From an uncultured Flavobacteriaceae bacterium (GTDB lineage Bacteria > Bacteroidota > Bacteroidia > Flavobacteriales > Flavobacteriaceae), in the NCBI GenBank assembly GCA_943788165.1, contig CALSPF010000003.1, positions 186,001 to 250,000 of the forward strand: a stretch of DNA of 64,000 nt, read 5' to 3'. The notes under the pieces are model-generated. The model was not told where the DNA came from. It was given only the letters and a program-made list of their open reading frames with translations, and made no database searches. Made by a program: the position numbers and the translations under genes. This document shows positions 1 through 64,000 of the stretch, piece after piece; positions within the stretch are counted from its first letter, which is position 1; every line of letters starts with the position of its first letter.

Positions 1-638
1 CACTCATGTTGGGTGGATTTGGGCTTTGTGGTATCCCAGAAAATGCAATTGCAGAATTGGCTCGCCTTGGCATTACGGGAATCACCTGTATTTCAAACAA
101 TGCTGGAGTTGACGATTTTGGTTTAGGGTTGTTGTTGCAAAAGAAGCAAATCAAAAAAATGATTTCTTCCTATGTGGGAGAGAATGCAGAATTTGAACGA
201 CAAATGCTAAGCGGTGAATTGGAAGTAGAACTCATTCCGCAAGGAACTTTAGCTGAACGCTGTCGTGCTGCTCAGGTTGGCATTCCTGCCTTTTATACTC
301 CCGCTGGCTATGGGACAGAAGTAGCCCAAGGCAAAGAAATTCGAGATTTTAAAGGAAAACCACATTTATTCGAACATGCCTTTGAGGCAGATTTTTCCAT
401 CATTAAAGCATGGAAAGGAGATACTGCTGGTAACTTAATTTTTAAAGCGACTGCTCGAAATTTCAATGCTCCCATGGCAGGGGCTGGGAAAGTTTGTGTA
501 GCCGAGGTGGAAGAATTGGTTCCCGCTGGAGAACTGGACCCAAATCAAATTCATATTCCTGGAATATTTGTCCAGCGCATTTTCCAAGGAGAAGTTTTCG
601 AGAAACGCATAGAACAGCGTACAATTACCCAAAAATAA
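1..638 (+). CDS. scoA: 3-oxoacid CoA-transferase subunit A (5' truncated by window edge)
   Basis: Transfers CoA from succinyl-CoA to a 3-oxoacid such as acetoacetate, together with subunit B. The visible protein contains the subunit A glycine-rich segment ([10 protein letters not shown]) almost at once, then SNNAG, and ends normally at a TAA. In full-length relatives about 20 residues precede this segment, and the frame stays open upstream of the first visible ATG at position 6 (the preceding codon is Leu), so the true start lies left of the window. The subunit B gene follows after 4 bp, as is usual for this heterodimer. Family assignment is firm; the exact acyl acceptor is inferred. Confidence 0.9.
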
Positions 639-642
639 ACTC

Positions 643-1299
643 ATGGCTTTAGATAAAAACGGGATTGCAAAACGAATCGCCCAAGAGGTGAAAAATGGCT
701 ATTATGTAAACCTGGGTATTGGTATTCCCACCCTGGTAGCCAACTTTGTCCAGGATGATCTTGACGTAGAATTTCAAAGTGAAAATGGAATCCTTGGAAT
801 GGGGCCTTTCCCTTTTGAAGGAGAAGAAGATGCCAACTTAATCAATGCAGGGAAACAGACCATTACTGCCCTAGCTGGAGCAAGCTATTTCGACTCCTCG
901 CTAAGCTTTGGTATGATTCGTGGAAAACATGTAGACCTCACCATTTTAGGTGCCATGGAGGTCGCTGAAAATGGCGACATCGCCAATTGGAAAATACCAG
1001 GCAAAATGGTAAAAGGTATGGGCGGGGCAATGGATTTGGTTGCCTCTGCCGAAAATATCATTGTGGCCATGCAACATACCAATAGAGCTGGAGAATCAAA
1101 ATTATTAAAACGGTGTAGTCTTCCCATCACAGGAGTAAATTGTGTCAAGAAAATTGTAACCGATTTGGCTTGCATAGAAGTAACTAAAGATGGATTTTTG
1201 CTTTTGGAGCGTGCTCCAGGCGTTAGCGTTGAAACCATTAAAAAAGCAACAGCTGGAGCCCTTATCGTTCCAACAGATGTGCCAGAAATGGTGCTTTAA
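643..1299 (+). CDS. scoB: 3-oxoacid CoA-transferase subunit B
   Basis: Catalytic subunit of the succinyl-CoA:3-oxoacid CoA-transferase; cytoplasmic ketone-body or short-chain acyl-CoA metabolism. It is 218 residues, full family length. The motif SENGILGMGP near residue 46 carries the glutamate that forms the enzyme-CoA thioester in this family, and GGAMDL near residue 127 is also typical. The start is 4 bp after the subunit A stop, indicating translational coupling in one operon. The following heavy-metal-domain gene begins only 9 bp downstream and may be co-transcribed, although no functional link is evident. Confidence 0.92.
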   Translation: MALDKNGIAKRIAQEVKNGYYVNLGIGIPTLVANFVQDDLDVEFQSENGILGMGPFPFEGEEDANLINAGKQTITALAGASYFDSSLSFGMIRGKHVDLTILGAMEVAENGDIANWKIPGKMVKGMGGAMDLVASAENIIVAMQHTNRAGESKLLKRCSLPITGVNCVKKIVTDLACIEVTKDGFLLLERAPGVSVETIKKATAGALIVPTDVPEMVL

Positions 1300-1308
1300 A
1301 AAAATAAT

Positions 1309-2022
1309 ATGACACAAACTTATACTGTAACAGGCATGACCTGCGGAGGCTGTCAGGCTTCTGTTACCAAACATTTATCTTCTCTTGACCAAGTTGAGCA
1401 TGTGGTGGTAAATCTAGAAAAAGAAGAGGCGCTTATTACCAGCAAATCCCCTATCGAAACTTCACTACTTCAAGAAGTACTACCCGAAAAGTTTACGCTT
1501 TTCACAAAAGCAGCACAGTCCAACATTAAGGAGGCTACAAAAGAAAAAACCAAACTCCAACAGCTTCAGCCCTTACTCCTAATTTTAGGTTATATATCTA
1601 CTGCGAGTATTTTATTACACTACCGCGACTGGAGTACACAAGGATTTATGCTTGATTTCATGGGCCTATTTTTTATTGTATTTAGTTTCTTTAAACTCTT
1701 GGATTTAAAGAATTTCCCGAACTCATTTGCCATGTACGACCCTTTAGCAAAACGAGTAACCATCTACGGATGGATGTACCCGTTTATTGAAACAGCCTTG
1801 GGATTAATGTTCTTAATGCGGTTTGAAATCTCTATTGCCTTGACCATAACCCTTGTTATTTTGAGTATTACCACACTTGGAGTAACAAAAACGTTGTTGG
1901 ATAAAAAAAGCATTCAGTGTGCCTGTCTGGGAACAGCGCTTAAACTTCCAATGACAGAGGCCACCTTTATTGAAAATGCCATTATGTTGGTTATGGCTAT
2001 AAAAATGATAAGTGGCGCATGA
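1309..2022 (+). CDS. heavy-metal-associated domain fused to a MauE/DoxX-like membrane protein
   Basis: 237 residues. Residues 3-65 form a heavy-metal-associated domain with the metal-binding motif GMTCGGC (Cys12 and Cys15). A charged, Lys/Gln-rich linker (about 70-86) follows, then four hydrophobic segments (about 88-103, 113-130, 155-170, 175-195) as in MauE/DoxX-type membrane proteins. A second potential metal or redox site, Cys204-Ala-Cys206, lies after the last helices. This is not a P-type ATPase: the phosphorylation motif DKTGT is absent. Such proteins are usually annotated as hypothetical; copper or mercury handling in the inner membrane is inferred only from the HMA domain. Confidence 0.7.
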   Translation: MTQTYTVTGMTCGGCQASVTKHLSSLDQVEHVVVNLEKEEALITSKSPIETSLLQEVLPEKFTLFTKAAQSNIKEATKEKTKLQQLQPLLLILGYISTASILLHYRDWSTQGFMLDFMGLFFIVFSFFKLLDLKNFPNSFAMYDPLAKRVTIYGWMYPFIETALGLMFLMRFEISIALTITLVILSITTLGVTKTLLDKKSIQCACLGTALKLPMTEATFIENAIMLVMAIKMISGA

Positions 2023-2065
2023 TACCAGACACCACTCATTAAAACTAACTATATATTATTTTTTA

Positions 2066-2731
2066 TTATCTAAGCTGCTTTATAAGCGCAAGAGCATCTT
2101 TAACATTAACGGTTAATGTATCATAAGCTTTGTTTGCTAGGATGTCTTTTGAGATCAATTGTGATCCCATTCCTACACAAGTAACACCTGCATCGAACCA
2201 TCCTTTTAGATTAGCCTCATCAGTAGAAACTCCACCTGTAGGCATGATAGACGTCCATGGTTGAGGACCTTTGATAGCTTTTACAAAGCCAGGACCATAG
2301 GTACTCCCAGGGAATAACTTAACCACTTCACAGCCCATTTCTTCAGCTTTTGCAATTTCCGTTAACGAACCGCAGCCAGGAGACCACAGGACTTTTCTAC
2401 GGTTACAAACAACCGCAATATCTTCTCTAAATACTGGAGTGACAATGAAGTTTGCTCCCGAAAGCATGTATTGTGAAGCAGCTGCAGCATCGGTCACAGA
2501 ACCTACCCCAAGAATCATCCCGGGTAATTCAGCTATCGCATATTTAATTAATTGATTGAAAATTTCAATCGCAAAGTCTCCTCGGCTAGTGAATTCCATC
2601 AAACGTGCACCACCATCGTAGCAAGCTTTGAGTACAGCCTTAGCCACATCAATATCTTGATGGTAAAATAGTGGAACCATTCCTGATTCTTCCATTTGTT
2701 GTACTACTTGTAATCGTGTGTATTGAGCCAT
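2066..2731 (-). CDS. eda: 2-dehydro-3-deoxy-phosphogluconate (KDPG) aldolase
   Basis: Cleaves KDPG to pyruvate and glyceraldehyde-3-phosphate, the last step of uronate catabolism in this locus. It is 221 residues, normal for the KDPG/KHG aldolase class I TIM barrel. Lys138 in VVKLFPG is the expected Schiff-base lysine and Glu46 (MEFTSR) the general acid/base region; GGVSTDE near residue 176 is the phosphate-binding loop. It lies 9 bp downstream of the KDG kinase gene, so the two form an operon driven from the operator-bearing region at 3887-3911. The 3' end converges on the HMA gene with a 43-bp gap in which I see no clear terminator. Confidence 0.93.
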   Translation of the reverse strand: MAQYTRLQVVQQMEESGMVPLFYHQDIDVAKAVLKACYDGGARLMEFTSRGDFAIEIFNQLIKYAIAELPGMILGVGSVTDAAAASQYMLSGANFIVTPVFREDIAVVCNRRKVLWSPGCGSLTEIAKAEEMGCEVVKLFPGSTYGPGFVKAIKGPQPWTSIMPTGGVSTDEANLKGWFDAGVTCVGMGSQLISKDILANKAYDTLTVNVKDALALIKQLR

Positions 2732-2740
2732 ATTATAGGG

Positions 2741-3781
2741 TTATCGAGCGACACGCCCTGAAGCGTCTCCTCCCATTAGTTTTTCAATTTCTGGAATGGT
2801 CACCAAGTTCGCATCTCCTTTAATGGTATGCTTCAAACAAGAAGCAGCAACGGCATAATCCAACGCTTTTTGATCGTCTGTTGGGTAGTGAATTAGACCA
2901 TAAATCAGTGCACCCATAAAGGAATCTCCACCTCCTACACGGTCAACAATATGTGTGATTTGGTATTCAGCACTTTTAAACATGGTGTTACCATCATATA
3001 AAACACCTGCCCATGTATTGTGGGAAGCAGAAATCGATCCACGCAAGGTAGTAATCACCTTTTTAGCACGTGGAAATTTTGCTTGCATTTGTTGGCAAAC
3101 AGAAAGGAATGCTTCAGCTTTAACATGTTCTCCCTGTGTCGTGATATCTAATCCTTCTGGTTTGATTCCAAAATGCATTTCTGCATCTTCTTCATTCCCA
3201 AGGATGATGTCACAGTAGGACGTTAATTCTGTCATTATCTTTTCGCGATCTCCATCATAGTTCCACAATTTTGCACGGTAATTTAAATCAGTTGAGATGG
3301 TAATTCCCATTGAACTTGCCACTTTGACTGCTTCCAAACAAGCATCTGCTGCACTTTGAGAAATAGCTGGGGTAATACCTGTCCAGTGAAACCATTGTGC
3401 GTCTTTGAACACTTCGCTCCAATCAACCATTCCTGGTTCAATTTCTGATATGGCAGAGTGAGCACGGTCATACACAACCTTACTCCCACGGCTTACAGCA
3501 CCTGTTTCTAAAAAGTAGATCCCTAAACGGTCTCCACCATCTACAATATAGTCCGTCCCTACACCTCGCTTACGCATTTCCATACGCGCACATTCCCCAA
3601 TATCATTTTTGGGTAAACGGGTAACAAATTCAACAGGTACATTGTAGTTGGCTAAAGATACAGCAACATTGGATTCTCCTCCACCGTATACTACATCAAA
3701 ACTATTCGCTTGCGAAAAGCGTAAAAAACCTGCAGGAGCTAATCGTAACATAATTTCTCCGAAAGTGACTACTTTTTTCAT
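2741..3781 (-). CDS. kdgK: 2-keto-3-deoxygluconate kinase (PfkB family)
   Basis: Phosphorylates KDG to KDPG with ATP in the cytoplasm. 346 residues, PfkB/ribokinase fold. The N-terminal substrate region has the glycines GGGESNVAVSLA (about 33-44), and the C-terminal signature GGGDSFMGAL (about 283-292) supplies the catalytic aspartate and anion hole. The KDG specificity follows from family resemblance and from the neighbouring eda and alginate genes. It is the first gene of the kdgK-eda operon; two tandem GntR-type operator palindromes sit 105 bp upstream of its start codon. Confidence 0.9.
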   Translation of the reverse strand: MKKVVTFGEIMLRLAPAGFLRFSQANSFDVVYGGGESNVAVSLANYNVPVEFVTRLPKNDIGECARMEMRKRGVGTDYIVDGGDRLGIYFLETGAVSRGSKVVYDRAHSAISEIEPGMVDWSEVFKDAQWFHWTGITPAISQSAADACLEAVKVASSMGITISTDLNYRAKLWNYDGDREKIMTELTSYCDIILGNEEDAEMHFGIKPEGLDITTQGEHVKAEAFLSVCQQMQAKFPRAKKVITTLRGSISASHNTWAGVLYDGNTMFKSAEYQITHIVDRVGGGDSFMGALIYGLIHYPTDDQKALDYAVAASCLKHTIKGDANLVTIPEIEKLMGGDASGRVAR

Positions 3782-3886
3782 TTCTATAATTATTATTTTA
3801 ATCTATTGTGAATCAATTTAATGATACATGATCTATTCAGAACTCTTATTTAGTATCTAAAACTTTTTCAAATTTGGGGAAAAAGA

Positions 3887-3911
3887 TTTGGTTAACCAAA
3901 CTGGTATACCA
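3887..3911. promoter_or_regulatory. Double GntR-type operator upstream of kdgK
   Basis: Two palindromes lie side by side: TTTGGTTAACCAAA (3887-3900) and TGGTATACCA (3902-3911). Their centres are 13 bp apart. They match the FadR-subfamily GntR operator pattern (TNGTnnnACNA) and the E. coli UxuR/ExuR-type TTGGTATACCAA box. The site is in the 356-bp gap between gntR1 and kdgK and faces kdgK. The rest of the gap (3912-4137) is AT-rich with no gene or clear hairpin. Confidence 0.8.
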
Positions 3912-4137
3912 AAAGTAGTAAAAAATATTTACCCGCTCTAATGATTCAATATAAATTCATTATTGACAAAAACTATTTGACAATAAAAGACAAAAACTGC
4001 GTAAAATCGAAAAATGATTGAAAGTATTTGGCGAAAAAAGAGTAAAAAAAGATGCACTTGAGAATAGCTAAACAAGAAAGGACCACTAATGGACGCATAT
4101 AGAAACTAACGGAAAATATTTTTATTTCCAGACTAGT

Positions 4138-4827
4138 TTATGCATTGTAACAGTATTGATACAAGACTTTAAAATGAGCCTTCATGGCAGCTTTGGCTGC
4201 ATCTGGGTCCTGCGCCTTGATGGACATTAATATCTGTTGATGTTCCTCAATTCCTTTGAATGCAGTGTCTTTATCACAGACATGGTGTTGCTCAAAATTA
4301 TTAATGATTTCTGGAGTAATCTTTAACATAAATGAAATCAGGGTCGGATTGGCACTGGCCTTCGCAATGGCCAAATGAAAGAGTAAATCTTCTTCAACAG
4401 CATCTTGCCCTTGATGAACTTTATCAGCATAGGCTAACAACGTATTTTCCAAATGAATTAGATCATCATTTGTTCTTCTATGGGCTGCAAGCTTGACAGC
4501 TTTGAGTTCTAAAAAAATACGCGCTTCTACTAAATCCCTGAAAGAAGGGATTGCAAGACCCAAAATATCGTCTATCATGCCGTTTAAGGCAGTAACTCCA
4601 ATATCAGCAACAAATGTGCCACTCTGAGGAATCGATTTAACTAGTCCGTAAAATTCAAGGGTATTCAAAGCCTCACGAAGATTTGAGCGAGAAACATTAA
4701 ACTTTTCTGAAAGCATACGCTCAGAGGGCAACTTATCTCCTGGCTCAAAGTTTTTGAAATTAATCAACGCTTTGAGATTGGAAATAATTTGTTTCTGCAC
4801 TTCCTGAATTCCGTTATCTATCAACAT
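4138..4827 (-). CDS. GntR/FadR-family (FCD) regulator, paralogue 1, probable alginate-locus repressor
   Basis: 229 residues: winged-helix domain at about 8-75 (PGDKLPSERMLSEKFNVSRS) and an FCD ligand-binding helical domain at about 95-220. It is very similar over its whole length to the regulator at 12172-12873, with an essentially identical recognition helix, so both should read the same TTGGnnnnCCAA operators. A GntR repressor of this class (AusR) controls alginate use in Zobellia galactanivorans, with KDG as the effector; the same role is inferred here. Unlike its paralogue, this gene has no such operator upstream. Instead a 10-bp perfect inverted repeat (4851-4889) precedes its start. Confidence 0.85.
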   Translation of the reverse strand: MLIDNGIQEVQKQIISNLKALINFKNFEPGDKLPSERMLSEKFNVSRSNLREALNTLEFYGLVKSIPQSGTFVADIGVTALNGMIDDILGLAIPSFRDLVEARIFLELKAVKLAAHRRTNDDLIHLENTLLAYADKVHQGQDAVEEDLLFHLAIAKASANPTLISFMLKITPEIINNFEQHHVCDKDTAFKGIEEHQQILMSIKAQDPDAAKAAMKAHFKVLYQYCYNA

Positions 4828-4850
4828 TTTACCCTAAATTTTAATTTATT

Positions 4851-4889
4851 AAAAACAATAGTATAAAAAAAGAATGAATTATTGTTTTT
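4851..4889 (-). promoter_or_regulatory. 10-bp perfect inverted repeat in front of gntR1
   Basis: AAAAACAATA (4851-4860) and its exact complement TATTGTTTTT (4880-4889) flank a 19-nt spacer, 24 bp before the gntR1 start codon. On the transcript strand it could form a weak AT-only hairpin followed by a short T run, or be a protein-binding site. Its sequence is unrelated to the TTGGnnnnCCAA operators. The function is unknown. Confidence 0.4.
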
Positions 4890-4922
4890 TAGAGGGAAAA
4901 ATATTTATGTGAAGGCATTTAT

Positions 4923-4991
4923 AAAAAAAATAAGCCATTATTACGTTCACACCCAAAACTAAATTGAATGATAAACAGCAATAATGGCTTA
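4923..4991 (-). terminator. Rho-independent terminator of the susC1-susD1 operon
   Basis: A 12-bp perfect stem (4931-4942 with 4980-4991, AATAATGGCTTA) encloses 37 nt and is followed, in the minus-strand transcript, by eight U residues (4923-4930). It lies 26 bp after the SusD1 stop codon and before the gntR1 promoter, so it separates the two transcription units. Confidence 0.75.
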
Positions 4992-5017
4992 AGTATAACT
5001 TAACTTAAAAACTAGTT

Positions 5018-6355
5018 TTAGTAGCCAGCATTTTGGTTGATCACACCACCAGTTGAAAGCACTTCAGAAACTGGTATTGGAAACACATGATAATTTGCAC
5101 TAGAAGGTGCAAAACCAGATGCAGCACCAACAAATCCAGTTCTTACTAAATCAAACCATCTATGACCTTCAAAAGCCAATTCAAGTCTTCTTTCGTTAGC
5201 AATGGCTTGTCTAACTTCTGCTTGAGTAGTAGCTGTTCCAGATAAACTAGATAAACCAGCTCTTGTTCTGATAGGATCTAACAAGGGTAGAACTGAAGCT
5301 GCAGAAGAATCGTTTTCATTCAATGCTTCAGCATACAAAAGAATAACATCTGCTAACCTAATCTCAATCCAGTCATGCTCAGTACCTAAACCACCATCTT
5401 TTGGGAATTTAACCGCTGTACGACCGTCAGCACTAAGGGTTACAGCTCTTCTTAAGTCTGTTCCTCCACCATTAGCATCGCTTGCGTCAAATGCTGCAAC
5501 TAAATCAGCATCAACAGGTAAATCTGATTTTGAATCATCTCCTACGAACCAGTTCCAAAAGTCAGAACCAAAAGAATATTCATCAACTATAGAACCTGTG
5601 ATACGTGTAGCATAAATAATCTCAGAATTTCCAGACTCGTTTGCAGCACCAAAGATTTCGTTGTAGTTAGACTTCAAACTAATTCCAGCTCCAGCAGCAC
5701 CATTTACAACTGTACCTAGGTGAGTAGCAGCGTTGGTGTAATCTCCCTGGGCAGCATATGCTTTTCCTAGTAAAGCTTGTGCAGCAATTCTAGAAGCTCT
5801 TCCGTCAACAATTGAAGTACTAAGACCTGCAACAGCATCTGTCAAATCTGGAATAATCACTGTACTGTATACCTCTGATGCAGGCTTTCTTACCAAGATT
5901 GACGTATCTGTTAAGCTAGGTGCAGCGGAAGTATTAATTGTAACAGCTCCAAAAGATCTTACCAATTTAAAGTAAGATAATGCTCTTAAAAACTTTGCTT
6001 CAGCAACTTGACCAGCGTCAGATGAATTTTCAATTACATTATTTGCACTAAGAATAGACTTATACATTGCTGTATAAAGGGGACCAAAAAACTGATCTTC
6101 CATTGTCGTCAAATTACTTGTATATGTATCGAACTCAGTATAAGGCGCTTCAAACATAAGTGCGTTATCGGATCTAAATTCTGCCATTACGGCCAATGGA
6201 GTAACTCCACCCAATTGATAATAATACGCTGCATTTAATACACCGTCAAAATCTGTCAATGAATCTGCACTTGCTAGATTAGATGGTGATTGATCCAAAT
6301 CGGTTGAACAAGCTGTTATGAACAGTGCTCCTAATAATATCTTTATATATTTCAT
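5018..6355 (-). CDS. SusD-like outer-membrane glycan-binding lipoprotein 1
   Basis: 445 residues with a lipoprotein signal peptide (lipobox FITAC, Cys16). The SusD/RagB signature is visible around residues 95-140 (repeated alanine/leucine TPR-like helices, AKFLRALSYFKLVRSFG) and the C-terminal NERRLELAFEGHRWFDLVR block near 385-405. It binds oligosaccharide at the cell surface as the lid of its SusC partner, encoded immediately upstream (9 bp). The alginate-oligomer specificity is inferred from the locus. It is a little shorter than SusD2. A strong terminator follows. Confidence 0.9.
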   Translation of the reverse strand: MKYIKILLGALFITACSTDLDQSPSNLASADSLTDFDGVLNAAYYYQLGGVTPLAVMAEFRSDNALMFEAPYTEFDTYTSNLTTMEDQFFGPLYTAMYKSILSANNVIENSSDAGQVAEAKFLRALSYFKLVRSFGAVTINTSAAPSLTDTSILVRKPASEVYSTVIIPDLTDAVAGLSTSIVDGRASRIAAQALLGKAYAAQGDYTNAATHLGTVVNGAAGAGISLKSNYNEIFGAANESGNSEIIYATRITGSIVDEYSFGSDFWNWFVGDDSKSDLPVDADLVAAFDASDANGGGTDLRRAVTLSADGRTAVKFPKDGGLGTEHDWIEIRLADVILLYAEALNENDSSAASVLPLLDPIRTRAGLSSLSGTATTQAEVRQAIANERRLELAFEGHRWFDLVRTGFVGAASGFAPSSANYHVFPIPVSEVLSTGGVINQNAGY

Positions 6356-6364
6356 TTTTTTTAT

Positions 6365-9300
6365 TTAAAAGTTAACATTTAAACCTAAAGTAAAACTTCT
6401 AACAACTGGACTTGCCCCTACTTGAGCACCATAGATTGTTGGATCTGTCCCCTTTACCCCTTCTGGGTTGTATGAAGTATAATCATCACCCATAATGTAT
6501 AATAGGTTCGTTCCAGCAAGGTATGCTCTCACAGATGTCAAACCAAGACCTTCAATAATCAATGGATCAAGTGTATATCCAATCGTAAGATTTCTAAGAG
6601 CTATGTATGAAGCATCTTGAATCATAGCATCGGTTTGATTTCTGTTTCTTTCGATGTATTCACCATTATGATCGGCTATACCATCTCCGTTAGGATCCAA
6701 ACGTGATCTGTCTAATCTTCCTCCCCATTGAGATCCGTAATACAATGGATCGATGTTATACACATCTGCACCATGAGATCCTTGGAATTGGAATGACATG
6801 TCAAATTCTTTGTAGTTTAAGTTGTGAGACATACCCCAGTAGAAGTCGGGTGTATTCTGTCCAATCTTAACCAAATCTCCTCCGTCTTCAACAGAACGTG
6901 TTCTATCAATTACATCATCATTATTTTGATCTACAACGTAAGACTCACCAGATTGGTTGTTTGGATGACGTGTTCCATCAGAAATGTAGTCCATTTCAAC
7001 AGTGCCTATGGTTTCTAATCCCCACATTTCACCAATTTGACCACCTACATAGTTTCTGAAGACAGCACCACGACCACTTTGGCCATAAATCTGCTGTGGT
7101 AACTCAACTAAACCACCTAAATCGGTGATCTCAGTCTCAACAGTAGATAAGTTGGCATTCATGTTCCATGTGAAGTCTCCATTGTCAACCAATAAAGCTA
7201 CTAATTCAAATTCTAAACCTGAACTTGTAACATCACCAACATTGAGAATAGAGGATGGGTTTCCAAGTACTTCTGATTGAGCTTGATTAATCAAGATATC
7301 TTCAATATCAGAGGTGTAATAGTCAACACCTAAGGTGATACGGTTATTTAAAAATCCAAGGTCAATACCATAGTTGGTTTCTGTATTTGTCTGCCAAGTT
7401 AAATCTGGGTTTGGCGAGTTTGAAGGAATTAAGTATCCTGTTCCGTAGATCGTTGCAGCAGGAGATAAAAGACTTAGTGAGTCATACGATCCTAGGAAGG
7501 ATGTTGTTCCCAGAGAACCTGAGCTAAATCTAACTTTCAATTGACTTAACACTTCATTGTCTTGAAGGAAAGCTTCATTGTGAATATTCCATCCTAAAGA
7601 GAAGGCAGGGAATGTTTCATAATGTTTGTTTGATCCAAAACGAGAGTCACCATCTCTTCTCAAAGAAACTGAAGCTAAGAAACGATCATCGTAAGCATAG
7701 TTAATTCTACCAAATACACTTTCACGCACTCTTGTTTCATCTCTTTCTGTTACGGTAAGGTCTGCAGGTGCAAACAAGTTGAAGTTAAGAATAGCTTCAT
7801 CTGGTACATTAACACCATTAACGGAGGTACCAACTAGTTTAGTCGTTTGGAATTCAACCCCAGCCACAGCTGAAATGTCGTGGTTACCAATCACTTTTGC
7901 AAAGTTCAAGGTAGTTTCACTCAACAAAGTAGATAATTTCAAATCTGTTTGTCGCATGAAGGTTTGAGAAGTTCTCGCTCTTGAATCATACCCAAGTAAT
8001 CTGTGAGAATAGGTTTGTGTATCTCTGATGTCACCTCCTAAAACAGTTTTCACATTCAATCCATCAATGATGTCATATTGTAAGTAACCACTTACGTTTG
8101 CAAAAAATGTTTTTTCCCAACTTTCTACATTGTCAAGCTTGGCAGCAGGTCCAGCATCTCCAGATCCTCCAATACCATTATTTGCTCTTCCATAATGCCA
8201 GTCTTGTGCTGCCATTCCTGGCTCTAAGTCAGAAATACTACTCGCTTCGTATCCTGAACCTCTATATCCATTGTCAAAAGCTGTTAAACCTAAACCTTGA
8301 GCCTGAGCATCCAGTTGTTGAACAAATGCAATCGACTCAGCAGTATGGTATACAGGGTGAACACCATAAGCACGTAATAAGTCTCTCATATCGTGACCCA
8401 AAATGTCTCTTGTTGAAGAGAATCCATTTGCATTAATTCCCGCCTTAAACTTGTCACCTAGTTTAGCGTCTACATTCATTCGGAAGTTAAGTCTTTCAAA
8501 TCCTTGGGTAATCACCACACCTTCGATGTCTTGATAACCAACAGATGCGAAGTAATTTACATCATCAGTTCCACCACTGATACTAAAGTCATGACTTGTA
8601 GATTGTGCACTTCTGAACAACCAATCTTCTGGACTAATGGCTCCTGGGGAATTTGCATATGCGTTTAATCTGTAATCTAAAAACGCTTGATCTTGCGTGG
8701 CAACTGTACTTGTCCAGTTTCCTGCAGCGATTTCAGATCTTGCATGTGCAGCCCATTCTGGACCAGACTGAAGAATGTTTTCTCTGTATTTACTGGAAAA
8801 GCTAGTGTAAGCATTATAGCTAAATGATGCTTTACCAGACATGCCTTTTTTGGTCGTAACCAAAATAACCCCATTCGCACCTCGAGAACCATAGATAGCT
8901 GCAGAAGCTGCATCTTTGAGTACCTCTAAACTTTGAATATCGTTAGGGTTAATGGACTGAATTCCTCCAGAAATTGGGTAACCATCAACCACTATTAATG
9001 GATTTGATGCACCTGAAATCGAAGAGGCAGCACGAATTTGAATCTTTGGTGCAGCACCGGGAGAACCATCTTGATTTTGAATTAAAACCCCGGAGAGTTT
9101 ACCAGCTAAGGCATCGTCAACACGCGCAGCTTGAACAGCAACTAGAGCATCTCCGCCAATCTTGGCAACAGCTCCAGTTAATTGTGATCTTTTACGTGTT
9201 CCGTAACCCGTCACAACAATTTCATCCAATTCGTTTTGGTCTTCTTGTAAAACAACATTAATGCTGTCTTGACCAGTATATTGGACAACTTGGCTAGAGT

Positions 9301-9526
9301 ATCCGATGTAGGATACCTCTAAATTTTGGTCAACTTCTATTGCAATGGTAAAGTTACCATCAAAATCAGAAATTGTGCCATTACTGGTACCTTGAACCAA
9401 GACAGTTGCACCAGGTATTGGCGCACCATCTGCACCAGCAACGGTGCCGCTGATTTGTGTCTGCGCAAAACTTATTGCCATGCAGAATAACACTGAAAAC
9501 AGTGTTAAATGAGATTTGATTTTCAT
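6365..9526 (-). CDS. SusC-like TonB-dependent receptor 1
   Basis: 1053-residue outer-membrane transporter. Order of parts: signal peptide (1-21), carboxypeptidase-regulatory-like domain (about 24-95), TonB-box region (DEIVVTGYG, about 101-110), plug (about 115-230, with ANGVILVTTKKG) and the 22-strand barrel ending in the aromatic residue of LGLNVNF. It forms a pedal-bin complex with SusD1 and takes up oligomers with TonB energy. Its N-terminus and its leader sequence closely resemble those of SusC2 at 18298-21372, indicating duplication. Three tandem operators at 9720-9757 lie 193 bp upstream. Confidence 0.93.
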   Translation of the reverse strand: MKIKSHLTLFSVLFCMAISFAQTQISGTVAGADGAPIPGATVLVQGTSNGTISDFDGNFTIAIEVDQNLEVSYIGYSSQVVQYTGQDSINVVLQEDQNELDEIVVTGYGTRKRSQLTGAVAKIGGDALVAVQAARVDDALAGKLSGVLIQNQDGSPGAAPKIQIRAASSISGASNPLIVVDGYPISGGIQSINPNDIQSLEVLKDAASAAIYGSRGANGVILVTTKKGMSGKASFSYNAYTSFSSKYRENILQSGPEWAAHARSEIAAGNWTSTVATQDQAFLDYRLNAYANSPGAISPEDWLFRSAQSTSHDFSISGGTDDVNYFASVGYQDIEGVVITQGFERLNFRMNVDAKLGDKFKAGINANGFSSTRDILGHDMRDLLRAYGVHPVYHTAESIAFVQQLDAQAQGLGLTAFDNGYRGSGYEASSISDLEPGMAAQDWHYGRANNGIGGSGDAGPAAKLDNVESWEKTFFANVSGYLQYDIIDGLNVKTVLGGDIRDTQTYSHRLLGYDSRARTSQTFMRQTDLKLSTLLSETTLNFAKVIGNHDISAVAGVEFQTTKLVGTSVNGVNVPDEAILNFNLFAPADLTVTERDETRVRESVFGRINYAYDDRFLASVSLRRDGDSRFGSNKHYETFPAFSLGWNIHNEAFLQDNEVLSQLKVRFSSGSLGTTSFLGSYDSLSLLSPAATIYGTGYLIPSNSPNPDLTWQTNTETNYGIDLGFLNNRITLGVDYYTSDIEDILINQAQSEVLGNPSSILNVGDVTSSGLEFELVALLVDNGDFTWNMNANLSTVETEITDLGGLVELPQQIYGQSGRGAVFRNYVGGQIGEMWGLETIGTVEMDYISDGTRHPNNQSGESYVVDQNNDDVIDRTRSVEDGGDLVKIGQNTPDFYWGMSHNLNYKEFDMSFQFQGSHGADVYNIDPLYYGSQWGGRLDRSRLDPNGDGIADHNGEYIERNRNQTDAMIQDASYIALRNLTIGYTLDPLIIEGLGLTSVRAYLAGTNLLYIMGDDYTSYNPEGVKGTDPTIYGAQVGASPVVRSFTLGLNVNF

Positions 9527-9650
9527 ACGTTGTTTAATTAATTTTCATATATGTAGTAAATAAATTCACCCTGTAAAAAGTGATCGCACAAAATGGAGAT
9601 TAATCAATCAACTGTTAATTTGATTAATAAAATCTGTTTTGGCGGTGTCG
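9527..9650 (-). promoter_or_regulatory. Long 5' leader of susC1 conserved with that of susC2
   Basis: This region shares three blocks with the region upstream of susC2 at near-identical distances from the ATG: AGTAAATAAAT (9555-9565), TGATCGCACA (9581-9590, exactly 55 bp from the start codon in both genes) and GGCGGTGTCG (9641-9650; GGCGGTATCG in susC2). A promoter core or a structured leader is likely; I could not identify a convincing TAnnTTTG box. The remaining gap (9758-9925) shows no gene. Confidence 0.55.
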
Positions 9651-9719
9651 ATACCACATTTACTTAAAGTAAAAGTGGATGTAAAATGAGGATAAAACCC
9701 ACTAAAATAATTGCTTTGC

Positions 9720-9757
9720 TTGGATAACCAAACTGGTATACCAAATTGGTTTTCCAA
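9720..9757. promoter_or_regulatory. Triple GntR-type operator array upstream of susC1
   Basis: Three tandem palindromes: TTGGATAACCAA (9720-9731), TGGTATACCA (9734-9743) and TTGGTTTTCCAA (9746-9757). Centres are 13 bp apart each time, giving a continuous alternation of TTGG and CCAA half-sites. The middle copy is the perfect palindrome. The array is 193 bp from the susC1 start codon. Confidence 0.82.
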
Positions 9758-9924
9758 ATTTAATAAAAAAACTGAACTATCCTAAGAAATGATCATTAAA
9801 CTTATCCATAAATTATGGGTGACATAATTACCCTAGATTAACATGCATTTTGTAACAAATACATTCATTAGCTAAACAGTATAATTTGGACACCATTTAA
9901 TAATAAATTACTTGCTTTATATCT

Positions 9925-9967
9925 TAAGAAAAACCGCAGATAATCATCACTACATTAAATGCGGTTT
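9925..9967 (-). terminator. Rho-independent terminator of the gntR2-MFS-SDR operon
   Basis: Stem AAACCGCA (9931-9938) pairs with TGCGGTTT (9960-9967) across a 21-nt loop; on the minus-strand transcript it is followed by a U-rich run. It begins 21 bp after the stop codon of the SDR gene. Confidence 0.65.
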
Positions 9968-9988
9968 ATAAGTAAAAACTGGTATCTT

Positions 9989-10753
9989 TTAGATGCCTAA
10001 AGCTTGTCCCCCACCAATCTGAATGGTCTCAGCAGTGATAAAGGCTGCATCATTACTTGCCAAGAAAGATACTACTGAAGCAACTTCTTGTGGCTGACCC
10101 AATCTTCCCAACATAATATTGTTCTTCCATGAAGCAAATACTTCTGGCTTGGTTGACTTGATTTGCGCATGGAAAGGAGTATCAATTGTTCCTGGTGATA
10201 CTGCATTCACGCGAATGTTGTATTCAGCTAAGTCTTTGGCTAAAGCCCGTGTAATGGCATGTACTCCAGCTTTAGAGGTACCATAGATTCCTGCACCTGG
10301 TCCACCAGCATTCCAACCTGCGTTGGAAGTGTAGTTGATGATGGTAGGAAGGTCTCCTTTCTTTAGAAAAGGAATCGCTGCTCTTGACGCAAAAAAGGTA
10401 GAGTCAAGGTTTAAAGCCATCACAAAACGATAAAATTCTGTGGTCATTTCCTCAAAACGTTGACGGCCACCTAATCCGCCGGCATTGTTTACCAATACGT
10501 CTATCTTTCCATATTTTTCACCAATGGCGTTGATATTACTGTTTACAGCGTCTTCATTGGTTACGTCAAAACCATAATACTCGGCAGTGATACCTTCGTA
10601 CGTAAGTTGAGCTACGCGCTCTGCACCTACTTCATCTTCAATACCGTTTAGGACAACGGTATAACCGTCTTGACCAAGGCGTTTGGCTACTTCAAAACCA
10701 ATACCGCCTGTGGCTCCAGTGATAACGGCTACTTTATTGTTTACTTTACTCAT
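9989..10753 (-). CDS. SDR oxidoreductase, probable DEH (4-deoxy-5-hexoseulose uronate) reductase
   Basis: 254-residue classical short-chain dehydrogenase. Cofactor motif TGATGGIG at residues 12-19, NNAG at 89-92, and the catalytic triad Ser143, Tyr157, Lys161 (YGTSK). In alginate degraders an SDR of this kind reduces DEH, the opened alginate monomer, to 2-keto-3-deoxygluconate with NAD(P)H. That function is inferred from position: it is co-transcribed behind a hexuronate transporter and a GntR regulator and sits between the lyases and kdgK-eda, and no other gene in the locus could perform this step. Confidence 0.85.
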   Translation of the reverse strand: MSKVNNKVAVITGATGGIGFEVAKRLGQDGYTVVLNGIEDEVGAERVAQLTYEGITAEYYGFDVTNEDAVNSNINAIGEKYGKIDVLVNNAGGLGGRQRFEEMTTEFYRFVMALNLDSTFFASRAAIPFLKKGDLPTIINYTSNAGWNAGGPGAGIYGTSKAGVHAITRALAKDLAEYNIRVNAVSPGTIDTPFHAQIKSTKPEVFASWKNNIMLGRLGQPQEVASVVSFLASNDAAFITAETIQIGGGQALGI

Positions 10754-10788
10754 TTTTTTTTGTTTATAATTATTATTTGTAATTCAAT

Positions 10789-12075
10789 TTATTCTGTAAT
10801 TGTTTTGCGTACGGGTTCTATCTTTTTTATCAAAATGAAAATGGTTAAAACACCTAAGATAACGGATACCGTTATGGCGATAAATGCTGGAGTATACGAC
10901 TCAGTGGTTATTCTTCCGATGAACCAATTCATAATCATTGGTGATACCGCAGCAATAGTACCGGCTAAACCAGCTAAGGTTCCAACTGAAGGTCCTCTGA
11001 ATAAATCACTCGAGATGGTTTGCACGTTTCCAATTGTAAACTGAAATCCGAAAAGAACTAAACCCGCTAAATAAATAAAGGTCATAAAGTTGTTTTCACC
11101 TACAAATTGTATGATCGAGACAAACCCAATAAACACCAACAGTCCACCAACGGAAATGGTAATTTTACGTGCAGCATCTACCGTTTTGGTTTTCATAAGG
11201 AAACCTGAGAACCAGCCTCCAACTATACTTCCAGTGGCTGCCATGAGGTAAGAAATCCACATAGTGGCAGCAATTTGCTCGATACTTAATTCAAAGGTTT
11301 TGTTCAAATAAATAGGCATCCAACCCGCAAAGAACCACCAAATGGGTTCAATGAAGAAACGACATAACAAAACACCCCAAGATTCTTTGTGGCTTAAAAT
11401 TTGTCCTACGGACAAACTCTTAGCTTTTACATCAGTGGGTGCTGCATCTTTGTCAATTCTATCGGCGAGAATGAGATCTCTTTCTTCTTGGGTAACCCAA
11501 GGGTGTTTTTCTGGGGTAGATTTATTAAGAAATAACCAAGGAATCACCCATAGTAGGCCCACTGCACCTAGAATAATGTAAGTCGTTTTCCAACCAAAGT
11601 TGGCATAAAGAAAAACGATCACAAATGGAGCTATAACGTTACCAATAGAAGCACCAGAGTTGAAAATACCCTGTGCAATAGCTCTTTCCTTGACGGGAAA
11701 CCATTCCCCATTACTTTTTACCGCTCCAGGCCAATTACCTGCTTCACCCAAACCTAAAAGACCACGAACAACGGATAAGGAGATTAATCCTCGTGCGAAA
11801 GCATGAAATGCTGAAGCCAAAGACCATACAACGATAGAAACAACAAAACCCATGCGGGTACCTATTTTATCGTATAGTTTTCCAGAAAGAAATTTTCCCA
11901 CTGCATAGGTTGCCATAAAAACGTTGAGCATAATGGCATAATCTGCATTATCCATTCCTAGATCTTTACCCATTTCAGGCCATAACAAAGCAAAGGCAGT
12001 TCTATCTATGTAATTTATAACCGTTGCGATAAATATTAAAAAGATAATCCACCATCTTAGTCCGTTAATTTTCAT
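10789..12075 (-). CDS. MFS transporter of the anion:cation symporter type, probable uronate importer
   Basis: 428 residues, about 12 transmembrane helices. The N-terminus INYIDRTAFALLWP resembles the NY(L/I)DR motif of hexuronate transporters of the ACS family (ExuT-like), and the loop-2 motif GKLYDKIGTRMGF is present near residue 64. In this locus it is expected to carry the unsaturated uronate monomer released by PL17 from periplasm to cytoplasm. It lies between the gntR2 and SDR genes (35-bp gap to the SDR) and has no operator of its own, so transcription from the gntR2 promoter is likely. Confidence 0.87.
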   Translation of the reverse strand: MKINGLRWWIIFLIFIATVINYIDRTAFALLWPEMGKDLGMDNADYAIMLNVFMATYAVGKFLSGKLYDKIGTRMGFVVSIVVWSLASAFHAFARGLISLSVVRGLLGLGEAGNWPGAVKSNGEWFPVKERAIAQGIFNSGASIGNVIAPFVIVFLYANFGWKTTYIILGAVGLLWVIPWLFLNKSTPEKHPWVTQEERDLILADRIDKDAAPTDVKAKSLSVGQILSHKESWGVLLCRFFIEPIWWFFAGWMPIYLNKTFELSIEQIAATMWISYLMAATGSIVGGWFSGFLMKTKTVDAARKITISVGGLLVFIGFVSIIQFVGENNFMTFIYLAGLVLFGFQFTIGNVQTISSDLFRGPSVGTLAGLAGTIAAVSPMIMNWFIGRITTESYTPAFIAITVSVILGVLTIFILIKKIEPVRKTITE

Positions 12076-12171
12076 AATTTATTGTTTTTTCTTCCACTCT
12101 GATGAGTCTCTATTAGAATGAAAGAGTTTATTCTATTTGGTTTGGTTTAAGTTTCATTAAACGTCCAAATT

Positions 12172-12873
12172 TTATGCACTGTAACAATACTGGTACAACA
12201 CTTTAAAGTGTGCCTTCATTGCTTCTTTTGCTGCATCTGGATCTTGTGCTTTTATTGCGGTTAATATATCCTGATGTTCTTCAATTCCTTTGTAGGCAGT
12301 GTCCTTATCACAGACATGGTGCTGCTCAAAATTATTTATGATTTCGGGGGTTATTTTTAACATGAAAGAAATCAAGGTTGGATTACCGCTTGCTTTGGCA
12401 ATGGCCAAGTGAAATAGCAAATCTTCTTCCACAGCATCTTTACCTTGATGTACTTGTTTAGAATAGTCAGACAGGGTGTTTTCAATATGAATTAAGTCGT
12501 CAGTTGTTCTTCGCAAGGCTGCTAGCTTTACACCCTTGAGCTCTAAAAAAATACGTGCCTCAACTAGATTTTTGAAAGAAGGTACAGGAAGGCTTAGAAT
12601 GTCATCTATCATGCCATTCAAAGCAGTGATCCCTATATCAGCAACAAAAGTTCCACTCTGCGGAATCGATTTGACTAGCCCATAAAATTCAAGGGTATGT
12701 AAAGCTTCTCTTAAGTTAGACCGAGAAACATTGAACTTCTCTGAGAGCATGCGTTCCGAAGGCAACTTATCACCCGGTTCAAGATTTTTAAAATTTATTA
12801 ATTCTTTTAATTTCGTGATTATGAGCTTTTCGATGGCTTGGATATCTGTGTCAAGTATATTTTTATTAAACAT
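12172..12873 (-). CDS. GntR/FadR-family (FCD) regulator, paralogue 2, probably autoregulated
   Basis: 233 residues; winged-helix N-terminus (about 12-79) and FCD domain (about 99-224). Most positions are identical to the paralogue at 4138-4827, including the recognition helix and the ligand-domain segment HHVCDKDTA; differences cluster in the first 25 residues and around residues 95-145. A double operator (13029-13053) lies 155 bp upstream, so this copy should be controlled by itself and/or its paralogue, whereas paralogue 1 should not. It heads the operon with the MFS carrier and the DEH reductase. Confidence 0.87.
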   Translation of the reverse strand: MFNKNILDTDIQAIEKLIITKLKELINFKNLEPGDKLPSERMLSEKFNVSRSNLREALHTLEFYGLVKSIPQSGTFVADIGITALNGMIDDILSLPVPSFKNLVEARIFLELKGVKLAALRRTTDDLIHIENTLSDYSKQVHQGKDAVEEDLLFHLAIAKASGNPTLISFMLKITPEIINNFEQHHVCDKDTAYKGIEEHQDILTAIKAQDPDAAKEAMKAHFKVLYQYCYSA

Positions 12874-13028
12874 TAATAATTACGATTTTAATATGGTTGC
12901 TGACTTTGAATATGAACAAAAGCACGAATACGCTGGTTTGAAACTTTTAATATGCTACAATAATTAGAAATCATAAAACAACTTTCAAAAAATAATAAAC
13001 ATAAAATCACATTTAAACTAAAGTCGGT

Positions 13029-13053
13029 TTGGATTACCAGATTGGTATACCAG
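13029..13053. promoter_or_regulatory. Double GntR-type operator upstream of gntR2
   Basis: TTGGATTACCAG (13029-13040) and TTGGTATACCAG (13042-13053), centres 13 bp apart. It lies between the PL7 3' end and gntR2, so it serves the gntR2-MFS-SDR operon. The rest of the 275-bp gap is AT-rich without further features that I can support. Confidence 0.8.
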
Positions 13054-13148
13054 TTGTTTAATCAAATATATTAAAAAAAATAACATCTTCAATCATACCA
13101 TTAATTTTTATGCCAATAAATAAAATAACAGAAAAGAAAGGTGAAATT

Positions 13149-14063
13149 TTAATCATGAGATATCTCTAGTTCATAAAATTTAACTTTTGAAAAAGAGCCT
13201 TCATCCCTTGATTGAAAGTAATTGCCCGCTTTGAAATAATTTTCAAAGACTCCCCACTTCCGTATGTGCACACTATCATAAACCTTGAATTCATTTTTAT
13301 TTAGAACGACCACTAATTTACCCGCTGAAACTTTAACCTCTAAAATGAATTTTCGAAAGCCAACTTCTTGACTAAAGTTAAAGCCTTCATCATTGTCCCA
13401 AGCTTCTTCATAAAAGATCTCAGGAGTATCAATATTGATATTTTTCAAGACCTTAGATTTTAACCTTATCCTACCATTATCCCAATAAATCTTCAATATT
13501 GGGGGGGCGTTGTTATCGTCTTCTACTATAAGGTCGCGCTGTTCATTGGTTAAACGACCATGGATTTGCATGATAATCGTTCGGTGATATTTCCCATTCG
13601 TATCTTTTGTAGACGCTTCCATGGCTATTTTACCTTTCATGTAGGCTCCGTCAGAAAATTTCCAGTTGACGTTGTTGTCACCAGGCACCATTTGTTCTCT
13701 TAGTTCTGAACGGGTATATTTAGTATTCTTGGTTTTAGATGAAGTTGGCATCGCATGAAAAACAATAGCACCTTTCAATGAATCGATATACATATAAGGC
13801 TTAGCAACATCAATTGAAGCAAAGTCATATATTTCTGGTGGAGAAATTTCGTATGGCTTCCCTTTATCGTTGTTCACAGGTAAGGTAACCTTCCAATGAC
13901 TTAAATCTATCTTTGGAAGTTTTGACTTTTTTTTACGTTTTTTAGCCTTCTTCTTAGCAGACTTAGTTGGTAAACTCAAAACGCCACTATCCAATTGTTG
14001 GGCAATGGCGTTTGGAGAGATAAATATCACTAATACTAGCGCTTTTAGAAAGTTGTGCATCAT
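13149..14063 (-). CDS. PL7 alginate lyase with a polybasic linker
   Basis: 304 residues; signal peptide (1-21, cleavage near AIAQ), no lipobox. The PL7 catalytic domain covers about 52-304 with all three family signatures: RSELRE (118-123), QIH (166-168) and YFKAGNYFQ (276-284). In PL7, QIH rather than QVH is associated with activity on guluronate-containing alginate. It beta-eliminates polymer to unsaturated oligomers outside the cell or in the periplasm. Odd feature: residues 36-48 are almost all Lys/Arg (KKKAKKRKKK), a polybasic segment between signal peptide and enzyme that could contact the polyanionic substrate. Starts 4 bp after the PKD lipoprotein gene; last gene of the susC2 operon. 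Confidence 0.92.
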   Translation of the reverse strand: MMHNFLKALVLVIFISPNAIAQQLDSGVLSLPTKSAKKKAKKRKKKSKLPKIDLSHWKVTLPVNNDKGKPYEISPPEIYDFASIDVAKPYMYIDSLKGAIVFHAMPTSSKTKNTKYTRSELREQMVPGDNNVNWKFSDGAYMKGKIAMEASTKDTNGKYHRTIIMQIHGRLTNEQRDLIVEDDNNAPPILKIYWDNGRIRLKSKVLKNINIDTPEIFYEEAWDNDEGFNFSQEVGFRKFILEVKVSAGKLVVVLNKNEFKVYDSVHIRKWGVFENYFKAGNYFQSRDEGSFSKVKFYELEISHD

Positions 14064-14067
14064 TATT

Positions 14068-15813
14068 TTACTCTACCGGATATATCTTCACATTATCTAC
14101 GAATGCATCTCGATCATTTACTGCATAAATGAATATGGATACTTCACCTACAGAATTAGATCTAAATAGCTCCATAACAGTGGTTCCTCCTGAACAACCA
14201 TTGTCTGCAAACTTACCGTTAGCATTTGTACCAACGTGTTGTACTAATGGATTAGTTGCTAATGCTACTGTACTGTCACTAAAATGACCATTTAAAATTG
14301 ATGCTATAATACTATTGGTTTCAGGACCTCCAGACTTTATAGCGTATTCAAACTCAAATATATAATCAGTATTTGGACTCAATACAACCGCTTGGTAAGC
14401 ATATCTGGTATCACCAGCACGGGCAGATCCATCAGGATTAGCACGTTGACTAGAAGACCACTTTGCACCTCTTGTTTTTGAGCCATTATCAGATCCATCG
14501 TAATTAGTACAAGATCCATCACTAGATCCACTAAAAGGGTTAGAACTTCCGGGCGTATTGGCTATTTTCCAAGGTCCGTACGTTTCGCTAGATCCACCAT
14601 CAAAGTGCCCCCAAAGTATTTCAGGATTAATTGGTCCTGATGGTCCACCAACTCTTACTTCTTTGGTAATTGAAGTCGCTTTATTGATAAAGTTAGTTGT
14701 TGTTAAGGTAACCATATAGGCTCTTTCAACACCATCATTGGTATAACTATGGGTTGGGTTTTCATCCGTCGAAGTATTTCCATCTCCAAAGTCCCAAAGA
14801 TAAGTCGTTGCGCGTTCAGATGCATTTGCAAAAGTCACTGCAAAGTCACTCTCAACATCGTCAAAAGTAAATTCAGGTACAGAAAGTGGCTCTCTATAAA
14901 AAAGAACATTATCTATATTAAGTGTTGCCTCAGCATTTGCATTACCACCATCAACTAATTCAAAAGTGATCGCATCAATTTGGGTTATACCTTCCTCTGC
15001 GAGGTCAATAACTAGACTGGCCCAAACGTCATCTACTAATACTTGTTCAAATACTTGTCCACCTACAGAAATCTTAACATTATCAACCCCTTTACTATGA
15101 ATAGAGTGAAGATTTAAATGAAGGTAATCGGCAGAAGACCCTGTACCAAAAACATCGGCTACCACAACTGGTGAAGCAAAAGAAATCGATGCTGTATTAG
15201 GACTTTGAAGTCTAGAATATTGAATAACGTCGTTGCCTGTATCCCCAACCTCAAGTTCATTAAACTCAGAAGTATTACTCCCCTCTAAGTTGGCAGAAAT
15301 AGCATTGGTATAAGCGCTGTAAGCTCCTCCACTTTCAGTACCATTACTAAAAACCTTATAAACATTTTCATTGAGTAAAGAGGGTGAAGTTGGAGCAGAA
15401 GTTGGACGAGAAGGCGAATGTGTAACTGTGAAGTTTTGCGTTTGCGACACATCAGCTAGTCCTTGATTTGATTTTGCTGTAACAGTAATTACATAAGTTA
15501 CCTGCGTATCCGTATTTGGATAATCATACGAGGCAGTCCCCCCGTTTTCAGTAATCGTAACCGGTTCTCCATGACCGAAATTAACTACGTAAGATGTTAC
15601 ACCAATAGCAAGTGGTGTGACAGAAACATAGGTTCCATCGTCTAGGCCATCTTCATTTGCACCAGCCGAAACTGAAAAACTTGAAAATGAAATTTCAGAT
15701 AGCCCAGGCCCATTAGAATTGGCCAATGGCTGTATAGCCTCATAGTCGTCGTCACAAGACACAGCTAGTACAAAGACGCCTAGAGCTAGTATTCCTTTTT
15801 TAAATAAATTCAT
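14068..15813 (-). CDS. PKD-domain surface lipoprotein, putative alginate-binding protein (large paralogue)
   Basis: 581 residues from the chosen start at 15813, where a lipoprotein signal peptide begins (lipobox LAVSC, Cys20); the frame is open further upstream but without signal-peptide character. Parts: Ig/PKD-like domain with NFGHG (about 35-135), a beta-sandwich resembling carbohydrate-binding modules (about 150-300), a canonical PKD domain with WDFGDGNTS (about 315-390), and a C-terminal domain (about 400-581) shared with the neighbour at 15839-16789 (NYDGSDNG, GAKW, RYAYQA, DNVKIY). Probably a cell-surface glycan-binding protein in the SusE/F position downstream of susD2. Ligand binding is inferred from context only. 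Confidence 0.8.
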   Translation of the reverse strand: MNLFKKGILALGVFVLAVSCDDDYEAIQPLANSNGPGLSEISFSSFSVSAGANEDGLDDGTYVSVTPLAIGVTSYVVNFGHGEPVTITENGGTASYDYPNTDTQVTYVITVTAKSNQGLADVSQTQNFTVTHSPSRPTSAPTSPSLLNENVYKVFSNGTESGGAYSAYTNAISANLEGSNTSEFNELEVGDTGNDVIQYSRLQSPNTASISFASPVVVADVFGTGSSADYLHLNLHSIHSKGVDNVKISVGGQVFEQVLVDDVWASLVIDLAEEGITQIDAITFELVDGGNANAEATLNIDNVLFYREPLSVPEFTFDDVESDFAVTFANASERATTYLWDFGDGNTSTDENPTHSYTNDGVERAYMVTLTTTNFINKATSITKEVRVGGPSGPINPEILWGHFDGGSSETYGPWKIANTPGSSNPFSGSSDGSCTNYDGSDNGSKTRGAKWSSSQRANPDGSARAGDTRYAYQAVVLSPNTDYIFEFEYAIKSGGPETNSIIASILNGHFSDSTVALATNPLVQHVGTNANGKFADNGCSGGTTVMELFRSNSVGEVSIFIYAVNDRDAFVDNVKIYPVE

Positions 15814-15838
15814 ATCTTTTATTTTAATTAATATAAAA

Positions 15839-16789
15839 TTAGTCTGCAGCGTAGACTTTAACATTATCGATGTAAACATCAACATCGGTAACTGCATAAA
15901 ACATAATGGCCATTTCACCCGTACCATTTGCAATAAACTCTTGCTGAACGTTGGTATGCGTTGTTTTACCAAGTACTTCACTTGCAATAAACTGAGCAAT
16001 AGGATCACTGGCTACAGCATCAGCTCCGTCCGCAAAATGAGCGCCTAAAACTTCAGAAATGATTCTATTTCCTCCTGCGGCAACACCCCCCTGCTCTGCA
16101 GGGGTTTTGATTGCATATTCATACTCAAGAATGTATCTCACTGTTCGCTCATTGGGGATAGAAGGTGAAACAAGGATTGCTTGGTAAGCATAACGTGTAT
16201 TAGCACTTAAATAAACACCTGCTGAAGTTGATTTTGTCCACTTTGCTCCTTTGGTTTTTGCTCCATTGTCCGAACCGTCATAATTGGTAAATGAACCATC
16301 ACTACTAGAGTTAAATGGATTAGTGTTTCCACCAGTGAATGATGAGAATTTCCAATCACTAGAACCGCCATCGAAATCACCATTGAGAATTTCAACAGGA
16401 AGCGGAACAAATACATCTTGTACAACTACATCAATGGTAACAGCAGTTGAAGCATTATTGGCGTCTAAAGCTTTAAGTGTAACTGGATAGGTACCCTCCC
16501 CTGCTACAAAAGTGAATGAAGGGTCTTTCTCGGTTGACGTATTTGCGTCACCAAAATCCCAAGCATAATTGGTCGACTCTGTCGATAAGTTGTTAAAATT
16601 AATTGTTCTATAGTTAACTGCATCTGGTATGTAGGCAAAAGCAGCTACTGGGGGTGTCAAGTCGGCAATTGAACCCGCCTCTGGGAGTTCATACTCAAAA
16701 GCTTCTTCACAACTCACTGCAAAGACCATTACTGATAAACACAGTACCAACCTTACGGTTTTATTGAAAATAGATAATTGTTTTTTCAT
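15839..16789 (-). CDS. PKD-domain surface lipoprotein, putative alginate-binding protein (small paralogue)
   Basis: 316 residues; lipoprotein signal (lipobox FAVSC, Cys27). One PKD domain (about 45-125, WDFGDANTS), then a C-terminal domain (about 130-316) clearly homologous to that of the 581-residue lipoprotein encoded 25 bp downstream: both contain SDGS-TNYDGSDNG, K-T-(K/R)GAKW, TRYAYQA and end DNVK(V/I)Y. It sits 18 bp after susD2 in the same operon. I do not recognise the shared domain as a named family; a role in surface binding of alginate oligomers is the simplest reading. Confidence 0.8.
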   Translation of the reverse strand: MKKQLSIFNKTVRLVLCLSVMVFAVSCEEAFEYELPEAGSIADLTPPVAAFAYIPDAVNYRTINFNNLSTESTNYAWDFGDANTSTEKDPSFTFVAGEGTYPVTLKALDANNASTAVTIDVVVQDVFVPLPVEILNGDFDGGSSDWKFSSFTGGNTNPFNSSSDGSFTNYDGSDNGAKTKGAKWTKSTSAGVYLSANTRYAYQAILVSPSIPNERTVRYILEYEYAIKTPAEQGGVAAGGNRIISEVLGAHFADGADAVASDPIAQFIASEVLGKTTHTNVQQEFIANGTGEMAIMFYAVTDVDVYIDNVKVYAAD

Positions 16790-16807
16790 GATTAATATGT
16801 TTATAGA

Positions 16808-18286
16808 TTATTGTGGATTTTGTGTTAAAAGCCCATCACTTAAATTTATTTCCCTTGCAGGAATTGGCAGTAATAAACGGCGGACATTATAACTCGTATA
16901 GCCCTTGGCACTGGCATGACTGTCCAAGACATCGTTTGCAACCCCAAGTCTTATTAAATCAAAGAAACGATGATTCTCAAAAGCCAACTCTACTCTTCTT
17001 TCAAGTAACAAAACATTTTTTGTTAAAACAGATGGGCGGTCAGCTACAGGGTCAAATCCAGCACGAACCCTAACGGCCATATAAGAGTCAATTGCGGCAT
17101 TGTTTGTTGTATCGCCTCCTGCCATCAAAGCCTCAGCATGTAATAATAAAATATCTGAATAGCGTAAAACGATCCAATCGTTTCCTGCAGTACCCGGAGA
17201 AGAACCATACGAAGGATTATTCGTATCTGAAATGTCTGATCCCTCAGGCAAGAATTTTATTACTTCTGCATTTTCCGGAATCGGAAGTTGTACATCTGTT
17301 CCAAATGCAGCAAAGGAGGCAGCGGTTCTGTTTCCGCCATGCATATTGAAGTCTACAACCAAATTTGGATTGACGATGTTTAGACCATCCTGTCTTCCTT
17401 GTCTTTTGTAAGAAGTGAATTCTGACGAGAAACCTTGACTTTCATCAGGATTTCCTGCAATATATTCAATGGAAAAAATCACCTCATTATTTGACTCATT
17501 ATAGAACACATTACTAAAGTCGGGTTCTAAAGAAAACTCTCCACTACCTACAATAGCTTCACACATTGCTCTTGCCCCATCGTAATTGGGAGTTGGTTGT
17601 GTTAAGTAAACCTTAGCTAACAAGCCCTGTGCTGCAGCCCTAGAAGCTCTAGATTTGCTTCCATCGTTACTCAAATTACTTACTCCTTCTTGTAAATCAG
17701 TCACAATTTGTGTGTAAACTTCCTCAAGCGGATTTCTTGTAAAAAGTGATTCTTTATCATCTGCAACAACAACTGAGGTTACTAATGGTACAGGACCATA
17801 TAAGCGTACTAAATTAAAATAAGCGTAAGCTCTTAAAAATTTAGCTTCAGCTCTGTAAGCAGCGACGTTAGATTCATCTGCATTATCAGAATACGATAGA
17901 ATACTATTGGCTCTAAAAATAATCTCATACATGGATTGATAATAATCCTCAGACTGAATATTCTCAGGTTCAACTATATATCTATGAAAATCAGCTCTTG
18001 ATCCTTCAAGTGTTTTACTTCGTGTGTTATCCGATCTGTGTTCTGTCAAAAGATATTCCAATTGAATTCCTCTGTTAAAACGAATAGAACTTCCTTGTGT
18101 ATTCTCATTCACACCCTGAATGGCGTCATAAATACCAATTATACCCGCCAATACATCGGCATCGGATTGGTAAAATGTTTCTGCTACGATAGCAGAGTCC
18201 GGCAATGGATTCAAAAATTCGTCTGAATCACAAGAGACAAACAGCGCTCCAGTAATTGCCAATATTAAAAATTTTATATGTTTCAT
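16808..18286 (-). CDS. SusD-like outer-membrane glycan-binding lipoprotein 2
   Basis: About 492 residues. An ATG at 18295 is also in frame, but the one at 18286 gives a standard lipoprotein signal (MKHIKFLILAI, lipobox FVSC). SusD features: AEAKFLRAYAYFNLVRLYG near residue 147 and ERRVELAFENHRFFDLIRLG near residue 430. It pairs with SusC2 directly upstream (11-bp gap). Compared with SusD1 it is longer and only distantly similar, so the two SusCD systems may differ in oligomer preference. Confidence 0.9.
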   Translation of the reverse strand: MKHIKFLILAITGALFVSCDSDEFLNPLPDSAIVAETFYQSDADVLAGIIGIYDAIQGVNENTQGSSIRFNRGIQLEYLLTEHRSDNTRSKTLEGSRADFHRYIVEPENIQSEDYYQSMYEIIFRANSILSYSDNADESNVAAYRAEAKFLRAYAYFNLVRLYGPVPLVTSVVVADDKESLFTRNPLEEVYTQIVTDLQEGVSNLSNDGSKSRASRAAAQGLLAKVYLTQPTPNYDGARAMCEAIVGSGEFSLEPDFSNVFYNESNNEVIFSIEYIAGNPDESQGFSSEFTSYKRQGRQDGLNIVNPNLVVDFNMHGGNRTAASFAAFGTDVQLPIPENAEVIKFLPEGSDISDTNNPSYGSSPGTAGNDWIVLRYSDILLLHAEALMAGGDTTNNAAIDSYMAVRVRAGFDPVADRPSVLTKNVLLLERRVELAFENHRFFDLIRLGVANDVLDSHASAKGYTSYNVRRLLLPIPAREINLSDGLLTQNPQ

Positions 18287-18297
18287 CGTTAACATGT

Positions 18298-21200
18298 TTA
18301 GAAGTTAATATTTAAACCAACGGACATTGTGCTAAACAATGGTGTTCCAGCACGTTGAGCACCATAAGACTGAGGTGTATTATTAGAATCAATGTACTCT
18401 GGATTAAATCCATGATAATCATCAGAAGTAATGTAGAGAAGATTCTGTCCAGTTGCATAAATTCTCAATGAATTGATCCCAACAGCAGAAACCAAGTCAT
18501 CTGAAAAAGTATATCCAAGGTTAACATTTCTTAAAGAAAAGTATCCTGCACTCATGACCATATCGTTTGTTGCTGTTCTTGGCTTGATAAAAGAAGCATC
18601 TGAAATGATTCCTGCAGCTACGACAGCTTGCTCGTCAGAGGTAGCACCATTCCATTGAGAAAAGAAATATTGATCTCCAATATTTCTGACTTCAGCACCT
18701 TGACTTCCTTGAATCATAAAAGAAAAATCAAAGTTCTTGTAGTTGAATTGGTTTGTGAAACTCCAAACAATTTCTGGATAAGGATTACCCAAAATAGTTT
18801 TGTCATCATCAGTGATTAAACCATCACCGTTTAAATCTTTTACAATTACGTCTTCAGACATACCGTTGATTGGAATCCAAGGAGAATCCCAATATTGGTT
18901 ATCTAACTCTTGGTCTACAACGTAACCATAGAACGAAGAGATCGGATTACCCACTAGGTTGATCCATTGTGAATTTCTTCCGAAACCATCTTCGGTAAGC
19001 GCTCCATCTGATTCTCCGTAATCCAACAATTCATTTTTATTGGTAGAGGCAATCAACGTAGAATTCCATGAAAAATTCTCACCGGTAATATTCTTGGTTC
19101 TTAATTCAAATTCCCAACCACTGTTTTTTACTTTACCTAAGTTAACAATACCGTTATTAAACCCTGTAACATAGGAAACGGGGTTGTTTAACAATAATTG
19201 ATCGCTTGTTCTTTCGTAATAGTCGATTGAACCAGAAATCCTGTTGTAAAGTAAGCTAAAGTCTAAACCAGGGTTGATTTCTTCTGATGCTTCCCATTGT
19301 AGCAATAAATTTGCAATATTCTTTGGGGAGACACCAGCTGTAATACTTCCATCTACAACAGCATTAGAAGTGTTTAACTGGGCAAGGTAAGGCCATGCAT
19401 TTACTAGATCATCACCAACATTAAATCGTTCAGATCCAGTACGACCATAACTTGCTCTAAGCTTGAGGGTGGTAACAAAGTCAGATCCTGAAAGGAAATC
19501 TTCGTTGGCTACATTCCAACCCACAGATAGGGCGGGGAAGTTACCCCATTTAGATTGAACCCCAAATACAGAGCTTCCGTCTCGTCTAAAGGATGCATTT
19601 AAAAGATACTTGTTATCATAGGCATAACCAACGCTTGCGAAATATCCAATCTTGTTGGTTACTACGTTTATCTCACCATCAGAAACAATTGTAGTCGCTC
19701 CTTGTAGGTTTTTCAATAAATCATTTGAGTAACCTGTTCCAATAATCTGGCTAGACTCAGCGCTTCTTCGCTGAATGGTAATACCTGCTAGTGCGCTTAT
19801 ATCATGACTACCAATTTGTTTTTTAAAAGAAATGGTATTATCTGAAATAAGACGTGTTCTAAATCTATTGTTTAATAGGTATTTAGCTCTACTCGTACCA
19901 GACTGGTGATGCTTTGACCCATCCCAGCGTGTTCTTTTACGTTGTTCAATAGTAACTCCTAGAGAAGACTTAGCCACAAGACCGTCGGCTATCTTGTACT
20001 GTAAATATGCACTTGTCAATAATTTTGTATTGAACTCAAAATGCTCTCTTTCAATATATTGAGCATATGGGTTTGCATCTCCTGAAGTACGTGGACGGTT
20101 ATCCGATCCATTCCCATCAAGATCCAATTCAACCAAATGGTTTTCATAGAAATAATCACCTGGTCCAACATTTGGATAAGCACTTGTGTTAACAAATTGC
20201 ATGGTCTCTGGAGTATGGTAGATCGGTAACCAAGGAGACTGTCTAATTGGATTATGAATAGAGGTTGGCAATCTTCTTTGCTTTGAAAAGGACGGCGTTG
20301 CGCTTAATCCGAATTTTAACTTATCGTTAATCTGATTATCCAATTTAAGTTTTGCAGAGTACAGTTTATAGTCGTCCGTAATAACAACACCTTCATCATG
20401 AACATAACGAAGTGAAGCCGTGAATTTTGTTGCTTTTGATCCACCACGTGCGGATAATGAATGGCTTGTTATAAACCCACCATCAAAAAACACATCTTGC
20501 CAATCTCTATCAATACCGGTTACTTCAACAATTTTAAGTGCATAAGCGGTTTGTTCTGAGAGTGTCCCTGTAGCTGCACGTTCTTTTACTGCCCATTCAG
20601 CAGTACTTTTTCTGTAATCGTCACTACCAAAAGCATTTTTATACCCTGTGTAGGTTTCATAAGAAAATTTTGTCTCTCCCTCTTTTCCTGTTTTTGTGGT
20701 AATTAATATGACACCATTAGACCCTTCACTACCATAGATGGCAGCAGAAGCAGCATCTTTCAATACTTCAAAAGATTCTACATCATTCATGTCTAAGTTT
20801 CCAAGAAACCCTGAATCAACAACAACACCATCAACTACGACAGCCGGACCGGAATCAGCGGTAATTGAACCAAAACCACGAATGGTAATGGTTGGCGCTC
20901 CACCCGCTTCTGGGTTAGTTGCCTGAATATTTACTCCAGAAACCTGTCCAATCAGTGCATCATCAACACGCGCAACTGCTATTTGATCTAAATTTTCGTT
21001 TACAATCTTTGAAATTGCTCCAGTTACAAGACTTTTCTTTTGTGTCCCATATCCTGTTACTATAATTTCATCTAATTCGTTCTGGTCTTCTTGTAATCCA
21101 ACAACGATGTTGTCTTGACCCGTATATTGTATTACTTGAGTGGAATAACCTAGATAAGAAATTTCAAGGTTTTGGTTGAGATTAACAGAAATGGTGAAAT

Positions 21201-21372
21201 TCCCATCAAAGTCTGAGGTTGTTCCATTGTTGGTTCCTTGAACAATTATAGTGGCGCCAGGAATGGCCTCCCCATTTTGATCAGTGATTGTTCCGCTGAG
21301 CTGAGCTTGCGCAAAGCTGTAAGCAGATGCCAGAAACACAGCCAACAGTGTTAAGTGAAGTTTGATTTTCAT
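18298..21372 (-). CDS. SusC-like TonB-dependent receptor 2
   Basis: 1024 residues from the start at 21372; the in-frame ATG at 21435 would add a non-signal extension and would run into the leader conserved with susC1, so it is rejected. Signal peptide (1-21), carboxypeptidase-regulatory-like domain (about 24-95), TonB-box region DEIIVTGYG, plug domain with SNGVILITTKTG, then beta-barrel ending GLNINF. First gene of a probable operon susC2-susD2-PKD-PKD-PL7. Three tandem operators lie 198 bp upstream. Confidence 0.93.
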   Translation of the reverse strand: MKIKLHLTLLAVFLASAYSFAQAQLSGTITDQNGEAIPGATIIVQGTNNGTTSDFDGNFTISVNLNQNLEISYLGYSTQVIQYTGQDNIVVGLQEDQNELDEIIVTGYGTQKKSLVTGAISKIVNENLDQIAVARVDDALIGQVSGVNIQATNPEAGGAPTITIRGFGSITADSGPAVVVDGVVVDSGFLGNLDMNDVESFEVLKDAASAAIYGSEGSNGVILITTKTGKEGETKFSYETYTGYKNAFGSDDYRKSTAEWAVKERAATGTLSEQTAYALKIVEVTGIDRDWQDVFFDGGFITSHSLSARGGSKATKFTASLRYVHDEGVVITDDYKLYSAKLKLDNQINDKLKFGLSATPSFSKQRRLPTSIHNPIRQSPWLPIYHTPETMQFVNTSAYPNVGPGDYFYENHLVELDLDGNGSDNRPRTSGDANPYAQYIEREHFEFNTKLLTSAYLQYKIADGLVAKSSLGVTIEQRKRTRWDGSKHHQSGTSRAKYLLNNRFRTRLISDNTISFKKQIGSHDISALAGITIQRRSAESSQIIGTGYSNDLLKNLQGATTIVSDGEINVVTNKIGYFASVGYAYDNKYLLNASFRRDGSSVFGVQSKWGNFPALSVGWNVANEDFLSGSDFVTTLKLRASYGRTGSERFNVGDDLVNAWPYLAQLNTSNAVVDGSITAGVSPKNIANLLLQWEASEEINPGLDFSLLYNRISGSIDYYERTSDQLLLNNPVSYVTGFNNGIVNLGKVKNSGWEFELRTKNITGENFSWNSTLIASTNKNELLDYGESDGALTEDGFGRNSQWINLVGNPISSFYGYVVDQELDNQYWDSPWIPINGMSEDVIVKDLNGDGLITDDDKTILGNPYPEIVWSFTNQFNYKNFDFSFMIQGSQGAEVRNIGDQYFFSQWNGATSDEQAVVAAGIISDASFIKPRTATNDMVMSAGYFSLRNVNLGYTFSDDLVSAVGINSLRIYATGQNLLYITSDDYHGFNPEYIDSNNTPQSYGAQRAGTPLFSTMSVGLNINF

Positions 21373-21499
21373 TCTTTGTTTAGTTAGTTTATTTATACAG
21401 TAAATAAATACATCTTTAAAAATAGATGATCGCACATTAATAACATTGAATTAACTTTTTCAATAAAAAAGTTTACTCTAGGCTACCAGGGCGGTATCG
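21373..21499 (-). promoter_or_regulatory. Long 5' leader of susC2 conserved with that of susC1
   Basis: Contains AGTAAATAAAT (21399-21409), TGATCGCACA (21427-21436, 55 bp from the ATG exactly as in susC1) and GGCGGTATCG (21490-21499). Sequence between the blocks is not conserved, which argues that the blocks themselves are functional sites and not just remnants of recent duplication. Confidence 0.55.
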
Positions 21500-21570
21500 T
21501 TGACTGCTCTAAATTCATCAAAACAATCTATTTTGAAGCGGTATAACTACCCCTCTTTTTTTTAAAAATC

Positions 21571-21606
21571 TGGACAACCAAATTGGTTGACCAAACTGGT
21601 TTTCCA
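21571..21606. promoter_or_regulatory. Triple GntR-type operator array upstream of susC2
   Basis: TGGACAACCA (21571-21580), TTGGTTGACCAA (21583-21594) and TGGTTTTCCA (21597-21606); centres are 13 bp apart. It lies between the cupin 3' end (44 bp away) and the susC2 leader. Confidence 0.8.
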
Positions 21607-21650
21607 AAGCTAATCAATTTTTTGTATCTGCCTAGAAAAATTTAAAAAAA

Positions 21651-21998
21651 TTATTTCATGAAATCTTCACGAATCGGACTAAATACATCGATGAGTTCTC
21701 CTGCTTCGATACAAATTGCTCCATGCAATACATTGGTAGGGATATAAAAATTATCGCCCGTACTTAGTCGTTGTGTTTCACCATCGATGGTTACATCAAA
21801 AACACCAGAAGCTACCTGTGTTACTTGAGAATGGTGATGCTGATGCATGGGACCAATTCCCCCTTTATCGAAAGCAACATGGACCAACATGATTTTATCA
21901 TCATAACCCATTATTTTTCGCTTTACCCCTTCTCCAACGGTTTCCCATTCTTTATCTTTTGTCAATAAAAAAGAGTTACTTGTTCCAAAACTTTTCAT
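21651..21998 (-). CDS. kdgF: KdgF-type cupin, unsaturated uronate ring-opening protein
   Basis: 115 residues from the start at 21998; a longer in-frame ATG at 22106 overlaps the PL17 3' end and is not credible. Single cupin barrel with the metal-site pattern H-x-H-x-H-x-Q (His52, His54, His56, Gln58) and His92. KdgF proteins promote conversion of cyclic 4,5-unsaturated monouronate, from pectin or alginate, to the linear ketone. That is the step between PL17 and the DEH reductase here. Located 10 bp downstream of the PL17 gene, hence in its operon. Confidence 0.85.
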   Translation of the reverse strand: MKSFGTSNSFLLTKDKEWETVGEGVKRKIMGYDDKIMLVHVAFDKGGIGPMHQHHHSQVTQVASGVFDVTIDGETQRLSTGDNFYIPTNVLHGAICIEAGELIDVFSPIREDFMK

Positions 21999-22008
21999 AA
22001 TTAATTGT

Positions 22009-24263
22009 TTAATTGGTTTGAATAAAATATGGTCCAGTCCATTGCTGTTCAACTCCATCGAGGAGGATAGAATGTAACTGATTTTTGTTTTTGTTATTGT
22101 TGGCAAAGTAGAGCTTGATAGAAGCCCCTTCTGCTAGATTGATGGAAATAACACTGTAGTCTTCTGTTTCCATTAAAATTGATATACCCTTTATTTTTGT
22201 TCGGGTGTTTTTTGATATTTCAGTTACCGGGCTGTAGCTACCATGTGTTTCTATAGCGTTAACAAAAAGAGTACTTGCAGTATTCGCTCTTCGAATAACA
22301 AAGGAGGGGTCATCCCGCAAATTGAACTCAGGATCGTTGGCCCCTAGTTTTGTAAACAAATAGGTGTCCCCATGCTTACTCGCCATACTGAGCGTATGAA
22401 AAGTATTGTTGGAAAACCAACTCAACTGATCAATTTCTACCGTGGCCGTACCTTTTGCTGTTAACCATAAATGCTGATACCCATGTTTTTTTCCAAGAGG
22501 TACAAGTGATTCAAGTGACTCAACATCAAAATTAGTAGAAATTAGCTGCCCAAAGTAATGATAGGGTAAATCGTATTTATTGTTGTCGGATGCATTTACG
22601 TTAAAGACATCAAGAATCAAAGGGTTTTCAAATCGTTCATCTTCAACCATTACTAAGGTTCGATGCATTTTCACTCCTTCATAGGCATTGTTTTCTTTAG
22701 CGCTAATCAGCTGATGCCCGTTGGAAGACAACTCACTGACGTATTTAGTTGAATGAAATTGACTCCCTAATTCATATTTTCCTTTAAAATGGGAAGTTTC
22801 ATTGACCACTAGCGTGTTGTGTGCAATGGTTTGCTTTGCCCATGTTTTATTCTCCTTTAAATATCCTCCTCCATTTTTTTGGTCAATATTCACAAAGCGT
22901 GCTAGACCATAATCTTGCAAAACCTCTTCCCCTTTGAAGTAAAGGGAAAAAGAAAGTTTATCGTAATGTCCATGGCTATTCCCTTGTGCCGTATATTTGG
23001 CGACAAGATTCAATTCGCTTTCAACATCCCCAGCACGAAGAATAGTAATCCCTCCTTGTTTGCCCATTGGGCCATCTCTAATTTCCATTGATTTTTTTGA
23101 AAAAGGAACTGCTTTTCCTTCTTTTATTGCCATAGCTACAGCGAAACCTGCATCATCTAGTGTGATCTTTTCTTGCGCACTGGCAATCGACAGTAAACCT
23201 GGATTGCTATCGCCATAATGATAGGCAATGTCTACCGCATGAAACCAGCTCACGCGAGAAAAATAGGACATCCCTTTCTGGGCGTCAGTTAAGCGGGTAA
23301 AACTCGCCGTCTGTATCGGTTAAGTTCAATAACGTGTTCACTGCCTTTAACAGGAGCACGCCATTTTTGTACTCAAATATCTTTTCTTCGGGGTCGCACA
23401 TTATTCAGATCCTACTGCAAATAAGCAAATATGGATACATCGCGTAACGTTGATAGTAGGGTGCCTCTGTATAGTATCCTTCGGGAGAAAAAGGTGCTTC
23501 TATATTTGCTAAAAAGCCGGCTTTTCCTTCTTTATCTTTTATAAATCCTCCATCGTTGTCTTTTGCGTTTTCAGAGATTCCGTCTTGTTTTAGTCCATAC
23601 AACGCACGTTGAATTAACTCTTCGTCATCCATTACCAATCCCATCATACCAACGGCGGCATTCCCCCAGGTACTATGGTTGTGGATGCGGTTAAAGTATT
23701 GAGGGTTTTCAACTGAAATATAATCGGCAAATGGACGAAATAATTCGTTTTCTAAATGCTTTCTTTCTTTTCTAGATAAAGAATTATAAATACAATCATA
23801 TGCTTGACTTACATAAACTAACCAGTTTGCATCATTTAAGCATTGCCAAAATAATTTACCTCTAGCATATGATCTTGGCTGAGGATGAATGGGTAAAGAT
23901 TTGTATATACGGGCATATTCCATTAAAACATCTTTCACATAATCAGCATAAGCATCATCTTCTAAAATTTGATATAAAACACCAGCTTTTTGAAGGATTA
24001 GAAAGTTTTTTTTGTGACGAACGTGGGTATATCCACCGGCCATATCCTTTGGTGTAGGAACATCAATCCCTGTTTTCATTTCGGCATCAACTTCGGCTTT
24101 AACCTCAGCTAAATAGGCATCAAAAAAAGGAACTTTTCCTAAGTTTTCTCTAATTTGCTCAACACCCGATTGTGTTAATATTAAATTAGGGTGATCCTGA
24201 GCCACTGCAGCTAAAGAAATAAAGAAAATTAAAACAGTAGTTTTAAGGTTTAAATAGTCGCAT
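22009..24263 (-). pseudogene. PL17 oligoalginate lyase interrupted by several frameshifts
   Basis: Exolytic alginate lyase that would release unsaturated monouronate from oligomers in the periplasm. Two long open pieces remain: 23405 to about 24248 (signal peptide, alginate-lyase helical domain, IHNHSTWGNA catalytic Asn/His region) and 22009 to about 23271 (heparinase II/III-like beta domain, NSHGHYDKLSF). Between them (23230-23430) the expected peptide is recovered only by switching frame about six times (NNVRPEEKIFEY, TDGEFYPLN, DAQKGMSYFSR and so on). The start also needs a shift: ATG at 24263 opens MRLFK, and dropping one C near 24248 continues into LKTTVLIFF. Every inferred change is a single-base insertion, so sequencing error is as likely as true decay. 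Confidence 0.85.
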
Positions 24264-24271
24264 TCATAATA

Positions 24272-24296
24272 TTGGATTACCAAATTGGTTTACCAA
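24272..24296. promoter_or_regulatory. Double GntR-type operator at the 5' end of the PL17 gene
   Basis: TTGGATTACCAA (24272-24283) and TTGGTTTACCAA (24285-24296), centres 13 bp apart. It lies only 8 bp from the inferred PL17 start codon at 24263, whereas the other arrays are 105-198 bp from theirs. The in-frame ATG at 24283 is inside the operator and is unlikely to be the start. Confidence 0.8.
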
Positions 24297-24372
24297 TGTA
24301 TAAAATATATTTGAAGATAAAGTGATTTTTGTTTTTGATTTAAGAATAACAAAAATAAAAATAGATTCTCAC

Positions 24373-24413
24373 AGAAAAAAAAAAGTCCTTAGAAGCATAT
24401 CTAAAGACTTTTT
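24373..24413 (-). terminator. Rho-independent terminator after the NTF2-like gene
   Basis: 14-bp stem with one G-U-compatible mismatch (24380-24393 with 24400-24413, loop of 6) followed on the minus-strand transcript by about eight further U residues. It separates the NTF2-like gene from the PL17 operon. Confidence 0.75.
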
Positions 24414-24459
24414 AGTTAAGAAAATTATTATCGTTACTCAGCAGTTTTCTTCAGCCATT

Positions 24460-24945
24460 TCATCTGGTGCAAACTGCCATTACCATTCCAGTCGCGTCAA
24501 AAAAGTCGCCCGACTCAATCAATTTACCCTCTTTAAATCCGAAGTAATGATAGGCATCTACAGAAAAGGATTTTCCAGAAGCAATGCTTGTTCCTTCCCA
24601 TGTTCCGTATACACGAACACCACCGTCTGGTTGGAGTGTTTCATTATTTACGCCAGGTAGCCAAATAGGGTTATTAAATGTTACATTTTCAAAATTGCCC
24701 ATATAAAATTTGGCTTGATCCAAGACAGCATCCTTACCTACTTGCCCCACACCATACATTGGCGATTGGTGGACAATATCATCGGCTATATGGCTGGCAA
24801 AAAAGTCATAATCAGTCGGAGAGACATAAGAATTCATTAATTCTTCTGCCAAGGCTTTATTGGCTTCATAAACAGATAAATCGGGTTGTTGTTCACATGC
24901 AACCCCAAGGCTTGCAAGTGCAAATAAGAGAATAATTTTTTTCAT
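24460..24945 (-). CDS. NTF2/SnoaL-like lipoprotein of unknown function
   Basis: 161 residues; lipoprotein signal with Cys17 (LGVAC). The rest is a single NTF2-like alpha+beta fold, recognisable from the early helix (ANKALAEELMNSYV), the HQSPMYGVG turn and the closing strands VDAYHYFGFKEGKLIE. No catalytic function can be assigned. The reading frame ends abruptly at TGA (24460-24462). Frames +1 and +2 stay open for 20-30 bp more up to the terminator (stops around 24434-24440), so a one-base indel near 24470 could have changed the last residues. Confidence 0.65.
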   Translation of the reverse strand: MKKIILLFALASLGVACEQQPDLSVYEANKALAEELMNSYVSPTDYDFFASHIADDIVHQSPMYGVGQVGKDAVLDQAKFYMGNFENVTFNNPIWLPGVNNETLQPDGGVRVYGTWEGTSIASGKSFSVDAYHYFGFKEGKLIESGDFFDATGMVMAVCTR

Positions 24946-25045
24946 TTTAAATTGATATATAGTTAGTTATCTTTAAATATACTAAAAAAAAGTTGTTATT
25001 ACTCCCCAAGATTATGGTTAGTGTGCCTAAAATGGTACTCTTTAA

Positions 25046-25261
25046 TTACTTTTTGACCGATGGATCATCGAAAGGTTTTAAAACAGAAGGGTCTGGAGCG
25101 TGGAGAAGAAAAGCATCATAGGCTTTCTTATATTTGTAAAGAATTCGCTTAACTGCACTTGAGCTACAATCAAATTTAGTAGCCAATTGTTTAATGCTGT
25201 GGTATTCTCTTGAAGAAACACGAACAATGTCCCAAGATGTTATTTTAGATCTAGTTTTCAT
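25046..25261 (-). CDS. Small helix-turn-helix protein
   Basis: 71 residues. Residues about 18-45 read as a helix-turn-helix (YHSIKQLATKFDCSSSAVKRIL), like the DNA-binding part of recombinases or Trp-repressor-like proteins; the rest is short and basic, with an acidic/proline tail. It stands alone between the NTF2-like gene and a decayed gene transcribed away from it. Target and role are unknown. Confidence 0.55.
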   Translation of the reverse strand: MKTRSKITSWDIVRVSSREYHSIKQLATKFDCSSSAVKRILYKYKKAYDAFLLHAPDPSVLKPFDDPSVKK

Positions 25262-25300
25262 ATTGCAAATATAAACGAAAGAAATTTTATATCTTATTGA

Positions 25301-25918
25301 GTGTTCCTGCTTGAAAGCCCTCTACTCGAAAAAGATAAAAGCATTGCCTTTTACACAAAACTTGGTTTTGAAATTAGCCGAGAAAAAGATATCTACATAG
25401 CGAAAGAAAGTCGCTTTATTATTTTACTTAATCCTGCAACCACAAGCCAACCTACCTTGCATGTCTATGGCGCCAAAGAAACAAAATCATTCTTTGGCCC
25501 AAGCGGAACGTTAATTCATTTAAATAAAGAAAAAATGTCCTTACACTCTCGGACAAAAGCAATCCATTTTAGGAAATTATTATGGTGTATCGTTAGAAAC
25601 AGCTTCTCTTCAAGACTCTTACTCTCTATGGCGAAAACTTGGTTTCAAAGGGACCTACTCTCCTACACCTGGGTGGATTGAATTAAACAAAGCGGGGCAA
25701 CATCTCAGCATCCAGCAATCAAATCAATGTCCACATTTATTTTTCAATCCCTCGTTGACCTTCTTCAATGGACAAAAAACAAGGAAATCATAGAAAATAT
25801 AAAATAGATTGAACTACCCATTGAGGAAGAAGTCATTTTCTCAGCAGAAGAGAAAATCGCGCAAAACATTATTTTAAAAGACCCCGGTGGTCTTGGCTTT
25901 TTTTTTAATGATGGCTGA
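25301..25918 (+). pseudogene. Decayed VOC/glyoxalase-superfamily gene
   Basis: The first frame encodes a VOC-type N-terminus (KDKSIAFYTKLGFEI) up to LIHLNKEK near 25533. A one-base slip in the A6 run there moves the reading to another frame (GNYYGVSLETASLQDSYSLWRKLGF, a second VOC half). A further slip in an A run at 25774-25779 returns to the first frame, where an in-frame TAG sits at 25805-25807 before ELPIEEEVIFSAEEK. The only available start is GTG. One insertion, one deletion and one nonsense change, two of them in homopolymers, indicate a pseudogene, or less likely sequence errors. Confidence 0.7.
25878..25906 (+). terminator. Hairpin plus T-run at the end of the VOC pseudogene
   Basis: AAGACC (25878-25883) pairs with GGTCTT (25889-25894) over a 5-nt loop, then GGC and nine T. 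It has the form of an intrinsic terminator and overlaps the last codons of the decayed gene, insulating the SCP2-like gene downstream. Confidence 0.55.
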
Positions 25919-25977
25919 AGGAGTTAAAAAATTTCACTCTCTGACTTTTTTGATGTATTTTTAATGAAAAATATAAA

Positions 25978-26271
25978 ATGAGTAACGAAGTATTTACACA
26001 ACTTAGAAATAAAGCCAACGAAGCAGAGGCCATTGGTGGAACCTTGAAATTTGTTATCGATGACCTAACTGTCTTTGTAGACGGAACGGGCAATAACAAC
26101 GTAGTTTCCCAAGAAGATAACGAAGCCGACTGCACCATTACAACCTCAGCGAGTACGTTGATGGAATTACAAAGTGGCGACCTCAACCCTATGATGGCCG
26201 TAATGGGCGGAAAGGTGAAAATTGCTGGTGATATGGGATTAGCCATGAAGGTCCAGTCGCTGATGAGCTAA
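25978..26271 (+). CDS. SCP2 sterol-binding-domain protein
   Basis: 97 residues, a single SCP2-like domain. Characteristic features are the beta strand TLKFVIDDLTVFVDG, DCTITTSASTLMELQSGDLNPMMAVMGGKVKIAGDMGLAM (cited by its start, D-C-T-I near residue 58, and the GG-KVKIAGD turn near residue 81). Such stand-alone domains are thought to bind lipids or acyl-CoA in the cytoplasm; the ligand is unknown. It stands alone with its own promoter region after a terminator-like hairpin. Confidence 0.8.
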   Translation: MSNEVFTQLRNKANEAEAIGGTLKFVIDDLTVFVDGTGNNNVVSQEDNEADCTITTSASTLMELQSGDLNPMMAVMGGKVKIAGDMGLAMKVQSLMS

Positions 26272-26376
26272 GAACGTTCTTCACCTTTATAAAAGATAAA
26301 TCCCACTTAAATTATATGTCAGCCATATACTAGTTCTTGACTAATGGCGTTATAATTAAACAATTGTTAACTATAT

Positions 26377-29300
26377 ATGTTAAGGTCAAATCATTTCAGT
26401 TTTGCGTTTAAACTATTTCTTCTTCTAATGGTTAGTTTTTCTATACCAAATGACGGGATGGGGCCATTGGAGTTACACAAATACTTTCTTCAAAACAGTC
26501 CTTTTATAGAAACTAAGCATATGGGGAAATTAGACCGCTTTGCACAAGGTCTTACGCCTGACAGATATTTTGAAGAAATATATGAACTGACCATAGATCC
26601 AAGTACGGGAAGCCCAGACTATTCTAGCAAACAAAAGGTCTTAAATCGGTTTGAACGTCAAAAAAGTTTAAGAAGGAATGCTGTCCCGGGTCAATCGGTG
26701 GCAAAACCTTGGTATACCATTGGACCTAACAATGAAGCTGGTCGAACAAGAGCAGCTATTTTTGATCTTGCAGACGGTCCTGACTATGACCGTGTTATTG
26801 CCGGAGGAGTGAGCGGTGGACTATGGGAAAACACAAAGATTAGTGATGAAAATCAACAATGGTCGAGAATTACAGGAGTTCTTGGTAACCTTGCCGTTTC
26901 CATCATTGTCCAGGACGAAGATAATCCGGCAACCATATATGCAGGAACAGGTGAATCTTATACTTCTGGAGATGCCTCAGGGAACGGGATCTACAAATCT
27001 ATAAATGGAGGTGCCAACTGGACATTGGTTTTTGGAAACAACACTCAAACAGCAACCCAAACAGGAAATGATGTTGATGGGTACTTTTATATTAATGACA
27101 TGGTTCTCTATGACCATGACAAGAATTCAGCTACTCCGAGTCACATCCTCGCAGCATTAGGGTCAAGCGGACATAAAAGGATGAGCAATTCTTTTTTGGA
27201 TACTTTTGTTTACGGACTGTACAAATCTACCGATAGTGGATCCACTTGGTCCAAAATAACAAGTATCCTTAGCCCTGATGGCAGTACGTTAGATCACATC
27301 AACGACCTAGAAGTGCAAGCAGTTTCCAATAGATTGTGGATGAGTAGCACCCGAAATATTTATGGTGAATCTGGGGGAAGTTTCTGGTTTTCGGATGATG
27401 GCGCTAATTTTACAAAAGCGAGCCCAACCTGGGATGACCCTCCAGGCAGTAACATACGTAGAACAGAAATTGCCCCAAGCAATACAGACACAGACACGCA
27501 CTATATCTTGGCTCAAGTAAACGGTGAGGCTAATTTTTACAAAACTTCTGATAATTTTGCAACCATTCAGACACTTCCTGAACCCATTGACCAAGAAGAC
27601 GGGATTTCAACAACTGATTTTACCAGAGGACAATCTTCCTATGACTTAGAAATTGAAATAGACCCCAACAATGACAATATTGTTTATGCAGGAGGAATCA
27701 ATTGGCACAGAAGTGAAGACGGGGGTCAAAATTGGTCGCAAATTTCTAAATGGACAAGTAGTTCTTTGTTTTTTCCATCCTCTTTAGAAACATCTATCGT
27801 CCATGCCGATCAACATGGTTTATATTTTCATCCAGGTGACTCCAATAAAGCAATTGTTGTTAATGATGGTGGAGTTGCATATGCCAGTTCATTATCAACC
27901 GCTTCTAGCACTTCAGTTTTTACTGATATGGAAGACAATTTCATTACTACCCAATTTTATCGCGTAGCACAAACACCACCTGATTTTGCTGGCACCGATT
28001 TAATCATCGGAGGAACACAAGATAATGGAACCTTTAGCTTAACTAACCCACAACTAAACAAAACAAACGGATCAACCATCTCCTCTGGAGATGGAGCTGC
28101 TACTTTTTTTGATCAAATTGGAGGTGATTATATGATTACTAACTATGTGTATAACAATAGTATCACCCGTTTGGATTACGATTTAATGGGGAATTATACC
28201 GGATATACAGATCTATCTACTAGCCTTTCTCTCCCTACAAATGAGGGGAGTTTTATCAATCCTGCAGCCTTAGATTCTTACAATGATGTCTATTTTTCTA
28301 ATGCAGGAGCTGGAAATATTAGAGTAATTACTGATCTAGATGGCTCACCTGCAGACTTTGTTATTTCGAATGTTACTATCTCCACGGATTATGTGACTTC
28401 TCTTGAAGTTTCAAGACACACTACTCAAACAACAACTTTATTTGTTGGTCTTCGAAGTGGAGGGGTTAAAAAAATCACCAATGCTGCAGTAGACGGAGGG
28501 AGCACCATAAGCACCCTACGAACGGGAGCTGGTAGTGTTTCAGACATTCACATAGGAGAAACAGAAGATGACATTTATATTACCTATTACAACTACGGCC
28601 TAACTAGCAATGTTTTGTATTCCAGTGATGGCGGGGCTACGTTCAGCAATAAAGAGGGAGATTTCCCCAACATCCCGGTATTCTCAATTTTGCATAATCC
28701 TTATGAGAGTGAAGAAGTTATTATTGGAACTGAACTGGGAGTATGGAGGACAGCAGACTTCATCACTAGTTCCAATCCAAGCTGGTCAATTGCCGAGGAA
28801 GGTATGAGCGATGTGGCCGTATATGACATGGTTTTCAGAGGTACTTCTGCGCTTGACAATCGTGTTGTTGCAGCTACTTATGGTCGTGGAATTTATGTTG
28901 GTTCATTTGCAGCAAACACAAATCCACCCATTAGTCAGACAGATTCCATTACAGTTGCCGAAGGAGGAACAGCCACCACCACCACTGGAGGTGCGACTTC
29001 TGTTTTAGCCAACGACAGCGATCCAGATGGAGACCCAATCACCTCTAGTGTCGTTACAAATCCTTTACATTTTAGTGCATTTGTAGTATATTCAAGCACT
29101 GGGACATTTACCTATACTCACGATGGTTCAGAAACAACAACCGACACCTTCTACTACCGTGCATTTGATGGAGCGGTTTATGGAGAAACAGTATCAGTAA
29201 CCATCAATATTACCCCCGTAAATGATTGCCCAACAATATCCAATCCTGTCGCAGACATAGTTGCCACGGAAGATGATGCGGATGATATTTTAAATCTATC

Positions 29301-32300
29301 GAATGTCTTTACCGATGCTGAAAACAACCCGTTAACCATAACCGTAACCAACACAAGTATTAGCTTATTGACAGCTACCTACAATAGTAGCTCGGGCTCA
29401 TTAACACTCGATTATGCCGACAATGCTTTTGGTACAGCGACATTGACCGTCAACGTTAATGACGGAAATGGATGTACCACAACCCAAGATGAATTTATCG
29501 TAACTGTTAACAGTGTTAACGATATCCCTGTTGCAAACCCTGAAACGATTACAGTAGCAGAGGGCGGAACTATCACAACAACAACGGGAGGTAATGATTC
29601 CTTATTGGATAACGACACCGATGCGGATAGCCTTGATACAATCACAACCAATGTAGTAACGATGCCTTTTAACTACAGTGCGTTTATAGTTAATTCAGAC
29701 ACAGGAACCTTTACCTACACGCACGACGGATCAGAAACTTCAACAGACTCCTTCTCTTATCGCGTTTTAGATGGGAATGGTAGTTCTAGTTCAATCGTAA
29801 CGACAAACATAACTATCACACCAGTAAACGACTGTCCAATCGTTTCCAATCCTAGGCCAGATTTTATCGCTCAAGAAGATGATCCGGATGATGTTATAGA
29901 CATATCCGATGTGTTTTCAGATCCTGAAAACAACACCCTAAATATAACCGTAAACAACGCAAATACTGGCTTGCTCACTCATGCATACAATACAATCACT
30001 AAGGAAATAACCCTTGATTATATAGATGATCAAGTTGGTACAGCTACCATAACCATAAATGTGGATGATAATAATGGCTGCATCACTACCCAAGAAGTTT
30101 TTGTAGTAGAGGTCGTTCCACAGAATGATGCTCCCGTTGGCGGACCAGATACAATTGCTCTGGATGAAGCAGGAACAGCAACAACAACTACGGCAGGAGC
30201 TACCTCTGTTTTGGCAAATGATACAGATATGGAAAATGATGCTTTATCTGCAACTTTATTAAATTCTCCAGCACATCACAATGGGATGTTTACTTTAGCT
30301 GCCAATGGAACGTTTAGTTATGATCACGATGGTTCTGAAACTACTACAGATAGCTTTACCTACAACATAACTGATATGGTAAATAATGTTACTGTAACAG
30401 TTACCATAAACATTAGTCCACAAAATGATTGTCCAACAGTAATTAGCCCGGTCGGTTCAACAACTGTAAACGAAGATGCTATTGACACAACAGATGATCT
30501 AAACCTTCGTTTTAACGACGTCGATATTCTACCCACGCCAAATAGTCTTTCATACACTGTTTCTCCTACAAATACCGCCTTGGCAATACTCACTGTCAAT
30601 GGAGCTGGACTACTTAACATTGATTACAAAGACAACCAAACGGGAATAGTTACAATTACAGTTACTGCAAACGATAATGTTGCTTGTACTGTAGATGATG
30701 TATTTTTACTTACGGTTAATCCCGTAAATGATCCACCGGTTGGAAATACAGAAAGTATTACTGTGTCCGAATCAGGAACCGCAACACAAACAACTGGAGG
30801 ACAAACGACCCTACTTTGGAATGACACAGACATAGAGAATGACATTTTAACGGCTAGCATAGTTACTACGCCTAGTTTTGGAACACTCACCATGCAAAGT
30901 TCTGGAACCTTTGTCTATGTGCATGATGGATCTGAAACAACCACAGATAGTTTTGTGTACAAACCAAATGATGGAAATAACGATGGGAATGATGTTACAG
31001 TTAACATAATTATTTCACCCGTTAATGACTGTCCATTTTTTGATCCTGCGCTTGGGGGAGAATTAACCGCTTTCGATTGGAATGAAGACAATGACTCTGC
31101 AGGAACTTATGACTTAGGTGCACGACTTACTGATCCAGACAGTAGCCCGCTAACTTATACAGTCACTTGGACTAATTCCACAGTATATGGAATAAATCAA
31201 ATATCTACAGGGAATTTTGACTTTGTACCCGCATTAAATGCCTTTGGTTCTTCAGTCGCAACCATAACCATTAACGATGGTGACGGATGCATTGCAGAAA
31301 CATCTTTCACAGTTAATGTATATCCAATAAATGATTGCCCGACTTTAGATAATGCTATTGATGACATTAGTGTAAACGAAGATGCTAATGATCTTTGGAT
31401 TGATATTCAAAATACGTTTTCAGACATTGAAAGTAGCACATTGAGCTATTCAGTGATGTCTACTAACAATACCTTAATTGCCACAACATTAACTGCAACC
31501 AGCCTTGTCGTTGACTTCCTCGATGATCAAAATGGTAGTGCAACAATTGTTCTAACGGTAACAGATGGCGATCCTTCTTGTACTATTGATGATTCAATCA
31601 ATGTTATTGTAGGATCACTGAACGATCCTCCCATATCGGTAACTGACGAAATTAGCGTGGTCGCAGGTGGAACAATTTCCACTCTCAACGACGGAATTAC
31701 GACAAGTGTTTTGACAAATGATATAGAGTTAGATGGAAACTCACTTACGGCTAACTTAATAGTTTCTCCTTTAAACGGTACACTAACCCTTCAAACGAAC
31801 GGAACTTTCGTTTACACCCACGATGGTTCATCTACATCTACAGACACCTTCTATTATGCTGCGAATGACGGATTCATTAATGGAAATACTGTCAGTGTAA
31901 CCATTTATATAAATAATCCACCAGTGGCTGTAGCAGATACCATTGCTGTGCTTGAATCGGGAACAGCAACCAAAACAACAGGAGGTCAAACTTCTCTTCT
32001 CTGGAATGACACAGATGCTGATGCTGGTGACGCAGCTACATTGACGACGATAAAGGTAACTGACCCATCGCACGGCTCATTGACTCTCGATTCAGATGGA
32101 ACTTTTGTGTATGTTCATAACGGAGATGATCAATCGTCTGATAGTTTCACCTACAGTGCCTCTGACGGTAAAATTATTGGCGCTCCAATAACGGTAAGTA
32201 TTGCTGTGACAGGAACAAACGACCCGCCAGTGGCATATGATGATACTCTGATTGTTGCCCTGGGTGGTACCGCGACCACACTTGACAATGGATATACTTC

Positions 32301-32700
32301 CTTTTCAACAAATGACATTGATCCAGATGGCGATGTATTAACGGTGTCTATTGTTAGTAGTCCAAGTTTTGGAACAGTTACCCTTAACGCTGGTGGTACA
32401 TTTAGTTACGCACAAAATGGAACCTTGAATGGTGGTGATAGTTTCACGTATAAGGTCAACGATGGAAGTATTGACAGTAATATTGCCTCTGTAAACGTCT
32501 ATTTGAGCTGTAGTCCTTGCACGGAAACAATCATTGAAGCAGGGAGCAATGGGGCTTCCTTTGCCTATACCGATTGTTTATGTAAAACAGTACGTGTGTA
32601 CGTTCCTAAAGGAAAAGCATATTCATTTTGCCATTTGGATGGAAGCATTAATGTGATTGCCGGAAGCTATACTTTAATTACTTCTAGTCCTTGTAATTAA
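26377..32700 (+). CDS. 2107-residue secreted beta-propeller plus cadherin-like repeat protein
   Basis: Signal peptide (about 1-24). Residues about 110-840 form a sortilin/BNR-type beta-propeller with repeated Asp boxes (SINGGANW, STDSGSTW, SEDGGQNW, SSDGGATF). From about 850 to 2040 come 12 cadherin/Ig-like modules of about 100 residues in two types: A (tandem-95-like, SVLANDxDxDGD...GTFTYTHDGSET-TD-F-Y) and B (EDA-DDxxxLxxxFxD...ATxTxxVxDGxGC), in the order A B A B A B A B B A A A, joined by P-V-N-D-C-P linkers. The last 65 residues are Cys-rich and lack a recognisable type IX secretion C-terminal domain. Likely a surface adhesin. Its stop overlaps that of the next gene on the other strand. 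Confidence 0.85.
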   Translation: MLRSNHFSFAFKLFLLLMVSFSIPNDGMGPLELHKYFLQNSPFIETKHMGKLDRFAQGLTPDRYFEEIYELTIDPSTGSPDYSSKQKVLNRFERQKSLRRNAVPGQSVAKPWYTIGPNNEAGRTRAAIFDLADGPDYDRVIAGGVSGGLWENTKISDENQQWSRITGVLGNLAVSIIVQDEDNPATIYAGTGESYTSGDASGNGIYKSINGGANWTLVFGNNTQTATQTGNDVDGYFYINDMVLYDHDKNSATPSHILAALGSSGHKRMSNSFLDTFVYGLYKSTDSGSTWSKITSILSPDGSTLDHINDLEVQAVSNRLWMSSTRNIYGESGGSFWFSDDGANFTKASPTWDDPPGSNIRRTEIAPSNTDTDTHYILAQVNGEANFYKTSDNFATIQTLPEPIDQEDGISTTDFTRGQSSYDLEIEIDPNNDNIVYAGGINWHRSEDGGQNWSQISKWTSSSLFFPSSLETSIVHADQHGLYFHPGDSNKAIVVNDGGVAYASSLSTASSTSVFTDMEDNFITTQFYRVAQTPPDFAGTDLIIGGTQDNGTFSLTNPQLNKTNGSTISSGDGAATFFDQIGGDYMITNYVYNNSITRLDYDLMGNYTGYTDLSTSLSLPTNEGSFINPAALDSYNDVYFSNAGAGNIRVITDLDGSPADFVISNVTISTDYVTSLEVSRHTTQTTTLFVGLRSGGVKKITNAAVDGGSTISTLRTGAGSVSDIHIGETEDDIYITYYNYGLTSNVLYSSDGGATFSNKEGDFPNIPVFSILHNPYESEEVIIGTELGVWRTADFITSSNPSWSIAEEGMSDVAVYDMVFRGTSALDNRVVAATYGRGIYVGSFAANTNPPISQTDSITVAEGGTATTTTGGATSVLANDSDPDGDPITSSVVTNPLHFSAFVVYSSTGTFTYTHDGSETTTDTFYYRAFDGAVYGETVSVTINITPVNDCPTISNPVADIVATEDDADDILNLSNVFTDAENNPLTITVTNTSISLLTATYNSSSGSLTLDYADNAFGTATLTVNVNDGNGCTTTQDEFIVTVNSVNDIPVANPETITVAEGGTITTTTGGNDSLLDNDTDADSLDTITTNVVTMPFNYSAFIVNSDTGTFTYTHDGSETSTDSFSYRVLDGNGSSSSIVTTNITITPVNDCPIVSNPRPDFIAQEDDPDDVIDISDVFSDPENNTLNITVNNANTGLLTHAYNTITKEITLDYIDDQVGTATITINVDDNNGCITTQEVFVVEVVPQNDAPVGGPDTIALDEAGTATTTTAGATSVLANDTDMENDALSATLLNSPAHHNGMFTLAANGTFSYDHDGSETTTDSFTYNITDMVNNVTVTVTINISPQNDCPTVISPVGSTTVNEDAIDTTDDLNLRFNDVDILPTPNSLSYTVSPTNTALAILTVNGAGLLNIDYKDNQTGIVTITVTANDNVACTVDDVFLLTVNPVNDPPVGNTESITVSESGTATQTTGGQTTLLWNDTDIENDILTASIVTTPSFGTLTMQSSGTFVYVHDGSETTTDSFVYKPNDGNNDGNDVTVNIIISPVNDCPFFDPALGGELTAFDWNEDNDSAGTYDLGARLTDPDSSPLTYTVTWTNSTVYGINQISTGNFDFVPALNAFGSSVATITINDGDGCIAETSFTVNVYPINDCPTLDNAIDDISVNEDANDLWIDIQNTFSDIESSTLSYSVMSTNNTLIATTLTATSLVVDFLDDQNGSATIVLTVTDGDPSCTIDDSINVIVGSLNDPPISVTDEISVVAGGTISTLNDGITTSVLTNDIELDGNSLTANLIVSPLNGTLTLQTNGTFVYTHDGSSTSTDTFYYAANDGFINGNTVSVTIYINNPPVAVADTIAVLESGTATKTTGGQTSLLWNDTDADAGDAATLTTIKVTDPSHGSLTLDSDGTFVYVHNGDDQSSDSFTYSASDGKIIGAPITVSIAVTGTNDPPVAYDDTLIVALGGTATTLDNGYTSFSTNDIDPDGDVLTVSIVSSPSFGTVTLNAGGTFSYAQNGTLNGGDSFTYKVNDGSIDSNIASVNVYLSCSPCTETIIEAGSNGASFAYTDCLCKTVRVYVPKGKAYSFCHLDGSINVIAGSYTLITSSPCN

Positions 32701-33314
32701 GGCATCAGTTGACCATCACTGTCATAACGTTGTAGTGGAGAAACTACCTTTCCCTGCTCAAATACTATTCGTTCTTTTAAAACTCCGTTAGAATAGAATT
32801 TAGTCCATGTGCCCGAACGTTGACCTAATTGATTGAACCGCATACGTTGTCTTGTTTTTCCATCTTCGTAATAAAAGACATTCTCCCCCTTTAATACACC
32901 CTTATCAAAAAAGAGTATCTCTTTGATGGCACCAGAAGGATAGTAGGTATATTGATTACCAGCCTTTTTGCCAGCACTAAAATTAAATAAAGAGGTAGGA
33001 GTACCAATAGCTGAGAAATGCTCATCAATGCCATTTAACAGCCCGTCAAGATAAATACTTTGCACTTTTATTTGACCATTGGTATGATACAGAAAATAGT
33101 TCCCATTTCGCTTTCCAGAAACTACTGAAAATTCCTCCAAACGAATCGAAAGACTGTCACGGAAAACCAACCCAGTAAAAGAAGCAGCATCTTTTTGATA
33201 ATGGGTAATATTATCTAAACTAACTACTTCAAGTTTATCAATAGCAATCTGATTTTGACAAGAGCAAGCAACAAGAACAAAAAGGCAAAGTGTCAAGCAT
33301 GCAGAGCAATTCAT
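32697..33314 (-). CDS. MORN/YwqK-repeat lipoprotein
   Basis: 205 residues from the start at 33314, where a lipoprotein signal begins (MNCSACLTLCLFVLVACSC); the in-frame ATG at 33362 would overlap the upstream gene. The body is a row of about five MORN-like repeats of the YwqK type (YHTNGQIK, YYPSGAIKEI, YYEDGKTRQR, FYSNGVLKER, YDSDGQLMP). Such proteins are often labelled as antitoxin components, but there is no toxin partner here. Probably an outer-membrane lipoprotein of unknown function. It converges on the giant repeat protein with a 4-bp overlap of stop codons. Confidence 0.7.
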   Translation of the reverse strand: MNCSACLTLCLFVLVACSCQNQIAIDKLEVVSLDNITHYQKDAASFTGLVFRDSLSIRLEEFSVVSGKRNGNYFLYHTNGQIKVQSIYLDGLLNGIDEHFSAIGTPTSLFNFSAGKKAGNQYTYYPSGAIKEILFFDKGVLKGENVFYYEDGKTRQRMRFNQLGQRSGTWTKFYSNGVLKERIVFEQGKVVSPLQRYDSDGQLMP

Positions 33315-33336
33315 TCTCGCCTTAAAAAACCTGCCT

Positions 33337-34410
33337 TTAAAAGTCAAATTTGCAATTAACATTTTGGTAAGGCAGAGAAACTAATTGGAAGGTATAACGC
33401 AGTGTGACATTCATTGTATTTTGGTCTTCATCTGTTTCCGCTTGAAATTCTTCGAGTGTCATGGTTGTTTCTGTAATGGAAATCACATTGATCCTTGTAT
33501 TCTCTTCTTCAAACGACTCATCTTCAGATCCCTTTACCATAAAAGTAGTATAGGGTAATGTTGTATCTGTTCGCCATATCCAATCTCCATTATCCGAAGA
33601 AACTACATTATTAGCTGCATCAAAATAAGTGAAGAGAAAAGTTCCATATCCACTCATTAATAAAGTTGTGGTCACTGCTTGTGGACACTCCTCTTGAACT
33701 GAATTTGTTTCAAAATTATAGCAACGTTCGAAATACTCATCCTCAAAAAAGATGCAAATATCTTGTGCAGTTTCATATGTATTGGTAGAGCCTTCAATAG
33801 AAGCGGTTAGGTCGATCAATCTCCATTCCTTTTGGATTTTGATGTGATTAGAATCTTCTGTAGCATTGGGTTCTAATTTTTCTTCTTTATCACCTTCTAA
33901 AGAAATAGCCACACCCGTGACACAGAAATCGTTTGTAGATTGTCCCAGTTCGATTCGGAAACTAACCTCCTCATTGGTCAAGTAAATTTCATCAATGGTC
34001 GCTACTGAACCTTTAGCTGGGAAAGTTGTGCCCGACAAATAATCGGCATTCATCAATACTATTTTATTTAAACTTGGTTCGTTGTTGGTCACAACAAAAT
34101 CAAGGTCATAGTTTCCTCTGTAAATTTTTGAGATTATATTGCCAGAAGATTCGGTGGTGCTAACTGAAAGAACATAAGATCTGTCGTCAAAAAATTCAAT
34201 TGCATCAATTGAGCAGTCATTTTGAACAGTTGCGTTTTTATTGGATGAACCAATATTGGTTCTTCGGATTTTCCATTTACCCACTAAATTAATATTGGTA
34301 ATTTCTTGTTGCTCTTCAAGAGAAAGATGTGGATCTATACCTCCAGAGGAGCCACAACCAACAATGAATAAAATAAAAAATACGGAAAATGAATTCTTAA
34401 ATGTTTTCAT
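33337..34410 (-). CDS. Lipocalin-like lipoprotein, unknown function
   Basis: 357 residues; lipoprotein signal with Cys19 (FIVGC). After a short linker there are two lipocalin-like segments, each opening with a Gly/Lys-Trp strand: residues about 40-170 (NLVGKWKIRR) and about 190-355 (IQKEWRLIDL). Both contain the succession of beta strands usual in these domains. The protein is acidic and cysteine-containing. I do not recognise a specific family. The MORN lipoprotein gene lies 22 bp downstream in the same direction. Confidence 0.55.
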   Translation of the reverse strand: MKTFKNSFSVFFILFIVGCGSSGGIDPHLSLEEQQEITNINLVGKWKIRRTNIGSSNKNATVQNDCSIDAIEFFDDRSYVLSVSTTESSGNIISKIYRGNYDLDFVVTNNEPSLNKIVLMNADYLSGTTFPAKGSVATIDEIYLTNEEVSFRIELGQSTNDFCVTGVAISLEGDKEEKLEPNATEDSNHIKIQKEWRLIDLTASIEGSTNTYETAQDICIFFEDEYFERCYNFETNSVQEECPQAVTTTLLMSGYGTFLFTYFDAANNVVSSDNGDWIWRTDTTLPYTTFMVKGSEDESFEEENTRINVISITETTMTLEEFQAETDEDQNTMNVTLRYTFQLVSLPYQNVNCKFDF

Positions 34411-34481
34411 AAGTTAAATAGTAAGAAACAAAAATACGAACTATTAAGACAAAATCAATAGTCAAGATTAATTAACTCAAT

Positions 34482-35357
34482 TTAAACGTCACAAATTGTA
34501 ACGGCACTACGAAGAGACTCAATAGGGTTTTTTGCGGTTGGAATAAACTCTTGCGCCACATGACCTTTGAAGCCAGTGGCAACAATTGCTTTCATGATTG
34601 CTGGATAAAACAATTCTTGGGTTTCATCTATTTCATTTCTTCCGGGTACACCAGCCGTGTGGTAATGTCCAAAATACAGATGATGATCTTGAATTGTTCT
34701 AATAATGTCTCCTTCAGAAATCTGCATGTGGTATATGTCGAACAACAATTTAAAATTTGGCGAATCCAACCGTTTACACAATTCTATTCCCCAGGTTGAA
34801 TTGTCGCACATATAATCTGGATGATTTATTTTTGAATTAAAGAGTTCCATTTGAATGACAACTCCCCTTTTCTCTGCCTTTCCAAGAATTTTCTGCAAAC
34901 CTTTAACCGAATTCTTCAGACCAGTTTCATCATCCATTCCATCTTTATTGCCCGAAAAACAAATCAAATTTGTGTATCCTGCATCAGCAACTAAATCAAT
35001 ATATTCGAGATAATTATCAACCAATTGACTGTGGTAAACTTTGTGATTAAAGCCTTTGATCAAGCTAATTTCTGCCCCGTTACACATGGTAGAAATCAAG
35101 TTGTGTTTTTGGAGAGTAGGCCATCCTTTTGGACCAATTAAATCGATTCCGGTCAAGCCCAATGAATTAGACACCTGGCACAATTCTTCTAAACTTAAAT
35201 CCGGATAACACCATTCGCATACCGAATGATTTATATTACCTTTCAATTCACTTGAAATAATTATTTCTTCTGATTTTTTTGCCTGCATTGAAAGGGGCAA
35301 AAATGAAGCTACCGAAGCTCCCAGGGCAGTTTTTTGAATGGCTTCTCTTCGATTCAT
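34482..35357 (-). CDS. Tat-exported TIM-barrel sugar isomerase/epimerase-like protein
   Basis: 291 residues. The N-terminus NRREAIQKTALGASVASFLP is a Tat-type signal with twin arginine. The rest is a xylose-isomerase-like TIM barrel of the hydroxypyruvate-isomerase type: Glu in IQMELFNSK (about 165), FDIYHMQ with Asp/His (about 205), GHYHTAGVPGR (about 228) and a late Glu in AQEFIP (about 267), which form the metal site. Export to the periplasm argues against a role in cytoplasmic glyoxylate metabolism. Neighbouring Gfo/Idh oxidoreductase and SDR genes in the same direction suggest keto-sugar chemistry. Confidence 0.75.
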   Translation of the reverse strand: MNRREAIQKTALGASVASFLPLSMQAKKSEEIIISSELKGNINHSVCEWCYPDLSLEELCQVSNSLGLTGIDLIGPKGWPTLQKHNLISTMCNGAEISLIKGFNHKVYHSQLVDNYLEYIDLVADAGYTNLICFSGNKDGMDDETGLKNSVKGLQKILGKAEKRGVVIQMELFNSKINHPDYMCDNSTWGIELCKRLDSPNFKLLFDIYHMQISEGDIIRTIQDHHLYFGHYHTAGVPGRNEIDETQELFYPAIMKAIVATGFKGHVAQEFIPTAKNPIESLRSAVTICDV

Positions 35358-35381
35358 GTATAAAGTGATTTAGATATTATA

Positions 35382-36167
35382 TTATCGCACATTGGATCGT
35401 ATAACAATCCAATGTAGAAGTTTTTGAGAGATTCTTTTCAAATAAACCCCTAATTTTTCTTTTCTTCCAAAATAGGTTTCCCATGCTTTTTTATCTAACG
35501 CTTTAATGGCTTTCCGACAAAAAGCATCAACCGCTAGTCCGTTTTTTGTTGCGGGATCATCGTGGCCTAAACTCGACCCATCACCTGTCAAAGCATTAAT
35601 CGTTACATTGGTTTGAACAAAACCTGGACACAAAAGACTTACCGAGATATTGTCTTTTTGATGTTCCATGCGCAAAACATCAAAGAAACCATGTAAGGCG
35701 TGTTTTGCCCCGGCATAACCCGAACGAAAAGGGGAACCATACTTTCCCATCACACTGGTCACTACTGCAAAATGCCCTTTTTGACGATCAATAAAATAAG
35801 GCAACAGGGCCTTTGTTAAGGCAATCGTTCCTAAATAATTAACATCCATTAGCTGTTTATAAACATCAAAGATGCTGTCAACAATAAGTGATCGTTGACT
35901 AACTCCTCCATTATTGATGAGTAAATCTATGGTACCAAAACATTCCTTAGCTTCTTCTACCTTATGTGGTAAACCAGAGAAATCAGTTAAATCCAAGGGA
36001 ACAATTTTAATATTATCTTGATGAAGACAACTGCTTCTTACCCGCTCTAATTCTTCTTTTCGTCGGGCAGACAAAATCAACTTACTTCCTCGTTTAGCGT
36101 ACTGCTTGGCAAGTTCTTCCCCAATTCCTGAAGAAGCTCCTGTAATCCAAATCACTTTATCTCTCAT
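35382..36167 (-). CDS. Short-chain dehydrogenase/reductase
   Basis: 261 residues. Cofactor motif TGASSGIG at 10-17, NNGG in place of NNAG near residue 87, catalytic Ser139, and Tyr152 with Lys156 in YAGAK. It resembles the DHRS7B/KduD-like SDRs that act on lipophilic ketones, and the C-terminal region is basic and hydrophobic. Substrate unknown. It starts 6 bp after the Gfo/Idh gene and lies 24 bp before the TIM-barrel gene, so the three are probably one transcription unit. Confidence 0.75.
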   Translation of the reverse strand: MRDKVIWITGASSGIGEELAKQYAKRGSKLILSARRKEELERVRSSCLHQDNIKIVPLDLTDFSGLPHKVEEAKECFGTIDLLINNGGVSQRSLIVDSIFDVYKQLMDVNYLGTIALTKALLPYFIDRQKGHFAVVTSVMGKYGSPFRSGYAGAKHALHGFFDVLRMEHQKDNISVSLLCPGFVQTNVTINALTGDGSSLGHDDPATKNGLAVDAFCRKAIKALDKKAWETYFGRKEKLGVYLKRISQKLLHWIVIRSNVR

Positions 36168-36173
36168 TTATTT

Positions 36174-37634
36174 TTATGACTTTAATTCCCACCCTTTACG
36201 GTAGTCTCGGCCAACAAACTGATTGGCTTCTTTTAAATTTGTAATTTGCATTTGGTTTCCATTCCACAGTAATTTTTTTCGCCCAAAATAGTCAAAACCA
36301 CGATTTGAGTCCTTGCGCAACAAGTATGATCGAAGGGCAATGTTCCCCATCAAAACTGTTTCTGTAAGCGGGCCAGAATAATCAAAAGAAGCGGTTAAAG
36401 CGTTGTGTTCAGCGCTATTGAATCCTGCTTTAATTGCATCAATCCATTTACGGTGATGTCCGTGTTCTGCTTCTACTTCTTTGGGCTGATCAAAAGTTAC
36501 CACTTCTTCTCCTTTTTTATATAAACGAGGGTCATATCCATAAACTCCCGTTGTTATAATTCCCTTATCTCCAATCATCATGACACCATTTGCATTTCCT
36601 GGGCTTCCCAAGAAATCATCTGCTGGAATTAGATTAGGATGTGCTGGACGAATTCCACCATCTGACCATTCCATCGTAATTGGGCTTGCATTTTTCTCTG
36701 TAGCATCAAACTTTATTGACACAAAAGAAGAAGGCGGACAGCCTTCTGGCAAATGCTCTGGATTCCATAGTTGCTTATATACGCTTCCAAGGCTGCATTC
36801 AACCGCAGTTGGGTAATTTAAACCTAAGGCTCTAAAGGGAATATCTATAATATGGCAACCCATATCGCCCAATGCTCCAGTGCCATATTCCCACCATCCA
36901 CGCCAACTAAATGGATGCATAGAAGAGTTGTATGGAGTAGACTTTGCTGGACCTAACCATAGATCCCACTCAAGTCCTTTAGGCATATTCGCTGGATCTG
37001 GATTGGGCTTTGGAATTCCTTGTGGCCAGATTGGACGATCGGTCCAAACCTTTACGGTGTGCACATTTCCAATTTCCCCTGCATTGATCCAATCTTGCAC
37101 CTGCACTTGACAAGGATTGGAGGCACCTTGATTTCCCATTTGAGTAACAATTTTTCGCTGACGTGCTGTTTCGGTTAACATACGCGCCTCGCTAATGTTG
37201 TGGGTCAAGGGTTTCTGTACATAGACATGAATATCGCGCTCCATAGCTGCCATTGAAATATTGGCGTGGGTGTGGTCTGGAGTAGAAATGGTCACAGCGT
37301 CTAAGTCTTTTTCTTTGGCCAATAATTCACGGAAGTCTGCATAAAAATTTGCCTTGGGAAATGCTTTACGTGTTTCTGTTACTCCATGTTTTCCAAAAGG
37401 GTCGATATCACAAAGAGCTATTACACGTTCTCTCCCGCCAACAGATGCATTGACAATGTCACTAGCCCCCTTCCCTCCTGAGCCAATTGCTGCAATAGCC
37501 AGCTGGTCACTGGGAGCCGTATATCCAACGCCTCCCAATACATGTCTAGGAACAATCATTAATGTAGAAGCTGCCAAACTTTTCTTGATAAAGTTACGGC
37601 GCGAATTCGCAATAGATGCTTTTTTATTTTTCAT
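36174..37634 (-). CDS. Tat-exported Gfo/Idh/MocA-family oxidoreductase
   Basis: About 486 residues; of two adjacent in-frame ATGs (37640 and 37634) the second is preferred. Twin-arginine signal NSRRNFIKKSLAAS, then a Rossmann fold with GSGGKG (about 52-57), the conserved lysine in VQKPLT (about 142) in place of the usual EKP, and the C-terminal Gfo/Idh domain with GDMGCHIID (about 256). These enzymes oxidise or reduce sugar hydroxyls with tightly bound NAD. Periplasmic members initiate 3-keto-glycoside cleavage in other Bacteroidota; that role is only inferred here from the TIM-barrel partner. Confidence 0.82.
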   Translation of the reverse strand: MKNKKASIANSRRNFIKKSLAASTLMIVPRHVLGGVGYTAPSDQLAIAAIGSGGKGASDIVNASVGGRERVIALCDIDPFGKHGVTETRKAFPKANFYADFRELLAKEKDLDAVTISTPDHTHANISMAAMERDIHVYVQKPLTHNISEARMLTETARQRKIVTQMGNQGASNPCQVQVQDWINAGEIGNVHTVKVWTDRPIWPQGIPKPNPDPANMPKGLEWDLWLGPAKSTPYNSSMHPFSWRGWWEYGTGALGDMGCHIIDIPFRALGLNYPTAVECSLGSVYKQLWNPEHLPEGCPPSSFVSIKFDATEKNASPITMEWSDGGIRPAHPNLIPADDFLGSPGNANGVMMIGDKGIITTGVYGYDPRLYKKGEEVVTFDQPKEVEAEHGHHRKWIDAIKAGFNSAEHNALTASFDYSGPLTETVLMGNIALRSYLLRKDSNRGFDYFGRKKLLWNGNQMQITNLKEANQFVGRDYRKGWELKS

Positions 37635-37679
37635 TTGCAAGTAGGTATATCTTCTAAAGCTAAGGAAAATAATTAAAAC

Positions 37680-38216
37680 CTATGGGGTAACGAACTTACC
37701 CTTCCATTGATCATCTTTCAATTCAAAAATTGCACGTTGATGATTTGGGCGCATTAGCTTTAAAAAATCAATCTTCTCAGCCTTGAAAACTAATTTAACA
37801 AAATAATTTTCTTCCAAATAAGTTACCTCATCCATTGACTTTATAGGCTGACCTGGGGCAATATTAGTCGTATAATCTTTTTGTGCGTTTTCATGCTGTT
37901 GAGAAAAAGCTACTTCATCTTTGGATTGTTCAATGCATTTTGCTCTTACGCGGAGCTGAGTTAATTTACGCGCATCATAAAACAGTAATTCAGCAAAGGG
38001 AAGGGCAGTTAAAGATGTGATCTTTGGTGTTCGCGCATCGGTATAAATGGTAAACAATAATTGCTTGGGATCAAACTTGCGCAGCACAACTGTACGGACT
38101 TCTGGAAGTCCCTCTTTATCTACAGTGGCCAAATAAAAATAGCGATATGGATGCTTCTTGTTTGTTTTCGTTTTACTCCATTCAGTAGAGCAATCGGCTA
38201 AAATTTTGTCGAGCAT
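37680..38216 (-). CDS. Pyridoxamine-5'-phosphate-oxidase-like FMN-binding protein
   Basis: 178 residues from the start at 38216; the frame is open further upstream but overlaps the preceding gene. Split-barrel flavin reductase/PNPOx fold: FYLATVDKEGLPEVRTVVLRK (split over residues 26-46), FTIYTDARTPK (about 55) and ELLFYDARKLTQLRV (about 80) are the FMN-contact strands. It lacks the full C-terminal dimerisation region of true PdxH, so a general FMN-dependent role is safer than vitamin B6 synthesis. It starts 1 bp after the DUF3089 gene. Confidence 0.75.
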   Translation of the reverse strand: MLDKILADCSTEWSKTKTNKKHPYRYFYLATVDKEGLPEVRTVVLRKFDPKQLLFTIYTDARTPKITSLTALPFAELLFYDARKLTQLRVRAKCIEQSKDEVAFSQQHENAQKDYTTNIAPGQPIKSMDEVTYLEENYFVKLVFKAEKIDFLKLMRPNHQRAIFELKDDQWKGKFVTP

Positions 38217-38217
38217 C

Positions 38218-39222
38218 TTAATTCTTTTTTTGCCAAGCGTTAACACGATCCATGGCATTCTTTTCAATATCCTTCCAAAATAAATTGATGTCTGCAAAAT
38301 GATAATTCTTGACAAAAGAGAGGAAGAAACGCTTGGGTATTTTTGGAACACTGGACCAAATTAATCCATCTACCACTTGAACTTCCAACGCGTTAGGATA
38401 AATATCTCCATCACCATTTAACACCCCCAAATGTTGGTCAAAAGTTGTGTTTTTGGCCGTATCCCAGCTAATTGGATTTGTGGTTGTTGCACCTTTGTAC
38501 CACTGTTCATAGGTGGGTGGATAATTATTCTTTTTGTAGGTGTTCCAGCTCACATAACCGCCTGTAGCCATGGGGTCATCCATTTTTCGTAAGGATGAAA
38601 AATCTTTATCTTGAATTTTAACCCCGGGAATGTAGGCAGCAACCAGTTGCTTTTGGAGCGCAGTACCGTCAAAAAACTCTTTGAGAAGCATAGCACACAT
38701 GATGCTTCCCTGACTATGTGAAGCAATGATGATGGGGCGCCCTTGATTGTAATTCGCTAAATAATATTGAAAGGCAGCTCGCACATCTGCATAGGCAATC
38801 GTCCGCGAAAGCTCTTCCTGCTTGTTGTAGGGAGGAACATATATCTTGTAATGGGATTGACGGTAATACGGAATGTACAAATTACCAGCCTTGGCAAAAG
38901 CAGAAGCCTGAAATTTTACCGATTGCGATAAAACTTTGTCTCTAACATCATTGCGCGCTATGTCAGCATTCCACGAGGGATCTTTTTTTTCAGTTAGCAA
39001 GGTTGGGTAAACAAAAAATACATCGGTTTGCTTTTCCTCAAAATCGCCTGTAATTTCTTTAAGTTCTGAGGGATAATTATCTGGCAAAACAGCCCAAAAA
39101 CTTTCATCTGCATAATTTGGAGCATTAGGGATTATGGTCTCCTCGAAGGGAGCTGTTTTGTATAAAGGTTTACATGAGTTGAAAAGCAGCGTTGCTGCAA
39201 AGAATAAAATAGTTCTGTTCAA
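38218..39222 (-). CDS. DUF3089 alpha/beta-hydrolase lipoprotein
   Basis: 334 residues; short lipoprotein signal (LLFNSC, Cys17). DUF3089 proteins have an alpha/beta-hydrolase fold; here the nucleophile elbow is HSQGS (about residue 168) and DVFFVYPTLL near residue 66 is the family N-terminal motif. Possibly an esterase or lipase in the cell envelope; substrate unknown. Immediately followed by the PNPOx-like gene (1 bp). Confidence 0.75.
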   Translation of the reverse strand: MNRTILFFAATLLFNSCKPLYKTAPFEETIIPNAPNYADESFWAVLPDNYPSELKEITGDFEEKQTDVFFVYPTLLTEKKDPSWNADIARNDVRDKVLSQSVKFQASAFAKAGNLYIPYYRQSHYKIYVPPYNKQEELSRTIAYADVRAAFQYYLANYNQGRPIIIASHSQGSIMCAMLLKEFFDGTALQKQLVAAYIPGVKIQDKDFSSLRKMDDPMATGGYVSWNTYKKNNYPPTYEQWYKGATTTNPISWDTAKNTTFDQHLGVLNGDGDIYPNALEVQVVDGLIWSSVPKIPKRFFLSFVKNYHFADINLFWKDIEKNAMDRVNAWQKKN

Positions 39223-39321
39223 TTTTTTATTTTAAATATACAGCAAAATCATAAAAGAGCAACATCTAAAATGAGTGGTAAACGCAAAATGTTTACCTTT
39301 AAAATCTAAAAACGTCGCATC

Positions 39322-40074
39322 ATGAAGAAGATTATCCTTTTGCTTCCTATCCTACTTATTATTTGCACCCTTAGTTGTGAATCATTTGGAAAAAAAGAAA
39401 CCCATAAAGAAATTAGCATTGAAAAAAAGAAAATAAATGACACATTGGTCAAAGCTACCGTTACAACCAAATACAAAACAGGCAACGAAGTAACCGAAGA
39501 AAAACAAATCATTCAAGGTACTCCAGGAGAAGTCAACACCCAGCTTGAAACATACAAAATGCAAATTCTTCAAGAAATTGGTGAAGCACATGCCATTAGT
39601 CATGAGAAAGAGTCCAAAGAAATTAAAAAACTAAAGTTCGCACTTAATCCAAAAAGCGGAAGTGATGCAAATGGAACAGTTCAGTTTACAGAGGTAGACG
39701 GCAAAGTTACTTTAGAGGCTCACATCAATGGGCTCACCCCTGGTATTCATGCCATTCACGTTCATGAAAAGGCAGATTGTTCTTCCGATGATGGTAAGTC
39801 AGCAGGTGGCCACTGGAACCCAACTTTTGAAATGCACGGAGTTTGGGGAAGCGACACAGGATTCCACCGTGGAGACATCGGTAATTTTACTGCCGATGAA
39901 ACTGGGCATGGAATGATCACATTTTCAACTGATTTGTGGTGTTTGGGTTGTGATGATGACGCAAAAAACCTAATCGGTAAGGCTATTATTGTTCACCAAG
40001 GAGAAGATGACTTAAGTTCTCAACCTTCTGGTGCTGCAGGTGCACGTGTAAGTTGTGCAGGAATCATAGAATAG
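39322..40074 (+). CDS. sodC: Cu/Zn superoxide dismutase lipoprotein
   Basis: 250 residues. Lipoprotein signal (Cys19), then an unusual charged 85-residue extension rich in Lys/Glu, then the SodC domain from about residue 105. Metal ligands are all present: IHVHE (copper His pair), GGHWNP (bridging His), EMHGVWGSDTGFHRGDIGN (zinc His, His and Asp), and IIVHQGEDD (last copper His); the disulfide cysteines are ADCSS and ARVSCAG. Detoxifies superoxide in the periplasm or at the cell surface. The N-terminal extension is probably a spacer from the membrane. Confidence 0.93.
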   Translation: MKKIILLLPILLIICTLSCESFGKKETHKEISIEKKKINDTLVKATVTTKYKTGNEVTEEKQIIQGTPGEVNTQLETYKMQILQEIGEAHAISHEKESKEIKKLKFALNPKSGSDANGTVQFTEVDGKVTLEAHINGLTPGIHAIHVHEKADCSSDDGKSAGGHWNPTFEMHGVWGSDTGFHRGDIGNFTADETGHGMITFSTDLWCLGCDDDAKNLIGKAIIVHQGEDDLSSQPSGAAGARVSCAGIIE

Positions 40075-40106
40075 TTTCTCGACTCACCTTTTAGACGCAA
40101 AATAAA

Positions 40107-40616
40107 ATGTCTTCTCTAAAAAACGAAGCTAATTTTGTTAGCCTTTTGAATGAAAATCAAAATTTGGTGCACAAAATTTGCCGCATGTATACCGACAGTA
40201 AAGCTGCACATGATGATCTCTTTCAAGAAATCTCCATTCAGCTTTGGCGATCTTATGATCGTTTTGAAGGAAAATCCAAGTTCTCGACTTGGATGTACCG
40301 TGTTGGACTAAATACTGCCATAACACTCTACCGGAAAGAAAAGAAAAGGATCGATAGCGGAGTTTTACAGGATAACATTCCTCAAATAGCCGTCGAAGAA
40401 TACGACAGCGAAATTGATGAACAATTGGCTTGGTTATACAAGAAAATAAATGCCTTTTCTGAGATAGACAAGGCACTAATACTCTTATACCTAGAAGATA
40501 AAAAATATGATGAAATTGCCGAAACATTAGGTATATCATCAGTTAATGCACGTGTAAAAATGAACCGCATTAAAAAAAGATTGAAAGAAATGATAAATGA
40601 CAGGCACGATGGATGA
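40107..40616 (+). CDS. ECF-type RNA polymerase sigma factor
   Basis: 169 residues with sigma region 2 (about 15-85; DDLFQEISIQLWRSYDRFEGKSKFSTWMYR is cited by its DDLFQE and WMYRVG parts) and region 4 (about 110-165; YDEIAETLGIS, NRIKKRLK). It starts 32 bp after sodC in the same direction. The next gene, a four-helix membrane protein without a recognisable zinc anti-sigma motif, overlaps its end and could be the cognate regulator. The regulon cannot be told from this window. Confidence 0.9.
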   Translation: MSSLKNEANFVSLLNENQNLVHKICRMYTDSKAAHDDLFQEISIQLWRSYDRFEGKSKFSTWMYRVGLNTAITLYRKEKKRIDSGVLQDNIPQIAVEEYDSEIDEQLAWLYKKINAFSEIDKALILLYLEDKKYDEIAETLGISSVNARVKMNRIKKRLKEMINDRHDG

Positions 40617-41229
40617 ATTGAAATTATTAAAAAATAAATGGGCGAATCAAAAATTCGACAAACAATATTCTGCAGAGGAGTTAAATGGTTTAATCCAAAA
40701 AAAATCCAAGTCCTCTATCAAATACATTTTTTATTTAAGTGTTGCTGAGTTTTTCCTCTATATCAGTATTCCATTCATTGTTCCCAATTATTACGAATCG
40801 TTTGATTACTACAAAAGCTTGAATCTTTATGAATTCTCCATCGCAATATCAGTGATTGGCTATATCCTCTTGCTTTATTTTATGCTACGATTCTTCAGGA
40901 ATTACAAACGAATTTCTGTGACCGACTCTGTAAAAGGCCACTTAAGTACTATTTTAAATACACGAAGAGCTGTGAACCAATACATTTATTTTTCTCTTGG
41001 AATACTATTGGTGTTCCTTTGTGTTGTAATGTATAGTGCACTGCTTTTTGACGAAAATCTTGTTGCATTTCAAGAGAAAAAGGACTCAATCGTCATGATC
41101 ATTTTTATTATTGGTATAGTCATTTCTTTGATCATTGGAGTATTTGGACTGCTCTATTACTTTTTGTATGGTCGCCTTTTGAACCCCTTAAAAAAGAATG
41201 AAAAGGAGTTGATGAACATCAATCACTAA
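40609..41229 (+). CDS. Four-helix membrane protein co-encoded with the ECF sigma factor
   Basis: 206 residues from the ATG at 40609; an ATG at 40597 is equally possible and both overlap the sigma factor gene. A soluble N-terminus of about 40 residues (LKNKWANQKFDKQYSAEEL) precedes four hydrophobic segments (about 42-60, 75-95, 122-142, 158-180). The layout, a cytoplasmic N-terminus with helices and an overlap with a sigma gene, is that of an anti-sigma factor, but no HXXXCXXC motif is present. Similar pairs are common in Flavobacteriia. The function is inferred only. The stop abuts that of plsC on the other strand. Confidence 0.6.
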   Translation: MDELKLLKNKWANQKFDKQYSAEELNGLIQKKSKSSIKYIFYLSVAEFFLYISIPFIVPNYYESFDYYKSLNLYEFSIAISVIGYILLLYFMLRFFRNYKRISVTDSVKGHLSTILNTRRAVNQYIYFSLGILLVFLCVVMYSALLFDENLVAFQEKKDSIVMIIFIIGIVISLIIGVFGLLYYFLYGRLLNPLKKNEKELMNINH

Positions 41230-42027
41230 CTACCACTCTCGCGCCATGTTTAAGCGCTCTTGCTCTTCAATATCAGCTGAAGACATCACCTTTAAAAAAG
41301 AAGGGTGCTGTTCTATTGCATATTCTAACTGCTCAATAATTTCTTCCATAGAAGTATTCTCGTAATCAATAGCTAAGGGCTCTTTAATAACCATCGACTG
41401 AAGAATTCCTTTCTTCTTGATTAACAGACCTTTTTTATCAAAAGACCTCCGAAAACCATCAATTACAATCGGAACTACAATAGGCTTGTATTTTTTTATG
41501 ATATGTGCGGTTCCTTTACGCAGTGGTTTAAACGGAGTTGTTGTTCCTTGTGGGAAGGTGATTACCCAACCATCATCTAGGGCGGTTCCAATATTGGAAA
41601 TATCACTCATTTTAACCTGACGCTGAATATTTTGCCCGGACTCACGCCATGTTCGTTCAATGGAAACCGATCCTGCATAAGCCAGAACCCGAGGAAGCAA
41701 GCCCGCTTTCATCGTTTCTTTTGCAGCAACATAATAAATGTTTAATTTAGGATTCCAAAGATAACCTACATTTTTGATGCTATCAATTCGACCGTGTAAA
41801 CTTGCATTAAACACATGAAACATAGCCACAACATCTGCATAGTAGGTCTGATGATTTGCAACAAATAACACATTAGTGCTTGGCAAATTTTTTATAACAT
41901 CTGACCCTTCAATATTGAGCTCATTGAAACCTCTGTACCTTCTATGTGTGAGGAAACCTAGATAACGGATTAGCATTTTTTTTAGAAAAAGGTAATGTCC
42001 GAATGGGTTTTTTTGAAATAACTTCAT
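41230..42027 (-). CDS. 1-acylglycerol-3-phosphate acyltransferase-like protein
   Basis: 265 residues, PlsC domain. Motif I is NHQTYYAD (about residue 76), where His and Asp are separated by five residues and not the usual four. Motif III is TFPQGTTTPF (about 157), and VVPIVIDG (about 181) matches motif IV. It should acylate lysophosphatidate or a related acceptor at the inner membrane. It lies 28 bp behind the Nudix gene in the same direction. Confidence 0.82.
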   Translation of the reverse strand: MKLFQKNPFGHYLFLKKMLIRYLGFLTHRRYRGFNELNIEGSDVIKNLPSTNVLFVANHQTYYADVVAMFHVFNASLHGRIDSIKNVGYLWNPKLNIYYVAAKETMKAGLLPRVLAYAGSVSIERTWRESGQNIQRQVKMSDISNIGTALDDGWVITFPQGTTTPFKPLRKGTAHIIKKYKPIVVPIVIDGFRRSFDKKGLLIKKKGILQSMVIKEPLAIDYENTSMEEIIEQLEYAIEQHPSFLKVMSSADIEEQERLNMAREW

Positions 42028-42055
42028 AAGTTTCTAAAATCGGGTAAATATACCA

Positions 42056-42694
42056 TTATTTCACTAAGAGAATCATTTCCCTTGCTTCGGCTAAGATCAT
42101 TGCTGTAGCTCCCCAAACATTACAGGAATCAAAAACAAACATAGGAACCACAACCTCACTGGTGTAGGAGGAAGATATTGGTCCTTCTTTCATGGAAGTC
42201 TCTTCTAATAAACTGCGCAATGGCACTTCAATTATTTTTGCTACCTCTCCTTTTTCAGGAATAAAATGGGGGCGAGTATGCGCATAGGCCAAGTAGGGGT
42301 GTACATAAAAATTACTCGGTGGAATATAGGTTGGCGAAAGCTGTTTTAAGAAAGTGACCTGAGAAGGGTCTACCCCAACTTCTTCCTGGGTTTCTCTCTG
42401 GGCTGTAGCCCAATAATCAATATCTGTTTCTTCTTTTTTCCCGCCAGGAAAACTTATTTGACCAGAATGCTGACCATCATATTTAGAGCGCTGAATCAAG
42501 CAAAAATACAATTCACTCTCGACGGGATACAAAAGCATCATTATGGCTGCATAACGAACATCTTCAGGAATAGCTAACAATGTTTCTTTTGTTCCAAAAC
42601 GCTGAGGAGGCGCCATTTTCAATTGAGCCTTTAGCCCCAGTCTCGGAATTTCTTCTATTTTTGATAATAATAATGAGGTATAATCCATCGGCAT
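42056..42694 (-). CDS. Nudix hydrolase, CoA-pyrophosphatase-like
   Basis: 212 residues (or 210 from the ATG at 42688). The Nudix box begins GGKKEETDIDYW and continues with RETQEEVGV, and the upstream segment SFPGG is typical of the YeaB/NUDT7-like CoA-diphosphatases. Hydrolyses a nucleoside-diphosphate-linked metabolite, probably CoA or an acyl-CoA, in the cytoplasm. Its start codon lies directly next to the start codon of the divergent cyclophilin gene, with no intergenic space. Confidence 0.82.
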   Translation of the reverse strand: MPMDYTSLLLSKIEEIPRLGLKAQLKMAPPQRFGTKETLLAIPEDVRYAAIMMLLYPVESELYFCLIQRSKYDGQHSGQISFPGGKKEETDIDYWATAQRETQEEVGVDPSQVTFLKQLSPTYIPPSNFYVHPYLAYAHTRPHFIPEKGEVAKIIEVPLRSLLEETSMKEGPISSSYTSEVVVPMFVFDSCNVWGATAMILAEAREMILLVK

Positions 42695-43405
42695 ATGCAG
42701 TTCAAAACTTTCTTCAGCCTAATATTACTATTATTTTTTTTCCTAGGCTGTTCTTCCCCAAAAAAAAAACCAACAGTAAACAAAGTCGCCACAGCAAAAA
42801 AGGTCGTTGTAGAAAAAGAGAAACGAAATTCGCTCTTATTGCAAGAACCCACAATTTATCTTGATGAAAAAAACGCCATCCCTTTTTTATTTGATTATCA
42901 GCAAGAAGATCTACCCAATCAAGTAAAAATCGATACTCGTTTTGGCGAAATCATTATTGAACTATTGGACGAGTCTCCCTACCACAAAGCCAATTTTATT
43001 TACCTCACCCGTTTGGGCTATTTTAACGACACTTTTTTTCATCGGGTTGCACCAAATTTTGTTATTCAAGGAGGTAATTCCGATCACCCAAACACCTCGA
43101 AAAAAAGACGACAAATTGGTCGTTATTTATTGCCACCTGATGTAAAAAAAGGAGTGAAACACCATCGTGGAATTGTCTCTATGCCAAGTAGTGAAATGGA
43201 CAACCCTCATCGATTGGCATCTCCCTATGAGTTTTTTATTGTCCAACAAAAAGGAGGGGCATATCATTTAGATGGCAACTTTACTCCCTTTGGAAAAGTA
43301 ATCAAAGGTATGGATGTTGTTGATGCAATCTGTGCACAAGCTGTTGATGAGCGAGAGGCGCCAATTAACAACATTAAAATGCAGGTGGATATCGTGAAAA
43401 AATAG
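42695..43405 (+). CDS. Cyclophilin-type peptidyl-prolyl isomerase lipoprotein
   Basis: 236 residues. Lipoprotein signal (FFLGC, Cys19), a Lys/Val-rich linker (20-45), then a cyclophilin domain from about residue 75: FGEIIIELLDESPYHKANF, FFHRVAPNFVIQGG with the catalytic-site Arg and Gln, and GNFTPFGKVIKGMDVVDAI. It catalyses proline isomerisation during folding of envelope proteins, outside the inner membrane. Starts abut the divergent Nudix gene. Confidence 0.9.
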   Translation: MQFKTFFSLILLLFFFLGCSSPKKKPTVNKVATAKKVVVEKEKRNSLLLQEPTIYLDEKNAIPFLFDYQQEDLPNQVKIDTRFGEIIIELLDESPYHKANFIYLTRLGYFNDTFFHRVAPNFVIQGGNSDHPNTSKKRRQIGRYLLPPDVKKGVKHHRGIVSMPSSEMDNPHRLASPYEFFIVQQKGGAYHLDGNFTPFGKVIKGMDVVDAICAQAVDEREAPINNIKMQVDIVKK

Positions 43406-43406
43406 A

Positions 43407-43434
43407 TTGTTATCGATTATTTCTATTATATTTG
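43407..43434 (+). promoter_or_regulatory. Bacteroidota-type promoter of oxyR
   Basis: TATATTTG (43427-43434) fits the TAnnTTTG -7 consensus, and a TTG lies 17 bp upstream (43407-43409). The start codon follows 22 bp later. A 10-bp palindrome TGATTAATCA begins at the end of the -7 box and could be a regulator site. Confidence 0.55.
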
Positions 43435-43456
43435 ATTAATCATAAATATAACCAAT

Positions 43457-44386
43457 ATGACTCTCACACAACTCTCTTACATGATCGCGGTCGCAGAAGC
43501 TGGAAACTTTACTGTCGCTGCTGAAAAAGTCTTTGTTACCCAGCCTACATTGAGTATGCAAATTCAAAAACTTGAAGATGAATTGGGCGTTAAGATATTC
43601 AATCGATCCAAAAAACCTATACGACTAACCAAAGTAGGGGAACAAATTCTAATTCAGGCGCGAAACATAATTGCCGAAGCTAAGCGCATGGAAGACATTG
43701 TTGCGCAGGAAAAAGGATTTATTGGCGGAAAATTTCGGCTTGGAATTATCCCGACAGTTATGCCCACCCTACTCCCAATGTTTTTGAATGATTTTACCAG
43801 AAAATACCCTAAAGTAAATCTAAATATTCAAGAATTAACAACAAATAACATCATCCTCTTCTTAAAAGAAGGTAAACTGGACGCAGGAATCGCAGCAACA
43901 CCACTCAAAATAGACAGCATCGAAGAACGTCCTTTATATTATGAGCCTTTTGTTGGTTACATCCCTCCTTACCACCATTTGAATACCATAACAGAATTAA
44001 CCCAAGAAGATTTAAATGACGAAAATGTTTTGGTCTTAGAAGACGGGCATTGTTTCCGCAATCAAGCACTGACGCTCTGTGGGCTTGGTAAGCAAACAAA
44101 AAAAAATAGCTTTGATATACAAAGTGGCAGTTTTGAAACCCTGTTGAATCTTTCTAATGAAGGACTCGGAATAACTCTTCTCCCATACCTTAATACACTT
44201 ACGCTTTCCGAGGTAAACAAAAAAAACCTTCGCTTTTTCAAGGAACCAAACCCAGCAAGAGAAATTAGTATTGTATACCCGAAAAGTAATTTAAAGATTC
44301 AAATAATCGATGCCCTCAAGAAGAGTATTGAAGGAATCATTCGTGGAGCTATTGCTATTGAAAACATTAAGATAATCACCCCTTAA
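43457..44386 (+). CDS. oxyR: LysR-family hydrogen-peroxide sensor OxyR
   Basis: 309 residues; LysR winged helix (1-60) and periplasmic-binding-like regulatory domain (90-300). The redox cysteines Cys199 and Cys208 lie in GHCFRNQALTLC, at exactly the positions and spacing of E. coli OxyR, so peroxide sensing by disulfide formation is well supported. It activates catalase/peroxiredoxin-type genes; none are in the window, though sodC is 3.4 kb upstream. Stop codon overlaps that of a small convergent gene. Confidence 0.93.
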   Translation: MTLTQLSYMIAVAEAGNFTVAAEKVFVTQPTLSMQIQKLEDELGVKIFNRSKKPIRLTKVGEQILIQARNIIAEAKRMEDIVAQEKGFIGGKFRLGIIPTVMPTLLPMFLNDFTRKYPKVNLNIQELTTNNIILFLKEGKLDAGIAATPLKIDSIEERPLYYEPFVGYIPPYHHLNTITELTQEDLNDENVLVLEDGHCFRNQALTLCGLGKQTKKNSFDIQSGSFETLLNLSNEGLGITLLPYLNTLTLSEVNKKNLRFFKEPNPAREISIVYPKSNLKIQIIDALKKSIEGIIRGAIAIENIKIITP

Positions 44387-44562
44387 CGCTTCAAATTAGC
44401 CATCGTTAAGGATGGATTCAAGGAATTCTTACACCACTGTTTTAACATTATGCGCTCTGCTAGACTTAATTCATTCATTGTTTTGTAGTATTCTTTTTCA
44501 AACAACGCTTGATCAAAACTCACTTTCTGAAGCACTGTCTTGTAAAATTCGAATTGGGTCAT
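44383..44562 (-). CDS. Small conserved-looking 59-residue protein
   Basis: 59 codons: starts MTQFEFYKTVLQKVSF, ends in MANLKR. It is Lys/Glu-rich, predicted helical, with an aromatic pair EYYKTMNELS and a lone Trp-Cys near residue 43. It fills the otherwise empty gap between oxyR and the PadR gene, overlaps the oxyR stop by 3 bp and has ordinary codon usage. Small helical proteins of this kind are common next to Flavobacteriia regulators; the function is unknown. Confidence 0.6.
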   Translation of the reverse strand: MTQFEFYKTVLQKVSFDQALFEKEYYKTMNELSLAERIMLKQWCKNSLNPSLTMANLKR

Positions 44563-44640
44563 AATGAATTTGATTTGGACAAATCTATTTTTAAATATGG
44601 CGCAAAAGTATTGTTAAAATATTTACTAGGTATTGCATAA

Positions 44641-44676
44641 TACTATCTTTTAAACATATATTTGCAAAAGACAGTA
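44641..44676. promoter_or_regulatory. padR promoter embedded in an inverted-repeat operator
   Basis: TACTATCTTTT (44641-44651) and AAAAGACAGTA (44666-44676) are inverted repeats with one mismatch in 11 bp. The 14-bp spacer contains TATATTTG (44657-44664), a perfect -7 element. The start codon of the PadR gene follows 21 bp later. The arrangement fits autorepression. Confidence 0.6.
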
Positions 44677-44697
44677 CCCTAATTAATACTGCACCTC

Positions 44698-45024
44698 ATG
44701 AACATTGAAAACACAAAAGCCCAAATGCGAAAGGGAATTCTAGAGCTTTGTATTTTATCAACAATCGATAAAAAACCAAAGTATTCTTCAGAAATCCTGA
44801 ATCGTTTAAAAGAATCTAAACTACTCGTGGTAGAAGGCACCTTGTATCCCCTACTCACTCGTTTAAAGAACGCCGAACTTCTCGAATACCGCTGGGAAGA
44901 ATCAAATGCTGGTCCGCCCAGAAAGTATTTCACCATCACCAAAGAAGGAAAATCCTTTTTAAAAGAATTGAATAGCTCATGGAGTGACCTCTCCATCGCA
45001 GTAACCACCCTAATCAAAAAATAG
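44698..45024 (+). CDS. PadR-family transcriptional regulator
   Basis: 108 residues, the size of PadR-s1 proteins. Winged-helix domain: GILELCILSTI (about 12-22), EGTLYPLLTRLKNAELLEY (about 46-64) and GPPRKYFTITKEGK (wing, about 73-86). Such regulators commonly repress a neighbouring envelope-stress or transporter gene and themselves. Here the PspC-domain gene starts 4 bp downstream, so it is the probable co-regulated partner. Confidence 0.88.
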   Translation: MNIENTKAQMRKGILELCILSTIDKKPKYSSEILNRLKESKLLVVEGTLYPLLTRLKNAELLEYRWEESNAGPPRKYFTITKEGKSFLKELNSSWSDLSIAVTTLIKK

Positions 45025-45028
45025 AATC

Positions 45029-46702
45029 ATGAACAAAACAATCGACATACATTTAGCGCAAACGCTTTTTTCATTAGATGAGCAAGCCTATATTATTTTA
45101 AAGAAATACCTTGAAAAACTGGAATTAGTTTTTATAAAAACAGAGGGCGGAAAAGATATCCTTGAAGACATAGAAGTACGAATTTCTGAATTATTTAGCG
45201 AAATAAAAACTGGCGAACGTTATGTTATCTCTGTCAATGAAGTGGAACAAGTCATCGAAACACTTGGTTCCCCAGAAGATTTAGCCGGCGAAGAATCCGA
45301 AACTGATGAGGCCAAATCGAATTATACTGAACCCAAAAAACTATTCAGAGATACAGACGATCGCTTTATTGGTGGTGTTGCTGGTGGATTGAGTCACTAT
45401 GTTGGTGTGGACAGCATTTGGGTTCGACTAATTTTACTAATTCTCTTCTTCTCATCAATTGGAGGAGTGGTATTGGTCTATATACTTCTTTGGATCATTG
45501 TCCCAGAAGCAACAACTACTGCCGATAAACTGAAAATGAAAGGAGAACCAGTAAATGTTTCCAACATTAAAAAAAAGATCAAAGAAGAACTGGACCAAGT
45601 AAGCAATACAGTTAAAGAGGTCAATTATGAAAACTTAGGCAATCAATTAAAAAAAAAGTCCAAAAGCTTTTCAGATTTCTTACTCCAACTAGTGAAAGGA
45701 CTTTTTAAACTTGCTGGGCTTTTCACTGGTATCATATTCTTGGTTATATCTAGTATTAGCCTATTGGGACTTTTTATTGGCTCCATCCTTGGCAGTGTTT
45801 TTACAGCCATAATTCCGAATGAGCTGCTGCAATTGGGTGTATCGATGAATTTACCCGTAATTTTTATTGGTTTATTTATTTTCTTGATTGCCGGAATACC
45901 TTTTGTTTTCCTCTTTACACTTGGCCTACATTTATTGGGTAATAGCGGACAAATAATGGGGCGAACACCAAAATTGCTTCTTCTTGGCCTATGGGTTTTT
46001 GCCGCAATTGTGTTATCAATTTTTGGTATAATTGAATCATAAGCATTTGCCGTTACCTCTAAGAAAAGTGAATTGATTGAATGGGAAAACAATGCAGCTG
46101 ACACACTCAAAATTTATGTAAACGAGCACCAAAAATATTCAGAAACTGTTACCCTATTTAACGACTTAACTATCGTTGAAAATGAATTGGGAGAAAGTTA
46201 TCGACTCGACAACAACGTTCGTTTGTACATTGAAAAAAGTAAAGAGGATCAACCTGGACTAACCATTGAGAAAATAGCGAAAGGATGGTCCCAAAAAAAG
46301 GCCATAAAAAATGCAAGCGAAATAGCCTATGTGCATGATTTATTGAACGATAAACTTGTCTTAGATAATTTTTGGATTTCTCCCATCAGCAGCAAAACCA
46401 ATCCAGAGAAAGTTGTCATTAATCTCGCTCTACCCGAAGGTAAATATGTGTTTATTGACAATGATTTTGGTGACTATTTAGCCAAGAAAATTAAAAACGA
46501 TCAAGGTTATTACAGAAAGTGAATCGCTGGTCACTTATGGAAGACGGAAAGAGGAGAACTGGTCTGTCAAGACTGTGAATCTGCCAAAGGAGGTTTGCAT
46601 ATTGATGAAAATGGCCTAGAATAAAATATTTCAGATGACGACTCAAGCTTGGATATAACCATTGATGAAAATGGTTTACAAATCAAAAAAAGCGGAGATT
46701 AA
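45029..46702 (+). pseudogene. PspC-domain membrane protein gene with three in-frame stops
   Basis: One reading frame of 558 codons runs to TAA at 46700-46702 but is interrupted by TAA (46040-46042), TGA (46520-46522) and TAA (46622-46624), with no frameshift. The first 337 residues are intact: N-terminal regulatory part, PspC domain (about 108-165, FIGGVAGGLSHYVGVDSIWVRL cited by FIGGVAGG and its helix) and several membrane helices (about 225-320). The part after the first stop (NAADTLKIYVNEH, DNNVRLYI, LVLDNFWI, ELVCQDCE, HIDENGL) matches the beta-rich C-terminal domain of full-length flavobacterial PspC proteins, about 560 residues long. A truncated 337-residue protein may still be made. 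Confidence 0.75.
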
Positions 46703-46766
46703 AACACTGCGAATACAGAAGAACGAACTCTTTAAAAAAAGCTTGTATGACTCCAATATTTAACAC

Positions 46767-46774
46767 TATATTTG
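46767..46774 (+). promoter_or_regulatory. -7 promoter element of the tRNA-Pro pair
   Basis: TATATTTG, a perfect TAnnTTTG box, ends 12 bp before the first base of the tRNA. No TTG at the ideal distance was found upstream; the nearest is 21 bp away. Confidence 0.5.
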
Positions 46775-46786
46775 CCTACCATTTTT

Positions 46787-46861
46787 CGGGGTGTAGCGTA
46801 GCCCGGTCATCGCGCCTGCTTTGGGAGCAGGAGGTCGCAGGTTCGAATCCTGCCACCCCGA
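46787..46861 (+). tRNA. tRNA-Pro (anticodon TGG)
   Basis: Cloverleaf: acceptor arms CGGGGTG/CACCCCG, anticodon stem CCTGC/GCAGG with loop TTTGGGA (anticodon TGG), T arm with GTTCGAATC, discriminator A. The 3' CCA is not encoded. Confidence 0.95.
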
Positions 46862-46875
46862 CAAAAAATGGAAAA

Positions 46876-46949
46876 CGGGATGTGGCGCAGCCTGGTAGCG
46901 CACACGCCTGGGGGGCGTGGGGTCGCAGGTTCAAATCCTGTCATCCCGA
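46876..46949 (+). tRNA. tRNA-Pro (anticodon GGG)
   Basis: Cloverleaf: acceptor arms CGGGATG/CATCCCG, anticodon stem CACGC/GCGTG with loop CTGGGGG (anticodon GGG), T arm with GTTCAAATC, discriminator A, no encoded CCA. It follows the TGG isoacceptor after 14 bp, so both come from one transcript. Confidence 0.95.
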
Positions 46950-46964
46950 CTCACAAACAACCTT

Positions 46965-46993
46965 AACCACTTGATTAACAGGTGGTTTTTTTA
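46965..46993 (+). terminator. Terminator after the tRNA-Pro pair
   Basis: AACCAC (46965-46970) pairs with GTGGTT (46982-46987), loop of 11, followed by a run of seven T. It lies 16 bp after the second tRNA. Confidence 0.65.
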
Positions 46994-47031
46994 TGCGCTT
47001 TTTTTGTACATTTATACTATAAGATTTATAG

Positions 47032-48156
47032 ATGAAAACACTTCAAAACTTTTTTTTAAGCATCTCAATTCTCGGCGTCATTAGCTGCGATGCACAAGAT
47101 CATGGACCTGCAATCAGCACACCAAAAATACTTGATTACAGTTATGAAATTATTTCCGATAGCATTGATATCCCTTGGGGTTTAAGCATGCTTAGCGCTA
47201 CTGATTTCTTGGTTACTGAAAAAGCAGGGACTATGTATCATATTGTTGATGGTGTAAAAACTATTGTAAAAGGCCTACCCCCTGTCTATGTTCGCGGTCA
47301 AGGCGGATTATTAGATGTAGCGCATTCTCCAGATTACAATGAAGATGGTCTCATCTATTTCACCACTAGTTCTCCCCTTGGAGAAGAAAAAGGTGGGCAC
47401 ACGGCGCTGTATAGTGCACAGTTAAAAAATGATAGTCTGATCAATACTTCCTTGCTCTACAAAGGGGATTTCAACACCAAAAAAGGACAACATTGGGGTT
47501 CACGCATTGCGTTTGACGAAGAAGGCCATGTGTTTTTCTCAATTGGTGACAGAGGAAATCGAGAAGTAAATCCACAAGACATCACACGTGATGGTGGGAA
47601 AATTTATCGTTTAAACCGAGATGGAAGTATTCCAAGCAACAATCCGTTCATTGACAACGAAAATAGTCGAAAAGCAATCTACAGTTATGGTCATCGAAAT
47701 CCGCAGGGTATGATTACTCATCCAGAAACAGGGGAAATCTGGGTGCACGAACACGGACCAAGAGGTGGCGATGAAATCAACATCATCAAGCCCGGGAAAA
47801 ACTACGGTTGGCCTATAATAACCTATGGAATTAATTACAGCGGAACACCCATTACCGACCAAACAAAAAAAGAAGGCATGGAACAACCGCTTTACTATTG
47901 GCTCCCCTCCATCGCTCCCTCCGGTATGGCTTTCTCGACTTCAGACATTTATCCTAAATGGAAAGGAAACCTTTTTGTTGGCTCTCTTCGTTTCGAATAC
48001 TTAGAACGGTTAGAATTGAAAAATAATACTGTAGTAAAACGAGAAAAAGTATTGGATTCTATTGGGCGTGTTCGCAATATAGAACAAGGACCAGATGGCT
48101 ATTTATATCTTGGAGTCGAAGGGAAAGGAATTGTAAAAATAATCCCTAAATCCTAG
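47032..48156 (+). CDS. PQQ-type aldose sugar dehydrogenase
   Basis: 374 residues. Signal sequence with a Cys near residue 19 (GVISC), possibly a lipoprotein. Six-bladed propeller of the soluble glucose/sorbosone dehydrogenase family: WGSRIAFDEEGHVFFSIGDRG (cited by WGSRI and SIGDRG, about 155-175), SYGHRNPQGM (about 222) and HEHGPRGGDEIN (about 243) are the PQQ- and calcium-binding signatures. Oxidises aldoses in the periplasm and passes electrons to a cytochrome, encoded 2 bp downstream. Confidence 0.9.
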   Translation: MKTLQNFFLSISILGVISCDAQDHGPAISTPKILDYSYEIISDSIDIPWGLSMLSATDFLVTEKAGTMYHIVDGVKTIVKGLPPVYVRGQGGLLDVAHSPDYNEDGLIYFTTSSPLGEEKGGHTALYSAQLKNDSLINTSLLYKGDFNTKKGQHWGSRIAFDEEGHVFFSIGDRGNREVNPQDITRDGGKIYRLNRDGSIPSNNPFIDNENSRKAIYSYGHRNPQGMITHPETGEIWVHEHGPRGGDEINIIKPGKNYGWPIITYGINYSGTPITDQTKKEGMEQPLYYWLPSIAPSGMAFSTSDIYPKWKGNLFVGSLRFEYLERLELKNNTVVKREKVLDSIGRVRNIEQGPDGYLYLGVEGKGIVKIIPKS

Positions 48157-48158
48157 AC

Positions 48159-48557
48159 ATGAAAGGTATAAGTCTCTTTTTAATTGGCTCATTCACTGGG
48201 CTGAGCTTATTTTTATATCAGCAAAAGCCATTAGCGCAAAGCATTGCAGACGGGGAAGAAATATACATCGATTTTTGCATGCAATGCCATATGACAAATG
48301 GCGAAGGAGTGCCTGGCACTTTCCCTCCTCTAGCAAATTCCGACTATCTACCAGATATTAACAAAACAATTTATGCACTAAAGTTTGGACTCAAAGGCCC
48401 CATAACTGTAAATGGAAAAGCCTATAATTCTGTAATGGCAAGTCAAGGCTTAGATGATGAGGAAATTGCTGACGTAATGAATTATATTTTACGCAACTGG
48501 GGCAACGAAACCGAAGAAGTAATCACCGAAGAAAAAGTAGCTTCAGTACAAAAATAA
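48159..48557 (+). CDS. Periplasmic c-type cytochrome, probable electron acceptor of the sugar dehydrogenase
   Basis: 132 residues; signal peptide or anchor (1-26), haem-attachment motif CMQCH (Cys40, Cys43, His44) and Met93 in NSVMASQG as the likely sixth ligand; PPLANSDYL near residue 58 is typical of class I mono-haem cytochromes linked to dehydrogenases. Two base pairs after the dehydrogenase stop, so translationally coupled. An acidic C-terminal tail (ETEEVITEEK) follows the domain. Confidence 0.9.
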   Translation: MKGISLFLIGSFTGLSLFLYQQKPLAQSIADGEEIYIDFCMQCHMTNGEGVPGTFPPLANSDYLPDINKTIYALKFGLKGPITVNGKAYNSVMASQGLDDEEIADVMNYILRNWGNETEEVITEEKVASVQK

Positions 48558-48564
48558 CAAAACG

Positions 48565-48864
48565 TTGAATCGATTAAAAAATAGTTTTAGAAAACAAAAC
48601 GCTTACCGCATCGCCTATATTTCGATTGGTGTATTATTCTTGTTTTGGATTCTGTTTCTTGATAGTCATTCATGGTTAACCCACCAAGAGTTAAATACCG
48701 AAATCGAAACCTTACAACAACGAAAAAAAAATCTACAAAAATCCATCGCAAAAGACCAAAAAGCGATTGAACAATTAAACAATCTGGATAGTTTAGAAAA
48801 GTATGCCCGAGAACAATACGGGCATAAAAAAGAAGGGGAAACTATTTTTATCATTGAAAAATAG
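48565..48864 (+). CDS. FtsB/DivIC-like septum formation initiator protein
   Basis: 99 residues starting at a TTG codon; no in-frame ATG exists before the membrane helix. Short cytoplasmic N-terminus, one membrane helix (about 17-37), then a coiled coil with regular heptads (LNTEIETLQQRKKNLQKSI, about 48-66) and the C-terminal EKYAREQYGHKKEGE, a hallmark of the family. A bitopic component of the divisome that interacts with FtsL/FtsQ. Confidence 0.85.
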   Translation: MNRLKNSFRKQNAYRIAYISIGVLFLFWILFLDSHSWLTHQELNTEIETLQQRKKNLQKSIAKDQKAIEQLNNLDSLEKYAREQYGHKKEGETIFIIEK

Positions 48865-48963
48865 ACAGAACTACTTTCAATTCTCTTAAAATTTTCAAAA
48901 GCAAATACAAATAGTTTTTAATAACCGTTGGATAATTGTATTTTTAAAAACTAATAAAAACCC

Positions 48964-49728
48964 ATGGGTAAAGTCATTGCCATTGCCAATCAAAAAGGAG
49001 GAGTAGGAAAAACGACTACGTCGGTCAACCTAGCTTCAGCTTTGGCTATATTAGAAAAAAAAGTACTACTCATTGACGCAGATCCACAAGCGAATGCTAC
49101 TTCTGGTCTAGGGATATCCGTAGAAGATCAAAAAGCAGGCACTTATGAAATGCTGGAACACACGGCAGGTGTAGAAGAAACTATAGTAGCCACTGGTGTT
49201 GAAAACTTGGATTTAATTCCATCTCATATTGACTTAGTTGCCATTGAAATTGAATTGGTCGACAAAAAACAGCGTGAATTCATGCTTAAGAAAGCACTTG
49301 AACCTATTCTAGATCGATATGATTTTATTATCATTGATTGCGCACCTTCTCTGGGGTTGATTACACTGAATGCATTGACGGCAGCTAATTCATTGATCAT
49401 ACCAATTCAATGTGAATATTTTGCGCTAGAAGGTTTAGGTAAACTCTTAAACACTATCAAGAGCGTTCAAAAGATTCACAATGCCTCTTTAGACATCGAA
49501 GGGCTTTTATTAACCATGTATGATGCGCGCCTTCGACTTTCTAACCAAGTGGTAGAAGAAGTAAAAAAACACTTTGGAAAAATGGTATTCAAAACCATAA
49601 TTCAGCGAAACATTCGTTTGAGTGAAGCACCGAGTTATGGTGAAAACATCATTCAATATGACGCAACCAGCAGAGGCGCACAAAACTACCTCAATCTGGC
49701 AGAAGAAGTATTAAACAAAAACAAATAA
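48964..49728 (+). CDS. parA: Chromosome-partitioning ATPase ParA (Soj)
   Basis: 254 residues. Deviant Walker A KGGVGKTTT (about 11-19), DADPQANAT with Asp (about 40), and IIDCAPSLG (about 121). ATP-dependent, nucleoid-bound partner of ParB for chromosome segregation; 5 bp before parB. The size and order are typical of the chromosomal and not the plasmid type. Confidence 0.95.
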   Translation: MGKVIAIANQKGGVGKTTTSVNLASALAILEKKVLLIDADPQANATSGLGISVEDQKAGTYEMLEHTAGVEETIVATGVENLDLIPSHIDLVAIEIELVDKKQREFMLKKALEPILDRYDFIIIDCAPSLGLITLNALTAANSLIIPIQCEYFALEGLGKLLNTIKSVQKIHNASLDIEGLLLTMYDARLRLSNQVVEEVKKHFGKMVFKTIIQRNIRLSEAPSYGENIIQYDATSRGAQNYLNLAEEVLNKNK

Positions 49729-49733
49729 ACACT

Positions 49734-50621
49734 ATGGCAAAGTCAGGAAAAAAACCAGCTTTAGGCCGAGGTCTTTCAGCACTTTTGCAAGATCCCAATA
49801 ATGACATCAAATCTGCTGAAGACAAGAATGCAGACAAAGTTGTAGGTAATGTCTTGGAGTTAGCCATCGAACAAATTGAGGTAAATCCATTCCAGCCTAG
49901 AACACAGTTTAACGAAGACAATTTAAAAGAACTGGCCAGTTCCATTCAAGAATTGGGAATCATTCAACCCATAACAGTGCGTAAAATTGGGTTCAATTCA
50001 TTTCAATTGGTTTCTGGCGAACGGCGTTTTCGTGCTTCCAAGATGATTGGATTAGCAACAATTCCAGCCTATGTTCGCATTGCCAATGATCAAGAATCGC
50101 TTGAAATGGCCTTGGTAGAAAACATTCAACGACAAGATTTAGATCCTATAGAAATTGGTTTATCCTATCAGCGTTTAATCAACGAGATTTCCTTGACACA
50201 AGAACAATTAAGCCAACGGGTAGGAAAAAAACGTTCCACCATTGCCAACTATATGCGATTACTCAAGCTAGATCCCATTGTACAAACTGGAATGCGCGAC
50301 GGTTTCCTTTCCATGGGTCACGGAAGAGCAATTATTAATGTAGAAAAAAGAGAAGACCAACTAGATCTTTATCAAAAAGTAATTAAAGGTGACTTGAGTG
50401 TTCGAAAAACAGAGGCCTTAGTCAAACAACTAAAATCTCCTCCTTCAGAAAAAACAAAGGTGCACACCCCGCCTTATTTGGAAGAAGGAGAAAAAGAGTT
50501 TGCTGCATTTTTTGATTCAGAAGTAAAAATCACCTTTAACAATGAAGGAAAAGGAATTATCCATATTCCCTTTGAATCACAGCAGGAGTTTAGCCGTATA
50601 AAAAAACGCTTAAAAAAGTGA
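49734..50621 (+). CDS. parB: Chromosome-partitioning protein ParB
   Basis: 295 residues. ALGRGLSALL N-terminal motif, ParB/Srx CTPase domain with NPFQPRTQF (about 46) and GERRFRAS (about 97), ENIQRQDLDP (about 126) and the HTH KKRSTIANYMRL (about 164). Binds parS sites and spreads by CTP hydrolysis. No parS palindrome was noticed nearby. It overlaps the next gene by 4 bp. Confidence 0.95.
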   Translation: MAKSGKKPALGRGLSALLQDPNNDIKSAEDKNADKVVGNVLELAIEQIEVNPFQPRTQFNEDNLKELASSIQELGIIQPITVRKIGFNSFQLVSGERRFRASKMIGLATIPAYVRIANDQESLEMALVENIQRQDLDPIEIGLSYQRLINEISLTQEQLSQRVGKKRSTIANYMRLLKLDPIVQTGMRDGFLSMGHGRAIINVEKREDQLDLYQKVIKGDLSVRKTEALVKQLKSPPSEKTKVHTPPYLEEGEKEFAAFFDSEVKITFNNEGKGIIHIPFESQQEFSRIKKRLKK

Positions 50622-51172
50622 AAAATAGCCTCTTTTTAATCTTTTTCCTTTTCTTTTTTTGTGTCAGTCATGCGCAAGATCGGGCAGCACTGGACAGTCT
50701 ACCAAGAAAAATACGCATTAAAAAAGACTATTTAACTCCGTCGAAAGCTGCTTTTTATTCGGCCGTGGTTCCGGGTCTTGGTCAAATTCACACCCGTCGT
50801 TATTGGACGCTTCCTTTTATTTATGGTGGACTTGGAACATCTGCCTATTTTTATCTGTACCAATCCAGGGAAGCCAACAAATACCGTACAGCCTACAAAC
50901 AACGTATTCGGGGAGATTTTTCAGATGAATTTACCTCCAAGATTTTTCAAAACTCACAATTGATCAAAGGAATGGAATTTCATCAAAATTACCGTGATCT
51001 ATCTATTCTATGGTTTGTGGGTATCTATTTACTCAACATATTGGACGCCAATGTTGGGGCCCATTTATTACAATTTAATGTAGACGACACCCTCACTTTT
51101 AAACCCTACTTTAACCAAGAAAACATCTTAGCTGATCCTTCCGTGGGCTTAGCGCTTCAACTAAAATTTTAA
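50618..51172 (+). CDS. DUF5683-family membrane protein
   Basis: 184 residues, starting with GTG that overlaps the parB stop (GTGA). Signal peptide (1-17, ending in HAQ), motif SKAAFYSAVVPGLGQIHTRRYW (cited by VVPGLGQ, about 52) and hydrophobic segments at 57-75 and 122-140. Strongly conserved in position between parB and dapB in Flavobacteriia. Function unknown, presumed envelope protein. Confidence 0.8.
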   Translation: MKNSLFLIFFLFFFCVSHAQDRAALDSLPRKIRIKKDYLTPSKAAFYSAVVPGLGQIHTRRYWTLPFIYGGLGTSAYFYLYQSREANKYRTAYKQRIRGDFSDEFTSKIFQNSQLIKGMEFHQNYRDLSILWFVGIYLLNILDANVGAHLLQFNVDDTLTFKPYFNQENILADPSVGLALQLKF

Positions 51173-51174
51173 GT

Positions 51175-51876
51175 ATGAATATTGCTTTATTAGGTTACGG
51201 ACGCATGGGTAAAGCCATTGAAAAAATCGCACTTGAGCGAGGGCATTCAATAGTTTGTATTGTAGACAAAGAGGTGCAAGAAGGTTCTATTGCAAGCGCA
51301 GATGTCGCAATTAACTTTAGTGTTCCAACGGCTACCGTAGCAAACATCAAAGAAGCTTTTGACAATTCTGTACCGGTGGTGTGTGGCACTACAGGTTGGT
51401 TAGATGCATTAGATCAAGTTCACACACATTGTACTGCTAAGAAAAGTGCTTTTCTGTATGCTTCCAATTTTAGTGTTGGTGTAAATTTATTTTTTAAATT
51501 AAATAAATTGTGTGCACGATTAATGAAAGGACATGAAAATCAATACACTGCCCACCTAGAAGAAACCCATCATGTACACAAACTTGATGCTCCTAGCGGA
51601 ACAGCCATAACCCTCGCAGAAGGAATAGGTGTTGAAAACAACCACTATGGCAACTGGTCGATGGACGAAGAAACCAGTGATCTTAAAATAACCTCGTATA
51701 GGAAAGGAGAAGTACCCGGTACACATGCAATCACCTATGCGTCTACCATCGATCAACTCACCATAGAGCATAAAGCGCACTCTAGAGAAGGCTTTGCCTT
51801 GGGAGCCGTAATTGCTGCTGAATGGCTCAATGGAAAAGAGGGGATTTTCTCCATGAATGATGTACTAAACCTATAA
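51175..51876 (+). CDS. dapB: 4-hydroxy-tetrahydrodipicolinate reductase
   Basis: 233 residues. NAD(P)H site GYGRMGKAI (7-15), CGTTGW (70-75), and EETHHVHKLDAPSGTA with the catalytic His-His and Lys (about 125-140). Makes tetrahydrodipicolinate for lysine and meso-diaminopimelate synthesis. At 233 residues it is slightly short, as in other Bacteroidota. Spaced 2 bp from DUF5683 and 10 bp from lepB. Confidence 0.95.
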   Translation: MNIALLGYGRMGKAIEKIALERGHSIVCIVDKEVQEGSIASADVAINFSVPTATVANIKEAFDNSVPVVCGTTGWLDALDQVHTHCTAKKSAFLYASNFSVGVNLFFKLNKLCARLMKGHENQYTAHLEETHHVHKLDAPSGTAITLAEGIGVENNHYGNWSMDEETSDLKITSYRKGEVPGTHAITYASTIDQLTIEHKAHSREGFALGAVIAAEWLNGKEGIFSMNDVLNL

Positions 51877-51886
51877 CAATACTCTT

Positions 51887-53590
51887 ATGACAATTACACA
51901 ATGGTTCTTGTTTTTTATTGCTGTCCAACTGATTCATTTTGCGGGCACATGGAAACTGTATCAAAAAGCGGGTAAACAAGCTTGGCATGCATTAATCCCA
52001 GTATATAACGCTATCGTTTTGATGGACATAATCCGTCGACCAAAATGGTGGGTAATATTATTATTCATCCCCATCATTAACTTAATGATGTTTCCAGTGA
52101 TTTGGGTAGAGACCTTGCGCAGTTTTGGCAAAGATACAGCAAAAGATATTGCGCTTGGGCTGGTCAGTTTTGGACTGTATATTTATGTAGCAAACTATGA
52201 CCCAAAAACTGTTTATGAAAAAGACAGAAGCCTTGTTCCTAAAAACTGGTTTGACGAATGGGTGAGGGCAATATTGTTTGCTATTATTGCCGCAACCTTT
52301 GTTCATAATTATTTTATCCAGCCCTATATTATCCCAACTGGATCGCTAGAAAAAACATTACTCATTGGGGATTTCCTTTTTGTCAGTAAATTCCATTACG
52401 GCGCAAGAACTCCCACAACAGCTGTTGCTTTTCCAATGGTTCATGACACCCTTCCCATAGTCAAATTAAAGTCTTACATAGATTTTCCACAGCTCCCCTA
52501 TTTCCGTTTACCTGGATTTAAAGACGTTCAACGCAATGAAATTGTTGTCTTTAGTTGGCCTGCAGATACCGTACGACAATTCTTTGTCAAAGAAAAAGGT
52601 GTGCGTAAACCAATCGACAAAAAATCAAACTATGTAAAACGCTGTGTAGGTATTCCCGGAGACACTCTTGAAGTGATCGATGGTTTTGTTTATATTAACG
52701 GAAAACAAAGTATTCTCTCTGAACGTGCAAAAACCCAATATGTGCACTATGCCTATAATGCAAAAGGAGTTTCCTCACGCAAACTCATTGATGAAGGAAT
52801 AAAGGACTTTATGCGTAAATACCGTATTGAAAACATTACGCAACAAACCTATGACGAAATACTTCCTTATATCCATGGAAGAATATCCAATGACATCAAT
52901 AATTTTGTAGTTATTACCCCTCCTGCTGGCTTACCACCTCAATTGATCGGACAGCTTCGCTTAAGGGTAAAAGAGATTCTAGAACCTTCTAAAGAACTAA
53001 TTTTAACCATTGCAGAAGCAAAATTGTTAAACGAAAAACAAGTGTTTGATAGTTTAGTACGAAAAATTAGCAAAGTAAAAACACCCAATACATCCATATT
53101 CCCCAATAGTTTACCCTATGATTGGAATGAAGATAATTTTGGCCCAATCGTTTTACCCAAGGCTGGGTCAGCAGTAAACTTAACTGAAGGAAACCTTCCC
53201 CTCTACAAGAAGATTATTCGCGAATATGAAAACAATAGCCTCAATCTCAAAGATGGACGTATTTTAATCAATGGAAAAGAAGTTAGTAGCTATACATTTA
53301 ACCAAGATTATTATTGGATGATGGGAGATAATCGTCACCGTTCTGAAGACAGCCGCTATTGGGGTTTTATCCCTGAGAATCATATTGTTGGAAAACCTGT
53401 ATTCGTATGGTTCAGTATTGAAGGAATCAACGATGGGATTCGCAACTGGCGTATTCGTTGGGATAGAGTAATGACAACAGTGAAAGGCGAAGGAAAACCA
53501 ATTTCCTTTTTCCCTTACTTCATTGGTACTGTAGTTTTGTGGCAAGTTATTGTGTTTGTCCGTCGCAGAAAACAAACAGCCGTCGACTGA
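51887..53590 (+). CDS. lepB: Signal peptidase I (long Bacteroidota form)
   Basis: 567 residues. Three N-terminal membrane helices (about 5-22, 45-62, 70-90) precede the anchor helix (about 127-147) and the catalytic part. Ser is in IPTGSLEKTLLIGDF (about 150), Lys in SNYVKRCVGIPGDTLEV (about 247), and the last box is MMGDNRHRSEDSRYWGF (about 482). A large insertion (about 280-450) between boxes C and E is typical of Flavobacteriia. Cleaves signal peptides on the outer face of the inner membrane. The stop overlaps the next ATG by one base (TGATG). Confidence 0.93.
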   Translation: MTITQWFLFFIAVQLIHFAGTWKLYQKAGKQAWHALIPVYNAIVLMDIIRRPKWWVILLFIPIINLMMFPVIWVETLRSFGKDTAKDIALGLVSFGLYIYVANYDPKTVYEKDRSLVPKNWFDEWVRAILFAIIAATFVHNYFIQPYIIPTGSLEKTLLIGDFLFVSKFHYGARTPTTAVAFPMVHDTLPIVKLKSYIDFPQLPYFRLPGFKDVQRNEIVVFSWPADTVRQFFVKEKGVRKPIDKKSNYVKRCVGIPGDTLEVIDGFVYINGKQSILSERAKTQYVHYAYNAKGVSSRKLIDEGIKDFMRKYRIENITQQTYDEILPYIHGRISNDINNFVVITPPAGLPPQLIGQLRLRVKEILEPSKELILTIAEAKLLNEKQVFDSLVRKISKVKTPNTSIFPNSLPYDWNEDNFGPIVLPKAGSAVNLTEGNLPLYKKIIREYENNSLNLKDGRILINGKEVSSYTFNQDYYWMMGDNRHRSEDSRYWGFIPENHIVGKPVFVWFSIEGINDGIRNWRIRWDRVMTTVKGEGKPISFFPYFIGTVVLWQVIVFVRRRKQTAVD

Positions 53591-54204
53591 TGCAATTAGT
53601 CCCAACCTATCTTCCAAGCATTGGGTATATGGCAGAGCTAGTGGCACATCCGATTCGTTTCACACTATTGACTAACTACCAGAAGCAAACTTTCCGCAAC
53701 CGCTGTAGTATATATGGTGGAAACGGGAAGTTGAATTTGATCATCCCTGTAGAGCACAACAAAAAAAAGGCACATCAAAAAGACAGTGAAGTCAAAATTA
53801 AATGGGATGAAAATTGGCAAAAACAGCATTGGAAATCAATTGCATCTGCCTACAGTTCTTCTCCTTTTTTTGAGTTCTATGAGGATGAATTAAAAGCCGC
53901 TTTTTTTATGCAACCAAAAACATTAGCAGCATTTAATCAAGGGCTACTCAGATGCATTTTCGAATGGCTCGACCTAGAGGATGAATTTCTGTTTTCTGAC
54001 AAATACAAGGCACTCACACCACTAGAAGAGTATCTATTAAACCCTAAGCAAGAAAGTGACAAATTATTTCCTAAATATGTGCAAGTGTTTGACAACAAAT
54101 ACGGATTCATTCCTAACCTTAGCGTGCTTGATCTAATCTTTAACCTAGGGCCAGAAAGCTGTGATTACCTCGATCAAATGGCTAATCCCAACCAAGGTGA
54201 GTAA
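53590..54204 (+). CDS. WbqC-family protein
   Basis: 204 residues from the ATG at 53590, which overlaps the lepB stop; an ATG at 53539 lies inside lepB and is rejected. Family features: N-terminal PTYLPSIGYMAELV, conserved KQTFRNRCSIYG, and the terminal LNPKQESDKLFPKY. WbqC-like proteins are associated with O-antigen or cell-envelope genes but have no proven biochemical activity. The 3' end overlaps the convergent endonuclease-family gene by 23 bp. Confidence 0.85.
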   Translation: MQLVPTYLPSIGYMAELVAHPIRFTLLTNYQKQTFRNRCSIYGGNGKLNLIIPVEHNKKKAHQKDSEVKIKWDENWQKQHWKSIASAYSSSPFFEFYEDELKAAFFMQPKTLAAFNQGLLRCIFEWLDLEDEFLFSDKYKALTPLEEYLLNPKQESDKLFPKYVQVFDNKYGFIPNLSVLDLIFNLGPESCDYLDQMANPNQGE

Positions 54205-55195
54205 TAATGGGATAATGGTCAGAGAAGTTTTCTTTAATCACTTCAAAAGTATTGACTTTAAAATCTTTATGGGTAAAAATAAAATCAATCCGTAATGGAA
54301 ATGAAGAGAAATAAAAAGTTTCGCCCAAGCCCTTTCCAGCAATAACAAACGCATCATTTCGATCTTTTGACAAAGCTTTATAAGCTTTTGAAAATTGTGT
54401 GTTATTCAAATCGGTACATACAATAGAAGGAAAATCATTGACAGATTCTACCGCATTGAACTGATCAATTTGCGTGAGCTGTTTTCGGAAAACTTCATCA
54501 AACTTTAATTGCAATGCTTCTGAATTAGGATTGGAGAACAAGCTGTCTTCTGCATTGATTCTAAACGATTCTAAGTGAAGATTATACACTCTTAAACGTT
54601 TGTTTCGGAAAGAAACATCCACAAAGGCGCCACTGTTGGTAGATGCTTCAAAATCAATATACCCCTGATCAAGAATGGGAAATTTAGAATAAATCGCTAA
54701 AGGAGACTTTCCCATTTCACGGCTAGGCTGAATATACTTATAGTCATAGGCATCCAAACGAGGTGCTTCAGACCTTGAGTATTCTTGCAAACAAAGCACA
54801 TCAGGATCTTTCTCAAGAATTAAATCTTCAATAGATGTAGCTATCGTAGAAGAATCTATCCAACGGTATTTATTGAACAGACGAACATTATAGCTCATCA
54901 CCGAAAATGTAGAACTACTCTTACGCACTGTGTTATTTGGAAATTGATACAACAGGCTCCACTCACCATAACCAATTAAAAATGCCCCCATAAACAGCAA
55001 GAAAGGCCATTTCATTTTCATTAGCCAATAACAGAACAGAAACAAATTGACTAACACAACAACGGGAATGAAAAGATTCAAAATTGAAAAATTGAATAGT
55101 GATGGGATACTACCCATGAGCATCAATTGAAAAACAAGTAAAAACCCGTTGAACGCAAGTAAACAATTTTCAACAAAATTAAATTTCATGCTCAA
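54182..55195 (-). CDS. Endonuclease/exonuclease/phosphatase-family membrane protein
   Basis: 337 residues. Three N-terminal hydrophobic segments (about 8-30, 35-57, 65-85), then an EEP domain: VMSYNVRLFN (about 103), DVLCLQEYSR with catalytic Glu (about 135), NLHLESFR (about 205), TDLNNTQFS (about 262), FIFTHK and SDHYPIITHLGW at the end. Acts probably on a phosphodiester or phospholipid substrate on the periplasmic side; true nuclease activity is not certain. Confidence 0.85.
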   Translation of the reverse strand: MSMKFNFVENCLLAFNGFLLVFQLMLMGSIPSLFNFSILNLFIPVVVLVNLFLFCYWLMKMKWPFLLFMGAFLIGYGEWSLLYQFPNNTVRKSSSTFSVMSYNVRLFNKYRWIDSSTIATSIEDLILEKDPDVLCLQEYSRSEAPRLDAYDYKYIQPSREMGKSPLAIYSKFPILDQGYIDFEASTNSGAFVDVSFRNKRLRVYNLHLESFRINAEDSLFSNPNSEALQLKFDEVFRKQLTQIDQFNAVESVNDFPSIVCTDLNNTQFSKAYKALSKDRNDAFVIAGKGLGETFYFSSFPLRIDFIFTHKDFKVNTFEVIKENFSDHYPIITHLGWD

Positions 55196-55203
55196 ATCTT
55201 CGA

Positions 55204-56064
55204 TTAATTTTTACCCGCTTTAAAAAGTAATTCTTTTTCTTCTTTAGACAAACTCTCATAACCAGAGTCGCTGATTTTATCGAGTATAGTGTCAATTTCT
55301 TTTTGTGATTTCACAGAAGAAGGCTGGCAAGATTTACGCTTAGCCTTGTGCACAGTTTCCATTGTTTTTTTGGATTTAAATATAGCTGTAATCGATTCAA
55401 TTACCCAATCAAAACCACGGCCAATGTCGTTGCCTTTTTGCAATTGAGAAGCATATAAAAACCCAAGGGCTGCTCCACCAATATGCGCTATGTGACCACC
55501 CGCATTCCCGGTAGGAATCTGCAATACATCCAGCACTACTAGACCTATTCCAAGGTACATTAGTTTTACGTTAAAGAACAAAAGACGGATTTCTTGATTA
55601 GGCATGTAAGCACAGCTGAAAATTAACACAGCCATTACCCCGGCTGACGCACCGACTAAACTAGGATAGTGTCCTTCGAATACAGGAAACAATGCATAGC
55701 TCAGCATAAAAACAACTCCACCCGCAATTATCCCAGAAAAATAAACATTTAGAAAACGCTTTGGAGAAAAGAGATTGAGGAAAAACTGTGCTGCATAGTA
55801 AAGCAACAGCATATTCCACAAAATATGCCCAAAACTGCCGTGTAAAAAACCATAACTAATCAACGTCCAAGGTTGAAAGATAAATGTAGACGGATGTGGA
55901 GAAAGTTCAAACCAACTGAAAAAAGTATGTTCAGGGAGGTTAAAAAGAAACAACAGTGTCTTAACAAAAAAAGGCAAGACAAAACAAATCACATTGATCA
56001 AGATGATTTTCTCGGCAATATTGAATTGATAAAAACGATTGATTAGGCGTTGTATGCTATTCAT
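55204..56064 (-). CDS. Rhomboid intramembrane serine protease 1
   Basis: 286 residues. About six membrane helices with HGSFGHILWNM (about 76), the serine motif GASAGVMA (about 138) and the catalytic His in HIAHIGGA (about 191). A hydrophilic C-terminal tail (about 210-286, Lys-rich, ending KEEKELLFKAGKN) is characteristic of flavobacterial paralogues. It cleaves transmembrane substrates; targets unknown. It starts 1 bp after rhomboid 2. Confidence 0.9.
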   Translation of the reverse strand: MNSIQRLINRFYQFNIAEKIILINVICFVLPFFVKTLLFLFNLPEHTFFSWFELSPHPSTFIFQPWTLISYGFLHGSFGHILWNMLLLYYAAQFFLNLFSPKRFLNVYFSGIIAGGVVFMLSYALFPVFEGHYPSLVGASAGVMAVLIFSCAYMPNQEIRLLFFNVKLMYLGIGLVVLDVLQIPTGNAGGHIAHIGGAALGFLYASQLQKGNDIGRGFDWVIESITAIFKSKKTMETVHKAKRKSCQPSSVKSQKEIDTILDKISDSGYESLSKEEKELLFKAGKN

Positions 56065-56065
56065 C

Positions 56066-56806
56066 TTAATTCCAACGGTTTTGATTGAATTGATTGCGCT
56101 TCCAATACATCATCATCACAAAACCTGTAATAGCCCCACCCACATGAGCAAAATGGGCAACTGGCCCCATGGAATAGGAAGTAAATCCGAAAAACAAATC
56201 GCCAAGAATTAAAATGGGAACAAAGTACTTTGCTTTGATTGGAAGGAAAGGTAAAAATATGATGCGCAACGGAACATTTGGAAACAAAAAGGCAAAGGCA
56301 ACGAGTATACCATAGAGGGCACCTGATGCGCCAACCATCGAAACCACATAAGAGTTGTAAAGCGATTGCACAGCATCACGCGAAACATGTTCCAGCCAAC
56401 CAAGATTCATGTCTCCAACCGCAAGGCTGTCTAAGATATCCTTAGAGGAGAAGCCAGCAGTTGTAAGCGTATCCATGATTGGGTAAAAAGAAACTGAGTA
56501 AGCGAATAACTGAAGTGCTGCTGCACCTAATCCGGCTGAGAAGTAATAGAATAAAAACTTTTTCTTTCCCCAAAGTTCCTCAAGTGGAGATCCAAACATC
56601 CAAAGGCCCAACATATTGAATAGAATGTGATTGAAACTTCCATGCATAAACATATGCGTAATGGGCTGCCAAAATTGAAAGGCGGGATTCACAAAAAAAT
56701 GAAGAGCCATCAAGTCATTGAAGAATGCACCATATAAATTGGATGCAAAAAAGAAAATTCCGTTAATGATTAATAGGTGTTTTACCGTATCTGTTATTCC
56801 CCGCAT
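56066..56806 (-). CDS. Rhomboid intramembrane serine protease 2
   Basis: 246 residues, six-helix core without tail. HGSFNHILFNMLGLWMFG (cited by HGSFNHI, about 54), ser motif GASGALYG (about 158) and catalytic His in HFAHVGGA (about 220). Its ATG overlaps the mutL stop by one base, and the other rhomboid follows, so mutL and both rhomboids form one transcript. The tandem pair is common in Flavobacteriia. Confidence 0.9.
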   Translation of the reverse strand: MRGITDTVKHLLIINGIFFFASNLYGAFFNDLMALHFFVNPAFQFWQPITHMFMHGSFNHILFNMLGLWMFGSPLEELWGKKKFLFYYFSAGLGAAALQLFAYSVSFYPIMDTLTTAGFSSKDILDSLAVGDMNLGWLEHVSRDAVQSLYNSYVVSMVGASGALYGILVAFAFLFPNVPLRIIFLPFLPIKAKYFVPILILGDLFFGFTSYSMGPVAHFAHVGGAITGFVMMMYWKRNQFNQNRWN

Positions 56807-58602
56807 CAGTTAAATTTTTTTTCCAATTCTTCTTTTGTCAAAGAAACAAAAATCTGACGATTATACGGCGAGAGCTGTGTCTCTTTACAAGCAAATAAAT
56901 CGTTAATCAACTGCTGTTGTTCTTCAATTTCTATACGCTTGCCGCGTTTAATGGATAGCGTTCTAGCAAGGGATTTTGCCACTAAGTCCGTTTGACTAAA
57001 GCTGTCTTCTGGGTGCTCGTTTGCCAGCGTCTCAAAAAGGTTCTCAAACACGCTAATGGCTTTGTTTTCTGAACAAATACTTGGAATACCAACAACCTCA
57101 ACATGATTATCTTTTAGATCTCCCAAACGAAAACCTACCTCTGTCAATAGAGAGGCATATTCCGCATAGAGGGCTTTTTGTATTGCATTCAATTCAATTT
57201 GAATAGGAAACAATAATTGCTGGCTAGAGGTCGATGCATGAGTGATGTTGGATAAAAACATTTCATATAACACACGCTCGTGTGCGCGTTCTTGATCAAT
57301 TAACAAAAGTGCTGCACCGGTTGAACTGACCACATAACGGTTCATCAATTGGAAAATTTTCTGAATCTCATTAGTAGGGACAGTGTCCATTGTTCCCAAT
57401 AAACTCATTGCAGCAGATTCTGTAGAACCAACTTCTTGATAAAGCGATTCCCACTGCGGGCTTATTTTTGATGAGAATGAATGGGTAGTTTTCTCTTGAA
57501 AAGGGTTGAAATCGCGATCAACTTCTATTTTGGGAGGTTTTGCATTTTGTTCAACTTTCCCATAAGAAACATCTAAATTTGAGTCGCGTTCAAAATCGAG
57601 CGTAGGGGCAACTTGAAACATTCCCAAGCTATGCTTAACTGCAGAACGAAGAATGGCAAATAAACTTTGTTCATTCTCGAACTTCACCTCTGTTTTTGTG
57701 GGGTGAATATTAATATCAATTGTGTGGGGTTCTAACTCAAAGAATAGGAAATAACCAGGATAACAACCATCGTGAAGTAAACCGTCATATGCCGTCATGA
57801 TTGCGTGATGCAAAAAGGAACTCTTCACGAATCTATTGTTGACAAAGAAAAACTGCATTCCTCTGCTTCGTTTTGCTGCTTCAGGTTTTAATACAAATCC
57901 ACGAATCCCTGACACCGTTGTTTGTTCTTCAACAGGCACCAATTTATCGTCTAATTTTACCCCAAAAATATGGGTCAAACGTCTCCGCAAATTTCCTGCG
58001 GGCAAATCGAACAATTCTGTACTCCCTTGGAGCATAGAAAAAGATATGTCTGGATGGGCAATCGCTACCCGATGAAATTCATCGATGATATGACGCAACT
58101 CTACCGTATTGGATTTCAGGAAATTTCTGCGTGCGGGTACATTAAAAAATAAATTACTCACCGACATTGAAGTGCCCATGGGCGCAACAAGTAATTCTTG
58201 TTTTTTAATTTCTCCTCCGCCAATTTTAATTTTAGTTGCAAGCTCATCTTCTTCCCGCTTTGTATGCATTTCAACTTGAGCAACAGCAGCAATAGAAGCT
58301 AGTGCTTCTCCACGAAAACCCTTGGTATGAAGAGCAAATAAATCGCCTGACTGCTTAATTTTAGATGTAGCATGACGTTCAAAGGCCAAGCGAGCATCGG
58401 TTGCACTCATGCCAATACCGTCGTCCACAACTTGAATGAGTTGTTTTCCTGCTTCTTTGATGATCAACTGAATTCTTGTCGCTTTAGCATCAATGGCATT
58501 TTCGAGTAACTCTTTTACTACAGAGGCAGGACGTTGAACAACTTCACCAGCAGCGATTTGATTGGCCACATGGTCTGGGAGCAAAGCAATAACATCTTCC
58601 AT
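56806..58602 (-). CDS. mutL: DNA mismatch repair protein MutL
   Basis: 598 residues. GHKL ATPase: NAIDAKAT (about 36), DDGIGM (about 59) and GFRGEALASIA (about 94). The transducer domain contains IHPTKTEVKF (about 301). The C-terminal dimerisation domain (about 410-598) includes DQERAHERV; in MutL endonucleases a DQHAxxER motif binds metal, so the slight departure DQERAHER is noted. Couples MutS recognition to strand repair. Confidence 0.95.
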   Translation of the reverse strand: MEDVIALLPDHVANQIAAGEVVQRPASVVKELLENAIDAKATRIQLIIKEAGKQLIQVVDDGIGMSATDARLAFERHATSKIKQSGDLFALHTKGFRGEALASIAAVAQVEMHTKREEDELATKIKIGGGEIKKQELLVAPMGTSMSVSNLFFNVPARRNFLKSNTVELRHIIDEFHRVAIAHPDISFSMLQGSTELFDLPAGNLRRRLTHIFGVKLDDKLVPVEEQTTVSGIRGFVLKPEAAKRSRGMQFFFVNNRFVKSSFLHHAIMTAYDGLLHDGCYPGYFLFFELEPHTIDINIHPTKTEVKFENEQSLFAILRSAVKHSLGMFQVAPTLDFERDSNLDVSYGKVEQNAKPPKIEVDRDFNPFQEKTTHSFSSKISPQWESLYQEVGSTESAAMSLLGTMDTVPTNEIQKIFQLMNRYVVSSTGAALLLIDQERAHERVLYEMFLSNITHASTSSQQLLFPIQIELNAIQKALYAEYASLLTEVGFRLGDLKDNHVEVVGIPSICSENKAISVFENLFETLANEHPEDSFSQTDLVAKSLARTLSIKRGKRIEIEEQQQLINDLFACKETQLSPYNRQIFVSLTKEELEKKFN

Positions 58603-58605
58603 GAA

Positions 58606-58896
58606 CTATTGTCTAAAGATGGATAAATCAAAATCAATGATGAAAAGAAATATTAAGCACAAGACCGCAATAATAATCAACAACAAGGGAGAAAATGCGC
58701 GATTGCTTCTCGTACGACTTTCCAGTCGTGCTTCTTCCCATTTCTTGCCTATATCATTGGCGTTATATGTATCTCTGTATTTTGAGAATTTGGAATCAAA
58801 TTCATAAATATTTGAAATCTCTTTCCCCTCATAGTAGCGCGGAGTATAGTTGTATCTGTGGTTTTTATTAAGCTTAAAAAGAGATGACTTAAACAT
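58606..58896 (-). CDS. Small C-terminally anchored membrane protein between ribH and mutL
   Basis: 96 residues. A charged, tyrosine-rich N-terminus (NHRYNYTPRYYEGK, KWEEARLESRTRSNR) and a single membrane helix near the C-terminus (about 68-90). It is often labelled 'riboflavin synthase subunit beta' in Flavobacteriia only because it sits by ribH; nothing in the sequence supports that. Likely an inner-membrane protein with a cytoplasmic N-terminus; 3 bp before mutL. Confidence 0.7.
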   Translation of the reverse strand: MFKSSLFKLNKNHRYNYTPRYYEGKEISNIYEFDSKFSKYRDTYNANDIGKKWEEARLESRTRSNRAFSPLLLIIIAVLCLIFLFIIDFDLSIFRQ

Positions 58897-58964
58897 TTAT
58901 TTTCTTTGACCTAAATGTACATTTTTTTCAGAAAAATCAAGAAAAAATAAAGCGTTAAAAAAAG

Positions 58965-59447
58965 CTATTTTTTGGCTAAATGAGACATTTTGATTGCAGT
59001 GACTGCAGCTTCAACTCCCTTATTCCCATGAATTCCACCACTTCGATCAATTGACTGTTGTAAGGTATTGTCTGTTAAAACGCAAAAAACAACCGGCTGT
59101 TTTGAGGAAAGATTTAAAGACACAATCCCTTGAGTTACTCCTTGACAAACAAAATCAAAGTGTTTAGTTTGCCCTTGAATTACACTCCCGATAACTATGA
59201 CAGCATCTACTTGCTTCTCAAGAGCTTTCTTTGCACCAAAGACCAATTCGAAGCTTCCGGGAACTTGAGTTGTTTGAATATCATCTTCGAGAACACCACA
59301 ATCAACTAAGGCAGTGTGTGCACCTATACAAAGGTTGTTGGTGATTTGCGCATTCCATTCTGCAACTACTAACGCAATCTTTAGTCCCTTTCCAGAAGGA
59401 ACGTCCTTTGGGTCAAAATCAGAAAGATTATTGAGGGCTGTAGCCAT
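58965..59447 (-). CDS. ribH: 6,7-dimethyl-8-ribityllumazine synthase
   Basis: 160 residues. VAEWNAQIT (about 29), VPGSFELVFGAKKAL (about 61), VIVIGSVIQGQTKHFDFVC (cited by GSVIQGQTKHFDFV, about 86-99, with the catalytic His) and NKGVEAA (about 143). Condenses 5-amino-6-ribitylaminouracil with dihydroxybutanone phosphate, the penultimate riboflavin step; forms icosahedral or pentameric assemblies. 3 bp downstream of the TPR protein gene. Confidence 0.95.
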   Translation of the reverse strand: MATALNNLSDFDPKDVPSGKGLKIALVVAEWNAQITNNLCIGAHTALVDCGVLEDDIQTTQVPGSFELVFGAKKALEKQVDAVIVIGSVIQGQTKHFDFVCQGVTQGIVSLNLSSKQPVVFCVLTDNTLQQSIDRSGGIHGNKGVEAAVTAIKMSHLAKK

Positions 59448-59450
59448 GTA

Positions 59451-60212
59451 TTATTGATTTTCTAGACGCCCAATTTGAATTTCGATCTGCTGAGCTTCAG
59501 GTGCATTAGAATAATCGCTTTGAATACGCTCAAAGTAACCCAATGCCTCACTGTTTTTATTTAAGCTTGCGCTAATGATACCCGCTTTGAATAAATATTT
59601 AGGTGTCGTAAAATCATTTGAGCTTGCATTGAATGCTGCTTTGTAATTGGCCAATGCATTTTCGTCTTGACCAAGTTGAGCAAAGGCATCGCCAAGGGCG
59701 CCCTTTGCCAATGAAGACAACAATACATCATCAGAGCTAAAATTGCTCAAATAGTCGATTGCTTTTTCATATTCTTTAATATTGATATAGGCCATCCCCG
59801 TACTGTAGTTAGCTAATGCTGCAGCGGGAGTACTTCCATAATTTTCGATAATGTCCAAAAAACCGTATTTACCTTCACCACCATTGATGGCACGTAGGTA
59901 CATTGCTTCTGAAGACTCTTCATTAACAGCAATATTAAAATAGTATTGCGCTTGATTGAGCTCAGTAACGGCATCTGCCTTTTGAGGAGTAATCACATAG
60001 GTGTCATAGGTCAGGTAACCTAGGACTCCAATCGTAATAACGCCAATAAGGGCTAAAATTATATTTTGGTGTTTTGCGACAAATTCCTCTGTTTTCGAAG
60101 CACTTGCATCTAAGGTTTCAAAAACCTCTGCTGTTGTGCTTTCTATTTCTTGTTCGGAAAGTTGCGGTGAGTTAACCGATTTTTTTGCTCCGCGTTTTTT
60201 GTAAGTGGCCAT
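59451..60212 (-). CDS. Tetratricopeptide-repeat membrane protein (YfgM-like)
   Basis: 253 residues. Cytoplasmic basic N-terminus (KKRGAKK), a membrane helix (about 49-70, IILALIGVITIGVLGYLTY), then four or more TPR-like helix pairs (SSLAKGALGDAFAQLGQDENAL, KYLFKAGIISASLNKNSEALGY, each cited by its start). The domain matches the YfgM/BamD-adjacent type, a periplasmic chaperone-like adapter at the translocon. A TATTTTTG-type -7 element lies at 60233-60240 on the minus strand. Function in this organism not proven. Confidence 0.8.
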   Translation of the reverse strand: MATYKKRGAKKSVNSPQLSEQEIESTTAEVFETLDASASKTEEFVAKHQNIILALIGVITIGVLGYLTYDTYVITPQKADAVTELNQAQYYFNIAVNEESSEAMYLRAINGGEGKYGFLDIIENYGSTPAAALANYSTGMAYINIKEYEKAIDYLSNFSSDDVLLSSLAKGALGDAFAQLGQDENALANYKAAFNASSNDFTTPKYLFKAGIISASLNKNSEALGYFERIQSDYSNAPEAQQIEIQIGRLENQ

Positions 60213-60292
60213 GATCTATGTGTTAAAGAACCCAAAAATAAACTTTTTATTCCAATCGTAAAAGAGACTTTGTGTTTCTTATCTTAGCAGCA

Positions 60293-61375
60293 ATGAAATT
60301 AGCATCACTTTCTTTAACAAACTATAAAAATATTGAAGCCTCTTCCTTCGTTTTTGACAAACGAATCAACTGTTTTATAGGAAAAAACGGCGTGGGGAAA
60401 TCCAATGTATTGGATGCAATATATCATTTGTGTTTCGGAAAGGGTTATTTTAATACGTCTGCAGTCCAGAATATTCAGTTTGGAAAAGAGTTTTTCCTTT
60501 TGGAAGGTCAGTTTAATCGAGATGAACGTGATGAGAAAATTATTTGTAGCCTAAAAAAGGGCAATAAAAAAACCATCAAGCGCAATGGAAAGGCCTATGA
60601 TCGTATGGCAGACCATATTGGCCTCCTCCCATTGGTTATCATTTCTCCTGCCGATAGAGATTTAATTGTTGAGGGAAGCAGTACGCGAAGAAAATTCATC
60701 GACGGAGTCATGGGGCAAACCGACAAGGCTTATTTACTTGATCTACTGAACTACAATAAAGCCATTTCGCAGCGCAATGCCCTGCTAAAATACTTTGTAG
60801 CCAATCAAACCTTTGAACGCGAAACACTGGATATTTACAATGATCAAATTATTGCAGGGGGGACCCGTATTTTTGACAAAAGGAATACTTTCTTGACAGA
60901 GTTTATTCCCATTGTAAAGAAACATTACCAAAGCATTAGTCAAAGTGATGAGAAAGTCGATATTATTTACCAAAGTGATCTGCATAACACAGATTTTAAA
61001 ACGCTTTTAGAACAAAACTTACCCAAAGACCGAGCGGCGCAGTTCACCACCGCTGGACCACACAAAGAGGACTTAGAATTCACCATACACGCACAACCCA
61101 TTAAAAAATTTGGTAGTCAAGGGCAACAAAAATCTTTTTTAATCGCCCTAAAACTGGCACAATTTGACTTTATAAAAAAACAAGCGGGAGTTTCTCCTAT
61201 TGTTTTATTGGATGATGTTTTTGATAAGTTAGATCAAGAAAGGGTATCCTTGATCATGCAATTGGTTGAAAGCAATCACTTTGGTCAGTTGTTTTTGTCA
61301 GACACACATCAAGAGAGAACATTGTCTGCACTAAAAACAACACAATTATCCTATAAATTATTCGAGCTATCATAG
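60293..61375 (+). CDS. recF: DNA replication and repair protein RecF
   Basis: 360 residues from the ATG at 60293; the ORF is open from 60272 but the family begins at MKLASLSLTNYKNI. Walker A GKNGVGKSN (about 30-38), signature-like SQGQQKSFLIALKLAQ (about 275), and Walker B PIVLLDDVFDKLD (about 300). SMC-like ATPase that loads RecA at single-strand gaps via RecOR. Divergent from the TPR gene; the downstream lipoprotein and DUF721 genes may be in its operon. Confidence 0.93.
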   Translation: MKLASLSLTNYKNIEASSFVFDKRINCFIGKNGVGKSNVLDAIYHLCFGKGYFNTSAVQNIQFGKEFFLLEGQFNRDERDEKIICSLKKGNKKTIKRNGKAYDRMADHIGLLPLVIISPADRDLIVEGSSTRRKFIDGVMGQTDKAYLLDLLNYNKAISQRNALLKYFVANQTFERETLDIYNDQIIAGGTRIFDKRNTFLTEFIPIVKKHYQSISQSDEKVDIIYQSDLHNTDFKTLLEQNLPKDRAAQFTTAGPHKEDLEFTIHAQPIKKFGSQGQQKSFLIALKLAQFDFIKKQAGVSPIVLLDDVFDKLDQERVSLIMQLVESNHFGQLFLSDTHQERTLSALKTTQLSYKLFELS

Positions 61376-61394
61376 ATTTTTATACCTTCGAAAA

Positions 61395-61814
61395 ATGAGA
61401 TCAATCCACATTTATGCCACCTGTATATGCCTCCTTTTTTTTACAGGTTGCTCTAGCACAAATGCACCAGACTTGGCGCAGCTTCCCGGGTATTGGGAAA
61501 TTGAAGCAGTTCATGCTCATGGGGAAGTATTTGCCCCAAAAGGTGCTGCACCTGCGGTAGATTTCTATCATTTAAAAGCGGACAGCATTGGGTATAAAAA
61601 GAAGATGGCCCCAACATTCAAGGGCTTTTACCAAAGTTCTGAAAATCAAATAGCTTTTTCGGTTCTAAAAGAAGGGCAGCGTTTTTATCTTCACTTTGAT
61701 TCTGCTTTAATTCCTTGGAAGGAAGAAATTTTATCGATTAATGCCGGGCAGATGGTCTTATTCCATAATGACAAGGAATACCACTACAAACGTCATCAAA
61801 AAATAACGCTTTAA
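61395..61814 (+). CDS. Small lipoprotein of unknown function
   Basis: 139 residues; lipobox FFTGC (Cys19). After the linker, residues 28-139 form a single lipocalin-like beta-barrel beginning PGYWEIEAVHAHG. It is typical of the many lipocalin-type lipoproteins in Flavobacteriia that lie between recF and DUF721. No function can be assigned. It ends 1 bp before the next gene. Confidence 0.65.
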   Translation: MRSIHIYATCICLLFFTGCSSTNAPDLAQLPGYWEIEAVHAHGEVFAPKGAAPAVDFYHLKADSIGYKKKMAPTFKGFYQSSENQIAFSVLKEGQRFYLHFDSALIPWKEEILSINAGQMVLFHNDKEYHYKRHQKITL

Positions 61815-61815
61815 A

Positions 61816-62118
61816 ATGAGTCAAAAGAAACGATCGTTTGAACCAAAGCCTATCCAAGATGTTTTACATCAAATCACTGAACAACGTAATTTAGCTAAAG
61901 GACTAAATGAACTCAAAGTAAAACAAGCGTGGGAGGCAACGGTTGGGAACAATGTAATGCAGTTTACCCAAGAACTGTCGCTTCGTGGAAAAACCCTTTA
62001 TATTCACCTCTCTTCTGCACCACTTCGAGAAGAGTTATCCTTCGGAAAAGAAAAAATCCTAAAACATCTTAACGATACTTTAGGATTTGATGGTATCCAA
62101 AAAATTGTTTTACGCTAG
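61816..62118 (+). CDS. DUF721 (DciA-like) protein
   Basis: 100 residues. DUF721 core: [13 protein letters not shown] (about 35-47), [22 protein letters not shown] (cited by [10 protein letters not shown], about 63-73). DciA proteins, the DUF721 founders, load the replicative helicase DnaB in bacteria lacking DnaC; position next to recF is typical. A loader role here is inferred. The 3' end overlaps ndk by 4 bp. Confidence 0.8.
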
Positions 62119-62534
62119 AATAATTCTCGACCAGCGAAATGAAATGTGCCTTCAATGGCTGCATTGTCATTGCTATCTGAACCGTGCACAGCGTTTTCAC
62201 CAATAGAGGTTGCATAGAGTTTACGGATGGTTCCATCGGCTGCATCAGCAGGGTTAGTCGCTCCTATTAGAGTTCTAAAATCGTCTACAGCATTTTCTTT
62301 TTCTAAAATTGCGGCAATAATTGGACCGCTAGACATAAAGTTAACCAATTCACCGAAAAATGGACGCTCGCTGTGAACGCTATAAAAAGCTTCAGCATCT
62401 AAAGTAGAAAGTTGTGTTTTCTTCAAGGCAACAATACGAAAGCCAGCGGCTGTAATTTTTTCGAGAATTGCACCAGTATGACCATTCTTAACCGCATCGG
62501 GTTTAATCATGGTAAAAGTTCTGTTGGTTGTCAT
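62115..62534 (-). CDS. ndk: Nucleoside-diphosphate kinase
   Basis: 139 residues from the ATG at 62534; an in-frame ATG at 62558 would put coding sequence over the promoter. [10 protein letters not shown] (about 5-14), [15 protein letters not shown] (about 58-72) and the active-site motif NAVHGSDS with catalytic His (about 114-121). Exchanges phosphate among nucleoside di- and triphosphates. The promoter element TACATTTG lies at 62556-62563 on the minus strand. Confidence 0.95.
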
Positions 62535-62555
62535 AGTCGTTTTTTTTTTGTGCTG

Positions 62556-62563
62556 CAAATGTA
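62556..62563 (-). promoter_or_regulatory. -7 element of ndk
   Basis: Minus-strand TACATTTG (plus-strand CAAATGTA), 22 bp from the ndk ATG. A second copy, TATATTTG (62566-62573 on the minus strand), sits 2 bp further upstream. Confidence 0.5.
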
Positions 62564-62639
62564 GGCAAATATATCACGAAATGCGAAAAGCCTTCTCCAA
62601 TAAAAGAGGGGGAATGTTTTCTTTCTCTTGCAGCATTTG

Positions 62640-62647
62640 TATATTTG
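62640..62647 (+). promoter_or_regulatory. -7 element of nrnA-gldI, close to the start codon
   Basis: TATATTTG ends only 7 bp before the ATG at 62655. With the usual 5-8 bp distance to the start point, the transcript would be leaderless or nearly so. No clear TTG at -33. Confidence 0.45.
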
Positions 62648-62654
62648 ACCTGTT

Positions 62655-63665
62655 ATGCAAGAAGAATTTATTGATCAGCTTTCCACCTTACTTTCCACTC
62701 CTAAAAAATGTGTGATTTTTCCTCACAAAAACCCCGATGGTGACGCTCTGGGTAGTACCCTAGCTTTGGGGCATTTCTTACAACAAAAGGGACACGATTG
62801 TCAAATTATTTCTCCAAATGAATATCCAAAATTCCTCGCATGGATGCCAGGGCAAGAAAATATTTTGTGCTTTAACAAAGAGGAATTAAAATGTCGAGCC
62901 TATATCGAAGATGCAGATATTTTTTTCACCCTTGACTTTAACGCACTTGGACGAATAGCACCTATTGATCAATGGATTCAAAAGACTGATACGCCAATTA
63001 TCATGATCGATCATCATGAGGCACCACAAGACTATGCTGCGTTGATGTATTCTGATCCAGCATTGGGATCAACATCTGAAATGGTCTATAATGTTCTAAG
63101 TGAATTAGACGCTGAAGCCATTACCCAAGAAATTGCAAGTTGTATCTATACGGGAATAATGACTGATTCTGGTTCCTTCCGGTTTTCGTCTACCACAGCA
63201 AGAACGCACAGAGTAGTAGCAAATTTACTTGACAGCGGAATTAATCACAGTAAAATTCATCAACACATATACGATAGTTATCGTTTTGAGCGCCTACAAC
63301 TTTTGGGCCTTGGATTGAAAAACCTAAGACGTGTAGATAAACTACAAGCGGTATACATGCACATAAGTCATTCAGAATTAGACGCCTGTGATTTTCAAAA
63401 AGGAGATACCGAGGGTTTTGTGAATTATGGACTGAGTCTCGATGGAGTCAAACTTGCCATCATAATGATTGAAAATAAACAAGAGGGAATCATTAAAATG
63501 TCTTTCCGCTCTAAAGGGGATTTTGATGTCAATGCGTTTGCACGAAAGCACTTTAACGGAGGTGGACATGTTAATGCCGCCGGAGGAATGTCTCCTCTTT
63601 CGCTAGATGAAACAAAAGATAAATTACACCAAATTATTCTTCAATACAGCTCCAATCTTTCATGA
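62655..63665 (+). CDS. nrnA: DHH/DHHA1 phosphoesterase, oligoribonuclease/pAp phosphatase (NrnA-like)
   Basis: 336 residues. Motifs: HKNPDGDALGS (about 24), DIFFTLDFNALGR (about 88-100), the DHH box MIDHHEAP (about 116-123), TGIMTDSGSFRFS (about 173) and the DHHA1 GGGHVNAAGG (about 308). Degrades short oligoribonucleotides and 3'-phosphoadenosine 5'-phosphate in the cytoplasm. The last codons overlap the ATG of gldI (ATGA), the usual pairing in gliding Flavobacteriia. Confidence 0.9.
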   Translation: MQEEFIDQLSTLLSTPKKCVIFPHKNPDGDALGSTLALGHFLQQKGHDCQIISPNEYPKFLAWMPGQENILCFNKEELKCRAYIEDADIFFTLDFNALGRIAPIDQWIQKTDTPIIMIDHHEAPQDYAALMYSDPALGSTSEMVYNVLSELDAEAITQEIASCIYTGIMTDSGSFRFSSTTARTHRVVANLLDSGINHSKIHQHIYDSYRFERLQLLGLGLKNLRRVDKLQAVYMHISHSELDACDFQKGDTEGFVNYGLSLDGVKLAIIMIENKQEGIIKMSFRSKGDFDVNAFARKHFNGGGHVNAAGGMSPLSLDETKDKLHQIILQYSSNLS

Positions 63666-64000
63666 GAATATTAACCATCTTTTTTTTGGCCTTTTTAAGC
63701 TTGGTCAGTTGCCAGGGACCCATAGCCAGAAAACCAACCTATCAAAGCAATCAACTAAACATTCAAGCTTCGGTAGAACGAAATAAAAAAATCAATCGGC
63801 AACAACAACAATTAATTGCGCAAGCCATTGAAAAAGACTCTCTCCTAGACTTTCAATCGAGTGCCTACGGATATTGGTTTGCCCTCGAACGAAAAGTGCC
63901 TTCCAAATCAAAACCAATCACGGGAGATGAAATAACGTTTAGCTATAAAATTCAAAATCTATCTGGAGAAATAATCTACGATGAAATGGAATTGGGAGAA
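63662..64000 (+). CDS. gldI: Gliding-motility FKBP-type peptidyl-prolyl isomerase lipoprotein GldI (3' truncated by window edge)
   Basis: 113 codons are visible. Lipoprotein signal (SLVSCQG, Cys17), then a charged helix (SVERNKKINRQQQQLI) and SSAYGYWFALER, a characteristic GldI sequence, then the start of the FKBP-like domain (GDEITFSYKIQNLSGEIIYDEMELG, cited by GDEITFSYKI). GldI is a periplasmic isomerase needed for gliding and type IX secretion in relatives such as Flavobacterium johnsoniae. Stop not in the window. Confidence 0.85.
   Translation, partial: MRILTIFFLAFLSLVSCQGPIARKPTYQSNQLNIQASVERNKKINRQQQQLIAQAIEKDSLLDFQSSAYGYWFALERKVPSKSKPITGDEITFSYKIQNLSGEIIYDEMELGE

Follow-up and report, generated by a model that had tools for sequence, protein, structure and literature searches.

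Alginate loci are common and well studied in marine Bacteroidota, and their second surface-binding protein is often omitted from the descriptions. What do two adjacent PKD lipoproteins contribute to such a locus, and what is the unnamed domain with which both of them end? These questions are raised by a window of 64 kb—the whole stretch of DNA analysed here, taken from a genome of 2.18 Mb in 4 contigs. We propose, with a probability of roughly 0.78, that both proteins act as surface glycan-binding lipoproteins (SGBPs) in a locus for alginate use and that their common C-terminal domain is a carbohydrate binding module (CBM)-like jelly-roll binding alginate.

Two PKD lipoproteins in an alginate locus

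The window contains a standard flavobacterial alginate locus, encoded on the reverse strand. A SusC-like TonB-dependent transporter (18298-21435; assigned by sequence and conserved order) is followed by a SusD-like glycan-binding lipoprotein (16808-18295; PF07980/PF14322), the two PKD lipoproteins—the Short protein (15839-16789, 316 aa) and the Long protein (14068-15813, 581 aa)—and a PL7 alginate lyase (13149-14063; PF08787, E 9e-51). These five genes are separated by 2, 18, 25, and 4 bp, an operon-like spacing. On the PL7 side follow a GntR/FCD regulator (12172-12873; family match), an MFS transporter (10789-12075), and an SDR reductase in the position of the DEH reductase (9989-10753); on the SusC side lies a KdgF-like cupin (21651-22106), the last three being assigned by sequence and conserved locus order. 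The PL17 oligoalginate lyase (22009-24283) has a broken frame, with ORFs of 292 and 420 aa in two frames where relatives have one gene of 740-780 aa, which marks either a pseudogene or a sequencing error. Downstream of the SDR gene there is a second SusC/SusD pair (5018-9526, reverse strand), whose close relatives in L034 and L098 are flanked by PL7 and the GntR gene; similar pairs also occur in L105 and L207. Next to the locus, a gene on the forward strand (26377-32700) encodes a secreted protein of 2107 aa in which cadherin-like segments are repeated.

The Short protein consists of a lipoprotein signal, one PKD domain (16430-16603; PF18911, Pfam PKD_4, E 2.7e-10), and the C-terminal domain that we call type 1 (15842-16396). 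In the Long protein, which starts at an ATG at 15813, the lipoprotein signal is followed by an Ig-like domain (15421-15690, residues 42-131; predicted strands without a family match), a middle beta domain (14896-15363, residues 151-306), a PKD domain (14653-14847; PF18911, E 3.7e-13), and the type-1 domain (14071-14625). A longer ORF with a GTG start, which reaches 16008, overlaps the upstream gene, and its start is unlikely for this protein. Pfam thus counts one PKD domain in each protein, and the N-terminal halves do differ in domain number, as a preliminary description of this DNA had stated: the Long protein bears the Ig-like and the beta domain in addition, upstream. Its full-length model shows four folded parts—Ig-like domain 42-131, beta domain 151-306, PKD ~315-388, and C-terminal domain—at a mean pLDDT of 80 and a pTM of 0.49, which leaves their arrangement relative to one another uncertain. 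The middle beta domain has no named family; its weak match to SusE/SusF (PF16411; E 8e-4, 20.1 bits) stays below the cut-off of 27.5. That it arose by duplication of the C-terminal domain has no support (profile probability 0.8%). It could serve as another binding module.

Acidic residues after the lipoprotein Cys are a surface-export signal in Bacteroidota. In both proteins, acidic residues come after a lipobox-like Cys (CEEAFEYEL and CDDDYE), and 82% of 108 domain proteins with a pattern-scan site carry D/E at position +2 after the predicted lipid-anchored Cys. Judged from these sequences, the Short and the Long protein would be exposed at the cell surface. Two attributes of SGBPs are present: a gene directly after SusD in the PUL and—as a sequence signal—a lipoprotein with an acidic surface-export motif.

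The shared C-terminal domain and its duplication

The common C-terminal domain noticed in the preliminary description spans ~185 aligned residues from EILxGxFDGGSS to DNVK(I/V)Y, and the motifs named there are found in the domain pair, in the form of NYDGSDNG, TRGAKW, and TKGAKW. Aligned to each other, the two copies share 89/197 identical residues (45%; 63% positive, E=2e-51). Their aligned nucleotides are 65% identical, and the duplication is therefore old. In a tree of C-terminal domains, the long (580-591 aa), mid (480-516 aa), and short architectures each form one separate group and need only two changes, from which it follows that the duplication predates these genera and that the copies were not homogenized. 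As every architecture class is a single group, there is no sign of gene conversion between the two domain copies of the window. A single clade of the long and mid C-terminal domains is weakly rejected (p-AU 0.032).

Across 83 members, the residues W19, G37, K55, R74, Q78, Y88, Y94, and F154 (domain numbering) are invariant. The Lys of the K55 motif recurs in most members of four other domain types described below and the Arg of the R74 motif in types 2 and 5; K55 and R74 are candidates for uronate contacts. The overall composition is acidic, with 7% K+R and 13% D+E, and there are a conserved Asp-rich loop (SSDGSxxNYDGSDNG) and a conserved Asp-Asn near the C terminus of the domain. Because of this acidity and the Asp-rich loop, we speculate that Ca2+ may take part in the ligand contact.

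A new family within an old fold

A match to a known CBM family, which the preliminary description had named as the finding that would speak against a new module, did not appear directly for the type-1 domain in Pfam or NCBIfam, where neither the domain alone nor 31 relatives gave a credible match. CBM_4_9 (PF02018) matches 0/31 members even at E 1, SusE/SusF (PF16411) does not match the C-terminal domain, and NCBIfam gives no match in the 31 members at E<=0.01, including the DNRLRE model that CBM96 resembles. Matches to Methyltransferase, RES-toxin, and WGR are attributed to chance (E above 0.02). PDB sequence searches with the type-1 domain returned nothing significant. No relatives were found in the viral contigs and plasmids searched, and a viral fold library gave general jelly-roll matches only.

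The AlphaFold model of the type-1 domain of the Long protein, built from a 31-sequence alignment, is a beta-jelly-roll with a pLDDT of 93.3 and a pTM of 0.90. Foldseek matches it to a porphyran CBM (8xmz, 2e-6), to CBM16 (2zex, 1.6e-5), and to an alginate CBM (8zqf, 3.8e-5); structure Z-scores are 14.4 for 8xmz, 13.5 for CBM16 (2zew), 12.4 for 8zqf, and ~12 for CBM4. With 131 residues aligned at 2.4 Å, the comparison with CBM16 identifies the fold as a jelly-roll, and CBM16, CBM4, and CBM_4_9 together lie at Z 12.1-13.5 and an rmsd of ~2.4-2.9 Å. However, domains of insecticidal toxins reach scores against this model that equal those of CBM16, and the fold by itself is therefore not proof of sugar binding.

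Profile comparisons connect the type-1 domain (profile A2) to diverged relatives that occupy the same gene slot in other loci. The compact relatives A3, ~155 aa long, are linked to A2 by hhalign at a probability of 99.7% (E 2e-26), and 6/10 of them match CBM_4_9 at E<=1 (best E 1.9e-6). Among further slot types, CBM_4_9 matches 4/4 members of A4—the one shown in full lies just above the cut-off—and 2/13 of A8 (~210 aa), but none of A9 (~200 aa). The remaining profile links are 96.5% for A2-A8, 89% for A2-A9, 98.7% for A3-A9, and 94% for A3-A4; for contrast, the middle and the C-terminal domain of the Long protein reach the 0.8% given above. The window type differs from CBM_4_9 in an additional loop of ~25 residues (NPFxSSSDGSxxNYDGSDNG). 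Hence, the new module put forward in the preliminary description survives in that the domain belongs to no named family, but its fold and its diverged relatives place it among the CBM4/9/16-type jelly-rolls. As far as sequence profiles and the predicted model can tell, the type-1 domain is a new family within this old fold.

Known alginate-binding modules offer further points of comparison. PDB 8zqf, titled 'novel alginate-binding carbohydrate binding module', shares the fold, a similar length, and—if our reading is right—the ligand, alginate. Its rmsd to the model is 3.0 Å over 147 aligned residues at 16% identity, which is not nearer than other CBMs, and it is named as part of an alginate lyase instead of an SGBP. 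By sequence, the profiles A2 and A6 do not retrieve it from the PDB at E<=10, the A3 profile reaches it at a nonsignificant E of 0.17, and neither type-4 nor type-5 domains match it in PDB searches. 8zqf is probably the CBM of Mei et al. 2024. CBM96 and CBM113 are alginate-binding families as well, and CBM96 is a beta-sandwich; it is set apart from A2, which has no NCBIfam match, by sequence models rather than by direct structure comparison, and no entry among the 50 PDB fold matches listed was identified as CBM96.

Distribution across Bacteroidota

A single-sequence search found the domain in 33/299 surveyed flavobacterial genomes. A PL7 alginate lyase is present in 71/299 of the surveyed genomes and in 33/33 of those bearing the domain (hypergeometric p=2e-24). 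The gene lies directly between SusD and PL7 in 32/33 of them, within a locus of the order PL17-cupin-SusC-SusD-x-PL7-GntR-MFS-SDR; in the remaining genome, L063, the match is weak and falls on a protein with a T9SS tail encoded next to PL17. Of the 38 PL7 genomes left, 12 contain relatives by profile search, and 7 further ones have the alginate SusD with a type-4 domain in the slot. The bearers include Zobellia, Maribacter, Formosa, Winogradskyella, Polaribacter, and Flavobacterium sp. UMI-01, and the domain also occurs in Saprospiraceae, Marinilabiliaceae, Flammeovirgaceae, and Cyclobacteriaceae.

Among 77 more public loci, SusC is present in 75/77 and PL7 in 68/77, counts in which the underlying pattern-based scan favors close relatives. 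Random genome draws were positive in 8/395 cases for the phylum and 10/395 for the class, and the extra matches fetched from them lie in the same locus except for one second copy (L165). For 180 distinct proteins of all five types—a set whose mode of collection favors alginate loci—the upstream neighbor is directly SusD in 114 and another domain protein in 50, and the downstream neighbor PL7 in 112 and another domain protein in 50. An occurrence mostly outside alginate loci, which had been named as an argument against an alginate-binding module, is thus not what is seen: nearly all copies lie inside them.

Proposed alginate binding and its alternatives

That alginate is the ligand, and that it is handed over to SusCD, is inferred from this setting. 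The lipid anchor and the Ig and PKD domains would hold the binding module away from the outer membrane, where it might catch alginate chains and hand them to SusD/SusC and the lyases—a role that would be comparable to that of SusE and SusF for starch. As with SusE and SusF, the genes of the two proteins come immediately after SusD and encode lipoproteins with spacers and a C-terminal domain for binding, here a putative one; their C-terminal domain, however, matches no SusE/SusF family, and the locus partner is alginate. In the Zobellia model, surface PKD proteins recruit alginate oligosaccharides (PMC8073546); locus type and proposed role agree with ours, and the C-terminal domain is not described in the part of that paper available to us. 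Zobellia amurskyensis (L092) carries the domain. Another parallel is BtuH of gut Bacteroides, a surface lipoprotein with PKD/Ig spacers, a C-terminal ligand domain, and a TonB-dependent transporter alongside, which, however, binds vitamin B12 through a C-terminal domain without known structural homologs according to its authors (PMC8941943). For the gut alginate locus of Bacteroides eggerthii, which has PL6 and PL17 lyases, no such gene is among those named in the accessible part of the report (PMC11381880).

Several points speak against alginate binding. The same fold serves other ligands and nonsugar roles, co-location with alginate genes does not identify a ligand, and an acidic domain would be odd for a binder of a polyanion unless there is a local basic patch or a Ca2+ bridge. 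The domain might instead mediate protein–protein contacts by which the lipoproteins dock onto SusCD or a lyase at the outer membrane, with the sugar being bound by SusD. The strict SusC/SusD neighborhood and the use of the fold outside sugar binding fit such a role, which we nevertheless regard as unlikely: several domain types sit behind the same kind of SusCD, some of them CBM_4_9 by Pfam, and type-4 and type-5 domains are also found on secreted T9SS-tailed proteins encoded outside the SusD-PL7 slot. More improbable still is an anchoring of the cell to the algal wall through another brown-algal glycan found alongside alginate—fucoidan, mixed-linkage glucan, or cellulose. CBM16-type relatives do bind glucans, mannans, or carrageenans (PMC5802718), and CBM113, a domain of a flavobacterial cellulase/alginate lyase, groups with one alginate-binding and one beta-glycan-binding family (PMC13235733), but the gene is part of an alginate transporter operon and not a neighbor of glucanase or fucoidanase genes. 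Least probable is that the domain binds no ligand itself and is a cap with a structural or Ca2+-binding role. The Asp-rich loop and the Asp-Asn would fit such a cap, but the invariance of residues such as W19, K55, R74, and Q78 across the 83 members speaks against it, as does a domain that is swapped for other CBM-like types and not lost.

An exchangeable slot behind SusD

The paired arrangement in the position of SusE/F, as proposed initially, holds for the slot after SusD but not for the pairing as a general feature. Among 23 loci with a window-type domain (family survey plus the window), 8 carry it in both proteins and 4 in the longer protein only, next to a CBM_4_9-like short partner, and in the remaining 11 it is found in a single short protein. 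Moreover, at least five related jelly-roll types, some matched by CBM_4_9, occupy the SusD-PL7 slot. This slot could act as a specificity cassette, in which related jelly-rolls are swapped behind the same kind of transporter and each may recognize an alginate pattern of its own—M-rich, G-rich, mixed, acetylated, or Ca2+-gelled. We offer this as a tentative suggestion that may well turn out wrong; if true, the alginate on which a species can feed would depend on the domain type in its slot.

Neither the locus type nor the PKD lipoprotein is new, and recruitment of alginate by this protein has been proposed before. As far as could be found, there is no earlier description of the unnamed domain family, with its nearly exclusive tie to alginate loci in several Bacteroidota families, or of a slot in which at least five related domain types replace one another. 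Mei and co-workers have reportedly described an alginate-binding protein and an alginate-specific CBM, which might overlap with this domain. A domain model would let annotators spot alginate SGBPs directly, the exchangeable types provide a clean test of whether SGBPs tune the alginate choice of a bacterium, and the domain proteins may serve as alginate probes.

Type-4 and type-5 domains also occur on stand-alone secreted proteins near alginate loci (L076:1862-2773, L115:595-1512, L190:1174-2088, L195:16337-17251, and L063:9916-10956), with a T9SS sorting tail where the tail was read; these proteins are candidate soluble or cell-surface alginate binders. A 791-aa protein of a Cyclobacteriaceae member (L128:9086-11461) combines a type-1 domain, a PKD domain, and a type-5 domain in one chain. 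Finally, the second copy in L165 (L165:349-3612) is a 1087-aa protein with a T9SS-like tail and one compact (type-2) domain encoded outside the alginate locus, which this genome has too.
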